Positions 1 through 45,533 of a stretch of 45,533 nucleotides of DNA are shown in pieces. The stretch comes from Fibrobacterota bacterium (GTDB lineage: Bacteria > Fibrobacterota > Chitinivibrionia > Chitinivibrionales > FEN-1185): the NCBI GenBank assembly GCA_003165595.1, contig PLWQ01000016.1, positions 690 through 46,222 on the forward strand, in the 5' to 3' direction. The position numbers and the translations under genes were made by a program. Below the pieces are notes generated by a model that saw only the letters and a list, made by a program, of their open reading frames with translations, made no database searches and was not told where the DNA came from. Positions within the stretch are counted from its first letter, which is position 1, and the number at the start of each line of letters is the position of its first letter.

Positions 1-2
1 AA

Positions 3-503
3 GAAATTATTGGCTTGCGACGAAAGGTTGTGGGGTATTCCAATAAGGAACAAGCACCACACGGCCGCGAGGTCGAGGCGGAAGCGGGAACGGTAGTGCG
101 GTCTCAGGCAACCGTGCAACAAGCAAAGGACCTCTCCGAGAAATACGAGGGCATGAAGGCTAGGTCGAAACGGTTTTATCAGGTTGCCCTGGGTTTTCTC
201 GGAAAACAGGATGACAGCGCTTTGATCTACGCGAACAAGGCAATTCAGGCATATGAAAACGGAAGCCTGTTCCGGGTCAAGGCCGAAGCTCTTTACAATC
301 TCCAATATTTTACGAACTCCGAGATTGCGTGTGACGTGTGCATCAACCGTACCGATCATTGGGACGGAGCGGATGTCGATAGAGCGCTCAAGCTCAAGTC
401 TGGGTGCTACAAGCAGAATTACAAACGGTTTCCATCACAAGAAAGCAAGGAACAATATGAGAACGCATGCAAGGCTGCTGGTATTATTGCTGGCGGCAAG
501 TAG
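3..503 (+). CDS. Hypothetical helical protein, 5' end outside the window
   Basis: The reading frame is open from the window edge, so the true start may lie upstream; the first in-window start codon is a TTG at 15. The 162 residues after it are mostly helical and charged. The segment from about residue 52 to 110 (RFYQVALGFLGK onward, then ALIYANKAIQAYENG and KAEALYNLQ) has the spacing of alanine and large hydrophobic residues seen in TPR-like helical hairpins. I do not recognise a family. The 3' end overlaps the next gene by 47 bp, which suggests translational coupling within the same exported-protein operon. A TPR-like role as a scaffold for the neighbouring secretion-type proteins is only an inference. 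Confidence 0.6.
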   Translation, partial: EIIGLRRKVVGYSNKEQAPHGREVEAEAGTVVRSQATVQQAKDLSEKYEGMKARSKRFYQVALGFLGKQDDSALIYANKAIQAYENGSLFRVKAEALYNLQYFTNSEIACDVCINRTDHWDGADVDRALKLKSGCYKQNYKRFPSQESKEQYENACKAAGIIAGGK

Positions 504-1398
504 CTTCTTCAATCTTCAAGCCGCTTCGTACAAATCATTGACCAACGATGAGCGAAACGAATTTTCGCGAACATACGCCTCGATCAAGCAGGCTTACAAG
601 GAAGCAAACTACTCTATTATCAAGCAATTCTGCCCGGACATAATCGACAAGTACGGATCGATAATGCTGGACGCGAAAAGCGAAGACCTGCGGCCAAAGT
701 TCAAGGAAATCCAAGAGATCCTCGTCGATTCAAGAAGACTCTCGACTCGAGACAGTCTGCTGTCTCTCATTTATGAGCACCATAGATTTCAGAGATACGG
801 CGCCTGCGCGGACATTTATCAGGACTTCTTCGCATTTCTTGATCGGGAAGGCATCTACGACAGCTTAAAACGTAAGGAAATGCCCCATCTCTATGAATGT
901 ATCCTCAGGATGTACGAGAACGATCAGTCGTTCGAAACCTTCAGAAGAATTGACCAGTACCGCTATTCAGACAGGGCCTACGTCGAAAGGATACGAAAAC
1001 AAATTGAAGGCGGGTTTGAAGAAAGGATTTTGCGGCTGTCCAGCGAAATGAATGTCGATACGCTGATCGCCTTCAAGGAAAAATATCCTGGGGTTTTCAC
1101 GAATGATGTTGAGTCTCTGCTGGAAAAGGCAAAGGACAAGTATCGACTGAGCATCCTGCGGAAGATTTCGCCGGCCGCTGTAAAAGAATTCTACGATAAA
1201 TTCGGCGGTCCGGATAGCGAGCTTGAAACAACGCTGGAAAAAAGCATGTGGGTAAAGTTTCTTCAGGAGCAAAGTAGGGAAGACGCGGAAGATTATGCGT
1301 ACCGATTTCCAAAAGGGAAAAACATCATTTCCGTTCAGGAATATCTGAGCCATTTTGCCGGGAGCGTTGCAAGTGCTGATACTGCAAAAAAGTATTAA
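457..1398 (+). CDS. Exported helical protein of unknown function
   Basis: The chosen start is the ATG at 457, preceded by an AAGGA Shine-Dalgarno; the frame is open further upstream but that part overlaps the previous gene. The 313-residue product begins with a clear signal peptide (MRTHARLLVLLLAASSFF, probable cut after LQAAS), so it should be periplasmic or outer-membrane associated. The rest is charged and helix-rich with no cysteine motif, no lipobox and no later membrane segment. I do not recognise the family. Its 3' end overlaps the start of the next exported protein, and the run of three signal-peptide proteins with overlapping ends argues for an envelope complex. A link to conjugation is suggested only by the TrbJ-like gene two positions downstream. 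Confidence 0.75.
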   Translation: MRTHARLLVLLLAASSFFNLQAASYKSLTNDERNEFSRTYASIKQAYKEANYSIIKQFCPDIIDKYGSIMLDAKSEDLRPKFKEIQEILVDSRRLSTRDSLLSLIYEHHRFQRYGACADIYQDFFAFLDREGIYDSLKRKEMPHLYECILRMYENDQSFETFRRIDQYRYSDRAYVERIRKQIEGGFEERILRLSSEMNVDTLIAFKEKYPGVFTNDVESLLEKAKDKYRLSILRKISPAAVKEFYDKFGGPDSELETTLEKSMWVKFLQEQSREDAEDYAYRFPKGKNIISVQEYLSHFAGSVASADTAKKY

Positions 1399-2977
1399 GA
1401 TAGTTACGGCATTACTTTTGTGTGCCGCGGCCGCCTTTGCGATTGATTCAAAGCTGGCGACATTTCCCCTGTGGGGTTCCTCATGGATAATCTGCCAAGG
1501 TGAAAATCCCAGAATATTCCCCTCTGTTTCACTGATGGTGCCCAAGTCTATTGCCATGGTTACCTTCTACGCGGACCAATCATCAAATACCTATTTGGTA
1601 AGCATCAGTTGGGCGAATTGCAATAACAAGGATTACGTATGTACGGCGGACCTGGTTGCGGACATTATGCTCCAAGGAATGAAAAACACGGTCGTTGTGT
1701 CAGACTCTGCAATCAACAAAGACAGCATCATCAACATAGCATATCAGACATACAATGATTCCGTGTGGTCGCTGGATAGTGCGCTCGCGAGTCTTCCGCC
1801 AAAATACGACGAGTTTTTCCGAAAGACGGATAAAGACCCCGTCGAGTTCGATGGGCCGGCGGGGCAAGGCCTGCTACGGGATAGTGCGCTTTTTACCGTA
1901 GAGAAGCCGGTTGCCTGGGCTCGGCGGCCTCGCGTCGATCCTGCCGACGCACAGAAATACTCGATGACGATTCAGGTGCCGATGACGGATTCCACTATGC
2001 AAACGGAATACATTTCGAACGTAACTCTCTCAGGATCGTCGGCCAACACCCCTCCCTTTACAGACTACTGCACGGACCAATATTGCTTCGAAGGCGTAAA
2101 CAACTATCAGGTGAAAACCGCGAACCTCGGATACTGGCAGGTTCATGTCTTCCCGGTCATAGCCTATTATCCGCGAAACGTTGAAAACGGCGCACCGATT
2201 TATGTCGATACTCCAATGACAAGAAAACAAGCGATTGCAATGAAGCAAAAATCACTTAATAACCCGGACGCGATTGACTATAAGACCTACCGAAATCCCT
2301 ATCTCTCGGACAGCGCCTCGGTGATATTAAGCGTTGCCTTCACAGACGACGGAACGTCGCAAGATCCGATGAACAAGCGTTCGTATATTTGGCTTTCGGG
2401 CAGCGCAATCGGGTCAAAAATGTCCTATGAACATTTCCCGACAAGAATGTACCGGGTTCCGGATAATTCCTCACTGCAAGCCTGCCTGGAAACTCTCTTG
2501 ATGTCGTATACTGCGGATGATGACCATGCGGAGCAAATGCGGACACTTGACACAAGGTGTCCTGGATGGCCCGATATAGACAGAAAAAACTCTGAATATA
2601 TCTTTCCTCTTAAGGACAGGCAGAACGGGCACAACAAAAAGGACGAATCGGTGAATACCGGCCTATTCAGCTACAATAACTGCCCGTGCACCTACGTGGA
2701 GCCATATCATCTTACCCCTGTTCAACTGCGCAAATATCTTTACAAAGCGATTCCAACGTGCTCCTATACTGCAATGCTGAAGGCACAGGCGTTTTATGTG
2801 AAGCTGCAAAGCATCCTGACCGCTCCTGCGGATTTGAACGTCCTCGGGGAGCGTCTGAACACCGTTAATAAAATGATTGCTATTAGAACATCAATCTATA
2901 AAACGAATCCAAACCAGGATTGGCAGTCAGGCGAAAAGCAGTGTCCTGTATCATGGGCAGACACCCTGGCTCAGTAA
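1373..2977 (+). CDS. Large exported cysteine-containing protein, unknown function
   Basis: I chose the GTG at 1373 because GGGAG sits 8 nt upstream at 1360-1364; a TTG at 1355 in the same frame is the alternative. The product (about 534 residues) starts with a signal peptide (KIVTALLLCAAAAFAIDS). It contains many cysteines spread through the chain, including a CPCTY motif near residue 435 and paired cysteines in the middle, which fits disulfide bonding in the periplasm or on the surface. The C-terminal 100 residues (from HLTPVQLRKYLYKAI) are helical. I cannot name the family. The gene overlaps the previous one by about 26 bp and lies 9 bp before a TrbJ/VirB5-like gene. A conjugation pilus or mating-pair protein is possible but unproven. 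Confidence 0.72.
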   Translation: MLILQKSIKIVTALLLCAAAAFAIDSKLATFPLWGSSWIICQGENPRIFPSVSLMVPKSIAMVTFYADQSSNTYLVSISWANCNNKDYVCTADLVADIMLQGMKNTVVVSDSAINKDSIINIAYQTYNDSVWSLDSALASLPPKYDEFFRKTDKDPVEFDGPAGQGLLRDSALFTVEKPVAWARRPRVDPADAQKYSMTIQVPMTDSTMQTEYISNVTLSGSSANTPPFTDYCTDQYCFEGVNNYQVKTANLGYWQVHVFPVIAYYPRNVENGAPIYVDTPMTRKQAIAMKQKSLNNPDAIDYKTYRNPYLSDSASVILSVAFTDDGTSQDPMNKRSYIWLSGSAIGSKMSYEHFPTRMYRVPDNSSLQACLETLLMSYTADDDHAEQMRTLDTRCPGWPDIDRKNSEYIFPLKDRQNGHNKKDESVNTGLFSYNNCPCTYVEPYHLTPVQLRKYLYKAIPTCSYTAMLKAQAFYVKLQSILTAPADLNVLGERLNTVNKMIAIRTSIYKTNPNQDWQSGEKQCPVSWADTLAQ

Positions 2978-2986
2978 GAGAAGGCT

Positions 2987-4024
2987 ATGAGACCATTCAA
3001 ATTGAAAATCGGCGTTCTATCGTTGGTCATTTTCTTGTGCTTCGGCCAGGCCACGGAATCCTATGGGGCCATCTGGGATTGTTTGCTGAATCGCCCGGAT
3101 CCCAAAGGTGACGGTGGCTCCTCGGGCGCTCCGAACAACGGATTGCCGCAGACCAACGAAAAGGGGATACTGGCTTCGCTCGTCCTTGTTTACACTAAAG
3201 TGCGGAACATTGTACGCGACGCCTATGATGAAATCATGTACTGGAAGAGCGTGTATGACACCTATCAAACCATGACTACCTGGTTCAAGAAAAATCAGGC
3301 CGAAATTCAGTCCATCTACGGGGAGGCTTGCAAGCTGATCAGCGATCCGGGGGATATTTATGCAACTTTCAGCAAAATGACGACCATTTTTGACCAAATA
3401 GACGACATAAGGATCTACGAGGCTCGCGAATTCGATCATCTAATGGCTCAGATGGAAGGAAATGTCGACAACGTAGTTGTAGGAGCAATCCGCCCATTTA
3501 CAGGAGCAACATTTTCCTTTGTTGATGCTCTTCTGGAAGGAAATGCATTCAACCCGCAAACCTACTTGAAAGGTAATCCCGATGTGAAATTGGCTGAACC
3601 GACAAGCAGCGAAGATTCCATGCTGCAGGCGTATATCGGACAAAGAAATATCGTAAGTGCGGTTCCAAAGGCAACCTGGCCTGACTACCAGTTATTGGAA
3701 GCCAGCAACATAATTGCTTCATCTGCCATGGCAAAATCCCGGATGTATCAAAACTGGTCGATGAAAGCCACGAGCAATGTAAAAGCGATTGATAACAAGC
3801 TGGCATCACTGCAATCGGTGAACGAACAGGAAATGGGCGCCGGATGGTACGCCTTGGAAGACGCCAATGCGAACAACAAGCTTCTGGAACACTCCGTTGA
3901 AGAGGAAAAGGTGCTCCAAGGGCTTTTGGGAATCGATATGTGGTACATGGCCCGGAAGAGAACAGACCAATTATACACCGTCGGAAACGCTCTAGGTTGC
4001 AAAAATAGCCTGATTGTCCAATAG
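2987..4024 (+). CDS. Exported helical protein resembling TrbJ/VirB5 of type IV secretion
   Basis: The 345-residue product has a signal peptide (KIGVLSLVIFLCFGQATES) and then long amphipathic helices. The block around residues 60-100 (VYTKVRNIVRDAYDEIMYWKS) and the C-terminal helix region (NNKLLEHSVEEEKVLQGLLG) look like the coiled, Q- and N-rich helices of the TrbJ/VirB5 family, periplasmic proteins that help build conjugation pili. This similarity is by general pattern, not by a diagnostic motif. The start is an ATG with an AGAGAAGG Shine-Dalgarno just upstream. It is the last long gene of the exported cluster, so type IV secretion is a reasonable reading, but no VirB4, relaxase or coupling ATPase is visible in the window. 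Confidence 0.6.
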   Translation: MRPFKLKIGVLSLVIFLCFGQATESYGAIWDCLLNRPDPKGDGGSSGAPNNGLPQTNEKGILASLVLVYTKVRNIVRDAYDEIMYWKSVYDTYQTMTTWFKKNQAEIQSIYGEACKLISDPGDIYATFSKMTTIFDQIDDIRIYEAREFDHLMAQMEGNVDNVVVGAIRPFTGATFSFVDALLEGNAFNPQTYLKGNPDVKLAEPTSSEDSMLQAYIGQRNIVSAVPKATWPDYQLLEASNIIASSAMAKSRMYQNWSMKATSNVKAIDNKLASLQSVNEQEMGAGWYALEDANANNKLLEHSVEEEKVLQGLLGIDMWYMARKRTDQLYTVGNALGCKNSLIVQ

Positions 4025-4092
4025 GGGGAAGTGTGCTCGCCGTCACAGACCTAAATTGATGCGCCGATTATCGGGAACAGGGGGTTGAGAAA

Positions 4093-4257
4093 ATGAAATG
4101 TCCGATAAGAGAAACTTGCAAATATCGGAAGATATGTTCTCATTGGAGTAATGCGGACTTCTGCAGTGTACTTTCTGATTTCAAAAAAACAAATGGCGAT
4201 CCCACGAAAGAGGAATTGAAAAACAAGGAGCAAGTCAAAAAGGCGGAGCAAGAGTGA
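4093..4257 (+). CDS. Small cysteine-rich protein (54 residues)
   Basis: A short ORF starting MKCPIRETCKYRKIC has a GGGGG-containing Shine-Dalgarno about 8 nt upstream. Its four cysteines are spaced C-x5-C-x5-C-x8-C in the first 25 residues, followed by a highly charged lysine/glutamate tail ending EQVKKAEQE. This pattern suggests a small metal-binding (zinc-finger-like) protein, but the family is not recognised. It lies 68 bp after the TrbJ-like gene on the same strand and before a likely terminator, so it may be the last gene of that operon. Its short length makes the call uncertain, but the cysteine pattern and ribosome site favour a real gene. Confidence 0.5.
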   Translation: MKCPIRETCKYRKICSHWSNADFCSVLSDFKKTNGDPTKEELKNKEQVKKAEQE

Positions 4258-4297
4258 AGAACCCAATGGCTGCGGGGCACCTTCCATGCATATAGTA

Positions 4298-4320
4298 ACC
4301 TGCGGCGCAGGTGTTCTTTT
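4298..4320 (+). terminator. Likely intrinsic terminator of the left exported-protein operon
   Basis: A perfect 6-bp stem ACCTGC/GCAGGT with a GGC loop is followed by GTTCTTTT. It stands 40 bp after the small cysteine-rich gene. The stem is short, so strength is uncertain. Confidence 0.45.
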
Positions 4321-4379
4321 GCAATTGTCCTTTGTTCCCGCTTCATCCCGTACACCCGCAAACTTTTCCATGACATCCC

Positions 4380-4604
4380 TCAGTTGACGATACGAGAGTC
4401 TTTACGTTCCTTTGGCCGTCCCGTATTTACGGGTTTAAAGGTTTCAACATCTTTACGGTTGACAAGTGTGTATCCGCCAATGACAACGGTCTTGAATCTT
4501 CCTTTGTTAACAAGTTTGGTTATTGCCTGACGCGTTGTACCCCGAATTTCAGCGGCTTGGGGTATGGAAACCCAATCATCCGTATTGATCGTAATCTTGC
4601 TCAT
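4380..4604 (-). CDS. Small excisionase/MerR-like helix-turn-helix DNA-binding protein
   Basis: The 74-residue product fits the HTH_17/excisionase (MerR-like winged helix) pattern: WVSIPQAAEIRGTTRQAITK forms the helix-turn-helix, GRFKTVVIGGYTLVNRKDVE the wing, with a basic tail GRPKERKDSR. Members bind DNA as recombination directionality factors of integrases or as small repressors of mobile elements. The gene is on the opposite strand from its neighbours and has a promoter-like region with a palindrome just upstream, consistent with autoregulation. No integrase is visible in the window. With the conjugation-like genes to its left, it suggests an integrated element, which is an inference. Confidence 0.85.
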   Translation of the reverse strand: MSKITINTDDWVSIPQAAEIRGTTRQAITKLVNKGRFKTVVIGGYTLVNRKDVETFKPVNTGRPKERKDSRIVN

Positions 4605-4609
4605 AAAGT

Positions 4610-4638
4610 GGTTGCCAACCGTAACCAGTTATATTATA
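4610..4638 (-). promoter_or_regulatory. Promoter -10 and palindromic operator candidate for the HTH gene
   Basis: On the minus strand a consensus TATAAT lies at 4638-4633, followed by the 11-bp palindrome GGTTGCCAACC at 4610-4620, just 6 bp before the HTH start codon. No good -35 is visible. A palindrome between the -10 and the start of a DNA-binding protein gene is typical of autorepression. Confidence 0.4.
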
Positions 4639-4658
4639 TTAGAAAAAGCAAAACGAGG

Positions 4659-4853
4659 CCGTGGAAAAGTCCACGGTTTGTTCCGTTGTAACAAAAAACC
4701 GTGATTCAAAAGGCGTCCACCTTTTTTCCAAGACTTTCCTGCCGCGTTTTGTTGCACAACGCTTCACGTCAAATCGTGAAGCAAAAAATGGTAGTCGATG
4801 AGAGCCACCTTATCGACTACCCTCCCTTCACGAGAAAGGGCAGTAACCCTGCC
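4659..4853 (+). repeat. Chain of perfect inverted repeats (hairpin cluster)
   Basis: Six perfect inverted repeats are packed into 195 bp: CCGTGGA/TCCACGG (4659-4676), TTTGTT/AACAAA (4677-4695), GTTG/CAAC (4751-4760), GCTTCACG/CGTGAAGC (4761-4782), GTAGTCGAT/ATCGACTAC (4791-4820) and GGCAG/CTGCC (4839-4853). The last one ends directly at the ATG of the next gene. It could be a structured leader RNA, a replication or transfer origin, or a recombination site; the sequence alone does not decide. Confidence 0.6.
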
Positions 4854-5189
4854 ATGTCTCAAAATAATAAAAAGACACTCATCGACCACGATCGGTGGGT
4901 ATTCCTCTTGGAATTCCTGTTCGAGAATGAGGTTAACATCAAATCGCAGCTCTTCTCAGCAGTCCATCCGGACATGCTTAGGGCCGACGTTGTCCTGGTA
5001 AACGCCGCGGAGGGGAATCCCGAGATTTCCGCGAACACGATCTTTCCTGACGGTGGGAACCGGCTTCTTCTCTGTTCCATGCTCAGGCCGGCCCTGTTTC
5101 ATCCTGATCGAATCAAGAGCGAGATTGTCAATCTCACTATGGAAGAAATGCTGATGTCCGTGGTGAATCAGATTGACGTGACAATGTGA
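4854..5189 (+). CDS. Hypothetical protein (111 residues)
   Basis: The frame is open back to a GTG at 4701, but 4701-4853 is filled with hairpins, so I chose the ATG at 4854 (MSQNNKKTLIDHDRWV). AAGGG at 4836-4840 is a possible ribosome site, brought nearer to the start if the GGCAG/CTGCC hairpin folds. An ATG at 4788 is the alternative. The product is soluble, with an N-terminal amphipathic helix (WVFLLEFLFENEVNIKSQLF) and no recognised motif. It sits alone between the HTH gene and yedK. The long structured leader may control it. Function unknown. Confidence 0.5.
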   Translation: MSQNNKKTLIDHDRWVFLLEFLFENEVNIKSQLFSAVHPDMLRADVVLVNAAEGNPEISANTIFPDGGNRLLLCSMLRPALFHPDRIKSEIVNLTMEEMLMSVVNQIDVTM

Positions 5190-5352
5190 GCGGGAATTTT
5201 CTTACCTTATCCTCCAGCAAGAAGGCTGTCAAACCCCCGTCACCTGGATGCGAGCTTGGGTCCGACAGTCCGCATGATGAGGCAGCATAGCGTGGCCGCG
5301 TCACCAATACAATTTCTTGCCAATCATAGTTTTTCGCAAATCTATTTTAATG

Positions 5353-5381
5353 CCCCTTCGTTACCGGTATTATCGTATAAT
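5353..5381 (+). promoter_or_regulatory. Promoter candidate for yedK
   Basis: A consensus -10 TATAAT is at 5376-5381, 23 bp before the yedK start codon; the matching -35 position (5353-5358) is a poor fit to TTGACA. The rest of the 215-bp gap from 5190 shows no gene. Confidence 0.45.
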
Positions 5382-5404
5382 CCGTTCACAGGGGGATTGC
5401 CATA

Positions 5405-6070
5405 ATGTGCGGTCGTTTCGTTCAAAAATCAGATCTTAGGCAGATTGCCCCGCTTTTCAAAGCGGCAGTTGTTGAGTCCGACGTTCAGCCAAGATACAAC
5501 ATCACTCCGCGGCAACCAATCGCCGTGGTCATGGAAAAAGGTCAACGAAAAATCGTGACCATGAAATGGGGCCTTGTTCCTGATTGGGCAAAGGATGAAA
5601 CCATTGCGAACAAGTTGATTAATGCGAGATCGGAAACAGTAACGGAAAAGCCGAGCTTCAGGGATTCCTACAAGAAACGGCGTTGCTTAATTATTGCGGA
5701 TGGTTTCTATGAATGGCAAGCGTCCGGGATTACAAAGAAGCCTTTTTTCATTTGCATGAAGGACGATTCGCCTTTCGGCATGGCCGGGCTTTACGACGTA
5801 TGGACAAATCCTGCGGGAGAGAAAATCACTACATGCACGATCATCACGACAGAAGCAAATGAACTCATGAAGCCGATCCATCACCGAATGCCAGTGATTT
5901 TGGATGCCAAGGATTATGATGTCTGGCTGAATGTTGAAGTGACTCCTGCGGATAAACTGCAAAATCTGCTAAGACCGTGTGGCCCGGACCTGCTGAAAGC
6001 GCACGAGGTGAGCCTGCTGGTGAACAATCCAAGGAACAATGCCCCGGACTGCATTTTACCTGTGGGGTGA
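5405..6070 (+). CDS. yedK: SRAP-family abasic-site processing protein YedK/HMCES
   Basis: The 221-residue product is a SOS response-associated peptidase. The family forms a covalent thiazolidine link between the N-terminal cysteine and abasic sites in single-stranded DNA, shielding them at replication forks. All key residues are visible: Cys2 (MCGRF, exposed after methionine removal), Asn73 (INARSE), Glu103 (GFYEW) and His160 (HHRMP). Length is normal for the family. A Shine-Dalgarno AGGGGG lies just upstream of the ATG. The gene stands alone in an accessory-looking region, a common setting for SRAP genes. A 25-codon remnant of a second yedK lies 2 kb downstream at 8091-8165. Confidence 0.97.
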   Translation: MCGRFVQKSDLRQIAPLFKAAVVESDVQPRYNITPRQPIAVVMEKGQRKIVTMKWGLVPDWAKDETIANKLINARSETVTEKPSFRDSYKKRRCLIIADGFYEWQASGITKKPFFICMKDDSPFGMAGLYDVWTNPAGEKITTCTIITTEANELMKPIHHRMPVILDAKDYDVWLNVEVTPADKLQNLLRPCGPDLLKAHEVSLLVNNPRNNAPDCILPVG

Positions 6071-6336
6071 AATACGTCCACGGAGAGCATCGAGCGGCTG
6101 GTAATTTTCATTTGGCCGTTCTCCGAAAATAGAGGATTTTGGAAAGGTTCTCTTCCTGAACGTGTCTTGGAAAACGAATTTCCGTGTGGGAGATAGGGGG
6201 GAGCTAAAACAGCGCATCTGAGGAGGACTTAGAACTGGCCATTTCAAGAGGGGACCCAAGATTGGATCAAAAACGGGTCACAAAATGGGAATACGCTGCG
6301 GGAGTTAGGAGTTCAGAGGGGCGAGTTTGATTTGTC
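6071..6336 (+). other. 266-bp gap without a convincing gene
   Basis: Several short open stretches exist but none has a ribosome site, a known motif or a consistent frame. The gap separates yedK from a small membrane protein. It may hold decayed coding sequence. Confidence 0.5.
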
Positions 6337-6669
6337 ATGAACAATACCTTTCAAACAGAAACGAATGTATGTGGTACCATGCATTCTCCATCAACAAACG
6401 ACGTCCCTGATTCATCGCCTTGTTGCGCTCCCAGGAAGAATCACCCTATGGCTGCGCGGCTTACGGGCCAATTATTCAGGTTTTCCGGTTGGTTTATCGG
6501 CTTTGCTGGGCTTTTTGCCATGGGCTCGGTCTGTCCTTTTTGTGGGAAACAAGGCTGTCCAGTGGGAATTGCAAGCGCCGGGTTCATGGGGATCATCTTT
6601 GGCTCTTTGATGCATTGGGGAAAATCCATTGTCCGAGTGATATCTGGAATTGCCAAAAGCATATTCTGA
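6337..6669 (+). CDS. Small membrane protein with CPFCGKQGCPVG motif
   Basis: The 110-residue product has a polar N-terminal third with cysteines (SSPCCAPRK) and two hydrophobic segments at about residues 46-65 (FSGWFIGFAGLFAMGSVC) and 78-95 (GIASAGFMGIIFGSLMHWG). Between them is a cysteine cluster, CPFCGKQGCPVG, which could bind a metal or iron-sulfur cluster or act as a redox pair. The ATG lacks a strong Shine-Dalgarno. The stop is 3 bp before the polysaccharide deacetylase gene, suggesting co-transcription. I do not recognise the family; inner-membrane location is inferred. Confidence 0.6.
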   Translation: MNNTFQTETNVCGTMHSPSTNDVPDSSPCCAPRKNHPMAARLTGQLFRFSGWFIGFAGLFAMGSVCPFCGKQGCPVGIASAGFMGIIFGSLMHWGKSIVRVISGIAKSIF

Positions 6670-6672
6670 CCC

Positions 6673-7470
6673 ATGGTTCTTACTGTTTTGCGGATAAATC
6701 TTATGAGAAAAGTTTACCTGTTCATGCTCTCAGGTATCGGCGGCATCATTTTGGGAGCAGCTGCAGGGCAGAGAATCTGGCATCCTGCCGACTCACCCTT
6801 CTCGGAACCCGATCTTCAGAAAATAGTAGCCTTGACGTTTGATGATGGTCCGTCAGCCCGGTACACTCCGCAAATCCTCGATTTGTTGAAAGAAAACGGC
6901 GTGCACGCTACTTTTTTCGTAATCGGACGTAACATTGTCAAATACCCTGAACTTGTCAAACGTGAAATCGATGAAGGGCATGCCGTGGGCAACCATACCT
7001 GGTCGCACCCGTTCTTCACTCCATTCGAATCGAAGAAACAATTGTTTCATGAGATAACCAGGACTGATTCGGCCATATACAATGCAGCAGGTGTGCATGC
7101 CTCTCTTTACCGCGCGCCTCATGGGTGGTGCTCCCCATGGATGGTGAAGAGCGTTGAAGGAATGGGCTATGATGTGGTAAACTGGACAGTAGATCCCACG
7201 GATTGGAAACATCCGGAAGCGAACATAATTGTCAAACGCGTAGAGACCTCTCTGGGCAAGAGTTCGATCATTCTGTTGCATGATGGTCTGGAATTGAAGA
7301 TTGATCCGGGACAGGAAAATACGGTTCAAGCTCTTCGTGAGATCATTACGGATTTCAAAGCAAAAGGATACCGATTTGTAACGGTAACGGAACTGCTTCA
7401 GGAGCCGAAATTCGCCCAAAAGTACCATGCGATCTTCAATGTCATCAGTGAACCGAAAAGAACCTCCTAG
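6673..7470 (+). CDS. NodB-type polysaccharide deacetylase, membrane-anchored or exported
   Basis: The 265-residue product is a carbohydrate esterase family 4 (NodB) enzyme, which removes N- or O-acetyl groups from glycans such as peptidoglycan, chitin or poly-N-acetylglucosamine. Motif 1 TFDDGPS is at residues 55-61 (catalytic Asp57, metal Asp58), motif 2 NHTWSHP at 107-113 (metal His108, His112), motif 3 RAPHGW at 147-152, motif 4 near DPTDW at 174-178 and motif 5 HDG at 203-205 (catalytic His). An N-terminal hydrophobic stretch (VYLFMLSGIGGIILGAAAG) is a signal peptide or anchor. A second ATG at 6703 (MRKVYLF) may be the real start. The gene follows the small membrane protein by 3 bp. Confidence 0.93.
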   Translation: MVLTVLRINLMRKVYLFMLSGIGGIILGAAAGQRIWHPADSPFSEPDLQKIVALTFDDGPSARYTPQILDLLKENGVHATFFVIGRNIVKYPELVKREIDEGHAVGNHTWSHPFFTPFESKKQLFHEITRTDSAIYNAAGVHASLYRAPHGWCSPWMVKSVEGMGYDVVNWTVDPTDWKHPEANIIVKRVETSLGKSSIILLHDGLELKIDPGQENTVQALREIITDFKAKGYRFVTVTELLQEPKFAQKYHAIFNVISEPKRTS

Positions 7471-7695
7471 CAAGGTGACAGAAGCCATCATTTCAAATGA
7501 TTGCACTAAGCTAGGCATAGCATTGACCAAACTCTAACGGTATGTCAGGTCGGGTTGAAAGTTGCCGGAATTCGGGAAGACGGTTCTAAATGGCAAATGG
7601 TGGTTGAAGGACTCCCGGAAAACGATTGCCTTGGTTTTGCATAAGCGATAGAATAGAGATTGTGGGGACAACCTCAACAATAGGGGATTGCAGAA

Positions 7696-8064
7696 ATGGG
7701 CCACACCCTTGAGGTCGTCGTGGTCGACGACGAAGAACAAATTACAGAACTCCTAAAGACATACATTCGGTATACAGATCAGGAAACAAGTATCCATACA
7801 TTCAACGACTCCACCATTGCGAAGGAGTTTATTGCTCACAACCTCGTGGACGTCCTCATCACCGATTACAGGATGCCCCGCTTTGACGGGCTTCAGCTCA
7901 TGGAATCGGCTCCCCGGCAAATAAGAAAAATCATGATTTCCGGATATGACTCGAACATCGTTGAAGAAAAGCTCCAAAAACTCAACGCCACATTTTTCGA
8001 GAAACCTGTAAACTTGCGTGCTCTGGGAAAGATTATTTCGGAGCAGCGGGAAAAACTGCAGTAA
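7696..8064 (+). CDS. Stand-alone response regulator receiver domain
   Basis: The 122-residue protein consists only of a CheY-like receiver. The acidic pair Asp11/Asp12 (VVVDDEE), phosphoacceptor Asp57 (ITDYRMP), Ser82 (ISG) and Lys103 (FEKP) are all in place, so it should accept phosphate from a histidine kinase. There is no output domain, and no kinase is visible in the window. AGGGGA lies 12 nt upstream of the ATG. The 225-bp gap before it holds no convincing gene. It ends only 26 bp before the remnant of a second yedK, so it probably arrived by insertion or replacement at that locus. Confidence 0.93.
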   Translation: MGHTLEVVVVDDEEQITELLKTYIRYTDQETSIHTFNDSTIAKEFIAHNLVDVLITDYRMPRFDGLQLMESAPRQIRKIMISGYDSNIVEEKLQKLNATFFEKPVNLRALGKIISEQREKLQ

Positions 8065-8090
8065 AGCCGACCTCCGAGTCGAATCCCCAA

Positions 8091-8165
8091 AAAACGCTCA
8101 AGTAAGTCTAAACGTGAATAATCCGAGGAATGATTCGCCGGAGTGCATCGCACCTGTCGGGTAAA
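8091..8165 (+). pseudogene. 3' remnant of a second yedK (SRAP) gene
   Basis: In one frame, 8091-8165 reads KTLKVSLNVNNPRND, then SPECIAPVG and a stop. It aligns without gaps to the C-terminus of the intact YedK at 5405-6070 (KAHEVSLLVNNPRNN, then APDCILPVG and a stop), with 16 of 24 residues identical and many differences at third codon positions. Nothing of the rest of the gene is found upstream, where the receiver-domain gene sits. It is therefore a truncated relic diverged from the intact copy, not a fresh duplicate. Confidence 0.85.
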
Positions 8166-8253
8166 ATATGCTAAAAATACCCCCTGCTGGAAAGCGTTTT
8201 GGAAGAGAAAATCCCGCGTAATAGCTCCGGATAAGGCCGAAATAATTGAAGGA

Positions 8254-8325
8254 CCCCGCAGCAAGCTGCGGGGACCGCGATTACAACCGGATGTACGCCC
8301 CGGTGAGCAGCCTGCAATCCTTCTT
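8254..8325 (+). repeat. Hairpin-headed dispersed repeat, copy 1
   Basis: A perfect 8-bp stem CCCCGCAG/CTGCGGGG around CAAG (8254-8273) is followed by a conserved tail (ACCGCGATTACAACCGGATG, then GTGAGCAGCCTG). The same tail follows hairpins at 8363 and 39387, and part of it recurs at 24093. Confidence 0.85.
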
Positions 8326-8362
8326 TCCCTAAGGAAAGAAATACTCAATAGTCGCTCGCTAA

Positions 8363-8454
8363 CCCCGGAGCAAGCTCCGAGGACCGCGATTACAACCGAA
8401 TGTACACCCCCGTGAGCAGCCTGCAATGCGCTCGCTGTGGGATTCATTGCCTCC
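8363..8454 (+). repeat. Hairpin-headed dispersed repeat, copy 2
   Basis: The stem CCCCGGAG/CTCCGAGG around CAAG (8363-8382, one mismatch) heads a tail matching copy 1 that continues through GTGAGCAGCCTGCAATGCG and a GGGATTCA motif. The stem bases differ from copy 1 but pairing is kept. Confidence 0.85.
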
Positions 8455-8810
8455 AATCAAGACTAGCGGAAATCCATTCGGGCTTACCCGCCACCACTCG
8501 TGCTCCAGACTCGGGGCAATGGCCGACAAGAATCTTCTTTGTTGTATTATCTTGCCCAACGCAAATCAAAAGCCGGGGGGGGTGTGAACAAATGAATATA
8601 CCATTGCGTGAAGCTTGTGTCAATTATGTCCCGTATTCAGCTCTTCTTTTGGCACAGCACTGCATACCAGCCGCCCGCTCTCCGATGCCGCTATGGTTTG
8701 CGCGGGATTTCCGTATTCACAACCCGCTCACAAGATTAACGCAGGAAGGAGGTGGGCGCCCTGGCGCAATATAAAGATAAGACCTTGGGCGTTGCCCCGC
8801 AGCTTTCATG
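8455..8810 (+). other. Gap with no convincing gene
   Basis: No frame shows a ribosome site with a plausible product. A G tract at about 8575-8582 precedes an ATG at 8592, but that frame is arginine- and proline-rich and runs into the GC-rich repeat. I see no RNA gene here. Confidence 0.45.
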
Positions 8811-9090
8811 ACTAGAATGTCTGGGCGCCCCGCCGCTTCGCGGGATGGTCTCCGCACATCCTGTGCTTCGGCTCAAGCTCGGCCAAGGCCTCGGTGCTGC
8901 CTGCCGCGAAGCCTGGCGGCGCGGTCAGGCAGCCCTGCGCTCTGGCGCACTCTGCCGTCCACCCTGGCGCGGCGCGGGTTCCAAGGGTGCTCGCTGCAGA
9001 GCACCTTTGGTCGGGGGTGCCGGGGGCCAACGCTCCCGGCTCCGTCTGACCGAAGCCCGCCCGCGGGTGCTTGACTTGAGAGCACCACCG
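8811..9090 (+). repeat. GC-rich dispersed element, copy A
   Basis: Very GC-rich non-coding DNA that shares blocks with two other places. TGGTCTCCGCACATCCTGTG near 8846 recurs at 11458, and a block near 8922-8975 (AGGCAGCCCTG, CTCTGCCG, CCTGGCGC) recurs at 16736-16790. Open frames in it are arginine/proline-rich and not credible proteins. Confidence 0.65.
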
Positions 9091-9103
9091 GGGCCGGCAC
9101 CGA

Positions 9104-10192
9104 TCAGTACGTCAGGTATTGTCCGTACCCCTGTTTTTGCATATCTCCCCGAGGAATAAAAAGCAACGCGGCTGAATTCATGCAATAGCGCAAATAGGTA
9201 GGCGGCGGCCCGTCGTTAAACAAGTGTCCCAGGTGAGAATCAGCGTAACGGCTTCTCACTTCGGTCCGTATCATTCCAAGGCTCGAATCTCCCCTTGTAA
9301 CAATGTTGCCCGGTACCATGGGCTTTGTAAAGCTTGGCCAGCCCGTGCCTGATTCGAACTTGTCCTTTGAGCTGAACAGCGGTTCTGCCGAGGCTATGTC
9401 GACATATATGCCGGAATCAAGGTTGTTCCAGTATACATTGTTAAAGGCTTCTTCGGTGCCGCTCTCCTGGGTCACTTCATACTGCAGGGGCGTCAACATA
9501 CTCACCAAAATCGAGTTCGCCGGTTTGGTGAATACGACCAACTTTACCGAATCGGCAATCCACGTTTGTCCTGTCCAGGTCTTCGCAAGAAACTGATCCC
9601 TGCCCGACCCGCTTCGATAAGCGGCATACTGGGCAGGGCTCTTGAGATAGAAGTCTTGGTGATACGCTTCGGCGATATAGAACGTGGCGGCCTCCCTGAC
9701 CTGGGTGACAATCGGTTTTCCAAATACGTTCGCATTCGCCAGATCGGCCTCCGTCGCCAAAGCTTGGGCTCGCTGGAGAAGCGTATGAAAGAAAATCTCG
9801 GAGCGGTATTGCGATCCGCGATCCACAAACTGTCCCGAGGAATCCGTCGGATCATTGCTTTTCCAGAAAACATCCAGCAGCGCCAGATATCCGATCTTCC
9901 GGGGATCATACGTCACCTGGACGGCTTCAACGTGCCCGGTGCCTCCGGCCGATACCTGTTCGTAGGTCGGATTTACGGTTGTACCACCGGTATAGCCGAC
10001 AACAACCTGTGTCACGCCGGTAAGTTTTTCAAACGGCGGCTGCATGCACCAAAAGCATCCGCCGGCAAACGTGGCCACAGCCGATGTGTCGCTTACCATA
10101 GGACTCGATGCCGCTGTCGGCAAATTCTGAATATATTGGCCGGAACAGGACAAAAGAGCGGCAACCAAGCCTCCTGCGTATACTGTTTTCAT
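9104..10192 (-). CDS. msrAB: Exported bifunctional methionine sulfoxide reductase MsrAB
   Basis: The 362-residue product fuses MsrA (residues about 38-200) and MsrB (about 225-350), which reduce the S and R forms of methionine sulfoxide. MsrA has the catalytic GGCFWC motif (Cys46) and GYTGG. MsrB shows [18 protein letters not shown] and the catalytic RYCMNSAAL (Cys337); the zinc-binding CxxC pairs of many MsrBs are absent. I chose the ATG at 10192 (GGAGAG upstream), which gives a hydrophobic leader [18 protein letters not shown] with a possible lipobox cysteine, so the enzyme probably acts in the periplasm. The frame is open upstream to 10255 without a better start. It follows a beta-barrel gene by 92 bp. 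Confidence 0.97.
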
Positions 10193-10284
10193 GGTGCTCT
10201 CTCCATAGCTGCTCACATCTCTGCAATACGGCGCCTCGCTCAATGAAATTGACACAAAAGTAGAAAATCTAAATCAAAATCCCG

Positions 10285-11115
10285 TCAGAACACCGCACAT
10301 GATATGCTTGCGACAAAAACCCCTTTTGCGCCACCCGAAACGCCGATCTCGGGCGATCCACGCACGGGGCCAAAGGTTGCTCCGTATCCAAGCCGGACGC
10401 CACCCTCTTCATGCCTTGCGAGACGCTTGTGTATGCTTATCGAAGGAACAATTGTCCACGGCTGGTAATACCAGCCGCTTTGGACGGCCGAAAATTTTGA
10501 ATATGTGGCGTACATTTCCAATGCCCCGGCCCAGCCGGGCCTGAAATTCCAGGTTCGCGACATGCTGAGCGCCGCCGCAATACTCCCGGCGCCGTATGCA
10601 CCATTTGTCAAGAAGTAGGAAACGCCTGCATCGACCTTGCCGTGAAACCGATCTTCTGATTTTCCCATGGAATAGCCGATTCCCGGAGATAATTTGACGT
10701 TACGGCTGCCCACCCATGCCATGTTCGGATCGTCGGGGTATCCGGTGGGAATATCAACGCCAATACGCGGCGAAAAAGCGCCGAAATCCCTGCCGACCCA
10801 CGTGGATACGTCTACAAAGTATAGCGACCATTTAATCTCTTTGGGACGAGGACCGGGATAGTCGAAAACTCCCAATGCAGGATAGTATTCCACGGAATAC
10901 TGCAGCGGAACCCCGACATACCAGGTCAGTCCATAGAGTGAGAAATAAAGATCGGCCTTGGCTGCGTTCAAGAAGGAATTCTTCTCCGGAAGTGCGAAGG
11001 TGGTCCACGTCCCGATGGAGAAGTTACTGTATGTTAAACGAAAGTCAGCTTGCGCAGTCAATGGTCCTGCAATTGCGACGGCCAAGAAGATATAAGAAAT
11101 CCATTTGATCCTCAT
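10285..11115 (-). CDS. Predicted outer-membrane beta-barrel protein
   Basis: The ATG at 11115 has a strong AGGAGGGG ribosome site and yields 276 residues with a signal peptide (WISYIFLAVAIAGPLTAQA). The mature part is rich in aromatic residues and glycine in alternating hydrophobic/polar stretches (LTYSNFSIGTWTTF, WYVGVPLQYSVEYY, VDAGVSYFLTNG) and ends in phenylalanine (ISCAVF), a typical outer-membrane barrel signature. Specific function is unknown. It lies upstream of msrAB on the same strand and may be co-transcribed. Confidence 0.75.
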   Translation of the reverse strand: MRIKWISYIFLAVAIAGPLTAQADFRLTYSNFSIGTWTTFALPEKNSFLNAAKADLYFSLYGLTWYVGVPLQYSVEYYPALGVFDYPGPRPKEIKWSLYFVDVSTWVGRDFGAFSPRIGVDIPTGYPDDPNMAWVGSRNVKLSPGIGYSMGKSEDRFHGKVDAGVSYFLTNGAYGAGSIAAALSMSRTWNFRPGWAGALEMYATYSKFSAVQSGWYYQPWTIVPSISIHKRLARHEEGGVRLGYGATFGPVRGSPEIGVSGGAKGVFVASISCAVF

Positions 11116-11220
11116 AAATGTCTTCGCCCCTCCTGAAGCAATACGGGCACCGGGGCGGTCAAGTTGGGGCACAAATGAAGATTCGGTCCACGCGGGATAA
11201 GGCCTGCAGGCCAAAATTGC

Positions 11221-11328
11221 AGGCTCAGCAAGGAAGCCGACGTGCTGGATGGGGTGAAGTGGATAGATATCTATGAGAGCTTAGGGGATCAGATCAAGGA
11301 TTCGGTGCCGTTTGAGTTGTTCAAATAA
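11221..11328 (+). pseudogene. Possible C-terminal gene remnant
   Basis: The frame gives a protein-like tail, LSKEADVLDGVKWIDIYESL and then GDQIKDSVPFELFK before a stop at 11326. The stretch has normal amino acid composition, unlike the repeats around it, but no start codon or ribosome site. The parent family is not recognised. It may be a decayed gene end. Confidence 0.35.
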
Positions 11329-11349
11329 TAATGGTAAGCTCCTAAAATA

Positions 11350-11710
11350 GATATGGGAGCCCCGCCGAAGACGGCGGCGGTCCTCGTTCACGCTCCGCAT
11401 CCAGCTCCGGGTCTTTTGCGCCACTGGCGCGACCATGCTTCGGGCTGGCTTTGCCAGTGGTCTCCGCACATCCTGTGCTACGGCTCACAAGCGGCCCGAC
11501 TCGGAGGCCATGGATGGCCGGAGAGCACGCCGCAGGCGCACGAAGTGCACGCCACCGGACGTGGCGTGTGACCGCTGTAGGACAAGCCGGCGCTGCAGGC
11601 GCGGCGTTCTTTGCCTACTTTCTGTCGCTGCAAATAGAAAATAGGTGGAGGTTCGGGGTGACGCCCCCGACTCCGTCTGAGCCCAGGACGACTCCGACGA
11701 TGTAAGTTGA
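11350..11710 (+). repeat. GC-rich dispersed element, copy B
   Basis: Non-coding GC-rich DNA sharing the block TGGTCTCCGCACATCCTGTG (from 11458) and the following CGGCTCA with copy A at 8846. It contains CTTTGCCTACTTTCTGTCGC near 11612 and CCCCCGACTCCGTCTGA near 11666 (compare GGCTCCGTCTGACCG in copy A). No credible gene. The stretch 11711-11799 shows nothing further. Confidence 0.6.
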
Positions 11711-11799
11711 GTCTTTAAGCAACTGTCAATTCCACTGCCGTCGACAGCCGCGGAATACGGTCACTGCTCTTGTTCAGGCGTGCGGCTTGCACATTATCC

Positions 11800-13344
11800 T
11801 TACTTAAGCAGCCACATTTGTTTGGTTTCCGTCAAGGCCCCGGTTGAGAATCCGGCTTGTCGGGATTCCAGCCTGTACGTATAGACCCCGCTGGGAAAAT
11901 TTGAACCGTCAAATACGAGGCTATAGGTTCCCGGTTCAAATTGCCCCTTGACAAGTGTCGAAATTTCGCGTCCACGGATGTCGTAGACCCTTATCATTGC
12001 GAACGAAGGTTCCTGAACCCCAAATGTAATCTTGCTCGATTGGTTAAAGGGATTCGGATAGTTTTGCAATAGCCTGGACGCTCTTGGTTCGTAACCGGGC
12101 ACAGGCGCAGCACCAAGATCCGGATCGTAGAAGATCCAGGATGCTCCTAAACCATAGTAATCCGTTGCACCGCCAACGATAACGGTACCTTCATGAGAAA
12201 CAGCAACGGAAACACCCAGGTTGGGATTTCCTTCAAAATCCGAAACGGTTACCTTGGATCCCTTTTGCGTCCAAACACCGTTGACTCTGGTAAATACCCA
12301 TACTGCTCCCAGGGCCGAGTAATCGTAATTTCCGCCGACAATTGCAGCATTGCCGTCTGAAGAAATGGCAACCGAGCTGCCTTGAACCGGGCCTCCAACA
12401 AAGTCTGAACCAACAAGCTTTTGACCTTGCTGGGTCCAAACGTTTCCGCTTCGTGTGAACACCCACACCGCTCCTTTGAGGCTGTCATCTTGACTACCGC
12501 CTTCAATAACTGTATTGCCGTCCGAAGAAATGGCAATTGAAGTGCCCTGACACGATTCCCCGACGGAAACTGTACCAACAAGTTTTGCCCCCTGCTGGGT
12601 CCAAAGGTTTCCGGATCTCGTGAATATCCAAATCGCGCCTTTGCAGGTATCATCCGCTTCTGCGCCATCAGCTATGGTAGTACCATCTGACGAAATTGCA
12701 ACTGAGTAGCCCTGGTAGACGGGATAGTTTGCAACAGATCCCGAACCGACAAGCTTTGCCCCCTGTTGCGACCAAACTCCGTTGGCTCGCGTGAATACCC
12801 AAATGGCGCCCGTAACGGAGCCCATGTTGACGTCTCCCCAACCGCCTTCCACTAAAGTATTGCCATCCGATGAAAGAGAAATCGACGACCCCTGATAGGC
12901 GCCACTAGCAGCACCTGAGCCGACAAGCTTTTGACCTTGCTGTGTCCAAACTCCGCCGGTTCGGGAAAAGACCCAAATTGCTCCTGTGTTGCCACTGTCC
13001 CCGCTGCCGCCGACAACAGCGGTATTCCCGTCCGAAGAGAGGGCAACCGAAATGCCTTGGTTGGATCTGCCAACAGCGTCAGTGCCTACAAGCTTCTGCC
13101 CTTGCTGTGTCCACCCGCCGGCGCCTCGGGAGAAGACCCACACGGCTCCAGTGCCGTTATTATCATCTTTACCGCCGGTGATGGCTGTATTTCCGTCCGA
13201 TGAAATGGCGACAGAGGTCCCTTGATAGATTACGTCGCCAACGGCGCCTGAGCCAACCAACTTCGGACCCTGCTGCGTGAGTTGCGCGAAAAGCAACTGG
13301 GGAATTACTGTTGCGATCAAGGTCAGTAGCAATCTGTTTTTCAT
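11800..13344 (-). CDS. Secreted seven-repeat beta-propeller protein with type IX-like sorting tail
   Basis: The 514-residue product begins with a signal peptide (MKNRLLLTLIATVIPQLLFA). I chose the ATG at 13344; the frame is open upstream but that part lies in the divergent promoter region. Seven near-identical repeats of about 55 residues follow, each with TQQGQKLVGS, then SVAISSDGNT, then GAVWVFTRxxGVW; seven blades suggest an integrin-alpha/FG-GAP-like propeller. The C-terminal 90 residues (NYPNPFNQSSKITF, then IRVYDIRGREISTLV and FPSGVYTYRLE) match the type A sorting domain of type IX secretion, which directs proteins across the outer membrane. It is probably a cell-surface protein of unknown ligand. 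Confidence 0.88.
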   Translation of the reverse strand: MKNRLLLTLIATVIPQLLFAQLTQQGPKLVGSGAVGDVIYQGTSVAISSDGNTAITGGKDDNNGTGAVWVFSRGAGGWTQQGQKLVGTDAVGRSNQGISVALSSDGNTAVVGGSGDSGNTGAIWVFSRTGGVWTQQGQKLVGSGAASGAYQGSSISLSSDGNTLVEGGWGDVNMGSVTGAIWVFTRANGVWSQQGAKLVGSGSVANYPVYQGYSVAISSDGTTIADGAEADDTCKGAIWIFTRSGNLWTQQGAKLVGTVSVGESCQGTSIAISSDGNTVIEGGSQDDSLKGAVWVFTRSGNVWTQQGQKLVGSDFVGGPVQGSSVAISSDGNAAIVGGNYDYSALGAVWVFTRVNGVWTQKGSKVTVSDFEGNPNLGVSVAVSHEGTVIVGGATDYYGLGASWIFYDPDLGAAPVPGYEPRASRLLQNYPNPFNQSSKITFGVQEPSFAMIRVYDIRGREISTLVKGQFEPGTYSLVFDGSNFPSGVYTYRLESRQAGFSTGALTETKQMWLLK

Positions 13345-13582
13345 TTGTTCTTCTTTTCTATGCGTCCCGCATTGCAGATTATAGGCAATTCCATGCGCCG
13401 CTCCTGTTGACAGGAGTATACCCAAGATAATTGAATACGTCAACTTATTTCTCAGTTCCCTTGCTTGATCCGATGCCGTTGATTCGCAGGTGTTGTCATG
13501 TTGTATTACATGCACAAAAGAGACCGACGAAAAAGTCGCAAAAATCACCAACAATTAGCTGTAATCTTACAAAGTAAAGATG

Positions 13583-13588
13583 TATAAT
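13583..13588 (+). promoter_or_regulatory. Promoter -10 candidate for the 13653 lipoprotein gene
   Basis: TATAAT at 13583-13588, preceded directly by TG, lies 65 bp before the start codon. The 308-bp divergent region 13345-13652 also holds a CTCCTG/CAGGAG inverted repeat around TTGA at 13401-13416. No good -35 is visible. Confidence 0.4.
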
Positions 13589-13652
13589 GAGGCAGAATCG
13601 GGGAAATCCTGCATGTCTATCATAAAGGGCTTTTCAACCGGGAGAATTAAAA

Positions 13653-15242
13653 ATGATTATGAAGTGCTTTGCCGTGTTCAGCATGTGCGTTCTCATTGCG
13701 ACGCTAAGTTGTAACAGCCCGGTAAAAGCCACTCAGCCCGACAATTTTGCAGTTCCAACTTCCGCTTCAGCCGGCGCGGCGCCTTTCCAGATCATCACTC
13801 TGGGCACCAGTTCCTTCGGAGATAACGACAGGATAAGCGTCGAATTCTCGGACAACGGCGGCTACCGTGTCCGGCTGCCCGCAAGCTATCCGAATCCCTT
13901 GCAAGTGCAGGTTCCAATCTACATAAATCCGGCTACATTCCACCTGGACAGCGGACGGGTGTTTCTCACGGTGTACGACAGTACGATGAATGGAGTGCAG
14001 ACATACAAGGTGGGAATGCTCAAGATCGCGGCGCCTCCCACACTTCCCGGCGTCGCTCCGGGGAAGATAACGGATCTCTTTCTTATAAGCTCAGGAACCT
14101 TTGTTACAAATACTCAGACATTGATAACCCGGGCCGGGGCGCAAGATTCTGCTTTGGTGGATACTTCAAATGTGATGAACGTGCTTGGTGATGCAAAGAG
14201 CAAATTGGGGACGATGGAGACGGCAGTCTCAAATTTTCTTGCGACTGGTGGCGCCTCCAATGCGTCAATCGGATCTTCAGTATTGTATGGGAATTTGAAG
14301 ATGGATAGCGCAACAATGACGAATTCCGACCGAATCATAGCGGCATTTTTGCTGCAAATTGCTCCTGTAAGCACGGCAAAAATGTTGGCTGGAGCGGCAT
14401 CATCTGAAGATCCTACCGATATTCAAAATCTTGCTCAGACATGGTATCAATCGATGACGGCGGAGATTAGCCAGGGAACCCTTGACATGGGCAAGAAGAT
14501 CGGCGGGGCCTATGGAACTTTGGGAGCAGTGGGAGCGGTCGTGGCCGTGATCGCCGGAGCTCCGGAAATAGGTACCGCTTGTGCCATTATCGGGGCGATA
14601 GGTTTTTGCCAGAGTACATTTATTCCGGCAGCCTATTCCATGTATTTAACACTTGGATCGGATCTTATGCTCACAGGCCAGGCGAATCTTGCAAGTGTAA
14701 AAGACCCCTTGGGGTATATGGCCGGCAATATGGCAGCTACCGCAGTGGGCACCATAGGCGAACAATATATCAGTCAAACCAGCGGTGATGTTACGGCTGC
14801 TGTTGTGGGAATGGTTGATAATTGCGCAGGCTTTTCCGACAAAGTCGGGTCGTTCGTGGGGAGCTCGCTCAGTCTGGTTATTTCCAACGGAGGCGGCAGC
14901 ACTCTTCCAAAGGGATTCCCGACTATTCCAACGGGCACTTATAACATCACTCTCCAATCATGCACCAACGGATCTTGTACTAACAGTTCCGGCGGCCAAG
15001 TTACATGCGACAATGTCTCAGACTATGCTCAGACCGTAGAAAACCAGCTGAATTCGGTCGCAGCCGCGTGGATGAGCAGTTTCGGGGGCAGTAGTGGATG
15101 CACTTGCAGCAGTTCAAAGAGCTTCACGCCCTGGACAGGTACTTCTTTCACGGCAACAGTCAGTGTCAGCGCAACGTGTTGCTCAGATGGTGATTGTGTA
15201 ACCACAAACATGTCTTTTGCGATCATGGCAACGAAACAATAG
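13653..15242 (+). CDS. Large lipoprotein of unknown function
   Basis: The 529-residue product has a lipoprotein signal (FSMCVLIATLSC, lipid on Cys20) and a GGGAGAA ribosome site. The N-terminal third is beta-rich, like an Ig-type domain (FQIITLGTSSFGDNDRISVE). The middle is helical, with a glycine/alanine-rich hydrophobic segment at about residues 285-330 (TLGAVGAVVAVIAGAPEIG) that could insert in a membrane. The C-terminal 130 residues are rich in serine, glycine and cysteine (CTNGSCTNSSGG, SSGCTCSSSK), as in disulfide-stabilised surface domains. I do not recognise a family. It precedes a LamG surface protein on the same strand, so cell-surface display is likely. Confidence 0.75.
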   Translation: MIMKCFAVFSMCVLIATLSCNSPVKATQPDNFAVPTSASAGAAPFQIITLGTSSFGDNDRISVEFSDNGGYRVRLPASYPNPLQVQVPIYINPATFHLDSGRVFLTVYDSTMNGVQTYKVGMLKIAAPPTLPGVAPGKITDLFLISSGTFVTNTQTLITRAGAQDSALVDTSNVMNVLGDAKSKLGTMETAVSNFLATGGASNASIGSSVLYGNLKMDSATMTNSDRIIAAFLLQIAPVSTAKMLAGAASSEDPTDIQNLAQTWYQSMTAEISQGTLDMGKKIGGAYGTLGAVGAVVAVIAGAPEIGTACAIIGAIGFCQSTFIPAAYSMYLTLGSDLMLTGQANLASVKDPLGYMAGNMAATAVGTIGEQYISQTSGDVTAAVVGMVDNCAGFSDKVGSFVGSSLSLVISNGGGSTLPKGFPTIPTGTYNITLQSCTNGSCTNSSGGQVTCDNVSDYAQTVENQLNSVAAAWMSSFGGSSGCTCSSSKSFTPWTGTSFTATVSVSATCCSDGDCVTTNMSFAIMATKQ

Positions 15243-15345
15243 CTCACGTACGTTTTACTTTCCGGCAGGGGCTTCCAAAACCTGGGATGCAGGGATCTAC
15301 CGGCGGCTGTGACATACACGATTGCCAAGCAAAGAGGAGGCTTTT

Positions 15346-16698
15346 GTGCGAGTATTATTCAATTGCGCGCCTATCATAGTTCTGCTGTCCTCACTCACGT
15401 TCGCTGCAGCGCCAACCGCCGGACTAATTGCCTATTGGGACTTTAACGAAGGTGCGGGCGGTGTTGTCCACGACAGTTCGGGACATGGCATTGTGGGGAC
15501 GCTTTATCGCGCTGCGTGGGTGCCGAGTTCCCGCGGCACAGCGCTTGCATTTAGCGCGAAAGACTCCAGCTATGTGGACTACGGCAGGCAGCCGATGTTG
15601 AACCTCACGAATGCGGTCACGGTGAGCACCTGGGTCAAATTGGGCGACTATCCTCCGGACATTGGCGACGCTGCTGCGTACGAGTCAATAGTTCAAAATG
15701 GAGATTCCTACCGCTTGATGTGGACCAATAACCAGGCGGCCGGCGACGCCGGTTTCTCCGTTCACGGGCTCGGATTCGACACTATTACGCTTTGCGGCGA
15801 CACCCAGTTCAGCGATGGAGGCGTGAGTGAGAATATCGATCCCGCCACTTACGACACAACACAATGGCACCATCTGGTCTTCACGTACGATTCCGCAAGT
15901 TCCACATGCCACCTTTACCTTGACGGAAGCGAACATCCGGTCACGTCGGTCATCGGCGGTAAGAATTGCCTGGGGAACACGGTGTATAGGGTCCCTAGCG
16001 GCCTCGGCAAGACGATATACGATTTCTGCATAGGCAAACAACCTGCCGCTTTTCATGATTCGACACCCACCGGCTGGGGTTGGAACTATTTCACCGGAAT
16101 GCTGAACGACATCAGAGTGTACAACAGGGTGCTTTCGGTTGCCGAGATTTCCAGTTTGTATAATTGGGAGAAAAGCAATCCTGCAGTCCCGACGGTTCCC
16201 GTATTGCTGTCGCCCCTTCCCGGAGCAATCGACGTGGCTTTGGACACGACGTTCGCGTGGTCACAAATCGCGGGGTTTACCTACAGGGTACAGATTGCAT
16301 TGGACAGCAATTTTGCCACCATGGTGGATGACACGAGCATCGCCGCGGACACCACGTTGCATGTTGTCAACCTGTCGAGCGGCACCGGATATTACTGGCG
16401 CGTTGCGACGACGAGCGCGGGCGGAGGAGACCGGTTTTCCCCTGCATCAACGTTTACAACCGTTAACGTTCCGGGCGCGGTTATCCGGGCTGCCCTGTCG
16501 CTATCGAAACGGAGCTCGGTACGTTTGCAACTATATGACACACGGGGCAGATTGATCGTTTCGATCACAAGAGAAATGCAAGATCCCGGGGAGTATTCCC
16601 ATATCCTGCCGACATTACATTTGTCCAGAGGAACATATATAGCAGTCCTCAATACAGGTGCTGTTTCCCTCCGGCATGTGGTAGCGGTTGTGAAGTAA
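15346..16698 (+). CDS. Secreted LamG-domain protein with fibronectin-like and sorting-like tail
   Basis: The GTG at 15346 follows a strong AGAGGAGG ribosome site and gives 450 residues with a signal peptide (PIIVLLSSLTFAAA). Residues about 22-255 form a LamG/concanavalin-like jelly roll (GLIAYWDFNEGAGG, then VDYGRQPMLNL, TQWHHLVFTYDS and LNDIRVYNRVLS), a fold that usually binds glycans. Residues about 275-370 resemble a fibronectin III-like module (PLPGAIDVALDTTFAWSQI, YYWRVATTS). The C-terminus (RLQLYDTRGRLIVSI, then LSRGTYIAVL) resembles a type IX sorting domain but lacks the PNPF motif. A surface adhesin or carbohydrate-active accessory protein is plausible. Confidence 0.88.
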   Translation: MRVLFNCAPIIVLLSSLTFAAAPTAGLIAYWDFNEGAGGVVHDSSGHGIVGTLYRAAWVPSSRGTALAFSAKDSSYVDYGRQPMLNLTNAVTVSTWVKLGDYPPDIGDAAAYESIVQNGDSYRLMWTNNQAAGDAGFSVHGLGFDTITLCGDTQFSDGGVSENIDPATYDTTQWHHLVFTYDSASSTCHLYLDGSEHPVTSVIGGKNCLGNTVYRVPSGLGKTIYDFCIGKQPAAFHDSTPTGWGWNYFTGMLNDIRVYNRVLSVAEISSLYNWEKSNPAVPTVPVLLSPLPGAIDVALDTTFAWSQIAGFTYRVQIALDSNFATMVDDTSIAADTTLHVVNLSSGTGYYWRVATTSAGGGDRFSPASTFTTVNVPGAVIRAALSLSKRSSVRLQLYDTRGRLIVSITREMQDPGEYSHILPTLHLSRGTYIAVLNTGAVSLRHVVAVVK

Positions 16699-16733
16699 AC
16701 CTTAGCTGCTCCTGGTCTCACCAGGGCAACCGT

Positions 16734-16790
16734 CCGGTCGGGCAGCCCTGTGCGCTCCAGCGTACTCTGCCGCCCGCCCTGGCGCCGCGC
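16734..16790 (+). repeat. GC-rich dispersed element, short copy C
   Basis: GGCAGCCCTG, CTCTGCCG and CCTGGCGC blocks match 8922-8975 of copy A with about a dozen differences. It lies between the LamG gene and rnpB. Confidence 0.6.
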
Positions 16791-16842
16791 AAACGAGTGG
16801 TTGCGCTCACCAAACCAACATCGCAATTAATTGATTCATTAC

Positions 16843-16877
16843 ACGTGTACACGTCGAATGCCAGCATGGATTATTTT
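16843..16877 (+). promoter_or_regulatory. rnpB promoter with 12-bp palindrome at the -35 position
   Basis: A -10 like TATTTT (16872-16877) lies 6 bp before the rnpB 5' end. At the matching -35 position is the perfect palindrome ACGTGTACACGT (16843-16854) instead of TTGACA. It may be a regulator site or chance. Confidence 0.4.
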
Positions 16878-16883
16878 ATCGCC

Positions 16884-17267
16884 GGGAAAGAAGATCGGGC
16901 AATCGCTCCGCGCAAGTGGAGAGGAAAGTCCGGGCACCACAGGACGGGATACCTTGCGATAAGCAAGGGACTTCGGGAAACCGGGGTACGGAAAGTGTCA
17001 CAGAGACTAGACCGCCCCGCGCCCGGAGCAATCCGGGCGCGGAGTGAGATGTGAAAAGGCGGGGTAAGAGCCCACCGCGCTTCCCGGTAACGGGGAGCGG
17101 CTGAAAAACCCTATCCGGTGCAAGACCAAGCATGAAGGAGGCGCCTTTGCGGGCGCGGAAGCTGTCCGTTTCCAATTCCTTCGGGTAGGTCGCTCAATGC
17201 CCGGACGCGAGTCCGGGCCAGACAAATGATTGCTAGAACAGAACCCGGCTTACGGATCTTCTTTCCC
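16884..17267 (+). ncRNA. rnpB: RNase P RNA (type A)
   Basis: This is the catalytic RNA of RNase P, which cuts the 5' leader from precursor tRNAs. The core signature GAGGAAAGTCCGGGC is at 16921-16935, GGTAAGAGCCCACCGCG near 17064, the GGTAGGTCGCT block near 17184 and ACAGAACCCGGCTTAC at 17238-17253. The 5' end (16884-16896, GGGAAAGAAGATC) pairs perfectly with 17255-17267 as the P1 helix. Seven T residues (17268-17274) follow directly, so the 3' end is well placed. Its length of about 384 nt is normal for a bacterial type A RNA. Confidence 0.97.
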
Positions 17268-17344
17268 TTTTTTTCCCGGCCGGTACGACCCGCACCACCG
17301 GTGCTCAACCAATCCGTTTTCCGCGGCGGCGACACCTTCAACCG

Positions 17345-18742
17345 ATGAATCCCTTTTCCAGAAAAATCCTTGTCCTGTGGCTCGCACTGCTGCCGCAGGC
17401 ATGTGTATCTGTCAACGCCGACACTCTTCCTCCTCCCCCACCGTCCGATACAACGCGGCTTCCCTCGCAGAAGATCGTGGAAATCAATTACTGCGGCAAC
17501 AGGGTTACCAATCCAAGGATGCTGCGGATCTACCTCGGCATCGACACCGGGATGGTCTACGATTCGGCGCTTATCGCGGCCGGGAAAAAGCGTCTGATGG
17601 ACACCTACCTTTTCTCGAAAGTGGAGGTGCTTCGCCTGCAGAAAATCGAGGGCGTGCATGTGTTTGTTCTCGTGACGGAGTTCTTCTACTGGTTTCCGTC
17701 CGGCGGCGGCGACATAATCGAAGGAAGGTACGGCGACCCCAAGCAGGTCTGGTACCGGCTGCGGCTGGGAATCGGTTTACAGAACTTTCGGGGACTCTTT
17801 GAAACCTTTTCGATAGGCGCCACAGTCTGGGACGACAAGGCTCTTTCGATATCGTGGAGCAAACCGTTTGTCCCGTCACCATACTTTTTCAGCATCGGCG
17901 CGGCCGCGGAGGAATACCCGGACCTGAGTTTTCCCCGGCGCAGGCTCGTGGCAAACGCCAGGGTCACGCTCGGGAGGAGGTTCTTTGCCAATTCGAGATC
18001 GTATGTGTCAATCTCTCCCAGCTACAACAAGATCACCCGCGTCGACTCGACGGACTTGCCCGACAGCAGGGTGACCTACGATGAAATGGTTACGCAATGG
18101 GGATGGGTGACGGACAGGAAGAACAGGTCCTACGACCCGACCGCAGGGTGGTATATCCACACGTCGCTCACCACCAACGCGCTGTATGCCGGTGCGAACA
18201 ATCCGTTCTTGCAATGGAGCAACGATCTACGCTTGTATCATGAGGGTTTCTTTTCCTTCGACCGGTTTGCGTGCAAGATAACAACCGCGTTTCGCAGCAA
18301 CGACGCGGGACCCTACAGGGCACTTTACATTGGAGGCGACGGATCGGTGCGCGGCTGGGCGCGCGACCAGCTCGGACTCACCGCAATCATGAACGACTAT
18401 GCGGTCTGGTCGGGTGAATACCGGTTTCCAATATGGCGTCCGACACCTTCCTTCGATCTGCCGATTGTCTGCGACTACGCGCCAAGCCTCAGGGGATTTT
18501 ACCTGAGGGCCGACGGGGCCGTCATTCTTGACGCAGGCGAAATATGGCACGATATCGCTCACCCTTTTGCCGTGAACGAGGATGGCGAAGGCTTTGGTTT
18601 CGGCATCAGGATCATGGCGCCCACGCTTCTGCGCAGCGGCAGTTTCGACGTGGTGTGGCCTTTTCAAGACGCAGCCGATCCGCGCAGGGTCCGCTACTCG
18701 CTGACCCCGGCATGGCATTTGTACCTGGATATGTATTACTAA
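17345..18742 (+). CDS. Omp85-family outer-membrane protein with one POTRA-like domain
   Basis: The 465-residue product has a signal peptide (ILVLWLALLPQACVSVNA), a proline-rich linker, one POTRA-like domain at about residues 42-112 (KIVEINYCGNRVTN, RIYLGIDTGMVYD, LFSKVEVLRLQ) and a C-terminal beta-barrel. The Omp85 barrel signature GGDGSVRGWARDQLG at about residue 328 corresponds to the conserved loop-6 VRGF/Y motif. The barrel ends in an aromatic tail (LYLDMYY). The family includes BamA and TamA and short patatin- or FhaC-like relatives; with a single POTRA this is not BamA. Substrate is unknown. It starts 77 bp after rnpB and its ribosome site is weak. Confidence 0.88.
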   Translation: MNPFSRKILVLWLALLPQACVSVNADTLPPPPPSDTTRLPSQKIVEINYCGNRVTNPRMLRIYLGIDTGMVYDSALIAAGKKRLMDTYLFSKVEVLRLQKIEGVHVFVLVTEFFYWFPSGGGDIIEGRYGDPKQVWYRLRLGIGLQNFRGLFETFSIGATVWDDKALSISWSKPFVPSPYFFSIGAAAEEYPDLSFPRRRLVANARVTLGRRFFANSRSYVSISPSYNKITRVDSTDLPDSRVTYDEMVTQWGWVTDRKNRSYDPTAGWYIHTSLTTNALYAGANNPFLQWSNDLRLYHEGFFSFDRFACKITTAFRSNDAGPYRALYIGGDGSVRGWARDQLGLTAIMNDYAVWSGEYRFPIWRPTPSFDLPIVCDYAPSLRGFYLRADGAVILDAGEIWHDIAHPFAVNEDGEGFGFGIRIMAPTLLRSGSFDVVWPFQDAADPRRVRYSLTPAWHLYLDMYY

Positions 18743-18775
18743 AGTTAAAAGTTAAAAGTTAAAAGTTTAAAGTTG
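18741..18775 (+). repeat. Short tandem repeat of AGTTAAA
   Basis: Three exact copies of the 7-mer AGTTAAA, then AGTTTAAAGTTGAA, start right at the stop codon of the Omp85 gene. Its length may vary by slippage. Confidence 0.85.
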
Positions 18776-18828
18776 AAGGCAGTGAAACGGGTCAGGGGAA
18801 GCTTTGACATACGCGGAACGGCGGGCAG

Positions 18829-19251
18829 TTACTTCTTCTTGAGAATCTTCACTTTTGCGACATTGACGAGGCTGATGCTGAACTGTCCCTTGTGCGACTG
18901 GCCGGTAATCACGTCGGCAACGGAAATATGGGTAAGCGGATTATTGTCCTTGTTGCGCGCATCGAGCTTGGTTCCATCCTGCAGGGTGACGCTGGCGAGG
19001 AAGAAAAGCCTGCCGCCGATTGTCCTGGAATCTTCCGGTGAAATCGTGACCTCACTTATCGCTCCAAGAGGAATATTCTTGAGCGATTCCCCATTGAGCA
19101 CGGTGATCGCAGAGCCGCTCGACAGCGAGATTTTTCTTACCTGTGTCTCTACGCCCGCGTTGTCCGTTACAACACCGTCTGCATCGCAGCCGCACAGCCA
19201 CAGGACCGCGCCGCACGCTGCAAAAAGCCCGAGTGCGCGAAAGCGGATCAT
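18829..19251 (-). CDS. Small lipoprotein of unknown function
   Basis: The ATG at 19251 overlaps the stop of the STAS gene as ATGA, so translation is probably coupled. The 140-residue product has a lipoprotein signal (LFAACGAVLWLCGC, lipid on Cys18). The mature part is beta-rich: KISLSSGSAITVLNGESLKN, then LGAISEVTISPEDS, ASVTLQDGTKLDAR and GQFSISLVNVAKVKIL. The pattern suggests a small beta-barrel or beta-sandwich repeated twice, as in proteins that track a set of regulated parameters, but no family is recognised. It is the last gene of the fmt operon. Confidence 0.8.
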   Translation of the reverse strand: MIRFRALGLFAACGAVLWLCGCDADGVVTDNAGVETQVRKISLSSGSAITVLNGESLKNIPLGAISEVTISPEDSRTIGGRLFFLASVTLQDGTKLDARNKDNNPLTHISVADVITGQSHKGQFSISLVNVAKVKILKKK

Positions 19252-19598
19252 GCCGCCGCCACTTTCTGATCCGTCAAGAATTCCTGCTCTGTACGGTAGG
19301 TCTTCATCAAACGGTCTATGCCGACCATTTCCAGCACCTTTCGCACCTGACTTTCCTTTGCGATGATGTACACCGCCCCCTTGTTTTCCTGCACGTCGCA
19401 CAAACAATGGATAAAGATGCTGATGCCGGCGCTGTCGAGGTAGGTGGTCCTTTCGAGATTGAAGACGAAATGGTGATGTCCCGTCTTGATGCAATTGTAA
19501 ATATCATCGTCAAGCTTCTTGGTATTTTCCTCGGTATCGATATTGCCGATGATATGGACCATCTTGAACGATCCTTTGTCCTCGATTTCGTACCTCAT
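19248..19598 (-). CDS. STAS-domain anti-sigma factor antagonist
   Basis: The ATG at 19598 follows AAAGGAATTCGCG and gives 116 residues of a single STAS domain. YLDSAGISIF contains the conserved serine that kinases of the SpoIIAB/RsbW type phosphorylate; when unphosphorylated such proteins free a sigma factor by binding its anti-sigma kinase. HIIGNIDTEENTKKL and HHHFVFNLERTT are the earlier family strands. No partner kinase, phosphatase or sigma factor is visible in the window. It lies in the fmt-rsmB operon and its stop overlaps the lipoprotein start. Confidence 0.93.
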   Translation of the reverse strand: MRYEIEDKGSFKMVHIIGNIDTEENTKKLDDDIYNCIKTGHHHFVFNLERTTYLDSAGISIFIHCLCDVQENKGAVYIIAKESQVRKVLEMVGIDRLMKTYRTEQEFLTDQKVAAA

Positions 19599-19653
19599 CG
19601 CGAATTCCTTTCCCCGTGATCGGAGCAAACAACCACCGCCACCGGCGGAGGCT

Positions 19654-19890
19654 TTAATGGGAAAAATCTGCGGCCCGGCCGCTATGGTCCGCCGAAGGCC
19701 CGCTTTCTATTGTATTGATCTCGCGTTCAAAAAACAAGTGTATTTTTGCAAGCCCGGCCTCCATAATCGACTCCTTGAGATCCCATCCCTCGCGCCGCAT
19801 TCCGGCGCAAACGGCATCAACCTCATCGAACACTTTCCTGGGTTTGCGGCTGAACCCGACTTTAACGACCCGCTCGGTTGACTCTCTCAC
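19654..19890 (-). CDS. Small conserved-looking protein of unknown function
   Basis: A GTG start at 19890 lies 6 bp after the stop of the preceding lipoprotein gene, with GAGGAA upstream. The 78-residue product reads VVKVGFSRKPRKVFDEVDAV, then CAGMRREGWDLKESIMEAGL and AKIHLFFEREI, a compact alpha/beta pattern with a GW motif. It looks like a small domain of the kind annotated as uncharacterised (DUF4177-like is one idea). I cannot assign a role. Its packing between operon genes supports it being real. Confidence 0.6.
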   Translation of the reverse strand: MRESTERVVKVGFSRKPRKVFDEVDAVCAGMRREGWDLKESIMEAGLAKIHLFFEREINTIESGPSADHSGRAADFSH

Positions 19891-19896
19891 GAAACG

Positions 19897-20553
19897 CTAC
19901 CAGTTCCTCTCATTGTTTTCCGGCGCGAATACCGGAATCTTGTCGAATGCCTTCTGTAAAGACCTGCGAACAAGCTCGGCGTCCGATGGCTTGTCGCCCC
20001 GCGCCGTGCATTCAACCTGCACCCGCCATACGGCTTCGGCACTGTCAACGCTCCACAATTCGGTTTCCAAGACCATTCTCCGCTTGAGGGAACCTTCGAA
20101 CCCCCTGATTCTGAGCCCTCTGGTAATGCGCGTGACCGAACAGTAGCCGGTTTTCATCTGTTTCCAAACCGAGTCGCTGTTCTGAATCGCCACCACGTTG
20201 CTCGAATAGAGAAGTTTGTAGAAGCGGTTCAGCACCCCCTGGCCGTATGCGGCCTTGCAATGGCCCTCGAATTCTTCCGGCGGCACGGGTTGAACATCTC
20301 CCCGCTTTCCTTGCAGCAATTCCCCCAGTTCAAGAGGGGAAAGCGGCGGCATTGAATCGGGGCCCGTCTTGGTGAGCACGGGCAGGATAAGCACGGTCTC
20401 GTTGGAAAGCGAAGTTCCCGCAAAGGAGCGCTGTTGATACAGCACGGTTGCAAGGTAGCTTTCCGAAGGGGTTATTGGGATGTAGGCACAGGAGAATGCG
20501 GCCAGGGCTACGCATACGGGCGCCAGGCGGAATGGCACGCGGGCAATGTCCAT
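19897..20553 (-). CDS. Lipoprotein of unknown function
   Basis: The 218-residue product has a signal ending in a lipobox-like AAFSC (Cys22), so a lipid anchor is likely. The mature part (VLILPVLTKTGPDSMPPLSP, later RMVLETELWSVDSAEAVWRV) resembles exported proteins that assemble a numerical or envelope parameter through strands such as ATELWSVDSGE, but no family name can be given. AGGGAAAAATC precedes the ATG. The gene lies 80 bp after rsmB and 6 bp before the small protein gene. Operon membership is clear, function is not. Confidence 0.78.
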   Translation of the reverse strand: MDIARVPFRLAPVCVALAAFSCAYIPITPSESYLATVLYQQRSFAGTSLSNETVLILPVLTKTGPDSMPPLSPLELGELLQGKRGDVQPVPPEEFEGHCKAAYGQGVLNRFYKLLYSSNVVAIQNSDSVWKQMKTGYCSVTRITRGLRIRGFEGSLKRRMVLETELWSVDSAEAVWRVQVECTARGDKPSDAELVRRSLQKAFDKIPVFAPENNERNW

Positions 20554-20633
20554 GTTGATTTTTCCCTGTCAAGACCGGTGGACCGGCTGCCTTATTATAT
20601 CATCCCGAACGGGCACTTGCATCAAGGACTTGG

Positions 20634-21959
20634 TTAGCACACGCGCCGCAGCCTTGCCCCGAACATGCCGTCCAGTTTGTGTTCGTAGGGAGAGATCTTG
20701 ACAAAACCGTCCCCGCTCACATACGATGCGGGAATCGCGTCCGGCGGGTGATCGAGTACAAATCCCGGATGCTCGCCGAGGAATGCGGCAACCACGTTCT
20801 CGTTTTCCTCAGGCTCCAGCGAGCACGTCGAATACACCAGAATGCCGCCCGGCGCCAGCAGCGTGGACGCGGAATGCAAGAGCCCCTTCTGGGCCAGCGA
20901 CAATCGGAGCAGATCCTGCTCCGTTTTTGTCCATCTTCCCTCCGGGTGCCTGTGCAGCACGCCCGTGCCCGAACAGGGAGCGTCGAGAAGAACCTTGCCC
21001 AGCGTACCTTTAAACGGGAGTGCGGTGCCGTTGCACATCACCGGAAGGATATTCGAAAGGTGCATGCGCCTGAACGTTTCGACGGCAAGCTGCATCCGGT
21101 TCCGCCGTATTTCGCAGGCAATAACCCTGCCTGCAGAACCGGTGATCTCGGCGCTCAGTGCGCTTTTGCCTCCGGGCGCGCAGCACAAGTCCCCCACACG
21201 CTCGCCCTGGGCTATATCGAGCAGCGCCACGATCCAGCCCGAAGAAGGCGCCTGGACAGTGCACTCCCCCTCTTTGAACAGCGGGATAAGCTCGGGCGGA
21301 ACGGGTTTCCTGAGCCTGTAGAAAAGGTTGAGATAGCCGGATGCGCCGTCGCACAGGTCGTGCATTTCGGTTTCAAACTGCTGCCGCGACAGTCCGCGCA
21401 GTTTTCTTCGAAGAAACAGGTCCGGCTTTTCGTTGTTGAACGACAGGAGCAGTTTAGTTTTCGACAGACCAAGCCGGTCGAGCCATCGCTTTATCATCCA
21501 CTCCGGATGAGAGAACTCCACCGACAGCCGTACCTTGAGATCCTTATGCGGATCGGGCATCTTGATATGCTTCCGGTTTTTGATCAGGTTGCGCAGCGTG
21601 CCATTGACAAGACCGGAAAAATGCTGGGTACTGCGGGCAATCCTCGTGAGATTGACAGACTCATTGACACTTGCGTGATCGGGCACCCTGTCCATGTACA
21701 GGATCTGATACGCGCCTATTTCCAGGATGCTCGTTACGACCGGGTCCTGGAGCACGGCGGGATCTTCCACGAATTGAGAAAGCACGTAGTCGAGCGTCAG
21801 CTTGCGCCGCGTGACGCCGTACACGATTTCGAACACAAAACGCGTGTCGCGGTGATCGATAACATTGTGCGACAATTCCCGTTCAATTGCGGTATCGAGC
21901 ACGCCGGGCCGTTTGTGCAAGGCGACGAGAACTTTGAGTGAAACAGCTCGAGCGTTCAT
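20634..21959 (-). CDS. rsmB: 16S rRNA m5C967 methyltransferase RsmB
   Basis: The 441-residue enzyme methylates C967 of 16S rRNA with S-adenosylmethionine. An N-terminal NusB-like RNA-binding domain covers residues 1-135 (RFVFEIVYGVTRRK, VNLTR). The methyltransferase part has motif I DLCCAPGGKS at 257-266, DAPCSGTGVL at 326-335 with the PC cysteine that helps release, and YSTCSLEPEENE with the catalytic Cys379. Its start overlaps the fmt stop by 4 bp (ATGA), the common fmt-rsmB arrangement; the peptide deformylase gene that often precedes them is absent here. Confidence 0.97.
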   Translation of the reverse strand: MNARAVSLKVLVALHKRPGVLDTAIERELSHNVIDHRDTRFVFEIVYGVTRRKLTLDYVLSQFVEDPAVLQDPVVTSILEIGAYQILYMDRVPDHASVNESVNLTRIARSTQHFSGLVNGTLRNLIKNRKHIKMPDPHKDLKVRLSVEFSHPEWMIKRWLDRLGLSKTKLLLSFNNEKPDLFLRRKLRGLSRQQFETEMHDLCDGASGYLNLFYRLRKPVPPELIPLFKEGECTVQAPSSGWIVALLDIAQGERVGDLCCAPGGKSALSAEITGSAGRVIACEIRRNRMQLAVETFRRMHLSNILPVMCNGTALPFKGTLGKVLLDAPCSGTGVLHRHPEGRWTKTEQDLLRLSLAQKGLLHSASTLLAPGGILVYSTCSLEPEENENVVAAFLGEHPGFVLDHPPDAIPASYVSGDGFVKISPYEHKLDGMFGARLRRVC

Positions 21960-22891
21960 GCAAACCTCATTCCGATGTCGATTCCCCTGCCGCCGGCGAA
22001 ATCGCGGGCGGCCATGGATTTCCTGCCTTCGGGCTTCACTTCACTTACCAGAAGCCTGCCGTTTCCGCACTGTACTTCAAACCCGCTTTTGTCTATGGCT
22101 ACCACGGTGCCGGGCGGCTCGAATTGCGGACCGCTGTGGTCCGAGACCTCGGCCCATTCGACCATGATTCGCGTTTCGTCAAGAAAGGTGTAGGTGCCGG
22201 GAAACGGTTTGAACGCACGGACCTTGTTGAATATTGCCGGGGCGGCATCCGACCAGTTGATCCTGCCCTCCGCCTTGGCAAGCTTGGGCGCGCCGCACGC
22301 GCGGGATGCATCCTGGGTCGCAAAAACGGCGGCATTGCTCTCAACCAACGCCAGCGCTTCCGCAAGGGCCTGGGCGCCTAGCACCGAAAGGCGCTCGCCC
22401 AATTGCGGAGCAGTTTCCTTCGGGCCAATGCCGGTCTTTCTTGAAAGCACGATCCCGCCGGTATCGATGCCTGCGTCAATCTTAAAAATCGTGATTCCTG
22501 TTTCGTTTTCACCCGCCTCGATGGCTCTCTGAATAGGCGCAGGCCCGCGATAGCGGGGCAGCAGCGAGGCATGTATGTTGAAAGTCCCCAATCGCGGGAT
22601 GCCGAAAATGGACTTGGGGAGTATCCTAAAGGCTACAACAACGAAAACATCCGCGGCCATTTTCCTTAATTCTTCGGCAACCGAATCTGCGCCAAGGGTT
22701 TGCGGCGTGATGATTGGATCAAAGCCCTTGGTCTTTGCATAGGCGGTCATGGGCGAATCGGCAAGAGCAAGCCCGCGTCCCTGCCTGCTGGCCGGGGTGC
22801 TCACAATTCCTGTCACAACATGGCCGTTCCTTGTCAGGGCTTCCAGAGCAGGGATACCGAACCCTGCGGACCCCATAAAGACAACACGCAC
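21956..22891 (-). CDS. fmt: Methionyl-tRNA formyltransferase
   Basis: The 311-residue enzyme transfers a formyl group from 10-formyltetrahydrofolate to initiator Met-tRNA. The formyltransferase signature NIHASLLPRYRGPAPIQRAI is at residues 105-124, with catalytic Asn105 and His107 and Asp143 in GIDTGG. The start is a GTG at 22891 with GGAGGAG only 2-3 bp upstream, unusually close; no better start is visible. The C-terminal tRNA-binding domain follows from about residue 205 (INWSDAAPAIFNKVRAFKP). It is the first gene of the operon that runs through rsmB to the STAS and lipoprotein genes. Confidence 0.98.
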   Translation of the reverse strand: MRVVFMGSAGFGIPALEALTRNGHVVTGIVSTPASRQGRGLALADSPMTAYAKTKGFDPIITPQTLGADSVAEELRKMAADVFVVVAFRILPKSIFGIPRLGTFNIHASLLPRYRGPAPIQRAIEAGENETGITIFKIDAGIDTGGIVLSRKTGIGPKETAPQLGERLSVLGAQALAEALALVESNAAVFATQDASRACGAPKLAKAEGRINWSDAAPAIFNKVRAFKPFPGTYTFLDETRIMVEWAEVSDHSGPQFEPPGTVVAIDKSGFEVQCGNGRLLVSEVKPEGRKSMAARDFAGGRGIDIGMRFA

Positions 22892-23038
22892 GTCTCCTCC
22901 ACGGGATGCTCATCCTTACAAAAATACATACCTGGAGCAGCGGCAAAGACAAATACGTTGCTATTGCAATGTAAACCTGCCATGAGTTAATTTCCCATCA
23001 AGCGATTTGTACCAAAAAAGATACAAGCGGCTGAAATC

Positions 23039-23044
23039 TATAAT
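23039..23044 (+). promoter_or_regulatory. Promoter -10 candidate for the 23063 gene
   Basis: TATAAT lies only 18 bp before the ATG, with GAAGGAG between them, so the leader would be very short. No -35 is visible. The rest of the divergent gap 22892-23062 shows no gene. Confidence 0.35.
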
Positions 23045-23062
23045 TTTAATGAAGGAGTACCT

Positions 23063-23449
23063 ATGTCCTCCCCCTCTTTCGCGCCAGTAGACGAGCTCAA
23101 CGCCTACTGTCGCTTTTGCCAGAAAATCATTCCTGCCCATTTGGACCGGAGTATCGCGGGTAATGGAAGATTGTTGGATAAGGAATCCACGTTTGAATAT
23201 TTCTGCACAAAATGCCGCAAGACCTTTTGTTACACGGGGAAAGATTTGCTGCCTTCTGAGGATGCTTCAAAAGCGAGTACGGAACCCAGGGACTATGTTC
23301 CCAAAAACCACTACCTTATCGGAGAAAAGATTTCGCACAAGAAGTTCAAGGACACGGGACTTGTGGTGGGCAAGGACAGAGGGGTTCCTGCCCGGATTCT
23401 GGTACAGTTCGAAAAATCCGGATTCAAGAAGCTGGTCGAGGACATCTAG
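23063..23449 (+). CDS. Zinc-ribbon protein with UvrD-type Tudor-like tail
   Basis: The 128-residue product has two CxxC knuckles, CRFC at residue 16 and CTKC at about 49 (with a further cysteine in TFCYTG), forming a probable zinc ribbon over residues 14-65. The tail (YLIGEKISHKKFKDTGLVVG, then ARILVQFEKSGFKKLVEDI) resembles the C-terminal Tudor-like domain of UvrD/PcrA helicases that binds RNA polymerase (GxxVxHxxFGxGxV, then VxFxxxGxKxL). That comparison is by pattern. A role in transcription or repair is therefore a guess. GAAGGAGTACCT precedes the ATG. It stands divergent from fmt. Confidence 0.82.
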   Translation: MSSPSFAPVDELNAYCRFCQKIIPAHLDRSIAGNGRLLDKESTFEYFCTKCRKTFCYTGKDLLPSEDASKASTEPRDYVPKNHYLIGEKISHKKFKDTGLVVGKDRGVPARILVQFEKSGFKKLVEDI

Positions 23450-23534
23450 GGCCAGGTCAGTTTTTTCATGGCTGCCGGGCACAAGCACCAGCAACACCAG
23501 GTGCCCCGGCTTCGCACAGAGAGACCACCAACGC

Positions 23535-24059
23535 ATGCGGCATTGCAAGAAAGGAATACTGGACCCGGTCCCGGTCTTTCTCGCAATCACCGCATTTTTT
23601 GTGCCGGTAGTGTGTGCACCGTCCCAATCCGGGGCGTTTGCGATGAGCATGCTTATCGCAAACGCCGCTTCCCCCGCGTCGTCATTTACAGACACGTCCC
23701 TCATAGTGGAAGATCTTTCCCAACCAAAATCCTTGCCGGGTGCCGCTGCCGTTTCCACGCAGACCCCGGCCGCCGCGCCGAAAATACCGGCTGTTGGGGT
23801 AAAGGAGATCACCAGGATCTCGACCGCAGCCGACACGCTTCAAGTCAACACAAGAGAGATGTTCCGTAATCTGGGCACGTTTCACAAGGCAATGGGCATA
23901 TACACCGTTGCGGCAGGTGCGCTGGCCGTCATCGTGGGAGCGGCCGTACTCGACAGGCAGGACATTCTGCCGTATTCGCTCTCGCTTATCACGCTCGGCG
24001 GCATTACCTGCGGCATCGGCGTCTGGGAAATTACCATAGGCAGGTCTATTTCCAAATAG
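23535..24059 (+). CDS. Membrane protein of unknown function
   Basis: The ATG at 23535 gives 174 residues; the frame is open upstream over the 23063 gene but that part is not credible. An N-terminal hydrophobic stretch (PVFLAITAFFVPVVCAPS) is a signal or first membrane segment. A linker rich in alanine and proline follows, then two C-terminal membrane segments (YTVAAGALAVIVGAAVL and SLSLITLGGITCGIGVW). No motif is recognised. It starts 85 bp after the zinc-ribbon gene, so the two may be co-transcribed. The ribosome site is weak (AGAGA), which lowers confidence in the start. Confidence 0.65.
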   Translation: MRHCKKGILDPVPVFLAITAFFVPVVCAPSQSGAFAMSMLIANAASPASSFTDTSLIVEDLSQPKSLPGAAAVSTQTPAAAPKIPAVGVKEITRISTAADTLQVNTREMFRNLGTFHKAMGIYTVAAGALAVIVGAAVLDRQDILPYSLSLITLGGITCGIGVWEITIGRSISK

Positions 24060-24092
24060 CGGCGCCGGGGGCAGCGGGAGTTGTCTCATTGA

Positions 24093-24145
24093 ACAACCTC
24101 AGTGAGCAGCCTGTAATGCGCAAACTTTGGGATTCAGTGCCTTCC
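24093..24145 (+). repeat. Partial hairpin-type dispersed repeat (headless copy 4)
   Basis: GTGAGCAGCCTGTAATGCG and the following TGGGATTCAGTGCC match copy 2 (8410-8450). The hairpin and the ATTACAACC block are missing. It forms part of the leader of the 24174 gene. Confidence 0.75.
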
Positions 24146-24173
24146 CGCACATCAACCTCTGCAAAGGACAACC

Positions 24174-24710
24174 ATGATGAACAAGGGTTACTTTACGAGA
24201 CTTCTTCTGGCCGCGGCTGCGGCGATTTCCTTTGTCAACGTTCCCGCGCGTGCGCAGGAGCTCTCAATCAACCTTCGGGCCATTGGCCATATTGCTTCGC
24301 AAGGCCGCGTTCAGGACAAGGAATTCAACCCGAAGCTGACCGTCGTGGACCAACTTATTAAAGCCGGGCCGCAGGCCATTCCTTTTCTCGTGTCCAAACT
24401 GGAGGACACCAGCGTCATCAAAGCCAAAGTGCTGGATGGCTGGCCCCGGGTGCGCGTCGGCGACATCGCGTGGTTCATTCTGTACGACTTCTTCACAACC
24501 AGGAGTCAGGTATCCACGCTCCCGGAACCCGGATTGTTCGCGATTCTGGGCGCGGAAAACCTTAACCAGCCGGGATGGAAATCGTGGTCCGCCGTCGTTC
24601 AAAAGACCGGCAGGGCCGGCATCCGCAAGGGAGTCGAGGCGATTCTTGAGCCCTACAAGGGAAAATTCGCGTGGGACGACAAGGAGCGGTGTTTCATGAT
24701 CGGCGAGTAA
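24174..24710 (+). CDS. Exported hypothetical protein
   Basis: The 178-residue product has a signal peptide (FTRLLLAAAAAISFVNVPARA) and no lipobox. The mature part contains DQLIKAGPQAIPFLVSKLED, which resembles a HEAT-like helix pair, and a tryptophan-rich middle (WPRVRVGDIAWFILYDFFTT). Its C-terminus is polar. The ATG is doubled (ATGATG) after AAGGACAACC. A perfect bidirectional terminator follows. No family is recognised; periplasmic location is inferred. Confidence 0.75.
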   Translation: MMNKGYFTRLLLAAAAAISFVNVPARAQELSINLRAIGHIASQGRVQDKEFNPKLTVVDQLIKAGPQAIPFLVSKLEDTSVIKAKVLDGWPRVRVGDIAWFILYDFFTTRSQVSTLPEPGLFAILGAENLNQPGWKSWSAVVQKTGRAGIRKGVEAILEPYKGKFAWDDKERCFMIGE

Positions 24711-24761
24711 AGAACCGCGGGTGAACGCGGCCCCCCGCGCCCCTCGTCGCGGCGTACACGG

Positions 24762-24807
24762 CCACAACGAAAAAGGCCCCGAAGAAACGGGGCCTTTTTC
24801 GTTGTGG
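24762..24807. terminator. Strong bidirectional intrinsic terminator
   Basis: A perfect 20-bp stem (24762-24781 with 24788-24807) around AAGAAA contains GGCCCCG/CGGGGCC flanked by AAAAA and TTTTT. It can end transcription from both the 24174 gene and xylF. Confidence 0.93.
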
Positions 24808-24810
24808 CTC

Positions 24811-24867
24811 TTGCCAATCCAGCCGCTGTTTATCACTGGATGCCCGTTTTCACGGGCATGACACCAG
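24811..24867 (+). repeat. REP-like element
   Basis: CTTGCCAATCCAG, then CACTGGATGCCCGTTTTCAC with the perfect hairpin TGCCCGT/ACGGGCA (24841-24858). Much of it recurs at 28601-28650. Confidence 0.7.
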
Positions 24868-24909
24868 CAGGATATGGCGAGGGAATTTAGGGGACATCAC
24901 ACCAGCTTC

Positions 24910-25935
24910 CTATTTGTATACGTCTTCCTTCTTCAGGTAATCCGACGAGATAAGCGCCGAATCGAGATTGCCCTTGTCGACGGCAATCGGATCGCACAGT
25001 ATGGCCGGAACATCCACCTTGCCGTTGTTCACCTTTCCGTTTATCATGGCCACGGGCTGGCCCATTGCCATGGCAAGCGCTGCCTGAACCGCCACCGCCC
25101 CCAGCTTGCGCGTGTTCTTGTACACGGTCATGGATTGGGTGCCCTTTACAATGCGCTGTGCGGCCGCAAGGTCGGCGTCCTGACCGGTTACGGGAACCTT
25201 GCCGGCAAGGTTCTGGGCTTCAAGCGCGGCAATGCACGCGCCGGCAATGCCGTCGTTGGGCGCGAGCACGGCATCGATCTTGTTTTTGTGCGCGGCAAGC
25301 ACCGCGGTCATCGTCTTCTGCGCTTCGGCAGGGCTCCAGTCCTGTATTGCCTGGTCCAGAACCACGGTGATATCTTTCTTGTCAATGAGCGGCTGCAGCA
25401 CCTTCATGGCGCCCGCGCGGAACTGGGCCGCGTTGTTGTCGTCCGGGGAACCGGAAAGCACCACATACACGCCCTTGGGAGCAAGCTTCGACAACGCCTC
25501 CCCCTGCAACTCACCCACCTTGACATTGTCGAATGAGACGTACAAATCGACGTCGGCGCCCAGGATCATGCGGTCGTAGGCGATCACCTTTGCGCCGGCC
25601 TTGTGCGCCTTCTCCACAATGCTGGCAGCCGCCTTTCCATCCTGCGGAGCCACGATAAGAACCTTTGCGCCCTGGGCGACCAGGCTGTCGCATTGTTTGT
25701 CCTGCCGTTGCGCATCGTTGTCGGCCACCTTGAGCACAAGTTCCAGCCCGATGTCCCGGCACACCTGCTCCATTTTGACCTTGTCGCGCACCCAGCGCTC
25801 CTCGCGCTGCGTAGGAAGCGACACTCCCACTTTGGGAACCGCCTGCTGAACTTTCTTCTCGCCGCTCGAACAGCCGACCATTCCCAGACCAAGAGACGCA
25901 GCGCACAAAAGCGCGCTCACCATTGCTTTCTTCAC
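24910..25935 (-). CDS. xylF: Xylose-type sugar ABC transporter substrate-binding lipoprotein
   Basis: The 341-residue product matches XylF, the periplasmic D-xylose-binding protein. It has a lipoprotein signal with Cys22 (LGLGMVGC), then KVGVSLPTQREERWVRDKVK, VADNDAQRQ, VIAYDRMIL, VYVVLSGSPDDNNA, QAIQDWSPAEAQ, DAVLAPNDGIAGACI and VPVTGQDAD, all characteristic of this family. The start is a GTG at 25935 after GGGGGAGG. The ATPase (xylG) and permease (xylH) genes are not in the window, so it is an orphan here; they may lie elsewhere. Another pentose or a related sugar as ligand cannot be excluded. Confidence 0.92.
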   Translation of the reverse strand: MKKAMVSALLCAASLGLGMVGCSSGEKKVQQAVPKVGVSLPTQREERWVRDKVKMEQVCRDIGLELVLKVADNDAQRQDKQCDSLVAQGAKVLIVAPQDGKAAASIVEKAHKAGAKVIAYDRMILGADVDLYVSFDNVKVGELQGEALSKLAPKGVYVVLSGSPDDNNAAQFRAGAMKVLQPLIDKKDITVVLDQAIQDWSPAEAQKTMTAVLAAHKNKIDAVLAPNDGIAGACIAALEAQNLAGKVPVTGQDADLAAAQRIVKGTQSMTVYKNTRKLGAVAVQAALAMAMGQPVAMINGKVNNGKVDVPAILCDPIAVDKGNLDSALISSDYLKKEDVYK

Positions 25936-26075
25936 GGTAACCTCCCCCGTTTCCAGTCCGATGTACTGCCTGTCCGGTCACGAACTTAGAATATAGAAAA
26001 TATAGCCCCGCCCGCCGCCGCACAAGAGACAAACGAAGAACCACGATGTTTTGTTGACTCATTTACACCCAACCA

Positions 26076-26103
26076 TTGCCGATACCCTATGCCGAATTAT
26101 ACA
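26076..26103 (+). promoter_or_regulatory. Promoter candidate for the PEGA-LamG operon
   Basis: TTGCCG (26076-26081) and TATACA (26098-26103) are separated by 16 bp, 47 bp before the ATG at 26151. Confidence 0.45.
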
Positions 26104-26150
26104 ATAATGGTTGATCTGGCCAGCTCTCCTACCATAGTGCCGGAGGATCG

Positions 26151-27164
26151 ATGACCCGCACCACGCCGCTTTGGGCTGTTGCATTCGCCGTTGTCCTGAA
26201 CGCGGGCACCGGTATGTGCCAGAAGACGCGCATTGCCATGTGCGAGCTCACCGGCCAGGGCGTCGATCAGCCGGCGTCGGCCTTGGTCTCCGAACGGTTG
26301 GGCGCATGGCTCGCCGAGATGCCGGCGTTCGAGGTGATTGCACCCTCGCGGGTATACGTTGCGCTCAAGGAGCACGGCGCAACGTCGTGGTGCAAGGACG
26401 ACGACACCGTGTGCCTTTCCAACCTGGGAAAAACACTCGGCGCCGACGTCGTGATCGCCGGAATTATTGCAAAATCGGAATCGATCTATACCATTCTGCT
26501 CCGCGTGGTCGACGTCGCCTCCGCAACGGTGCTCACCACCGGCTATCAGGACGTCGACGCTCCCCTAGAAAAAATCCAGTCCGAATGGACGGCCAAGGCC
26601 GCCAAGCAGCTCCAGGCCGCCATCAACACGAGAATGTCGAATTTCGGAATTGTCAAGATCCGGTCGGTTCCCGCTGGCGCACGGGTGCACGTGAACGGTA
26701 AAGACGCGGGGAAAACCGACTGCTCGCTGGACCGGCTGCTCCCGGGAAAATACGGCCTCGACATCGCGCTGCCGACCTACGTTACGGTGCGGGAAAGCGT
26801 CACGGTTGAACCGAAGAAGATTCAAGAGGTTTCCGTGAAGCTCGCGCATACAAAGGCGTTTACAGATTCAACGCGCGGCCATGCGATAAGAAAGGCCGTT
26901 GTCCGATGCGCACTGGGCTGCGCGACACTTGCATGCGCGGGGACCGGTTTCTATTTCAACTCGGCGGCGGCTTCGGCCGTCAACGACGAGAGAGGCGCCA
27001 AGTCGGCATACCAGAACGCGGGTCCCGGCAGCGACTTCAACTCATTGTACCAGAAATATCAGGATGCGGGAAAGAAGACCGATAACGCCGTCCTGACGAG
27101 GAACATCCTCTACGGGCTTGGCAGCATCTTGGCTGTTGGATTTGCGGTCTCGTTTTTCTTCTAG
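26151..27164 (+). CDS. Exported PEGA-domain protein with CsgG/TolB-like N-terminal domain
   Basis: The 337-residue product has a signal peptide (LWAVAFAVVLNAGTGMC). Residues about 25-160 follow the pattern of CsgG/FlgO-type domains (IAMCELTGQGVDQPASALVS, LGADVVIAGIIAKSES, ILLRVVDVASATVL). Residues 164-230 are a PEGA domain (GIVKIRSVPAGARVHVNGKD, LLPGKYGLDIALPTY), a beta-sandwich of surface proteins. Two C-terminal hydrophobic segments (ALGCATLACAGTGFYFN and YGLGSILAVGFAVSFFF) could span the membrane. The stop is 15 bp before the LamG lipoprotein gene. GGAGG precedes the ATG. Envelope anchoring is likely, exact role unknown. Confidence 0.88.
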   Translation: MTRTTPLWAVAFAVVLNAGTGMCQKTRIAMCELTGQGVDQPASALVSERLGAWLAEMPAFEVIAPSRVYVALKEHGATSWCKDDDTVCLSNLGKTLGADVVIAGIIAKSESIYTILLRVVDVASATVLTTGYQDVDAPLEKIQSEWTAKAAKQLQAAINTRMSNFGIVKIRSVPAGARVHVNGKDAGKTDCSLDRLLPGKYGLDIALPTYVTVRESVTVEPKKIQEVSVKLAHTKAFTDSTRGHAIRKAVVRCALGCATLACAGTGFYFNSAAASAVNDERGAKSAYQNAGPGSDFNSLYQKYQDAGKKTDNAVLTRNILYGLGSILAVGFAVSFFF

Positions 27165-27179
27165 CGCGAGGATGCCCCG

Positions 27180-28511
27180 ATGGATGCACGGCTTAGATTC
27201 CTTTTGCTTGCCGCGATGCCCTTGGTTCTGTCGTGCGTGCAGACCGACCAGAAATTCGACCGCGACAATCCGCTCGATCCGGGCGGCACGAATTATCATC
27301 CGCCAACCGTGAGCGCACGCGCAAGCAGTGCCACAGCTTCACCGGGTGACACGGTTACGATAACCGCGCATGTGCACGACGCAAACGGCACCATTGTGGC
27401 GATAGAATGGGCGCCCGACGGGAAAACGTTCTCCATTGTCGGCCTCGATTCGGTGCTGCGGGTGCCGTGCTTGACACCAGGCCAGTTGCGAGTGCTGGTC
27501 GAAGCGGTGGCTAACGATTCGCTCGTGTCCACTGTTGACACCGTGACAATCCGCGTGATGGGCAACGCTCCCGCGCTTGCGGGCCCGCCAAACGGATCGA
27601 CCCTCACCACGCTTACGCCGGTACTCTTCTGGCAGCCCGGCTACTACGACGCACGGTTTGCCGTGCTGCTGGACACGGTAAACCCGCCGCTTGCGATTGG
27701 AACGGACTCAATGACCGACACCGTTTACAGTGTGCCAAGAGCCCTGATGCGGGGCCACACCTACTTCTGGGAGGTGATCGGCTATTCCGCCGACAATCTC
27801 CAGCAGGCAAGCGATGTCTGGAGTTTCACGACCCCGGGAAACAGCTCGGTCATGCTCGATGACGGACTCGTCGCCACCTTCCCGTTTAGCGGTAATGCGC
27901 TTGACGCCAGCGGAAACAATCTTCGAACTACCGTCCACGGCGCGACATTGACAGCGGACAGATTCGGCGTGGCCAACAGCGCCTACACGTTCAACGGGAC
28001 AACGGACGACATTGAAGTTGCCGACACGGCGGTGATTTCTTTTGCAAACAGCCAGGACTTTTCCATATCCTTGTGGGTCAAGACGACATCAGCAAACGCT
28101 AACATGATGCCGTTGCTCAAATATCAGTTCGGAGTTTCGGCCGGTTTCTTCTTTATCATGAACCACACGGCATCCGGGTACTGCGGCGGCGCAGGCATCG
28201 CCTCGTTTGTCGCAGGCGTCGGGTCTCCCGCCTGTGCGGCATCCCCCATCAACGACGGAGCCTGGCACCATCTTGTCGCGGAATATTCCGGCCAGTCGGA
28301 CACCATAACCCTGTTTCTGGACGGGACGGCTCAGGCAAGGACCGGCAAACCGGCAAGCGACATTTCTGTTGCCGCGCCCCTGCTCATTGGAGGACTGCCG
28401 GGGCATTATCCCTATGCCGGTTCAGTTGACGACGTAAGAATTTACAACCGGGTGCTCGCCTCAGCGGAAATAGACAGCCTGTATCATCAGGGCGGCTGGA
28501 CCGGCAACTAG
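27180..28511 (+). CDS. LamG-domain surface lipoprotein
   Basis: The 443-residue product has a lipoprotein signal ending VLSC (Cys19), followed by TDQKFDRDNPLDPGGTNY; this DNPLDPGG stretch after the lipid cysteine is familiar to me from Fibrobacterota lipoproteins. Residues about 45-125 are an Ig/PKD-like domain (VTITAHVHDANGTIVAIEWA). About 130-215 resemble a fibronectin III-like module (PNGSTLTTLTPVLFWQPG). About 225-440 are a LamG jelly roll (FPFSGNALDASGNN, SISLWVKTTSANANM, WHHLVAEYS, VDDVRIYNRVLAS). Glycan binding at the surface is the likely role. It shares an operon with the PEGA gene. Confidence 0.9.
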   Translation: MDARLRFLLLAAMPLVLSCVQTDQKFDRDNPLDPGGTNYHPPTVSARASSATASPGDTVTITAHVHDANGTIVAIEWAPDGKTFSIVGLDSVLRVPCLTPGQLRVLVEAVANDSLVSTVDTVTIRVMGNAPALAGPPNGSTLTTLTPVLFWQPGYYDARFAVLLDTVNPPLAIGTDSMTDTVYSVPRALMRGHTYFWEVIGYSADNLQQASDVWSFTTPGNSSVMLDDGLVATFPFSGNALDASGNNLRTTVHGATLTADRFGVANSAYTFNGTTDDIEVADTAVISFANSQDFSISLWVKTTSANANMMPLLKYQFGVSAGFFFIMNHTASGYCGGAGIASFVAGVGSPACAASPINDGAWHHLVAEYSGQSDTITLFLDGTAQARTGKPASDISVAAPLLIGGLPGHYPYAGSVDDVRIYNRVLASAEIDSLYHQGGWTGN

Positions 28512-28540
28512 TGTAGTGTGTCCCAATTACCTGTGCATTT

Positions 28541-28650
28541 GTCATTCCCGCGAAAGCGGGACCGCGACTTTGACTGCATGCGCATGACGGGAGCAGAGGC
28601 CTTGCCAATCTATCTTGTAATCGCCACTGGATGCCCGTTTTCACCTGCCC
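28541..28650 (+). repeat. REP-like element, second copy
   Basis: GTCATTCCCGCGAAAGCGGG (28541-28560) with the CCCGC/GCGGG hairpin. Further on, CTTGCCAATCT and CACTGGATGCCCGTTTTCAC (28601-28650) match the element at 24811. The gap to 28745 has no gene. Confidence 0.7.
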
Positions 28651-28745
28651 GACAGCGGAAGAAGATTGTATAGCCAATGAGGAAACACTCCACGAGGCGC
28701 CGCCGGCATTGAGAGATTTGCGCATCCACGTTTTGTTACTCCCCT

Positions 28746-30362
28746 CTACTTCACCACAACAAACCCTGCCGTCTCAGTCCAACTGCCCGCCTCAACCGTC
28801 GCAAAATATCTTCCCTGCGAAAGCCTGTCACCCAAGACGGCTTCTCCGTTTTTCGACCGAACCGAGGCTACGAGTCGGCCCCGGATGTCGAAAATCCGGA
28901 GAACAGCCTCCCGCACCGGAAAAGAAAAGGCTATAAGCGAATTGCCCGGCAGACTCGTCGCCCGCAGCGCAGGTTTGCCGGGGTGCATTCGGTCCGGCAG
29001 CAGCACGGTCCGGTTCGGTCCTTGCGAGCAATTGACAAAAAGGTTGAATGAGCACGTATCCGCCGCGGTGTCTCCGGTGACAAGAACCGCAATTCGCGTC
29101 ACAAATGCCGAATCGGTCCTCGGTGTCCAGAAAATTGTTCCGCCGGCGCTTACTCCGCATTGGGCCGGAAGCGACAGCGGCGAATAGCTATAGGCAAGGC
29201 TGTCACCAGGTTCCGGAATCTCAAAAGTAAACAGGGAATCCTTCTTTGCGTATCTGTCGTCCAGAACACGGAAAACCGTGCCCCCCGGCCCCAGCGCTTC
29301 GGCTGCCACAAAGTCTCCGGTTGCCGTGCGATACATGGCAGTTGCGGCCGGAGTCGGGCCCGATGCCGGCATAATCCACCCGGCGTTTCCTTCGGAATCG
29401 ATTTTTGCGGATGCCGCGCCGCAAAGCATGAATCCGCCGCCCCCTGCCTTGAAAATTGAAAGCGGGCCGGTGATGCCGGCGTACTTCCGCATCCAGAGGG
29501 GCTTTCCGCCGGTTGTCATTTTCAGCGCGAACGCTTCGTTGCCCGCAGTGCCGCCAAAACCCGCTGCAACGAAATCACTGTCGCCCGCAAGCACGATTGC
29601 GCCGGCTTCGAACCCGGCAAGGTCGGGCGTGTACGACCACACGGTATCTCCGTGTGCGCCCAGGCACAGAAGCCAGGGGCGCCGCACCTGGCCAAAATCG
29701 ATATATCCGGCGGCAAGCAAATTGCCATTTGGCAAGAACGAAAGAGCGCTCACGTCCCTGTTTTCGGCGAATACATACTCTTTCGATTGCGTGGTGTCGC
29801 CGCCGGAATCCATCATGAGCACCTTGATGCCGCATCGCTGGCCCGAGTCCGACGCGGGATAGGTGCTTGCCGTAATCACGAAATCGCCGTCGCGGGATAC
29901 GGCGATCGCCGTGGGCCAATGGCGGTACTGCCAGTTGTAAACCTTTGTCCAGAGCAGGTTGCCGGATTGTTCGATCTTGGTGATACACACGTCGTTGCCT
30001 TCGAGGCTCGAAGTATCAATGGTGCCGGCCGCAACCAAGAAACTCCGGTTCCCCGCCGGCGCAATCGCCGTCGCACTGCCCTTCCAATCCAGAGTCCGGG
30101 TCCACAAGAGGGTTCCGTCCGGCGCAACGGAATACAGGTGGGCATGATAAAAAAGGTAGTACCAGTATTCACGGATAACGGTAAGCGAGTCTCCGGCAAC
30201 AATAAAATTGCCGTCGGCGGTCGGCGCAATGGCTTGCGCAATATTGGTCCCAGGGCAGCCAAAGGAGCGCGTCCGAAAAACCTGGGCCGAAGCCAAGGGT
30301 GTATTTGTAAGCACGGCCATTGCGGAAACGGCCATGAGAAAGAGGATGCGCCTGAGGATCAT
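28746..30362 (-). CDS. Large secreted protein with sorting-like C-terminus
   Basis: I chose the ATG at 30362 (MILRRILFLMAVSAMAVL), which gives a signal peptide and 538 residues; the frame extends upstream to 30497 without a better start. The body is a series of repeated beta motifs with DGN/DGD turns (APTADGNFIVAGDSL, VSRDGDFVITAST, LPNGNLLAAGYID), like a propeller that reads out logged values. Near residue 410 an Ig-like module follows (FEIPEPGDSLAYSYSPLSLP). The C-terminus (VLRIFDIRGRLVASV, LSQGRYFATVEAG) resembles the type IX sorting domain. Probably secreted; role unknown. Confidence 0.82.
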   Translation of the reverse strand: MILRRILFLMAVSAMAVLTNTPLASAQVFRTRSFGCPGTNIAQAIAPTADGNFIVAGDSLTVIREYWYYLFYHAHLYSVAPDGTLLWTRTLDWKGSATAIAPAGNRSFLVAAGTIDTSSLEGNDVCITKIEQSGNLLWTKVYNWQYRHWPTAIAVSRDGDFVITASTYPASDSGQRCGIKVLMMDSGGDTTQSKEYVFAENRDVSALSFLPNGNLLAAGYIDFGQVRRPWLLCLGAHGDTVWSYTPDLAGFEAGAIVLAGDSDFVAAGFGGTAGNEAFALKMTTGGKPLWMRKYAGITGPLSIFKAGGGGFMLCGAASAKIDSEGNAGWIMPASGPTPAATAMYRTATGDFVAAEALGPGGTVFRVLDDRYAKKDSLFTFEIPEPGDSLAYSYSPLSLPAQCGVSAGGTIFWTPRTDSAFVTRIAVLVTGDTAADTCSFNLFVNCSQGPNRTVLLPDRMHPGKPALRATSLPGNSLIAFSFPVREAVLRIFDIRGRLVASVRSKNGEAVLGDRLSQGRYFATVEAGSWTETAGFVVVK

Positions 30363-30559
30363 CGCGGAGAGTCCGATGCTTAAAACCTGGGACCGACCAA
30401 GGAAACTCCGCCTTCGCAGAGACACTGCGACGGAATTCCTTCTACTGCAATATGCATTACGGACCAATGCGGAGCAAGAGGCAGGGAGCCACGGCACCTC
30501 GTGTCTCCGTGAGAAAACACCTACGTAATGTGAGGAAAAATGGAATAAGGATAGACCTG

Positions 30560-31585
30560 CTAGAATCCCACGATCATGCTCACGCTGAGGGCCGGGTCCA
30601 TGTCCTGCAGGAGCTGGACCGCGGCATCGATCCCAGCGTTTACCACTCCGATGTCGGTGTTGACGCCAAAGCCGAAGCAGAATCCGGCCCAGTTCGTCTT
30701 TTGATACCCGTTGTTTGATTCTCCCTGAAGCACCTTAAGCTGAGACTCGATATCAGGTTCGCTGAATGAATACCCTGCCCGGAGTGTGAGATACTTCTTG
30801 TAAATGTCAACTTCGGCGCCGAGCTTGTAGGTGAGGAAGCCGTCGGTGGGCTGCATGAGATCGAGGGCGAGCCGAAGATTGGGGATGTTGTCGGGAGAAT
30901 AGGAAACGCCGGCCGACACGGACAGCGGCATGCTGAGATCTTCGGTCTGGTCGGTATAATTGGCGATCATGAACCCCGCGTTGTTGAGCGCCAAACCCGC
31001 TATCACGCGCGAGCCGAGCCACCGGTACTGGAGTCCGGCCTGCACCACGACGGCATCCGCGGAATAGTGTTCCGCCGTGCCGCCCGAATTGCCGATGTAG
31101 TCGTGAATCTCACGAAGAGAGCCGCCGATCGACAGCGATTCCCACACCACTTTTGCCCACGTGAGGCTGCCGGCCACCGAATACGAATGCCACGAAATGC
31201 CGGTTGACAGCGGCCTTCCGTCCGGACCTTCGTCGACCTCGTTCAGAGAGCCGTAGGAAATATTGACAAGATTGAGCGCGAATGTTCCCCAGTTGGAGTA
31301 CGGCAGAGCAACGGCAATCGGACTGCCCCAGACATCGTCGATAACGGACCGGTATCCGCAGACCACTTGACGTTTTGATATATAGCCGGCCGCCGCGGGA
31401 TTGGTTGGCACGCCGTACAGGTCGTTGGGCATGGCAACGGACACGCCGCCCGTGGCGATGGTGCGCGCGTCGTAATCGAGATAAAGAAAGGGGAACGCAC
31501 TCGTACCCGCCTGACCCGCCTGCCCGAACGTCGACGCGACACAGCACACAGCGGCTGATGTTGCCAACACGATTTTTCGCATCAT
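30560..31585 (-). CDS. PorV/PorQ-family outer-membrane protein
   Basis: The 341-residue product starts MMRKIVLATSAAVCCVASTF (a second in-frame ATG is at 31582). The N-terminus of the mature part is the family hallmark: GTSAFPFLYLDYDARTIATG then GVSVAMPNDLYGVPTNPAAA. PorV is the FadL-like barrel that shuttles type IX cargo to the surface attachment complex, and PorQ is a relative. Alternating strands continue to a C-terminal phenylalanine (SMIVGF). Its start overlaps the stop of the LolB-like gene as ATGA. With sorting-like domains on three other proteins here, a role in type IX secretion is likely. Confidence 0.92.
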   Translation of the reverse strand: MMRKIVLATSAAVCCVASTFGQAGQAGTSAFPFLYLDYDARTIATGGVSVAMPNDLYGVPTNPAAAGYISKRQVVCGYRSVIDDVWGSPIAVALPYSNWGTFALNLVNISYGSLNEVDEGPDGRPLSTGISWHSYSVAGSLTWAKVVWESLSIGGSLREIHDYIGNSGGTAEHYSADAVVVQAGLQYRWLGSRVIAGLALNNAGFMIANYTDQTEDLSMPLSVSAGVSYSPDNIPNLRLALDLMQPTDGFLTYKLGAEVDIYKKYLTLRAGYSFSEPDIESQLKVLQGESNNGYQKTNWAGFCFGFGVNTDIGVVNAGIDAAVQLLQDMDPALSVSMIVGF

Positions 31586-32301
31586 GGCGATCGGACCTTC
31601 CGCGAGTTCACCGAGAGTGAATGATAGGTGACGTAAAAATAATTATTGTCTGAAGGAACAAACCGTATTTCTTTGGCGCGCCCGTCACGGAAATCCCGGA
31701 AAATAAGGGTGGAACGTTCCTTTTCGCCAATGCCATATGATATTTCGGACAGGCGATCCGTTTTATTATCAAGTGCCACAGAAATATCCGCGACGCGGTC
31801 CGAACACCGGCGAGACCGCCACACAAAACGGGCCGTTTTCTTGTCGGTAAACATCGTGTCCGGGCGGCCGCGCAACTCGTCTAGGCACGGGTACCGCAGG
31901 GTAAGCGCACCCAGCAGTTCCTGCCAGGAGAGCGGGAATTCGAAAGAGCCCTGCCCCACGCTCACTCGCTGCGACGGATGCTGGGTGTATTGCGAATCGC
32001 CCGCCGATACCAGCCACCGCGCGGCTGTTATCGAACGGACGGCGGCGATGGTGATGCCCAGGGGACCGTAAAACTGCGCTGCGAACGAAGAATCACCATT
32101 CCACTTGATATCAAAACTCGCGGAGAATTCCTCGCCGCCGCGGGCAAAGACTATACTGCCGCTGCCGAGAAGGGACCGCACGGTATCTGCCGAAAGTACC
32201 GGAGCAAGCGAGGAAACGGCGGAGTCAAAGGTGAGCGGCGGCCGCACCGCGCAGGAAAAAAGCATCGAGCAACAGATGAGGGCACTATAGAATAGGCGCA
32301 T
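31582..32301 (-). CDS. LolB/DUF4292-like lipoprotein
   Basis: The ATG at 32301 gives 239 residues with a lipoprotein signal (LFYSALICCSMLFSC, Cys17). The mature part forms strands typical of the LolB/LppX half-barrel: GSIVFARGGEEFSASFDIKW, AAQFYGPLGITIAAVRS, then FPLSWQELLGALTLRYP. In Bacteroidota the related DUF4292 proteins accompany envelope-export genes; LolB itself inserts lipoproteins in the outer membrane. The assignment rests on pattern. It lies 66 bp after the TPR lipoprotein gene and overlaps the PorV-like start. Confidence 0.75.
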   Translation of the reverse strand: MRLFYSALICCSMLFSCAVRPPLTFDSAVSSLAPVLSADTVRSLLGSGSIVFARGGEEFSASFDIKWNGDSSFAAQFYGPLGITIAAVRSITAARWLVSAGDSQYTQHPSQRVSVGQGSFEFPLSWQELLGALTLRYPCLDELRGRPDTMFTDKKTARFVWRSRRCSDRVADISVALDNKTDRLSEISYGIGEKERSTLIFRDFRDGRAKEIRFVPSDNNYFYVTYHSLSVNSRKVRSP

Positions 32302-32367
32302 GATTACTCTGTGAAACGGCGGCCGGAGCGCATATGGCAACGGAAAAGCCCGTGGAGGGCCGGCAGA

Positions 32368-34152
32368 CTATTTGCCGCGCTTGACTCCCCCACCCGGAAG
32401 CTTCGCTTCCAATTCCCGTATCATCTTTTTTGCATGGTCGCTCTCGTCGGATTTCGGGTCGAGGTCGAGGCTCTTTTTGTAAGCCTCAAGCGCTTCACGA
32501 TCTTTGCCGGTGCCGTGAAGAATATCGGCATAGTGACTCATGACCACGCCGTCGTCGTTGATTAGTTTGAGCGCCTTACCAATGTAGACCAGGGCGCTGT
32601 CGAGACTGCCGAGCTTGTAAAACACCCATGCATAGGAATCGAGGAATGCGCCGTTTGCGGTGTCGCGGCTCACGGCGAACGCCAGCAGCGATCGTGCGCT
32701 GTCGAGCTTCATGCCTTTGTCGGCCCACATGTAGCCGAGGTAGTTCGCCGCCGCGGCATCGTCGGGCTTGAGGGCGAGAACGCGCCTGAACGCCTGCGCC
32801 GACGAGGCGATGTCACCCGTGCGTTCCAGCGCGCTGCCGAGTTCGTACCAGGCAAAGGTGTCGGCGGAATCGATCCCGATTGCTTTACGAAAAAACGGAA
32901 GCGCCGCCGGGAATTCTTTTCGTACGTTGTGCACGTAGCCCAGCGTTCGCCAGGCGGCCCCGCTCGCAGGCATGCTCTTTGTAAATCGGTTCGCGTCGGC
33001 GAGCGCCTCATCCATTTCCTTCTGCTTGATGTCGGTGTAGGCCACCTTGAGCCATGCGTCGCCGTAGTCGTTGCGGATCGCAAGCGTCTTCTCAAACTCC
33101 ACCCGGGCCGGATCGAGGCTGTCCTGGGCCTCGTATGCCAGCCCCAGGTAAAAATGCAGCTCATAGTCCTCGATGTCGGAGGCCAGCAGGGTGCGCAGCA
33201 GCGACTTCGCCTTTTCGTACTTGTTCCCGTAATAATAGAGCAGCGCCAGGGTCTTCCCGAACAGCTCGCCGGTGCTATCGGAGGTATACAGCTTCTCGTA
33301 GTACGGAATGGCCGCGGCATAATCGCTTTTGTGAATGTACGCCTGGGCGATGTTTCTCACCGCATCGAGATCGGCCGAATCGATCATCACCGCCATTTTG
33401 AAGAAGTCTAGCGCGAGAGCCGAGTCTCCTTTGGCAAGTTTTACTTCGCCGAGAGCGTTAAACAGCCGCGGATTCTGGCCGTTCTTCCCCGCCGCCACCA
33501 ACAGGCTCTCTGCGGCGCCCCAGTTGCGCTGCCGTCCGTAGAGTGCGCTCACCTTGAGCACCATTTCGATGGACGAGGAATCTTTCTTGAGATACTCTCT
33601 GTAATTCGCCAGCGCCTTGGGAACATTGCCGAGCGACTCGTACAACAATCCCAGCATGTACCGTATTTCCTTGTGTTTGTCGGGAATCAATTCCAGAACA
33701 TCGATGGCGCGTGAATACTGCCCCATCCTCATGTAAATACCGGCGCACAGCGACTTGTCCGCATCGGAGAGATCGACGTCCTTCTTCCTGCCGCGAATGC
33801 ATTGGATGGCCGCATCGAACTTCGACATGAGAACATACCGCTGGACCAGATCCTCCCGCAGCGTCCGCGATGCCGGGTCCAGTTCGTAGGCCATTTCGTA
33901 GTACTGCAACGCCAACTGGGCCAGGCCGTGGTGCTCGCATTCACGGGCCTGCATGAAATATTCCTGCGCCCGGCGATGCGCAGACCACTCCCGGGAATGA
34001 CGTTCCACCGGCTGTATAAGGGGGAATTTCTGCACGGTGCACCCGGCGCACAAAGCAAGCACGCACAACAGGACCGGGTATGCGGATCCCCGGCTTCGGT
34101 GAGGTTCAAGACGAGTATGAAGAGAGCGCGTGCTCCCAAAAGTGTGACGCAT
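32368..34152 (-). CDS. TPR-repeat lipoprotein
   Basis: The ATG at 34152 gives 594 residues. An N-terminal basic stretch precedes a lipoprotein signal (PVLLCVLALCAGC, Cys about 38). Fourteen or so TPR units follow from about residue 60 (ALQYYEMAYELDPASRTL, AIDVLELIPDKHKEIRYMLG, DVYTLGSALE-type helices), ending in a polar tail rich in lysine (AKLPGGGVKRGK). TPR arrays hold protein complexes together. It starts 4 bp after the PASTA gene's stop, so the two are co-translated. A periplasmic scaffold for the secretion operon is inferred. Confidence 0.9.
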   Translation of the reverse strand: MRHTFGSTRSLHTRLEPHRSRGSAYPVLLCVLALCAGCTVQKFPLIQPVERHSREWSAHRRAQEYFMQARECEHHGLAQLALQYYEMAYELDPASRTLREDLVQRYVLMSKFDAAIQCIRGRKKDVDLSDADKSLCAGIYMRMGQYSRAIDVLELIPDKHKEIRYMLGLLYESLGNVPKALANYREYLKKDSSSIEMVLKVSALYGRQRNWGAAESLLVAAGKNGQNPRLFNALGEVKLAKGDSALALDFFKMAVMIDSADLDAVRNIAQAYIHKSDYAAAIPYYEKLYTSDSTGELFGKTLALLYYYGNKYEKAKSLLRTLLASDIEDYELHFYLGLAYEAQDSLDPARVEFEKTLAIRNDYGDAWLKVAYTDIKQKEMDEALADANRFTKSMPASGAAWRTLGYVHNVRKEFPAALPFFRKAIGIDSADTFAWYELGSALERTGDIASSAQAFRRVLALKPDDAAAANYLGYMWADKGMKLDSARSLLAFAVSRDTANGAFLDSYAWVFYKLGSLDSALVYIGKALKLINDDGVVMSHYADILHGTGKDREALEAYKKSLDLDPKSDESDHAKKMIRELEAKLPGGGVKRGK

Positions 34153-34156
34153 TGGA

Positions 34157-34927
34157 TTAATTGATAACCGAAACAACAATGTTGACTGCACTCTCCAGCG
34201 GCACACTGCTGCCGGGGGGCACCGATTGAGATACCACGGTCCCGGGTGAAAGGGTTGCGTTGGTCTTGTATTCCAGTTTCCCGAGCTTGAGACCGGCATC
34301 CTCGATCTTCTTTTTCGCATCGAGAAGACCTTCTCCAATGAGGTTCGGCATGTCGGCATGCGTCGGCTTTGCGCCGTCGGAAATCACGAGGTCCACAGGC
34401 ATTTCTTTGGAAATCGAAGACCCCTGGGCAGGAGACATCTGGCTCACCATGTCCTTTTCGAGAGAATCCGAAAAATCCCTTTTGCGTTTTCCCACGGTGA
34501 ATCCCAGCTTGCGCAGTTCGATCACGGCCTTGCGCTCGGTAAGTTTGCGCACATCGGGCACGACACCTGTCTCCGAGCCCTTGCTCACCACGACAATCAC
34601 CATGCGCCCCTTCTTCACCTGTTCGTCGGCAGCCGGCTGCTGACTTATGATGCACTCATGAGGAATTTTCTCGTCGTATTGCCTCGCCCTTATCTGCAGA
34701 CGCAGGCCCGTATCGAAAAGCCGCTGACGGGCTTTCTCCCACGGAAGATTTACAATCGCGGGAACGATAACCACCTGGCGGTCGGTGTGCACAATCCCGG
34801 GCATCACCATTTTGTCGACGACAAAAATCCCCACCGCCCCGCCCGCGAGGCACAGGATGAGCGCCGAGGGCAGGATTACTTTCCACAAGAGTTCGGCCGG
34901 GATGTTAATCGAATAGCTTTTCTTCAT
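34157..34927 (-). CDS. Inner-membrane protein with three PASTA domains
   Basis: The 256-residue product has one membrane segment (residues about 18-41, VILPSALILCLAGGAVGIFV) and then three PASTA domains (about 45-116, 118-186 and 188-254), each with a valine/proline strand start (VVIVPAIVNLPWEKARQRLF, VVPDVRKLTERKAVIELRKL, MPNLIGEGLLDAKKKIED). PASTA domains bind peptidoglycan fragments or beta-lactams in kinases and penicillin-binding proteins. No kinase or transpeptidase domain is attached here, so it may be a wall sensor or anchor. Its start overlaps the Crp/Fnr gene by 23 bp. Confidence 0.93.
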   Translation of the reverse strand: MKKSYSINIPAELLWKVILPSALILCLAGGAVGIFVVDKMVMPGIVHTDRQVVIVPAIVNLPWEKARQRLFDTGLRLQIRARQYDEKIPHECIISQQPAADEQVKKGRMVIVVVSKGSETGVVPDVRKLTERKAVIELRKLGFTVGKRKRDFSDSLEKDMVSQMSPAQGSSISKEMPVDLVISDGAKPTHADMPNLIGEGLLDAKKKIEDAGLKLGKLEYKTNATLSPGTVVSQSVPPGSSVPLESAVNIVVSVIN

Positions 34928-35588
34928 TCAAAATCACCAGTTTCTTTCCGTCTGCGACAAGGTAGTGTTTCTTTTGCAATTGCGACATTATTCGCGATAC
35001 GGTTTCCCGGCTCGTTCCCGCCATGTCGGCAATAACCTGATGCGTGGGCCGGTTCGGGATCACGATCATGTCCCTCACGCGCTGGCCCTGGTCCTTGGCG
35101 AGCTGGAGAAGAACATCCGCAACTCGTCCGTACACGCTCATGAGCGACAACGTATTAATATGCTTGTTAGCGCGCCTGATGCGCTTGGACATTTCCACAA
35201 GAATCTGGATCGTTATTTTTGGATACCGCTGGAGAATGTCGAGGAACATCTTGCGATACAGCATAAGCAGCACGCATTGATCGGACGCAATCACCGATGC
35301 GCTTCGCGGTTCACCGTCGAGAATGGCCATCTCTCCAAAGAAGTCGCCGGGTTTGAGCGTGGCGAGGATTGCGCTCTTGCCTTCCGAGGTAATCACGGCC
35401 ACATGGACGTGGCCCGAAACGATGACAAAAAACGTTTGACCTTCATCGTCGTCTTCGTGGACGATAACCTCGTTGGGCGAGAAGGTTCTCGGCACCATTA
35501 TCCTGCAGATTGCCGAACGATCCATACTCGACAAACAGGAAAACAGCGGCACACCCGCGGCTACCGATTCGATTTCCTGCGCATTCAT
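34905..35588 (-). CDS. Crp/Fnr-family transcription regulator
   Basis: The 227-residue product has an N-terminal cyclic-nucleotide-binding domain with the phosphate-binding cassette GDFFGEMAILDGEPRSAS (Glu86, Arg95, Ser96 in the positions used for cAMP), a long dimerisation helix and a C-terminal winged helix (THQVIADMAGTSRETVSRIM). It should sense a cyclic nucleotide or related signal and bind DNA. Its start overlaps the big TPR gene's stop by 4 bp, and it heads PASTA, TPR and PorV-type genes, so it may control its own operon. No CRP half-site pair was seen upstream. Confidence 0.95.
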   Translation of the reverse strand: MNAQEIESVAAGVPLFSCLSSMDRSAICRIMVPRTFSPNEVIVHEDDDEGQTFFVIVSGHVHVAVITSEGKSAILATLKPGDFFGEMAILDGEPRSASVIASDQCVLLMLYRKMFLDILQRYPKITIQILVEMSKRIRRANKHINTLSLMSVYGRVADVLLQLAKDQGQRVRDMIVIPNRPTHQVIADMAGTSRETVSRIMSQLQKKHYLVADGKKLVILNEEKLFD

Positions 35589-38500
35589 TGCTGGTTCTCC
35601 GTTATGGTGGAAAGCTGCTCAACGTGTGAGACGGCCTCGCGCCCGAGTTCTCCGGTTTCTCCATCGGTTCGCACGATTTTCCTGTAGAGGGCAAGCGCCT
35701 TTTTGTACTCTCCCAGGCGCTCGTATACCCGCGCCGCCTCGCATTCGGAGGTGATACCCCACCGGCCGATGCCCGCGTAGAACGACGGTACCTTGAGGTA
35801 CTCAGTTGCCGCTTTTTGATAATCGCCCTGCCGTGCATAGCAGGTGGCGGTCCAGTACATTATTTCCGGCTTCTCCTCGAGACTCGGACTGGCGGACGCC
35901 TTGGCGAATTGCTTGAGCGCTTCGTCGAAATGCGAGGCCTGTAACAGGCAGAAACCCGTCTTGAGATGCGCCGACGACGGGTTGATCTCCTCCGGGAAAC
36001 TGTCGAGTATGGTTTCGTACATCCGCGCCGCTTCCAGCCAGCGGGATAGTTTCTGAAAATCGACGGCCGCGTTGTAGGCGGCCCTAAAACGCGTCATCCT
36101 GTCCGTTGCCGTGTGAGACAACGCAGCGGTAAAGAACTTTGAGGCCTGTTCGAAATCGTTCTGGTCGTGATAAATCATCCCGAGTTTGAAATTGGCAAGC
36201 CCAGCGAAGCTGCTTCGCGGGTACGACTCGACAAACCCGTTAAAGCGATCGAGCGCCACATCCGTTTTTCCCGCATAAAACCACGTCAGCGCCGTCTGGT
36301 AGGCCGCCGCGTCGCGCCATGCGGAATTCGGATATCTTTCGAGAATATAATTAAATCGCGAACGGGCCTTGTCATAATCCTTGTTCACCAGAAACGCGAG
36401 TCCTTCGTGATACAGGATCTGCGTGTAGGCATCGCCCGACGTGCCGAAGCGGTTCCTGAAGAGTGACGACGCACGGTCGGCGTCCGCATGCCGGCCATCC
36501 ATCAGGAGGGCAGAGGCAAGCCCCGCATATGCTTCGACGCTGTCGGGCCCGGTCCTGGCAACTGCGGCGGCACGCTGGTACGCGACGACCGCCTCCGGAT
36601 AGATCCGGCTGCCGAAAAAGAGGCCGCCCATCATGAGAAGGGCCGTGTCCTTTCGCTGATACCCGTCCACGGCCACCACCTTGTTGCAATAGTCAATTGC
36701 CTCGCGTATCAAGCCTTTGCTTTGCGAAATGCCCGCAAGATCGAGATACACATCCCCGGCAAAATCGGCCGGCAGTTTTTCCCTGGCGAGATCCCCCAGC
36801 ACCGCTGCGGCCTCGTCGATCCGGCCAAGTTTCGCCAGACACCGGGCGGAGCCGAGCCGGGCGGATGCACGGCGGTTGCCGGCGGCGCTCCGCGCGCACA
36901 GCCTGAAATTGTTCAACGCTTCGCCGTACTTCTCCATGGTGAAGTATCCGACTGCAACTTCGTAACGCGCAGCCTCGGCAAAGGGGCTAAACGGGTACAG
37001 CATGAGCACCTTCCTGAATTTGTCGAGCGATTCGGGGACGCGGCGACGGCATTTCTCCACGAGCCCGTCGAGATAATATCCCTCGGCCGCCGATGACGAA
37101 TCGGCAAATCTCCTGAAGAACTCCCGTACAAACGCTTCCGCGGAATCGGGCTTGCCCATGGCGCAGTAGTTGCGCGCGCTTCCCAGGAGCGATTGAGCGG
37201 CGCAGGGGCCGGCCGGAAATGCCTTTGCCGCGTTGGCGTAGGCAAGCGCGGCCTGTTGCCGGAAGGACGAGTCGCCGCTGTCGGCGCGTGCTTCGCAGTA
37301 GTGTGCGATAATGAGATACACTTCGGGGCGATGGATGCTTGAAGGATGTGTTGATAAAAAGCGTTCGCCTCCGGCAAAGCCCCGGTTCGACAGCACCAGA
37401 AGCCTGTAGGACGCGTCGTCGGCAACGCGCGGAACCGGGCATCTGGTGACGGAGGAATAGAGCGCAATCGCACGCGCCCTGGCCGAATCTGCCGCCGCCG
37501 CATCGAATTCGATGCGCGCCTTTTCGTAGAGTCTCTCCCAGGCGCCCGCCTTTGCCAGTGCAAGCGAGAACTTTACGGAATCGGATTCTCCCTGTGCGGC
37601 CCGCTGCGCCCGATCGAGCAAGTCTACGGCCCTCCCGTACTCATGCAGATCGTTTGAGTAGATCTCAGCAACACCCATGAGCCGGCGCACGGAGCCGGTG
37701 CTGTCGGGCCTTTGGACCGCCATCTCCGACAGCGCACCCACGGCATGGTCGAGGTCGCGCAGGCGAAATGCGGCAAGATAATGCGCCCTGTTCTTCGCCT
37801 TTTCAACGAGCTCCGCGGAAGCGTCCGATTCGATCACGCTGGTGTACCGCTGCAGCGCCGCCGCGGCGTTGCCGAGCGATTCCTCGCATTGACCCATGGC
37901 AAACAGCACGTCGTTGTACAACGGGCTTTCCGGATACATCCTGAGAAAATTCTCGTATTCCTGGAGCGCCGCGCCGTACCTGCGGTACTTATCACGAAAG
38001 ATGGTGGCAATCTGGACCGAGACCCGGTCGCCGTCGGTGACGCCGGGCAACTGCGCGTATCTTCGGTACGCCGCGATGGCGCTCGGGAAGAGCCCCATAC
38101 CGCAGTACAGGTCTGCCGCCTCAGCCAGCGCTTTCCTGCCATACGACGACACGGTGTCTCTGGCGGAAATCAACATCAGGGTTTCAACGGCATCGGACGA
38201 CGCGCCGCGCCGCTCTTGACATTGTGCGATACGGTACCGCGCCAGCGACGCCATGGAATCCTGGGTCGTTGCGGCGGCCGCCCGACGGTACAGTTTTTCG
38301 GCAAGATCGAGCGACTGCGCGGCGGCGGCGTTGTCGGCCCATTCCAGGAGAAAATCCTGCGACAGACTCTGCCCCTTCTGCTGGTAATACTCGGAAAGCT
38401 TCCGGAACACGACAAGGCTGGTTGCATGGTCTTTCTGCGCGTCGAGAAACGAAATGTAGTTGAGGCATGCCTCTTCTTTTTCCGGAAACGCCTGTTCGGC

Positions 38501-39259
38501 CCCGAGCATGGCCGAAAACAGGCGCGATGCGCGGTCGGGTTTCTGGGTCATGGATGCAAGCAGTGCCTGGTAATACAGCAGGCGCGGCAGGAACTGTTTG
38601 TCGTTTGCAAAGCGTTTCTCCGCAGCGGCAATCACTTTCCCCGCATCGCCGAAATTCTTCTGCTCAAGGTGAAGCTTGACAAGCAAACACGAAGCGTCTT
38701 TGGCCGGTTCCTGTCTGGGAAAGCGATCGAAGAAAGTGGTAAACAGGTCGGTGGCCCTCTCGGTGTTGCCGTCTTCCCGGGCGCAGAGCGCGGCCTCGTA
38801 GAGCGCCTTTGACGCCAGAGAGCTGGATGGGAACTTGAACCACAGGTGGAAGAAACGTTCCGAAGCCTCTCTGTTGTTCCCGAGCGCCTTTTGAGCGGCG
38901 GCGGCGTAATAAATGGCGTCAGGCACGCGGCCATCCCACGAGAACTGCCGGACAAAATCGTCCAACACATCGCAAGACTTGGCAAATTCATTCATCCGGA
39001 AATGGCATATTCCGGCTTTGTAGAAAGCCGCGATTTCGTTTTCGGCCGGCTGCCGGTACCCCGGAGTCTTCGGGACATGCAACGAGTTCTTCTTGTACCC
39101 GGCAAGGTATTTCTGGTATTGCTGGTATTGCTGCAAGGCGGGACCATACAGAGAATCGGCGAAATACCTCTCAGCCGCGACAAACGACGCGGAACCGTCG
39201 GCGTCGGCAAAGCAGGAGAACGCAGCGCAGGCGATGAAAAAAAATGACGCGATTTTCAT
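35585..39259 (-). CDS. Very large periplasmic TPR-repeat protein
   Basis: The ATG at 39259 gives 1224 residues with a signal peptide (ASFFFIACAAFSCFADAD). The rest is a long superhelix of TPR units of about 34-38 residues, with repeated motifs such as AAFYKAGICHFRMNEFAKS, ALYEAALCAREDGN and AAYQTALTWFYAGKTDVAL. Related proteins (CpoB/YbgF-like and BamD-like) coordinate envelope assembly; the length here is unusual. The last codons overlap the Crp gene. It is the first gene of a six-gene minus-strand operon. The long minus- and plus-strand frames inside it are shadows. Confidence 0.93.
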   Translation of the reverse strand: MKIASFFFIACAAFSCFADADGSASFVAAERYFADSLYGPALQQYQQYQKYLAGYKKNSLHVPKTPGYRQPAENEIAAFYKAGICHFRMNEFAKSCDVLDDFVRQFSWDGRVPDAIYYAAAAQKALGNNREASERFFHLWFKFPSSSLASKALYEAALCAREDGNTERATDLFTTFFDRFPRQEPAKDASCLLVKLHLEQKNFGDAGKVIAAAEKRFANDKQFLPRLLYYQALLASMTQKPDRASRLFSAMLGAEQAFPEKEEACLNYISFLDAQKDHATSLVVFRKLSEYYQQKGQSLSQDFLLEWADNAAAAQSLDLAEKLYRRAAAATTQDSMASLARYRIAQCQERRGASSDAVETLMLISARDTVSSYGRKALAEAADLYCGMGLFPSAIAAYRRYAQLPGVTDGDRVSVQIATIFRDKYRRYGAALQEYENFLRMYPESPLYNDVLFAMGQCEESLGNAAAALQRYTSVIESDASAELVEKAKNRAHYLAAFRLRDLDHAVGALSEMAVQRPDSTGSVRRLMGVAEIYSNDLHEYGRAVDLLDRAQRAAQGESDSVKFSLALAKAGAWERLYEKARIEFDAAAADSARARAIALYSSVTRCPVPRVADDASYRLLVLSNRGFAGGERFLSTHPSSIHRPEVYLIIAHYCEARADSGDSSFRQQAALAYANAAKAFPAGPCAAQSLLGSARNYCAMGKPDSAEAFVREFFRRFADSSSAAEGYYLDGLVEKCRRRVPESLDKFRKVLMLYPFSPFAEAARYEVAVGYFTMEKYGEALNNFRLCARSAAGNRRASARLGSARCLAKLGRIDEAAAVLGDLAREKLPADFAGDVYLDLAGISQSKGLIREAIDYCNKVVAVDGYQRKDTALLMMGGLFFGSRIYPEAVVAYQRAAAVARTGPDSVEAYAGLASALLMDGRHADADRASSLFRNRFGTSGDAYTQILYHEGLAFLVNKDYDKARSRFNYILERYPNSAWRDAAAYQTALTWFYAGKTDVALDRFNGFVESYPRSSFAGLANFKLGMIYHDQNDFEQASKFFTAALSHTATDRMTRFRAAYNAAVDFQKLSRWLEAARMYETILDSFPEEINPSSAHLKTGFCLLQASHFDEALKQFAKASASPSLEEKPEIMYWTATCYARQGDYQKAATEYLKVPSFYAGIGRWGITSECEAARVYERLGEYKKALALYRKIVRTDGETGELGREAVSHVEQLSTITENQQ

Positions 39260-39386
39260 GGAAACAAATCTATTTGTTGACGGCAATCAGGTATGCGCGA
39301 TTACCAAAAATACTATTAGAAAGGCTCGTTCAGATAGAAAAGACTAATGCGCGGGATGGAAGAAGAAGTTTATAGTCGTTTGCTAA

Positions 39387-39482
39387 CCCCGAAACAATAG
39401 CTTTGGGGACCGCGATTACGACCGGATGTACGCCCCGGTGAGCAGCCTGTACTGCGCAAACGTGGAGATTCAACGGTCTCCA
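39387..39482 (+). repeat. Hairpin-headed dispersed repeat, copy 3
   Basis: Stem CCCCGAAA/CTTTGGGG (39387-39408, one GT pair) and then the shared tail ACCGCGATTACGACCGGATG and GTGAGCAGCCTGTACTGCG. Preceded by GTCGTTTGCTAA, matching GTCGCTCGCTAA before copy 2. Confidence 0.85.
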
Positions 39483-39483
39483 C

Positions 39484-39513
39484 AAAAAAAAGGAGCGTTC
39501 ACTGTGACGCTCC
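39484..39513 (-). terminator. Intrinsic terminator of the AMIN-like gene pair
   Basis: On the minus strand GGAGCGT/ACGCTCC (39507-39513 with 39492-39498) is followed by eight T residues (39484-39491). It lies 48 bp after the stop of the 39561 gene. Confidence 0.9.
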
Positions 39514-39560
39514 GGAAACAAATCGCTGCAACCAGTTGCCGCGCCCCGCCGCCGCACCTC

Positions 39561-40325
39561 TTACCACATTTTGGGCTGGTGAACCGGAAGGTCGTTTGTG
39601 TCAAGATCGGTGAGGCCGCCGCCGTTGCGGTTGCCCATTGCCTTCCAAATAAAATAGCCCGCGATTCCACCCGCAACCACGACACCGCCGGTGACACCGG
39701 CAATAAGCCCGGGATTGGATTTTTCTTTCTGATCGGTGAGCGCCTTTATCTTTGCGGGATCGGTTGACCATTTGAAATTGAAGGAGATCACGTTGTACTC
39801 GTCGGTCACGTTGATTTTGGGGATTGCGCTCAGGTCGAACGTGACCGTAACCATGTCGTGCCATTCCGGATTGAGACCGCGCACTTCCTTGTTCACGTCT
39901 ATTTTGCCCTGTTCGAGTACGAACCCGTCAATGGGCGGCACCTTTTGCGAAGCCACGGGAGAATTCCCTTTTTGCGTATCGTTGAATTCGAACACCAGCT
40001 TGTTGGTCTTTCTCTTTACTTCATAGAAATAGCTTGACGGCTTGTCGCGGAAAATAAAATAGCAGGTGACGACGTTCTCTTTTTCTTCCTTTGAGGGCTC
40101 GCTTGAAATCTGAACTCCCTCGAGCACGGCGTTCTGAACCGGGTTAACCGGAGCAGCCGGCGGGGGCGTTCCGACGGGCGGAGGAGCCGTGGGCGCGGCA
40201 GGTTCCTCGGAGGGCGGCGTAAGTTCATTTGACCCGCCTCCCTGGGCGAACACAGGCGCTGCCATGAAGAAGGGAAACCACAAGATAAGAAAGCGCTTAA
40301 CCAATTCGTAGCCGAAACCGCGCAT
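39561..40325 (-). CDS. AMIN-like exported membrane protein, copy 2
   Basis: The ATG at 40325 has an excellent GAGGAGGCGGT ribosome site and gives 254 residues: signal peptide (FLILWFPFFMAAPVFAQ), proline-rich linker, an AMIN-like beta domain (about 75-205: VLEGVQISSEPSKEE, VVTCYFIFRDKPSSYFYEVK, NKLVFEFND, HDMVTVTFDLSAIPKI, SFNFKWSTDP), one membrane segment (IAGVTGGVVVAGGIAGYFIW) and a polar tail ending LDTNDLPVHQPKMW. AMIN domains target proteins to peptidoglycan or polysaccharide at the cell envelope. It is a close paralogue of the preceding gene, sharing the tail motif. Likely last gene of the acpS cluster. Confidence 0.85.
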   Translation of the reverse strand: MRGFGYELVKRFLILWFPFFMAAPVFAQGGGSNELTPPSEEPAAPTAPPPVGTPPPAAPVNPVQNAVLEGVQISSEPSKEEKENVVTCYFIFRDKPSSYFYEVKRKTNKLVFEFNDTQKGNSPVASQKVPPIDGFVLEQGKIDVNKEVRGLNPEWHDMVTVTFDLSAIPKINVTDEYNVISFNFKWSTDPAKIKALTDQKEKSNPGLIAGVTGGVVVAGGIAGYFIWKAMGNRNGGGLTDLDTNDLPVHQPKMW

Positions 40326-40525
40326 ACCGCCTCCTCGCATTATATAAAAAATACCCTCCGTGCCGAAAAGTGTCAATATCTTTCGGACCGGCGAAAGGGC
40401 CGCACGCATAACCGGGACCGGATGCTTTGCAAAAAGTTGCGCCGCCGATGGAGGTGGACTGTGCCAGGATCGGCGGCGGGCAAAAAGACAGTGCCGCAAT
40501 TCCGGAGGCAGAAAACACCAACCAT

Positions 40526-41263
40526 TTACCGCCACATTTTCTGCGAATGTGAGGGAAGGTCGGAAGTATCGAGCGCTCCGGCGACCGGGGGCGGAGGCGG
40601 AGGCTTGAGCAGATAATAGAGGGCCGCGCCTAAGACAACAGCGCCGCCGCCCGCCAATCCGCCTACCAGTCCCCAATTCGTCTGCCCTGCATTGTCAACG
40701 AGCGTTTTGAGCTTGGCCGGATCTGTCGACCATTTGAAGCTGAAGGAAATAACGTTGTATTCGTCGGACACGTGAATCTTGGGAATGGCGCTGAGGTTGA
40801 AGGAAACGCTCACCTGATCGTGCAATTCCGGATTAAGCCCCTTTACTTCCCTGTTGACGTCAACCTTGTGCTGATCGAGTTCGAAGCCCTCCAGGGGAGA
40901 CACCTTCTGGGACGGTATCGGCGAGGTCCCCTTTTGCGCATCATTGAATTCGAAAACCAGCTTGTTCGCTTTTCGCTTTACTTCATAGAAATAGCTTGAC
41001 GGCTTGTCACGGAAAATAAAGTAGCAGGTAACGGTGACGTCGCTGCCGCTCTCCTTGGATGGCTCGCTCGAAACCTGGATGCCTTCCAGAACGGCGTCAG
41101 GGACGGCACTCGCTGCGGCTGTCGCCGGCACGACTGCCTCGGGGGCGAAAGAAGGTTCTTTTAATGCCGAATCCGCTTCCTGGCCGAATACGGAAGCCGC
41201 CATGAAGAACGGAAACCACACGATGAGAATGCGAGCTGCGAATCCACCAACTGCTCGATACAT
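40526..41263 (-). CDS. AMIN-like exported membrane protein, copy 1
   Basis: The 245-residue product has the same layout as its neighbour: signal peptide (ILIVWFPFFMAASVFGQ), linker, AMIN-like domain (VLEGIQVSSEPSKES, TVTCYFIFRDKPSSYFYEVK, HDQVSVSFNLSAIPKI), one membrane segment (GLVGGLAGGGAVVLGAALYYL) and a tail ending LDTSDLPSHSQKMWR. The core is largely identical between copies, while linker and membrane segment differ, so tandem duplication followed by divergence is clear. Family naming rests on pattern. It lies 92 bp after acpS. Confidence 0.85.
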   Translation of the reverse strand: MYRAVGGFAARILIVWFPFFMAASVFGQEADSALKEPSFAPEAVVPATAAASAVPDAVLEGIQVSSEPSKESGSDVTVTCYFIFRDKPSSYFYEVKRKANKLVFEFNDAQKGTSPIPSQKVSPLEGFELDQHKVDVNREVKGLNPELHDQVSVSFNLSAIPKIHVSDEYNVISFSFKWSTDPAKLKTLVDNAGQTNWGLVGGLAGGGAVVLGAALYYLLKPPPPPPVAGALDTSDLPSHSQKMWR

Positions 41264-41355
41264 GCTGCCTCCGGATACGTTTGTTTCACCTGCCGGTAAT
41301 TATCCGCAACCGACGGTTCTCCTGAACCGCGGCGGTTGCTCTTTGGCACTGCCTG

Positions 41356-41742
41356 CTACAAAGCCCCGTCCATCACCACCATGCCGACGCAAACCGACTT
41401 CTCGTGGCTTATGGACGCGAGACAGCGGCCTATGCCGCATTTGTCCATTGCCTCTTGCAACAACACGCTGCACACGGAAATCGCGGGCGCCGCGCTCTCA
41501 CCCCGAACGATCTCCACGCTCCTCCAGCCGGACACCTTCTGGCAATCACGGGGAAGCGCTTTGTAAAACGCTTCCTTGGCGGCCCACCTGCCGGCAAAAT
41601 GAATTTCGGGCTTTGCCTTCTTTCCGCAATACTCGATTTCGGCAGGAGTGAACACCTTGTTCAGGAAATGGTCCCCATGCTTGCGGATCATCTCCCCGAT
41701 CCTTTCAATCGCCACCACGTCAACGCCTATTCCCTTTGTCAT
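41356..41742 (-). CDS. acpS: Holo-ACP synthase AcpS
   Basis: The 128-residue enzyme transfers 4'-phosphopantetheine from coenzyme A to acyl carrier protein. The magnesium-binding Asp8 (GIGVDVVAIERI) and Glu57 (RWAAKEAFYKAL) are present, and length is normal. The C-terminal SISHEKSVCVGMVVM strand also matches. It is the first minus-strand gene before the AMIN pair and is divergent from the glycosyltransferase. Confidence 0.96.
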   Translation of the reverse strand: MTKGIGVDVVAIERIGEMIRKHGDHFLNKVFTPAEIEYCGKKAKPEIHFAGRWAAKEAFYKALPRDCQKVSGWRSVEIVRGESAAPAISVCSVLLQEAMDKCGIGRCLASISHEKSVCVGMVVMDGAL

Positions 41743-41822
41743 ACTCAGCTCTTTTGCCTTTTGGACCGACTAGTTTTCGATGCATGGACCGCCCGGCTCG
41801 CACGTATATTTACCGGGTATCC

Positions 41823-41838
41823 ATTGTAAGTATACAAT
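41823..41838 (+). promoter_or_regulatory. Inverted repeat in the acpS-glycosyltransferase divergent region
   Basis: ATTGTA/TACAAT around AGTA is a perfect 6-bp inverted repeat 51 bp before the glycosyltransferase start. It includes a TATACAAT that could serve as a -10. Possible operator. Confidence 0.35.
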
Positions 41839-41889
41839 AAGAAAAATGGTTTTGTACCAAGAAATTCTTCAGCAACGGTTGCCGAAGCC

Positions 41890-42996
41890 ATGATATCGCT
41901 GGCCGTTTTCGCAGGACTCGCCGTCTATGCCGCGCTGCTGGCGTGGCTCATTGCCCGCCTTATTTTGCACCGCGAAGCACGGCCCGGCGCGCCGGGCGCG
42001 CCCCGGGGAATGTCGGTGATTATCCCCTTTCGAAATGAAGCGCACCGCCTGGAAAGCCTGCTGGCCTCGCTCGCGGGCCAGCTTTACGCGGGCGAATGGG
42101 AAGTGATTCTTGTCAATGACGGATCGGATGACGACTTCCGAAATACAATGACTCCCTTTGTCAACAACTTCCCCGTACCGCTGAGGCTCGTCGATTCCGC
42201 ATTCGATCCCGCCGTCCGGCTCACCAGCAAACAGCAGGCGCTTGAATCGGGCGTGGCCCTCGCGCGTCACGACTGGCTCCTCTTCACCGATGCCGACATG
42301 GCATTTGAGGAAGACTGGCTCGCCTCATGGCATGCCGCCGCCGCTCCCGGTTGCGATCTGGTGTTCGGCCACACGAAAATTGCAAACACCCCCGGCGGCC
42401 CGTTCTGCGCGATGCAACGGTTCCAGCTGGAATTCCTTTTTGCAACCGCGTACGCATTTCACGGTGCGGGCATCGGCGGCTCCTGCATGGGAAACAACCT
42501 TCTTGTAAAGAAAAGCGCCTATCGTCGCGTCGGGGGACAGCGGGGCATCGGGTACAGCATTGTTGAAGACCGCGACCTGTATGCCGCGTTTCGCCGCCGG
42601 GGCATGTCGGTCGCGCCCGCAGAGCCGTTTTCGGCCAGGGCGCTCACCTACCCCTGCGACAGCTTTGGCCGGTTCTACCACCAGATGCTCAGGTGGGCGC
42701 GCGGCGGGTTTTCGCCCGGTTCCCCGCTTTTGTGGGCCGGCCTCCTGCTCACGCTCCAGAACGCGGCATTCGTCGTTGCCGTGGCCGGTCTTCTTTCACC
42801 GGCGGCGACGACAATCGCTTTTGTAAACTTCGTCCTTACCGTGGCATTTGCGGCCCTCGGGTTCCGGAAGATCGGATCGAGAGAATCGGCGTTTTTCTTC
42901 CCCGCTTACTACCTGTTCATGCTGGCGGAAACAGCGGCAATCGTTCTGTCGTTTTTCCTGACGCCCAAGGTCGTGTGGAAAAGGAGAAACGTGTGA
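41890..42996 (+). CDS. Family 2 glycosyltransferase, membrane-bound
   Basis: The 368-residue product has an N-terminal membrane segment (LAVFAGLAVYAALLAWLIA), a GT-A domain (MSVIIPFRNEAHRLESLL, VILVNDGSDDDF, LLFTDADMAFEEDW) with the DAD metal site, then an ED and QMLRWARGG, the acceptor-site motif of processive or lipid-linked GT2 enzymes. Three C-terminal membrane segments follow (LTLQNAAFVVAVAGLL, FVNFVLTVAFAALGF, AYYLFMLAETAAIVLSFFL). Sugar and acceptor are unknown. Its stop overlaps the radical SAM start (GTGA), so both are translated together. Confidence 0.92.
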   Translation: MISLAVFAGLAVYAALLAWLIARLILHREARPGAPGAPRGMSVIIPFRNEAHRLESLLASLAGQLYAGEWEVILVNDGSDDDFRNTMTPFVNNFPVPLRLVDSAFDPAVRLTSKQQALESGVALARHDWLLFTDADMAFEEDWLASWHAAAAPGCDLVFGHTKIANTPGGPFCAMQRFQLEFLFATAYAFHGAGIGGSCMGNNLLVKKSAYRRVGGQRGIGYSIVEDRDLYAAFRRRGMSVAPAEPFSARALTYPCDSFGRFYHQMLRWARGGFSPGSPLLWAGLLLTLQNAAFVVAVAGLLSPAATTIAFVNFVLTVAFAALGFRKIGSRESAFFFPAYYLFMLAETAAIVLSFFLTPKVVWKRRNV

Positions 42997-43967
42997 GGCC
43001 CTTGCTGCTCCATTATTACATCACCAACCGCTGCAATGCGCGATGCGCCTTTTGCGATATCTGGCGGGAGATTCCAAAGGCCGACGCGCAATCCGCTCAT
43101 GTTTTGCAGAATCTTACCCAAGCCAGGCGCGCAGGCTGCCGATTCGTCGACTTTACAGGCGGCGAACCATTGCTCCACCCCGATTTGCCCCTGTTTCTCA
43201 CTGAAGCCCGCCGTCTGGGCTTTGTCACTTCGGTCACCACCAATTGCATGATCTTTGCCCAGCGCGCCGTGGAGCTTGCCGGGCTCGTGGACCTCCTGCA
43301 TTTCAGCATCGACGCCGACGACGCCTCGCTCCACAACCGGATTCGCGGGTGCGATTCGTATGCCAGTGTCCTTGCCGCAATACCGGCGGCGCTCGCCAAC
43401 GATCTTGCGCCCGACCTGCTGTTTACGTATACGAACGAAAACATCGACTCATTTTCCGGCGTGTACAAGTTGGGGCGCGAGAATAGGCTGATGGTGATCC
43501 TCGACCCGGTGTTTTCGCTCGACGGGAAAGACATTGCAAGCAGGGAAACGCATAACAAAGCTCTTGCCTGGTCACGCAAGCCGGGAGTGTATCTCAACAA
43601 GGCGCACCTGATGCTCCGCCGTCAGGGCGGCAACAGTCCCTCCCGGAACTACTGCCGCGCGGCCTCCTCTACCATTGTGCTCCTGCCGGACAACAGGCTT
43701 GCGCTCCCCTGTTTCCACCACGCAACCGGTTTCGTTCCCGTCAATCAATCCCTTCCGAAATCCCTTCTGGACCCCCAGCGCGCCGACGCGATGCGTCGTC
43801 AGGGAGCATATCCCTTTTGCGAAGGATGCCATATCAACTGCTATTTCGATCCTTCGTATACCGCATCATTGAGTCGGCTCACCTTCCCAAGCCTGGTTGC
43901 AAAGGCATCGTACGCCTTTACAAAATATCTGGTTTACCGCAGGAAATTACCGGTTCGGATCTTTTGA
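42993..43967 (+). CDS. Radical SAM protein with C-terminal cysteine cluster
   Basis: The GTG at 42993 follows AAGGAG and overlaps the glycosyltransferase stop; the frame is open further upstream but only as a shadow. The 324-residue product has the radical SAM cluster CNARCAFC (Cys14, Cys18, Cys21) binding a 4Fe-4S, then FTGGEPLLHPDLPLFL and a SPASM-like C-terminal set of cysteines (NYCRAASSTIVLLPDNRLAL, PCFHH, FCEGCHINCYF) for a second cluster. The overlap with a membrane glycosyltransferase points to modification of a glycan or lipid. Substrate is unknown. Confidence 0.92.
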   Translation: MRPLLLHYYITNRCNARCAFCDIWREIPKADAQSAHVLQNLTQARRAGCRFVDFTGGEPLLHPDLPLFLTEARRLGFVTSVTTNCMIFAQRAVELAGLVDLLHFSIDADDASLHNRIRGCDSYASVLAAIPAALANDLAPDLLFTYTNENIDSFSGVYKLGRENRLMVILDPVFSLDGKDIASRETHNKALAWSRKPGVYLNKAHLMLRRQGGNSPSRNYCRAASSTIVLLPDNRLALPCFHHATGFVPVNQSLPKSLLDPQRADAMRRQGAYPFCEGCHINCYFDPSYTASLSRLTFPSLVAKASYAFTKYLVYRRKLPVRIF

Positions 43968-44007
43968 CTTGCGGCCAATCGCCCGAAGCCGGGCCGGCAG
44001 CTTCGAA

Positions 44008-44040
44008 TTGCACTTTTACCGCTAGAAATACTTATATTAT
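44008..44040 (+). promoter_or_regulatory. Weak promoter candidate for the last gene
   Basis: TTGCAC (44008-44013) with TATATT/TATTAT (44033-44040) at a long spacing of 19-21 bp. The stretch 43968-44130 holds no gene. Confidence 0.3.
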
Positions 44041-44130
44041 AAGAGATGGGTTGCCGACTGCCCGTGGACCTGCAAAATGCGCAGATCACGAGTATGTCTC
44101 ATGGTCTTTCAATCGGGGGGAAGAGTGACT

Positions 44131-45533
44131 ATGAAAACACGGTGCGCGTGCGTGTCCACGTCTTTTTTAGCGCTTCAATTGCAGCTGTACAGGCGCTGCT
44201 GTGATGCGTTGGTCGGTTCCATATCGTTCTTGGCCGGTGATGCCGATCGTCGTGCACACCGCACCCCCGAAAGGATTGCCCTTTCCCGGATGACCGTACA
44301 CCAAAGGTCAACCGGCCCGGCAAGCCGACTTTGCGTTGCGCTGCCTGGAGGAGGATTTCCGTCCGGCCTTCTCGCCTGCTCGCTTCTCTTCTTTTCACTC
44401 TTGAGCACGCCGGCTTTCCCGCAAGGCACAGTAAACCTTGGCGAAAATGTCAATTTCTGGAACAAGGGCCTAACGCCGGTCTTCGTTGCCGATTCTCTGT
44501 ATTTGGGGGCGCCGTTTCTACGCGATACGACAAAGCCTCTGGTTGTCACTTATCTCGGGTCGCAGGCCTCCTGGCTCGGGTATCTTTATTTACTGGTTCC
44601 AAATGATACCGGGTCAATGGTTGCGACTGGAGGTAAAAGATACACCCGAATTTTCATCATGACAAATCATGAAGTGGTCGGACCCGCAGGCGTTCCCTAT
44701 AACCGAGTAGACTTAACGAATGCGGCGCAGGGGAAAATCCATAATTTGGATACCGTGATTTTCGATTACCAAACCTATTGGGGATCGGGGCATTGGACGG
44801 ACGCGCACAATCCCGTCTGGGCCGACACCATTCCGGCCCCCTACACCCTTGGCCCACGATATTCCGGGCCAAACCGCAGCCCGTTGGATGTCCCTGCCTG
44901 GATCAACACGGACCGGTTCTGGAGTACCGATGTTTCCACGGTGTTTCCCAATAATCAATGGGGCGCGGTCGGGAACAACTATCCGCAAGGTCGCAGATGG
45001 TGCGTAGCGGGTTGGGTTCGCAACGAGGCTCTGAATATGAATACCGACACCGCGGAATTCGGATTTGAAGATGAGAACGACAACAACCCCGGCGGTCCGC
45101 TGGGTTGGAACGGCGCGGGCGACAAGAATTTCAACGACATTGTGTACCATGTCACCGGCCTCTACATCATCAGGGGGCCCGGGTTTCTGCAATTGTTTTC
45201 CAACCCCGGTGCTCCAAGCCCCACCAATCCGGCTCTCGGCGGGCTCGACACCGCGACCGTGGGCAAACCCTTCACGATTTATGCGCACGTTTTCGACAGC
45301 TTGTACAACTGGGTCCCCTCCAGCGACAGCCTCGTCACCTGGACCATCACATCGAAGGATGCGGCGGGAAATCCGGTCTTGACCACGGTGAAGGGCAGTG
45401 CGACTGGGTTTGTCCCGCCACAACAAGCATTCGGTTCCGTCGTTATCACCGCCACGTTCAAAGATCCAAACAATCCAAACAAGCCTCCCATCACCGCCTC
45501 AATTTCGGTTTATATAGGTCCCGGCGCGGGCAC
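44131..45533 (+). CDS. Large secreted protein, 3' end outside the window
   Basis: The frame is open from the ATG at 44131 (GGGGAAGAG upstream) to the window edge. The first 78 residues are cysteine- and arginine-rich and not signal-like; a signal peptide (LLACSLLFFSLLSTPAFPQG) starts near residue 80, so the real start may be later (ATG at 44290) or the 5' part a leader. The mature part contains FGFEDENDNNPGG followed by GDKNFNDIVYHVTGLYI, the acidic calcium-type motif of DUF4114-like domains, then an Ig-like domain (ATVGKPFTIYAHVFDSLYNW, VVITATFKD). A large cell-surface or extracellular protein is likely. Confidence 0.78.
   Translation, partial: MKTRCACVSTSFLALQLQLYRRCCDALVGSISFLAGDADRRAHRTPERIALSRMTVHQRSTGPASRLCVALPGGGFPSGLLACSLLFFSLLSTPAFPQGTVNLGENVNFWNKGLTPVFVADSLYLGAPFLRDTTKPLVVTYLGSQASWLGYLYLLVPNDTGSMVATGGKRYTRIFIMTNHEVVGPAGVPYNRVDLTNAAQGKIHNLDTVIFDYQTYWGSGHWTDAHNPVWADTIPAPYTLGPRYSGPNRSPLDVPAWINTDRFWSTDVSTVFPNNQWGAVGNNYPQGRRWCVAGWVRNEALNMNTDTAEFGFEDENDNNPGGPLGWNGAGDKNFNDIVYHVTGLYIIRGPGFLQLFSNPGAPSPTNPALGGLDTATVGKPFTIYAHVFDSLYNWVPSSDSLVTWTITSKDAAGNPVLTTVKGSATGFVPPQQAFGSVVITATFKDPNNPNKPPITASISVYIGPGAG

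Follow-up and report, generated by a model that had tools for sequence, protein, structure and literature searches.

An ancient Fibrobacterota operon with a probable role in envelope growth

Six co-directed genes in a 45,533-nucleotide stretch of a Fibrobacterota genome (hereafter the window; the genome is 5.39 Mb and 98% complete) bring together a giant TPR protein, a Crp/Fnr-family regulator, a PASTA protein, two outer-membrane lipoproteins and an outer-membrane barrel. Does this mixture form a unit that evolution has kept, and what might such a unit do? A first-pass annotation of the DNA had proposed that the block matches no known operon and could connect a wall signal to surface export. 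Here, we compared the locus across the phylum and related its products to characterized systems.

Layout and conservation of the locus

The ORF calls confirmed six co-directed genes at 39259-30560 on the minus strand (Table 1). The tight coupling claimed by the first-pass annotation was borne out in full by their coordinates: the giant and Crp genes overlap by 4 bp, the Crp and PASTA genes by 23 bp and the LolB-like and PorV-family genes by 4 bp, while a 4-bp gap separates the PASTA gene from the TPR lipoprotein gene. The TPR lipoprotein and LolB-like genes are 66 bp apart. The mechanical ORF of the TPR lipoprotein is longer than the protein listed because its start lies inside the PASTA gene.

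Table 1 Features of the operon and its surroundings in the window
Feature	Coordinates	Strand	Details
Two tandem secreted AMIN-like paralogues	39561-41263	-	371 + 245 aa; AMIN-like by eye
Intrinsic-terminator-like hairpin	39513-39492	-	8 T; parts the six-gene block from the upstream (AMIN-like) gene
TPR giant	39259-35585	-	1224 aa from ATG 39259; predicted secreted periplasmic TPR protein (ORF)
Crp/Fnr-family regulator	35588-34905	-	227 aa; PF00027 and PF13545 matches
crp/pasta gene overlap	34905-34927	-	23 nt
PASTA protein	34927-34157	-	256 aa; PF03793 x3
TPR lipoprotein, LbcA-like	34152-32368	-	594 aa; lipobox-like LCAGC
LolB-like outer-membrane lipoprotein (LolB/DUF4292 superfamily)	32301-31582	-	239 aa; lipobox LFSC
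PorV/PorQ-family outer-membrane barrel	31585-30560	-	341 aa; NF033709 above cut-off
fmt + rsmB	20634-22891	-	7.7 kb downstream of the PorV-family gene

The case for coupling had been staked on the gene order being conserved in sister genomes, and the order held. We took the locus from 59 of the 61 phylum genomes and labelled its genes with profiles built from members of the window's own order; two loci stop at a contig edge, leaving 57 genomes assessable for the PASTA-TPR lipoprotein pair. These two genes were adjacent in all 57, and the TPR lipoprotein and LolB-like genes in 54. Adjacency of Crp and PASTA was found in 39 genomes of 10 families; in 18 of these genomes, from 6 families, the two genes overlapped by exactly 23 nt. 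The LolB-like and PorV-family genes were neighbors in 35 genomes (8 of 10 families). Ten genomes had the giant beside Crp; they came from 6 families, one of which, f9, lies outside the window's order. Seven genomes, drawn from six families, had the complete six-gene order. Since divergent genomes share this order even though their operon proteins are only about 20-50% identical, the arrangement is more than chance.

The order was not fixed, however. The locus lacked a PorV-family barrel in 19 genomes, all from f8 (16 genomes; presumably Fibrobacteraceae) or f11, and Crp did not adjoin PASTA in many f3 genomes. In a genome of the same genus as the window (G001), the operon is broken between the TPR lipoprotein and LolB-like genes into two loci (L035 and L147). 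Tight linkage of all parts is thus not essential. A gene with a weak integrase-core match lies close to the break (L035:7289-8455). The core is Crp-PASTA-TPR lipoprotein-LolB-like, and the barrel and the giant, the latter placed beside Crp in only 6 families, depend on lineage; a fixed six-gene unit, as first described, is not what the phylum holds. Conservation of gene order across the phylum indicates an old linkage that selection has maintained, albeit in modular form.

The surroundings of the operon vary. Throughout the order, the AMIN-like pair, for which a Pfam search gave no match, keeps its place between AcpS and the operon; it is also tandem in family f9 (L159), and in the window forms an upstream neighbor in a separate unit. 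Downstream, fmt-rsmB begins 6 bp after the PorV-family gene in two f7 genomes, overlaps its predicted end in one f1 genome (G002) and lies about 0.6-1.9 kb away in many others. In the window, approximately 7.7 kb of non-conserved genes (23000-30500) intervene, a likely insertion given the shorter distances in relatives. One of these genes encodes a 583-residue protein whose C-terminal sorting tail for the type IX secretion system (T9SS) scored near threshold, at 20.0 bits vs 23. In f8 (L157-L158, L163-L165), purA precedes the operon (by Pfam on L158). The genes after it, where tested, encode a ~1130-residue FG-GAP protein, which has a weak T9SS tail, and an FGE-sulfatase-domain protein with a GldK/PorK-like fold.

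The TPR and LolB-like lipoproteins

We compared the TPR lipoprotein with known TPR proteins. Its profile aligned to Pseudomonas aeruginosa PA4667/LbcA over a single 441-residue stretch (E 2e-28). For the C-terminal 131 residues, LbcA/PA4667 was also the best natural match in the PDB (E 1e-13), followed by OGT (E 8e-7). The AF2 model is a TPR superhelix (pLDDT 90.5), among whose Foldseek matches LbcA ranked 18 (TM 0.43), so that LbcA does not stand out by structure. The protein shares with LbcA a lipoprotein nature, an array of some 11 TPRs or more and full-length similarity, and its gene lies directly upstream of the LolB-like gene in the same 54 of 57 genomes. In P. aeruginosa, lbcA shares an operon with downstream lolB (lbcA-lolB-ipk) (PMC6050968), and LbcA-CtpA degrades wall hydrolases (PMC6050968, PMC8764530). 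Thus, in both organisms the gene for a large TPR outer-membrane lipoprotein stands immediately upstream of a lolB or LolB-like gene; ipk follows lolB in P. aeruginosa, unlike in the Fibrobacterota operon. The P. aeruginosa operon is not known to include a gene for a PASTA protein, Crp, a TPR giant or PorV. CTP proteases were present in 61 of 61 Fibrobacterota genomes, although their presence is not specific, as they occur in nearly all bacteria. By analogy, the TPR lipoprotein may play a role similar to that of LbcA in a distant phylum.

The identity of the LolB-like protein was resolved only by fold comparison and by Pfam matches of its relatives. The window protein matched no Pfam model, including LolB (PF03550), and had no direct NCBIfam match either, and PDB sequence searches with the family profile and with a short relative returned nothing useful. 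However, its AF2 model (pLDDT 89.6) adopts the open 11-stranded half-barrel of the LolA/LolB fold, and the top four Foldseek matches in the PDB were LolB structures, including E. coli LolB 1iwm (best E 2e-7), with P. gingivalis LolB 9tpm also among the matches. TM scores were only 0.46-0.65, with LolA-superfamily proteins close behind. Among 23 relatives, 10 matched Pfam LolB (best E 2.7e-5) and 6 matched DUF4292; individual PF03550 scores included 17.8 and 19.3 vs a gathering score of 23.7. As relatives match both models, the family bridges LolB and DUF4292, and as the window protein itself misses the Pfam LolB cut-off, we call it LolB-like rather than LolB.

Conserved residues agree with this assignment. 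All 24 aligned members have the lipoprotein cysteine, and a P-L/M/F-G loop column is hydrophobic in every one of them, at what we take to be the position of L68 in the protruding hydrophobic loop of E. coli LolB. Profile comparison (probability 97.3, E 2e-11) showed that in families f8-f11 the gene at the same position of the locus is homologous to the LolB-like gene. The Fibrobacterota protein shares a predicted fold, a lipobox and a putative hydrophobic loop residue with the LolB/DUF4292 proteins of Bacteroidota (LolB1 and P. gingivalis LolB), to which weak but repeated matches to the Pfam LolB and DUF4292 models also link it. It differs in gene context from known LolB and is only 12-14% identical to E. 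coli LolB. LolA is encoded elsewhere in the window's genome. In Bacteroidota, LolB was recognized only in 2025-26 (PMC11885536, PMC13103446).

The PASTA protein, the regulator, the giant and the barrel

The PASTA protein combines a single TM helix at its N terminus with three PASTA repeats. Its 256 residues contain no domains other than PASTA, and hence no kinase domain of the Stk1/PknB type. Of the 61 genomes, 59 gave a match to it, usually to one copy. In Zixibacteria and related genomes, reached via the TPR search, the same short, membrane-anchored, kinase-less three-PASTA protein is encoded within (fmt-)rsmB-PASTA-rpe, with fmt-rsmB nearby and rpe read from its N-terminal motif. By contrast, the Fibrobacterota PASTA gene sits between Crp and the TPR-LolB pair.

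The Crp protein carries a CRP-like cNMP pocket (GEMxxLDGEPRSA) and recognition helix (TSRETVSR), and scored 112.8 bits against the NCBIfam CRP model, below the cut-off of 266. The R-S of the phosphate-binding cassette and the R-E..R residues of the recognition helix are kept in the window protein and in most of 39 orthologues; in two f7 sequences, T replaces the cassette R. A scan of the window for CRP sites gave 12 matches vs 14 expected, none of them upstream of the operon. In Fibrobacter succinogenes grown on cellulose, Lol components and wall-turnover proteins are lowered together (PMC6851124). Such a response fits control linked to carbon supply, but does not identify this Crp as the factor behind it.

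The giant contains TPRs of the CpoB/YbgF and BamD types, with matches to TPR_6, TPR_16 and YbgF, and its f9 orthologue is collinear over the full length (26% over 1248 columns). We rejected its identification as SprE/PorW: it scored 90 vs 250 bits against NF052312, and the best match in the genome lies on another contig (C3).

The barrel belongs with T9SS PorV and PorQ at the level of the family, scoring 93.9 bits against NF033709 (cut-off 90) and matching the solved PorV structure 6h3i by profile (E 1e-16). However, it fell far below the NCBIfam equivalog cut-offs for true PorV (30 vs 250 bits) and true PorQ (97 vs 220 bits), both of which were rejected, and the genome has about ten PorV-family copies, this barrel among them. 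The name PorV given in the first-pass annotation must accordingly be widened to PorV/PorQ family, and the proposed surface export, which rested on that name, is not supported as stated. A second TPR-PorV neighborhood, lacking LolB, was seen in Zixibacteria (L088, L090, L096), where the TPR lipoprotein gene is followed by genes for a Big_5 lipoprotein, a secreted protein of ~1900 residues and a PorV-family barrel. The gene after the TPR protein there was considered as LolB and rejected, as it encodes a Big_5 Ig-like lipoprotein.

A probable role in envelope growth

What, then, might the operon do? The claim that it spans the envelope layers was upheld: an inner-membrane PASTA protein, a predicted periplasmic giant, two outer-membrane lipoproteins and a barrel are encoded together, and the arrangement is kept across the phylum. 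Its novelty was borne out in part. Literature searches on PASTA with Fibrobacteres and on PASTA, TPR and LolB together turned up no description of the whole operon, but its TPR-LolB pair corresponds to lbcA-lolB and its PASTA gene recurs in the rsmB-PASTA-rpe neighborhood of Zixibacteria and related genomes. The LolB fold, the likeness to LbcA and the occurrence of rsmB-PASTA-rpe elsewhere argue that known modules were stitched together in a way specific to Fibrobacterota. The modules are best read as PASTA(-fmt-rsmB), lbcA-lolB, a PorV-family barrel, Crp and the TPR giant.

A wall-binding protein, an LbcA-like lipoprotein and a LolB-like lipoprotein in one conserved operon suggest that it probably co-ordinates wall growth with outer-membrane building. 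We therefore favor, with some confidence, an ancient envelope-growth operon in which wall-growth control and outer-membrane lipoprotein insertion would be co-expressed under a cNMP-type Crp. The LolB-like protein would take lipoproteins from LolA and seat them in the outer membrane, with the LbcA-like lipoprotein as a likely client. At the outer membrane, the latter could provide a scaffold for wall hydrolases and/or a carboxy-terminal processing protease, as LbcA does for CtpA, while the PASTA protein would bind wall fragments at the inner membrane and the giant would bridge the periplasm. Crp, the first gene of the core and overlapping PASTA, may tie the set to carbon or energy status via a cyclic nucleotide. 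Taken together, these activities would co-ordinate growth of the sacculus with insertion of outer-membrane lipoproteins and barrels.

Several observations argue for this envelope-growth role: the retention of the PASTA-TPR and TPR-LolB-like pairs in 54-57 genomes; the LolB fold and profile, with similarity to LbcA beyond that of generic TPRs and the operon logic of lbcA-lolB; the availability of partners in LolA and the CTP proteases; the CRP-type cNMP and DNA-contact residues of Crp; and the joint lowering of Lol and wall-turnover proteins in F. succinogenes. Counting against it, the LbcA assignment concerns a TPR protein for which structure comparison does not favor LbcA, no clear CRP-like site was found upstream, CTP proteases are near-universal, and the linkage is loosened in many f3 genomes and in G001. 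In a bolder version, the PASTA protein, giant, LbcA-like and LolB-like lipoproteins and barrel would form one trans-envelope complex, with its own cyclic-nucleotide regulator, that detects growth of the sacculus and positions lipoproteins and barrels in the outer membrane to match. We consider this version unlikely; no description of such coupling was found in the literature searched.

A link of the operon to type IX secretion is possible. The SprA translocon was present in 61 of 61 genomes, and LolA/LolB of Bacteroidota are needed for the T9SS and gliding, as shown in F. johnsoniae (PMC11885536). With a barrel of the PorV/PorQ family, a giant touched by the PorW/SprE model and a protein with a near-threshold sorting tail just downstream, the barrel, a SprE/PorW-like giant and the LolB-like protein could form an accessory operon for assembly of the SprA translocon or for substrate handling. 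We think this unlikely, however, as the barrel misses both equivalog cut-offs and has about ten paralogues, the better SprE/PorW candidate lies on another contig, and f8 and f11 have SprA but no barrel at the locus. It is similarly improbable that the locus is a housekeeping string, in which lbcA-lolB, PASTA and fmt-rsmB share no pathway and are conserved neighborhoods that expression level, translational coupling or essentiality, not a joint function, keeps in place. The rsmB-PASTA-rpe order elsewhere, the fmt-rsmB genes trailing the operon in f7 and G002, purA before Crp in the tested f8 genome and the coming and going of parts among lineages would all fit such a string. But the four-gene core, which consists entirely of envelope genes and one regulator, persists across families at 20-45% protein identity, whereas purA and fmt do not persist with it.

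The envelope-growth role bears on two open questions: how wall and outer-membrane growth stay in step, and by what route lipoproteins reach the outer membrane outside Proteobacteria. The locus names a LolB-like candidate for Fibrobacterota, tied in a conserved operon to a regulator, a wall-binding protein and an LbcA-like protein, and provides a short list of genes with which envelope co-ordination could be tested.
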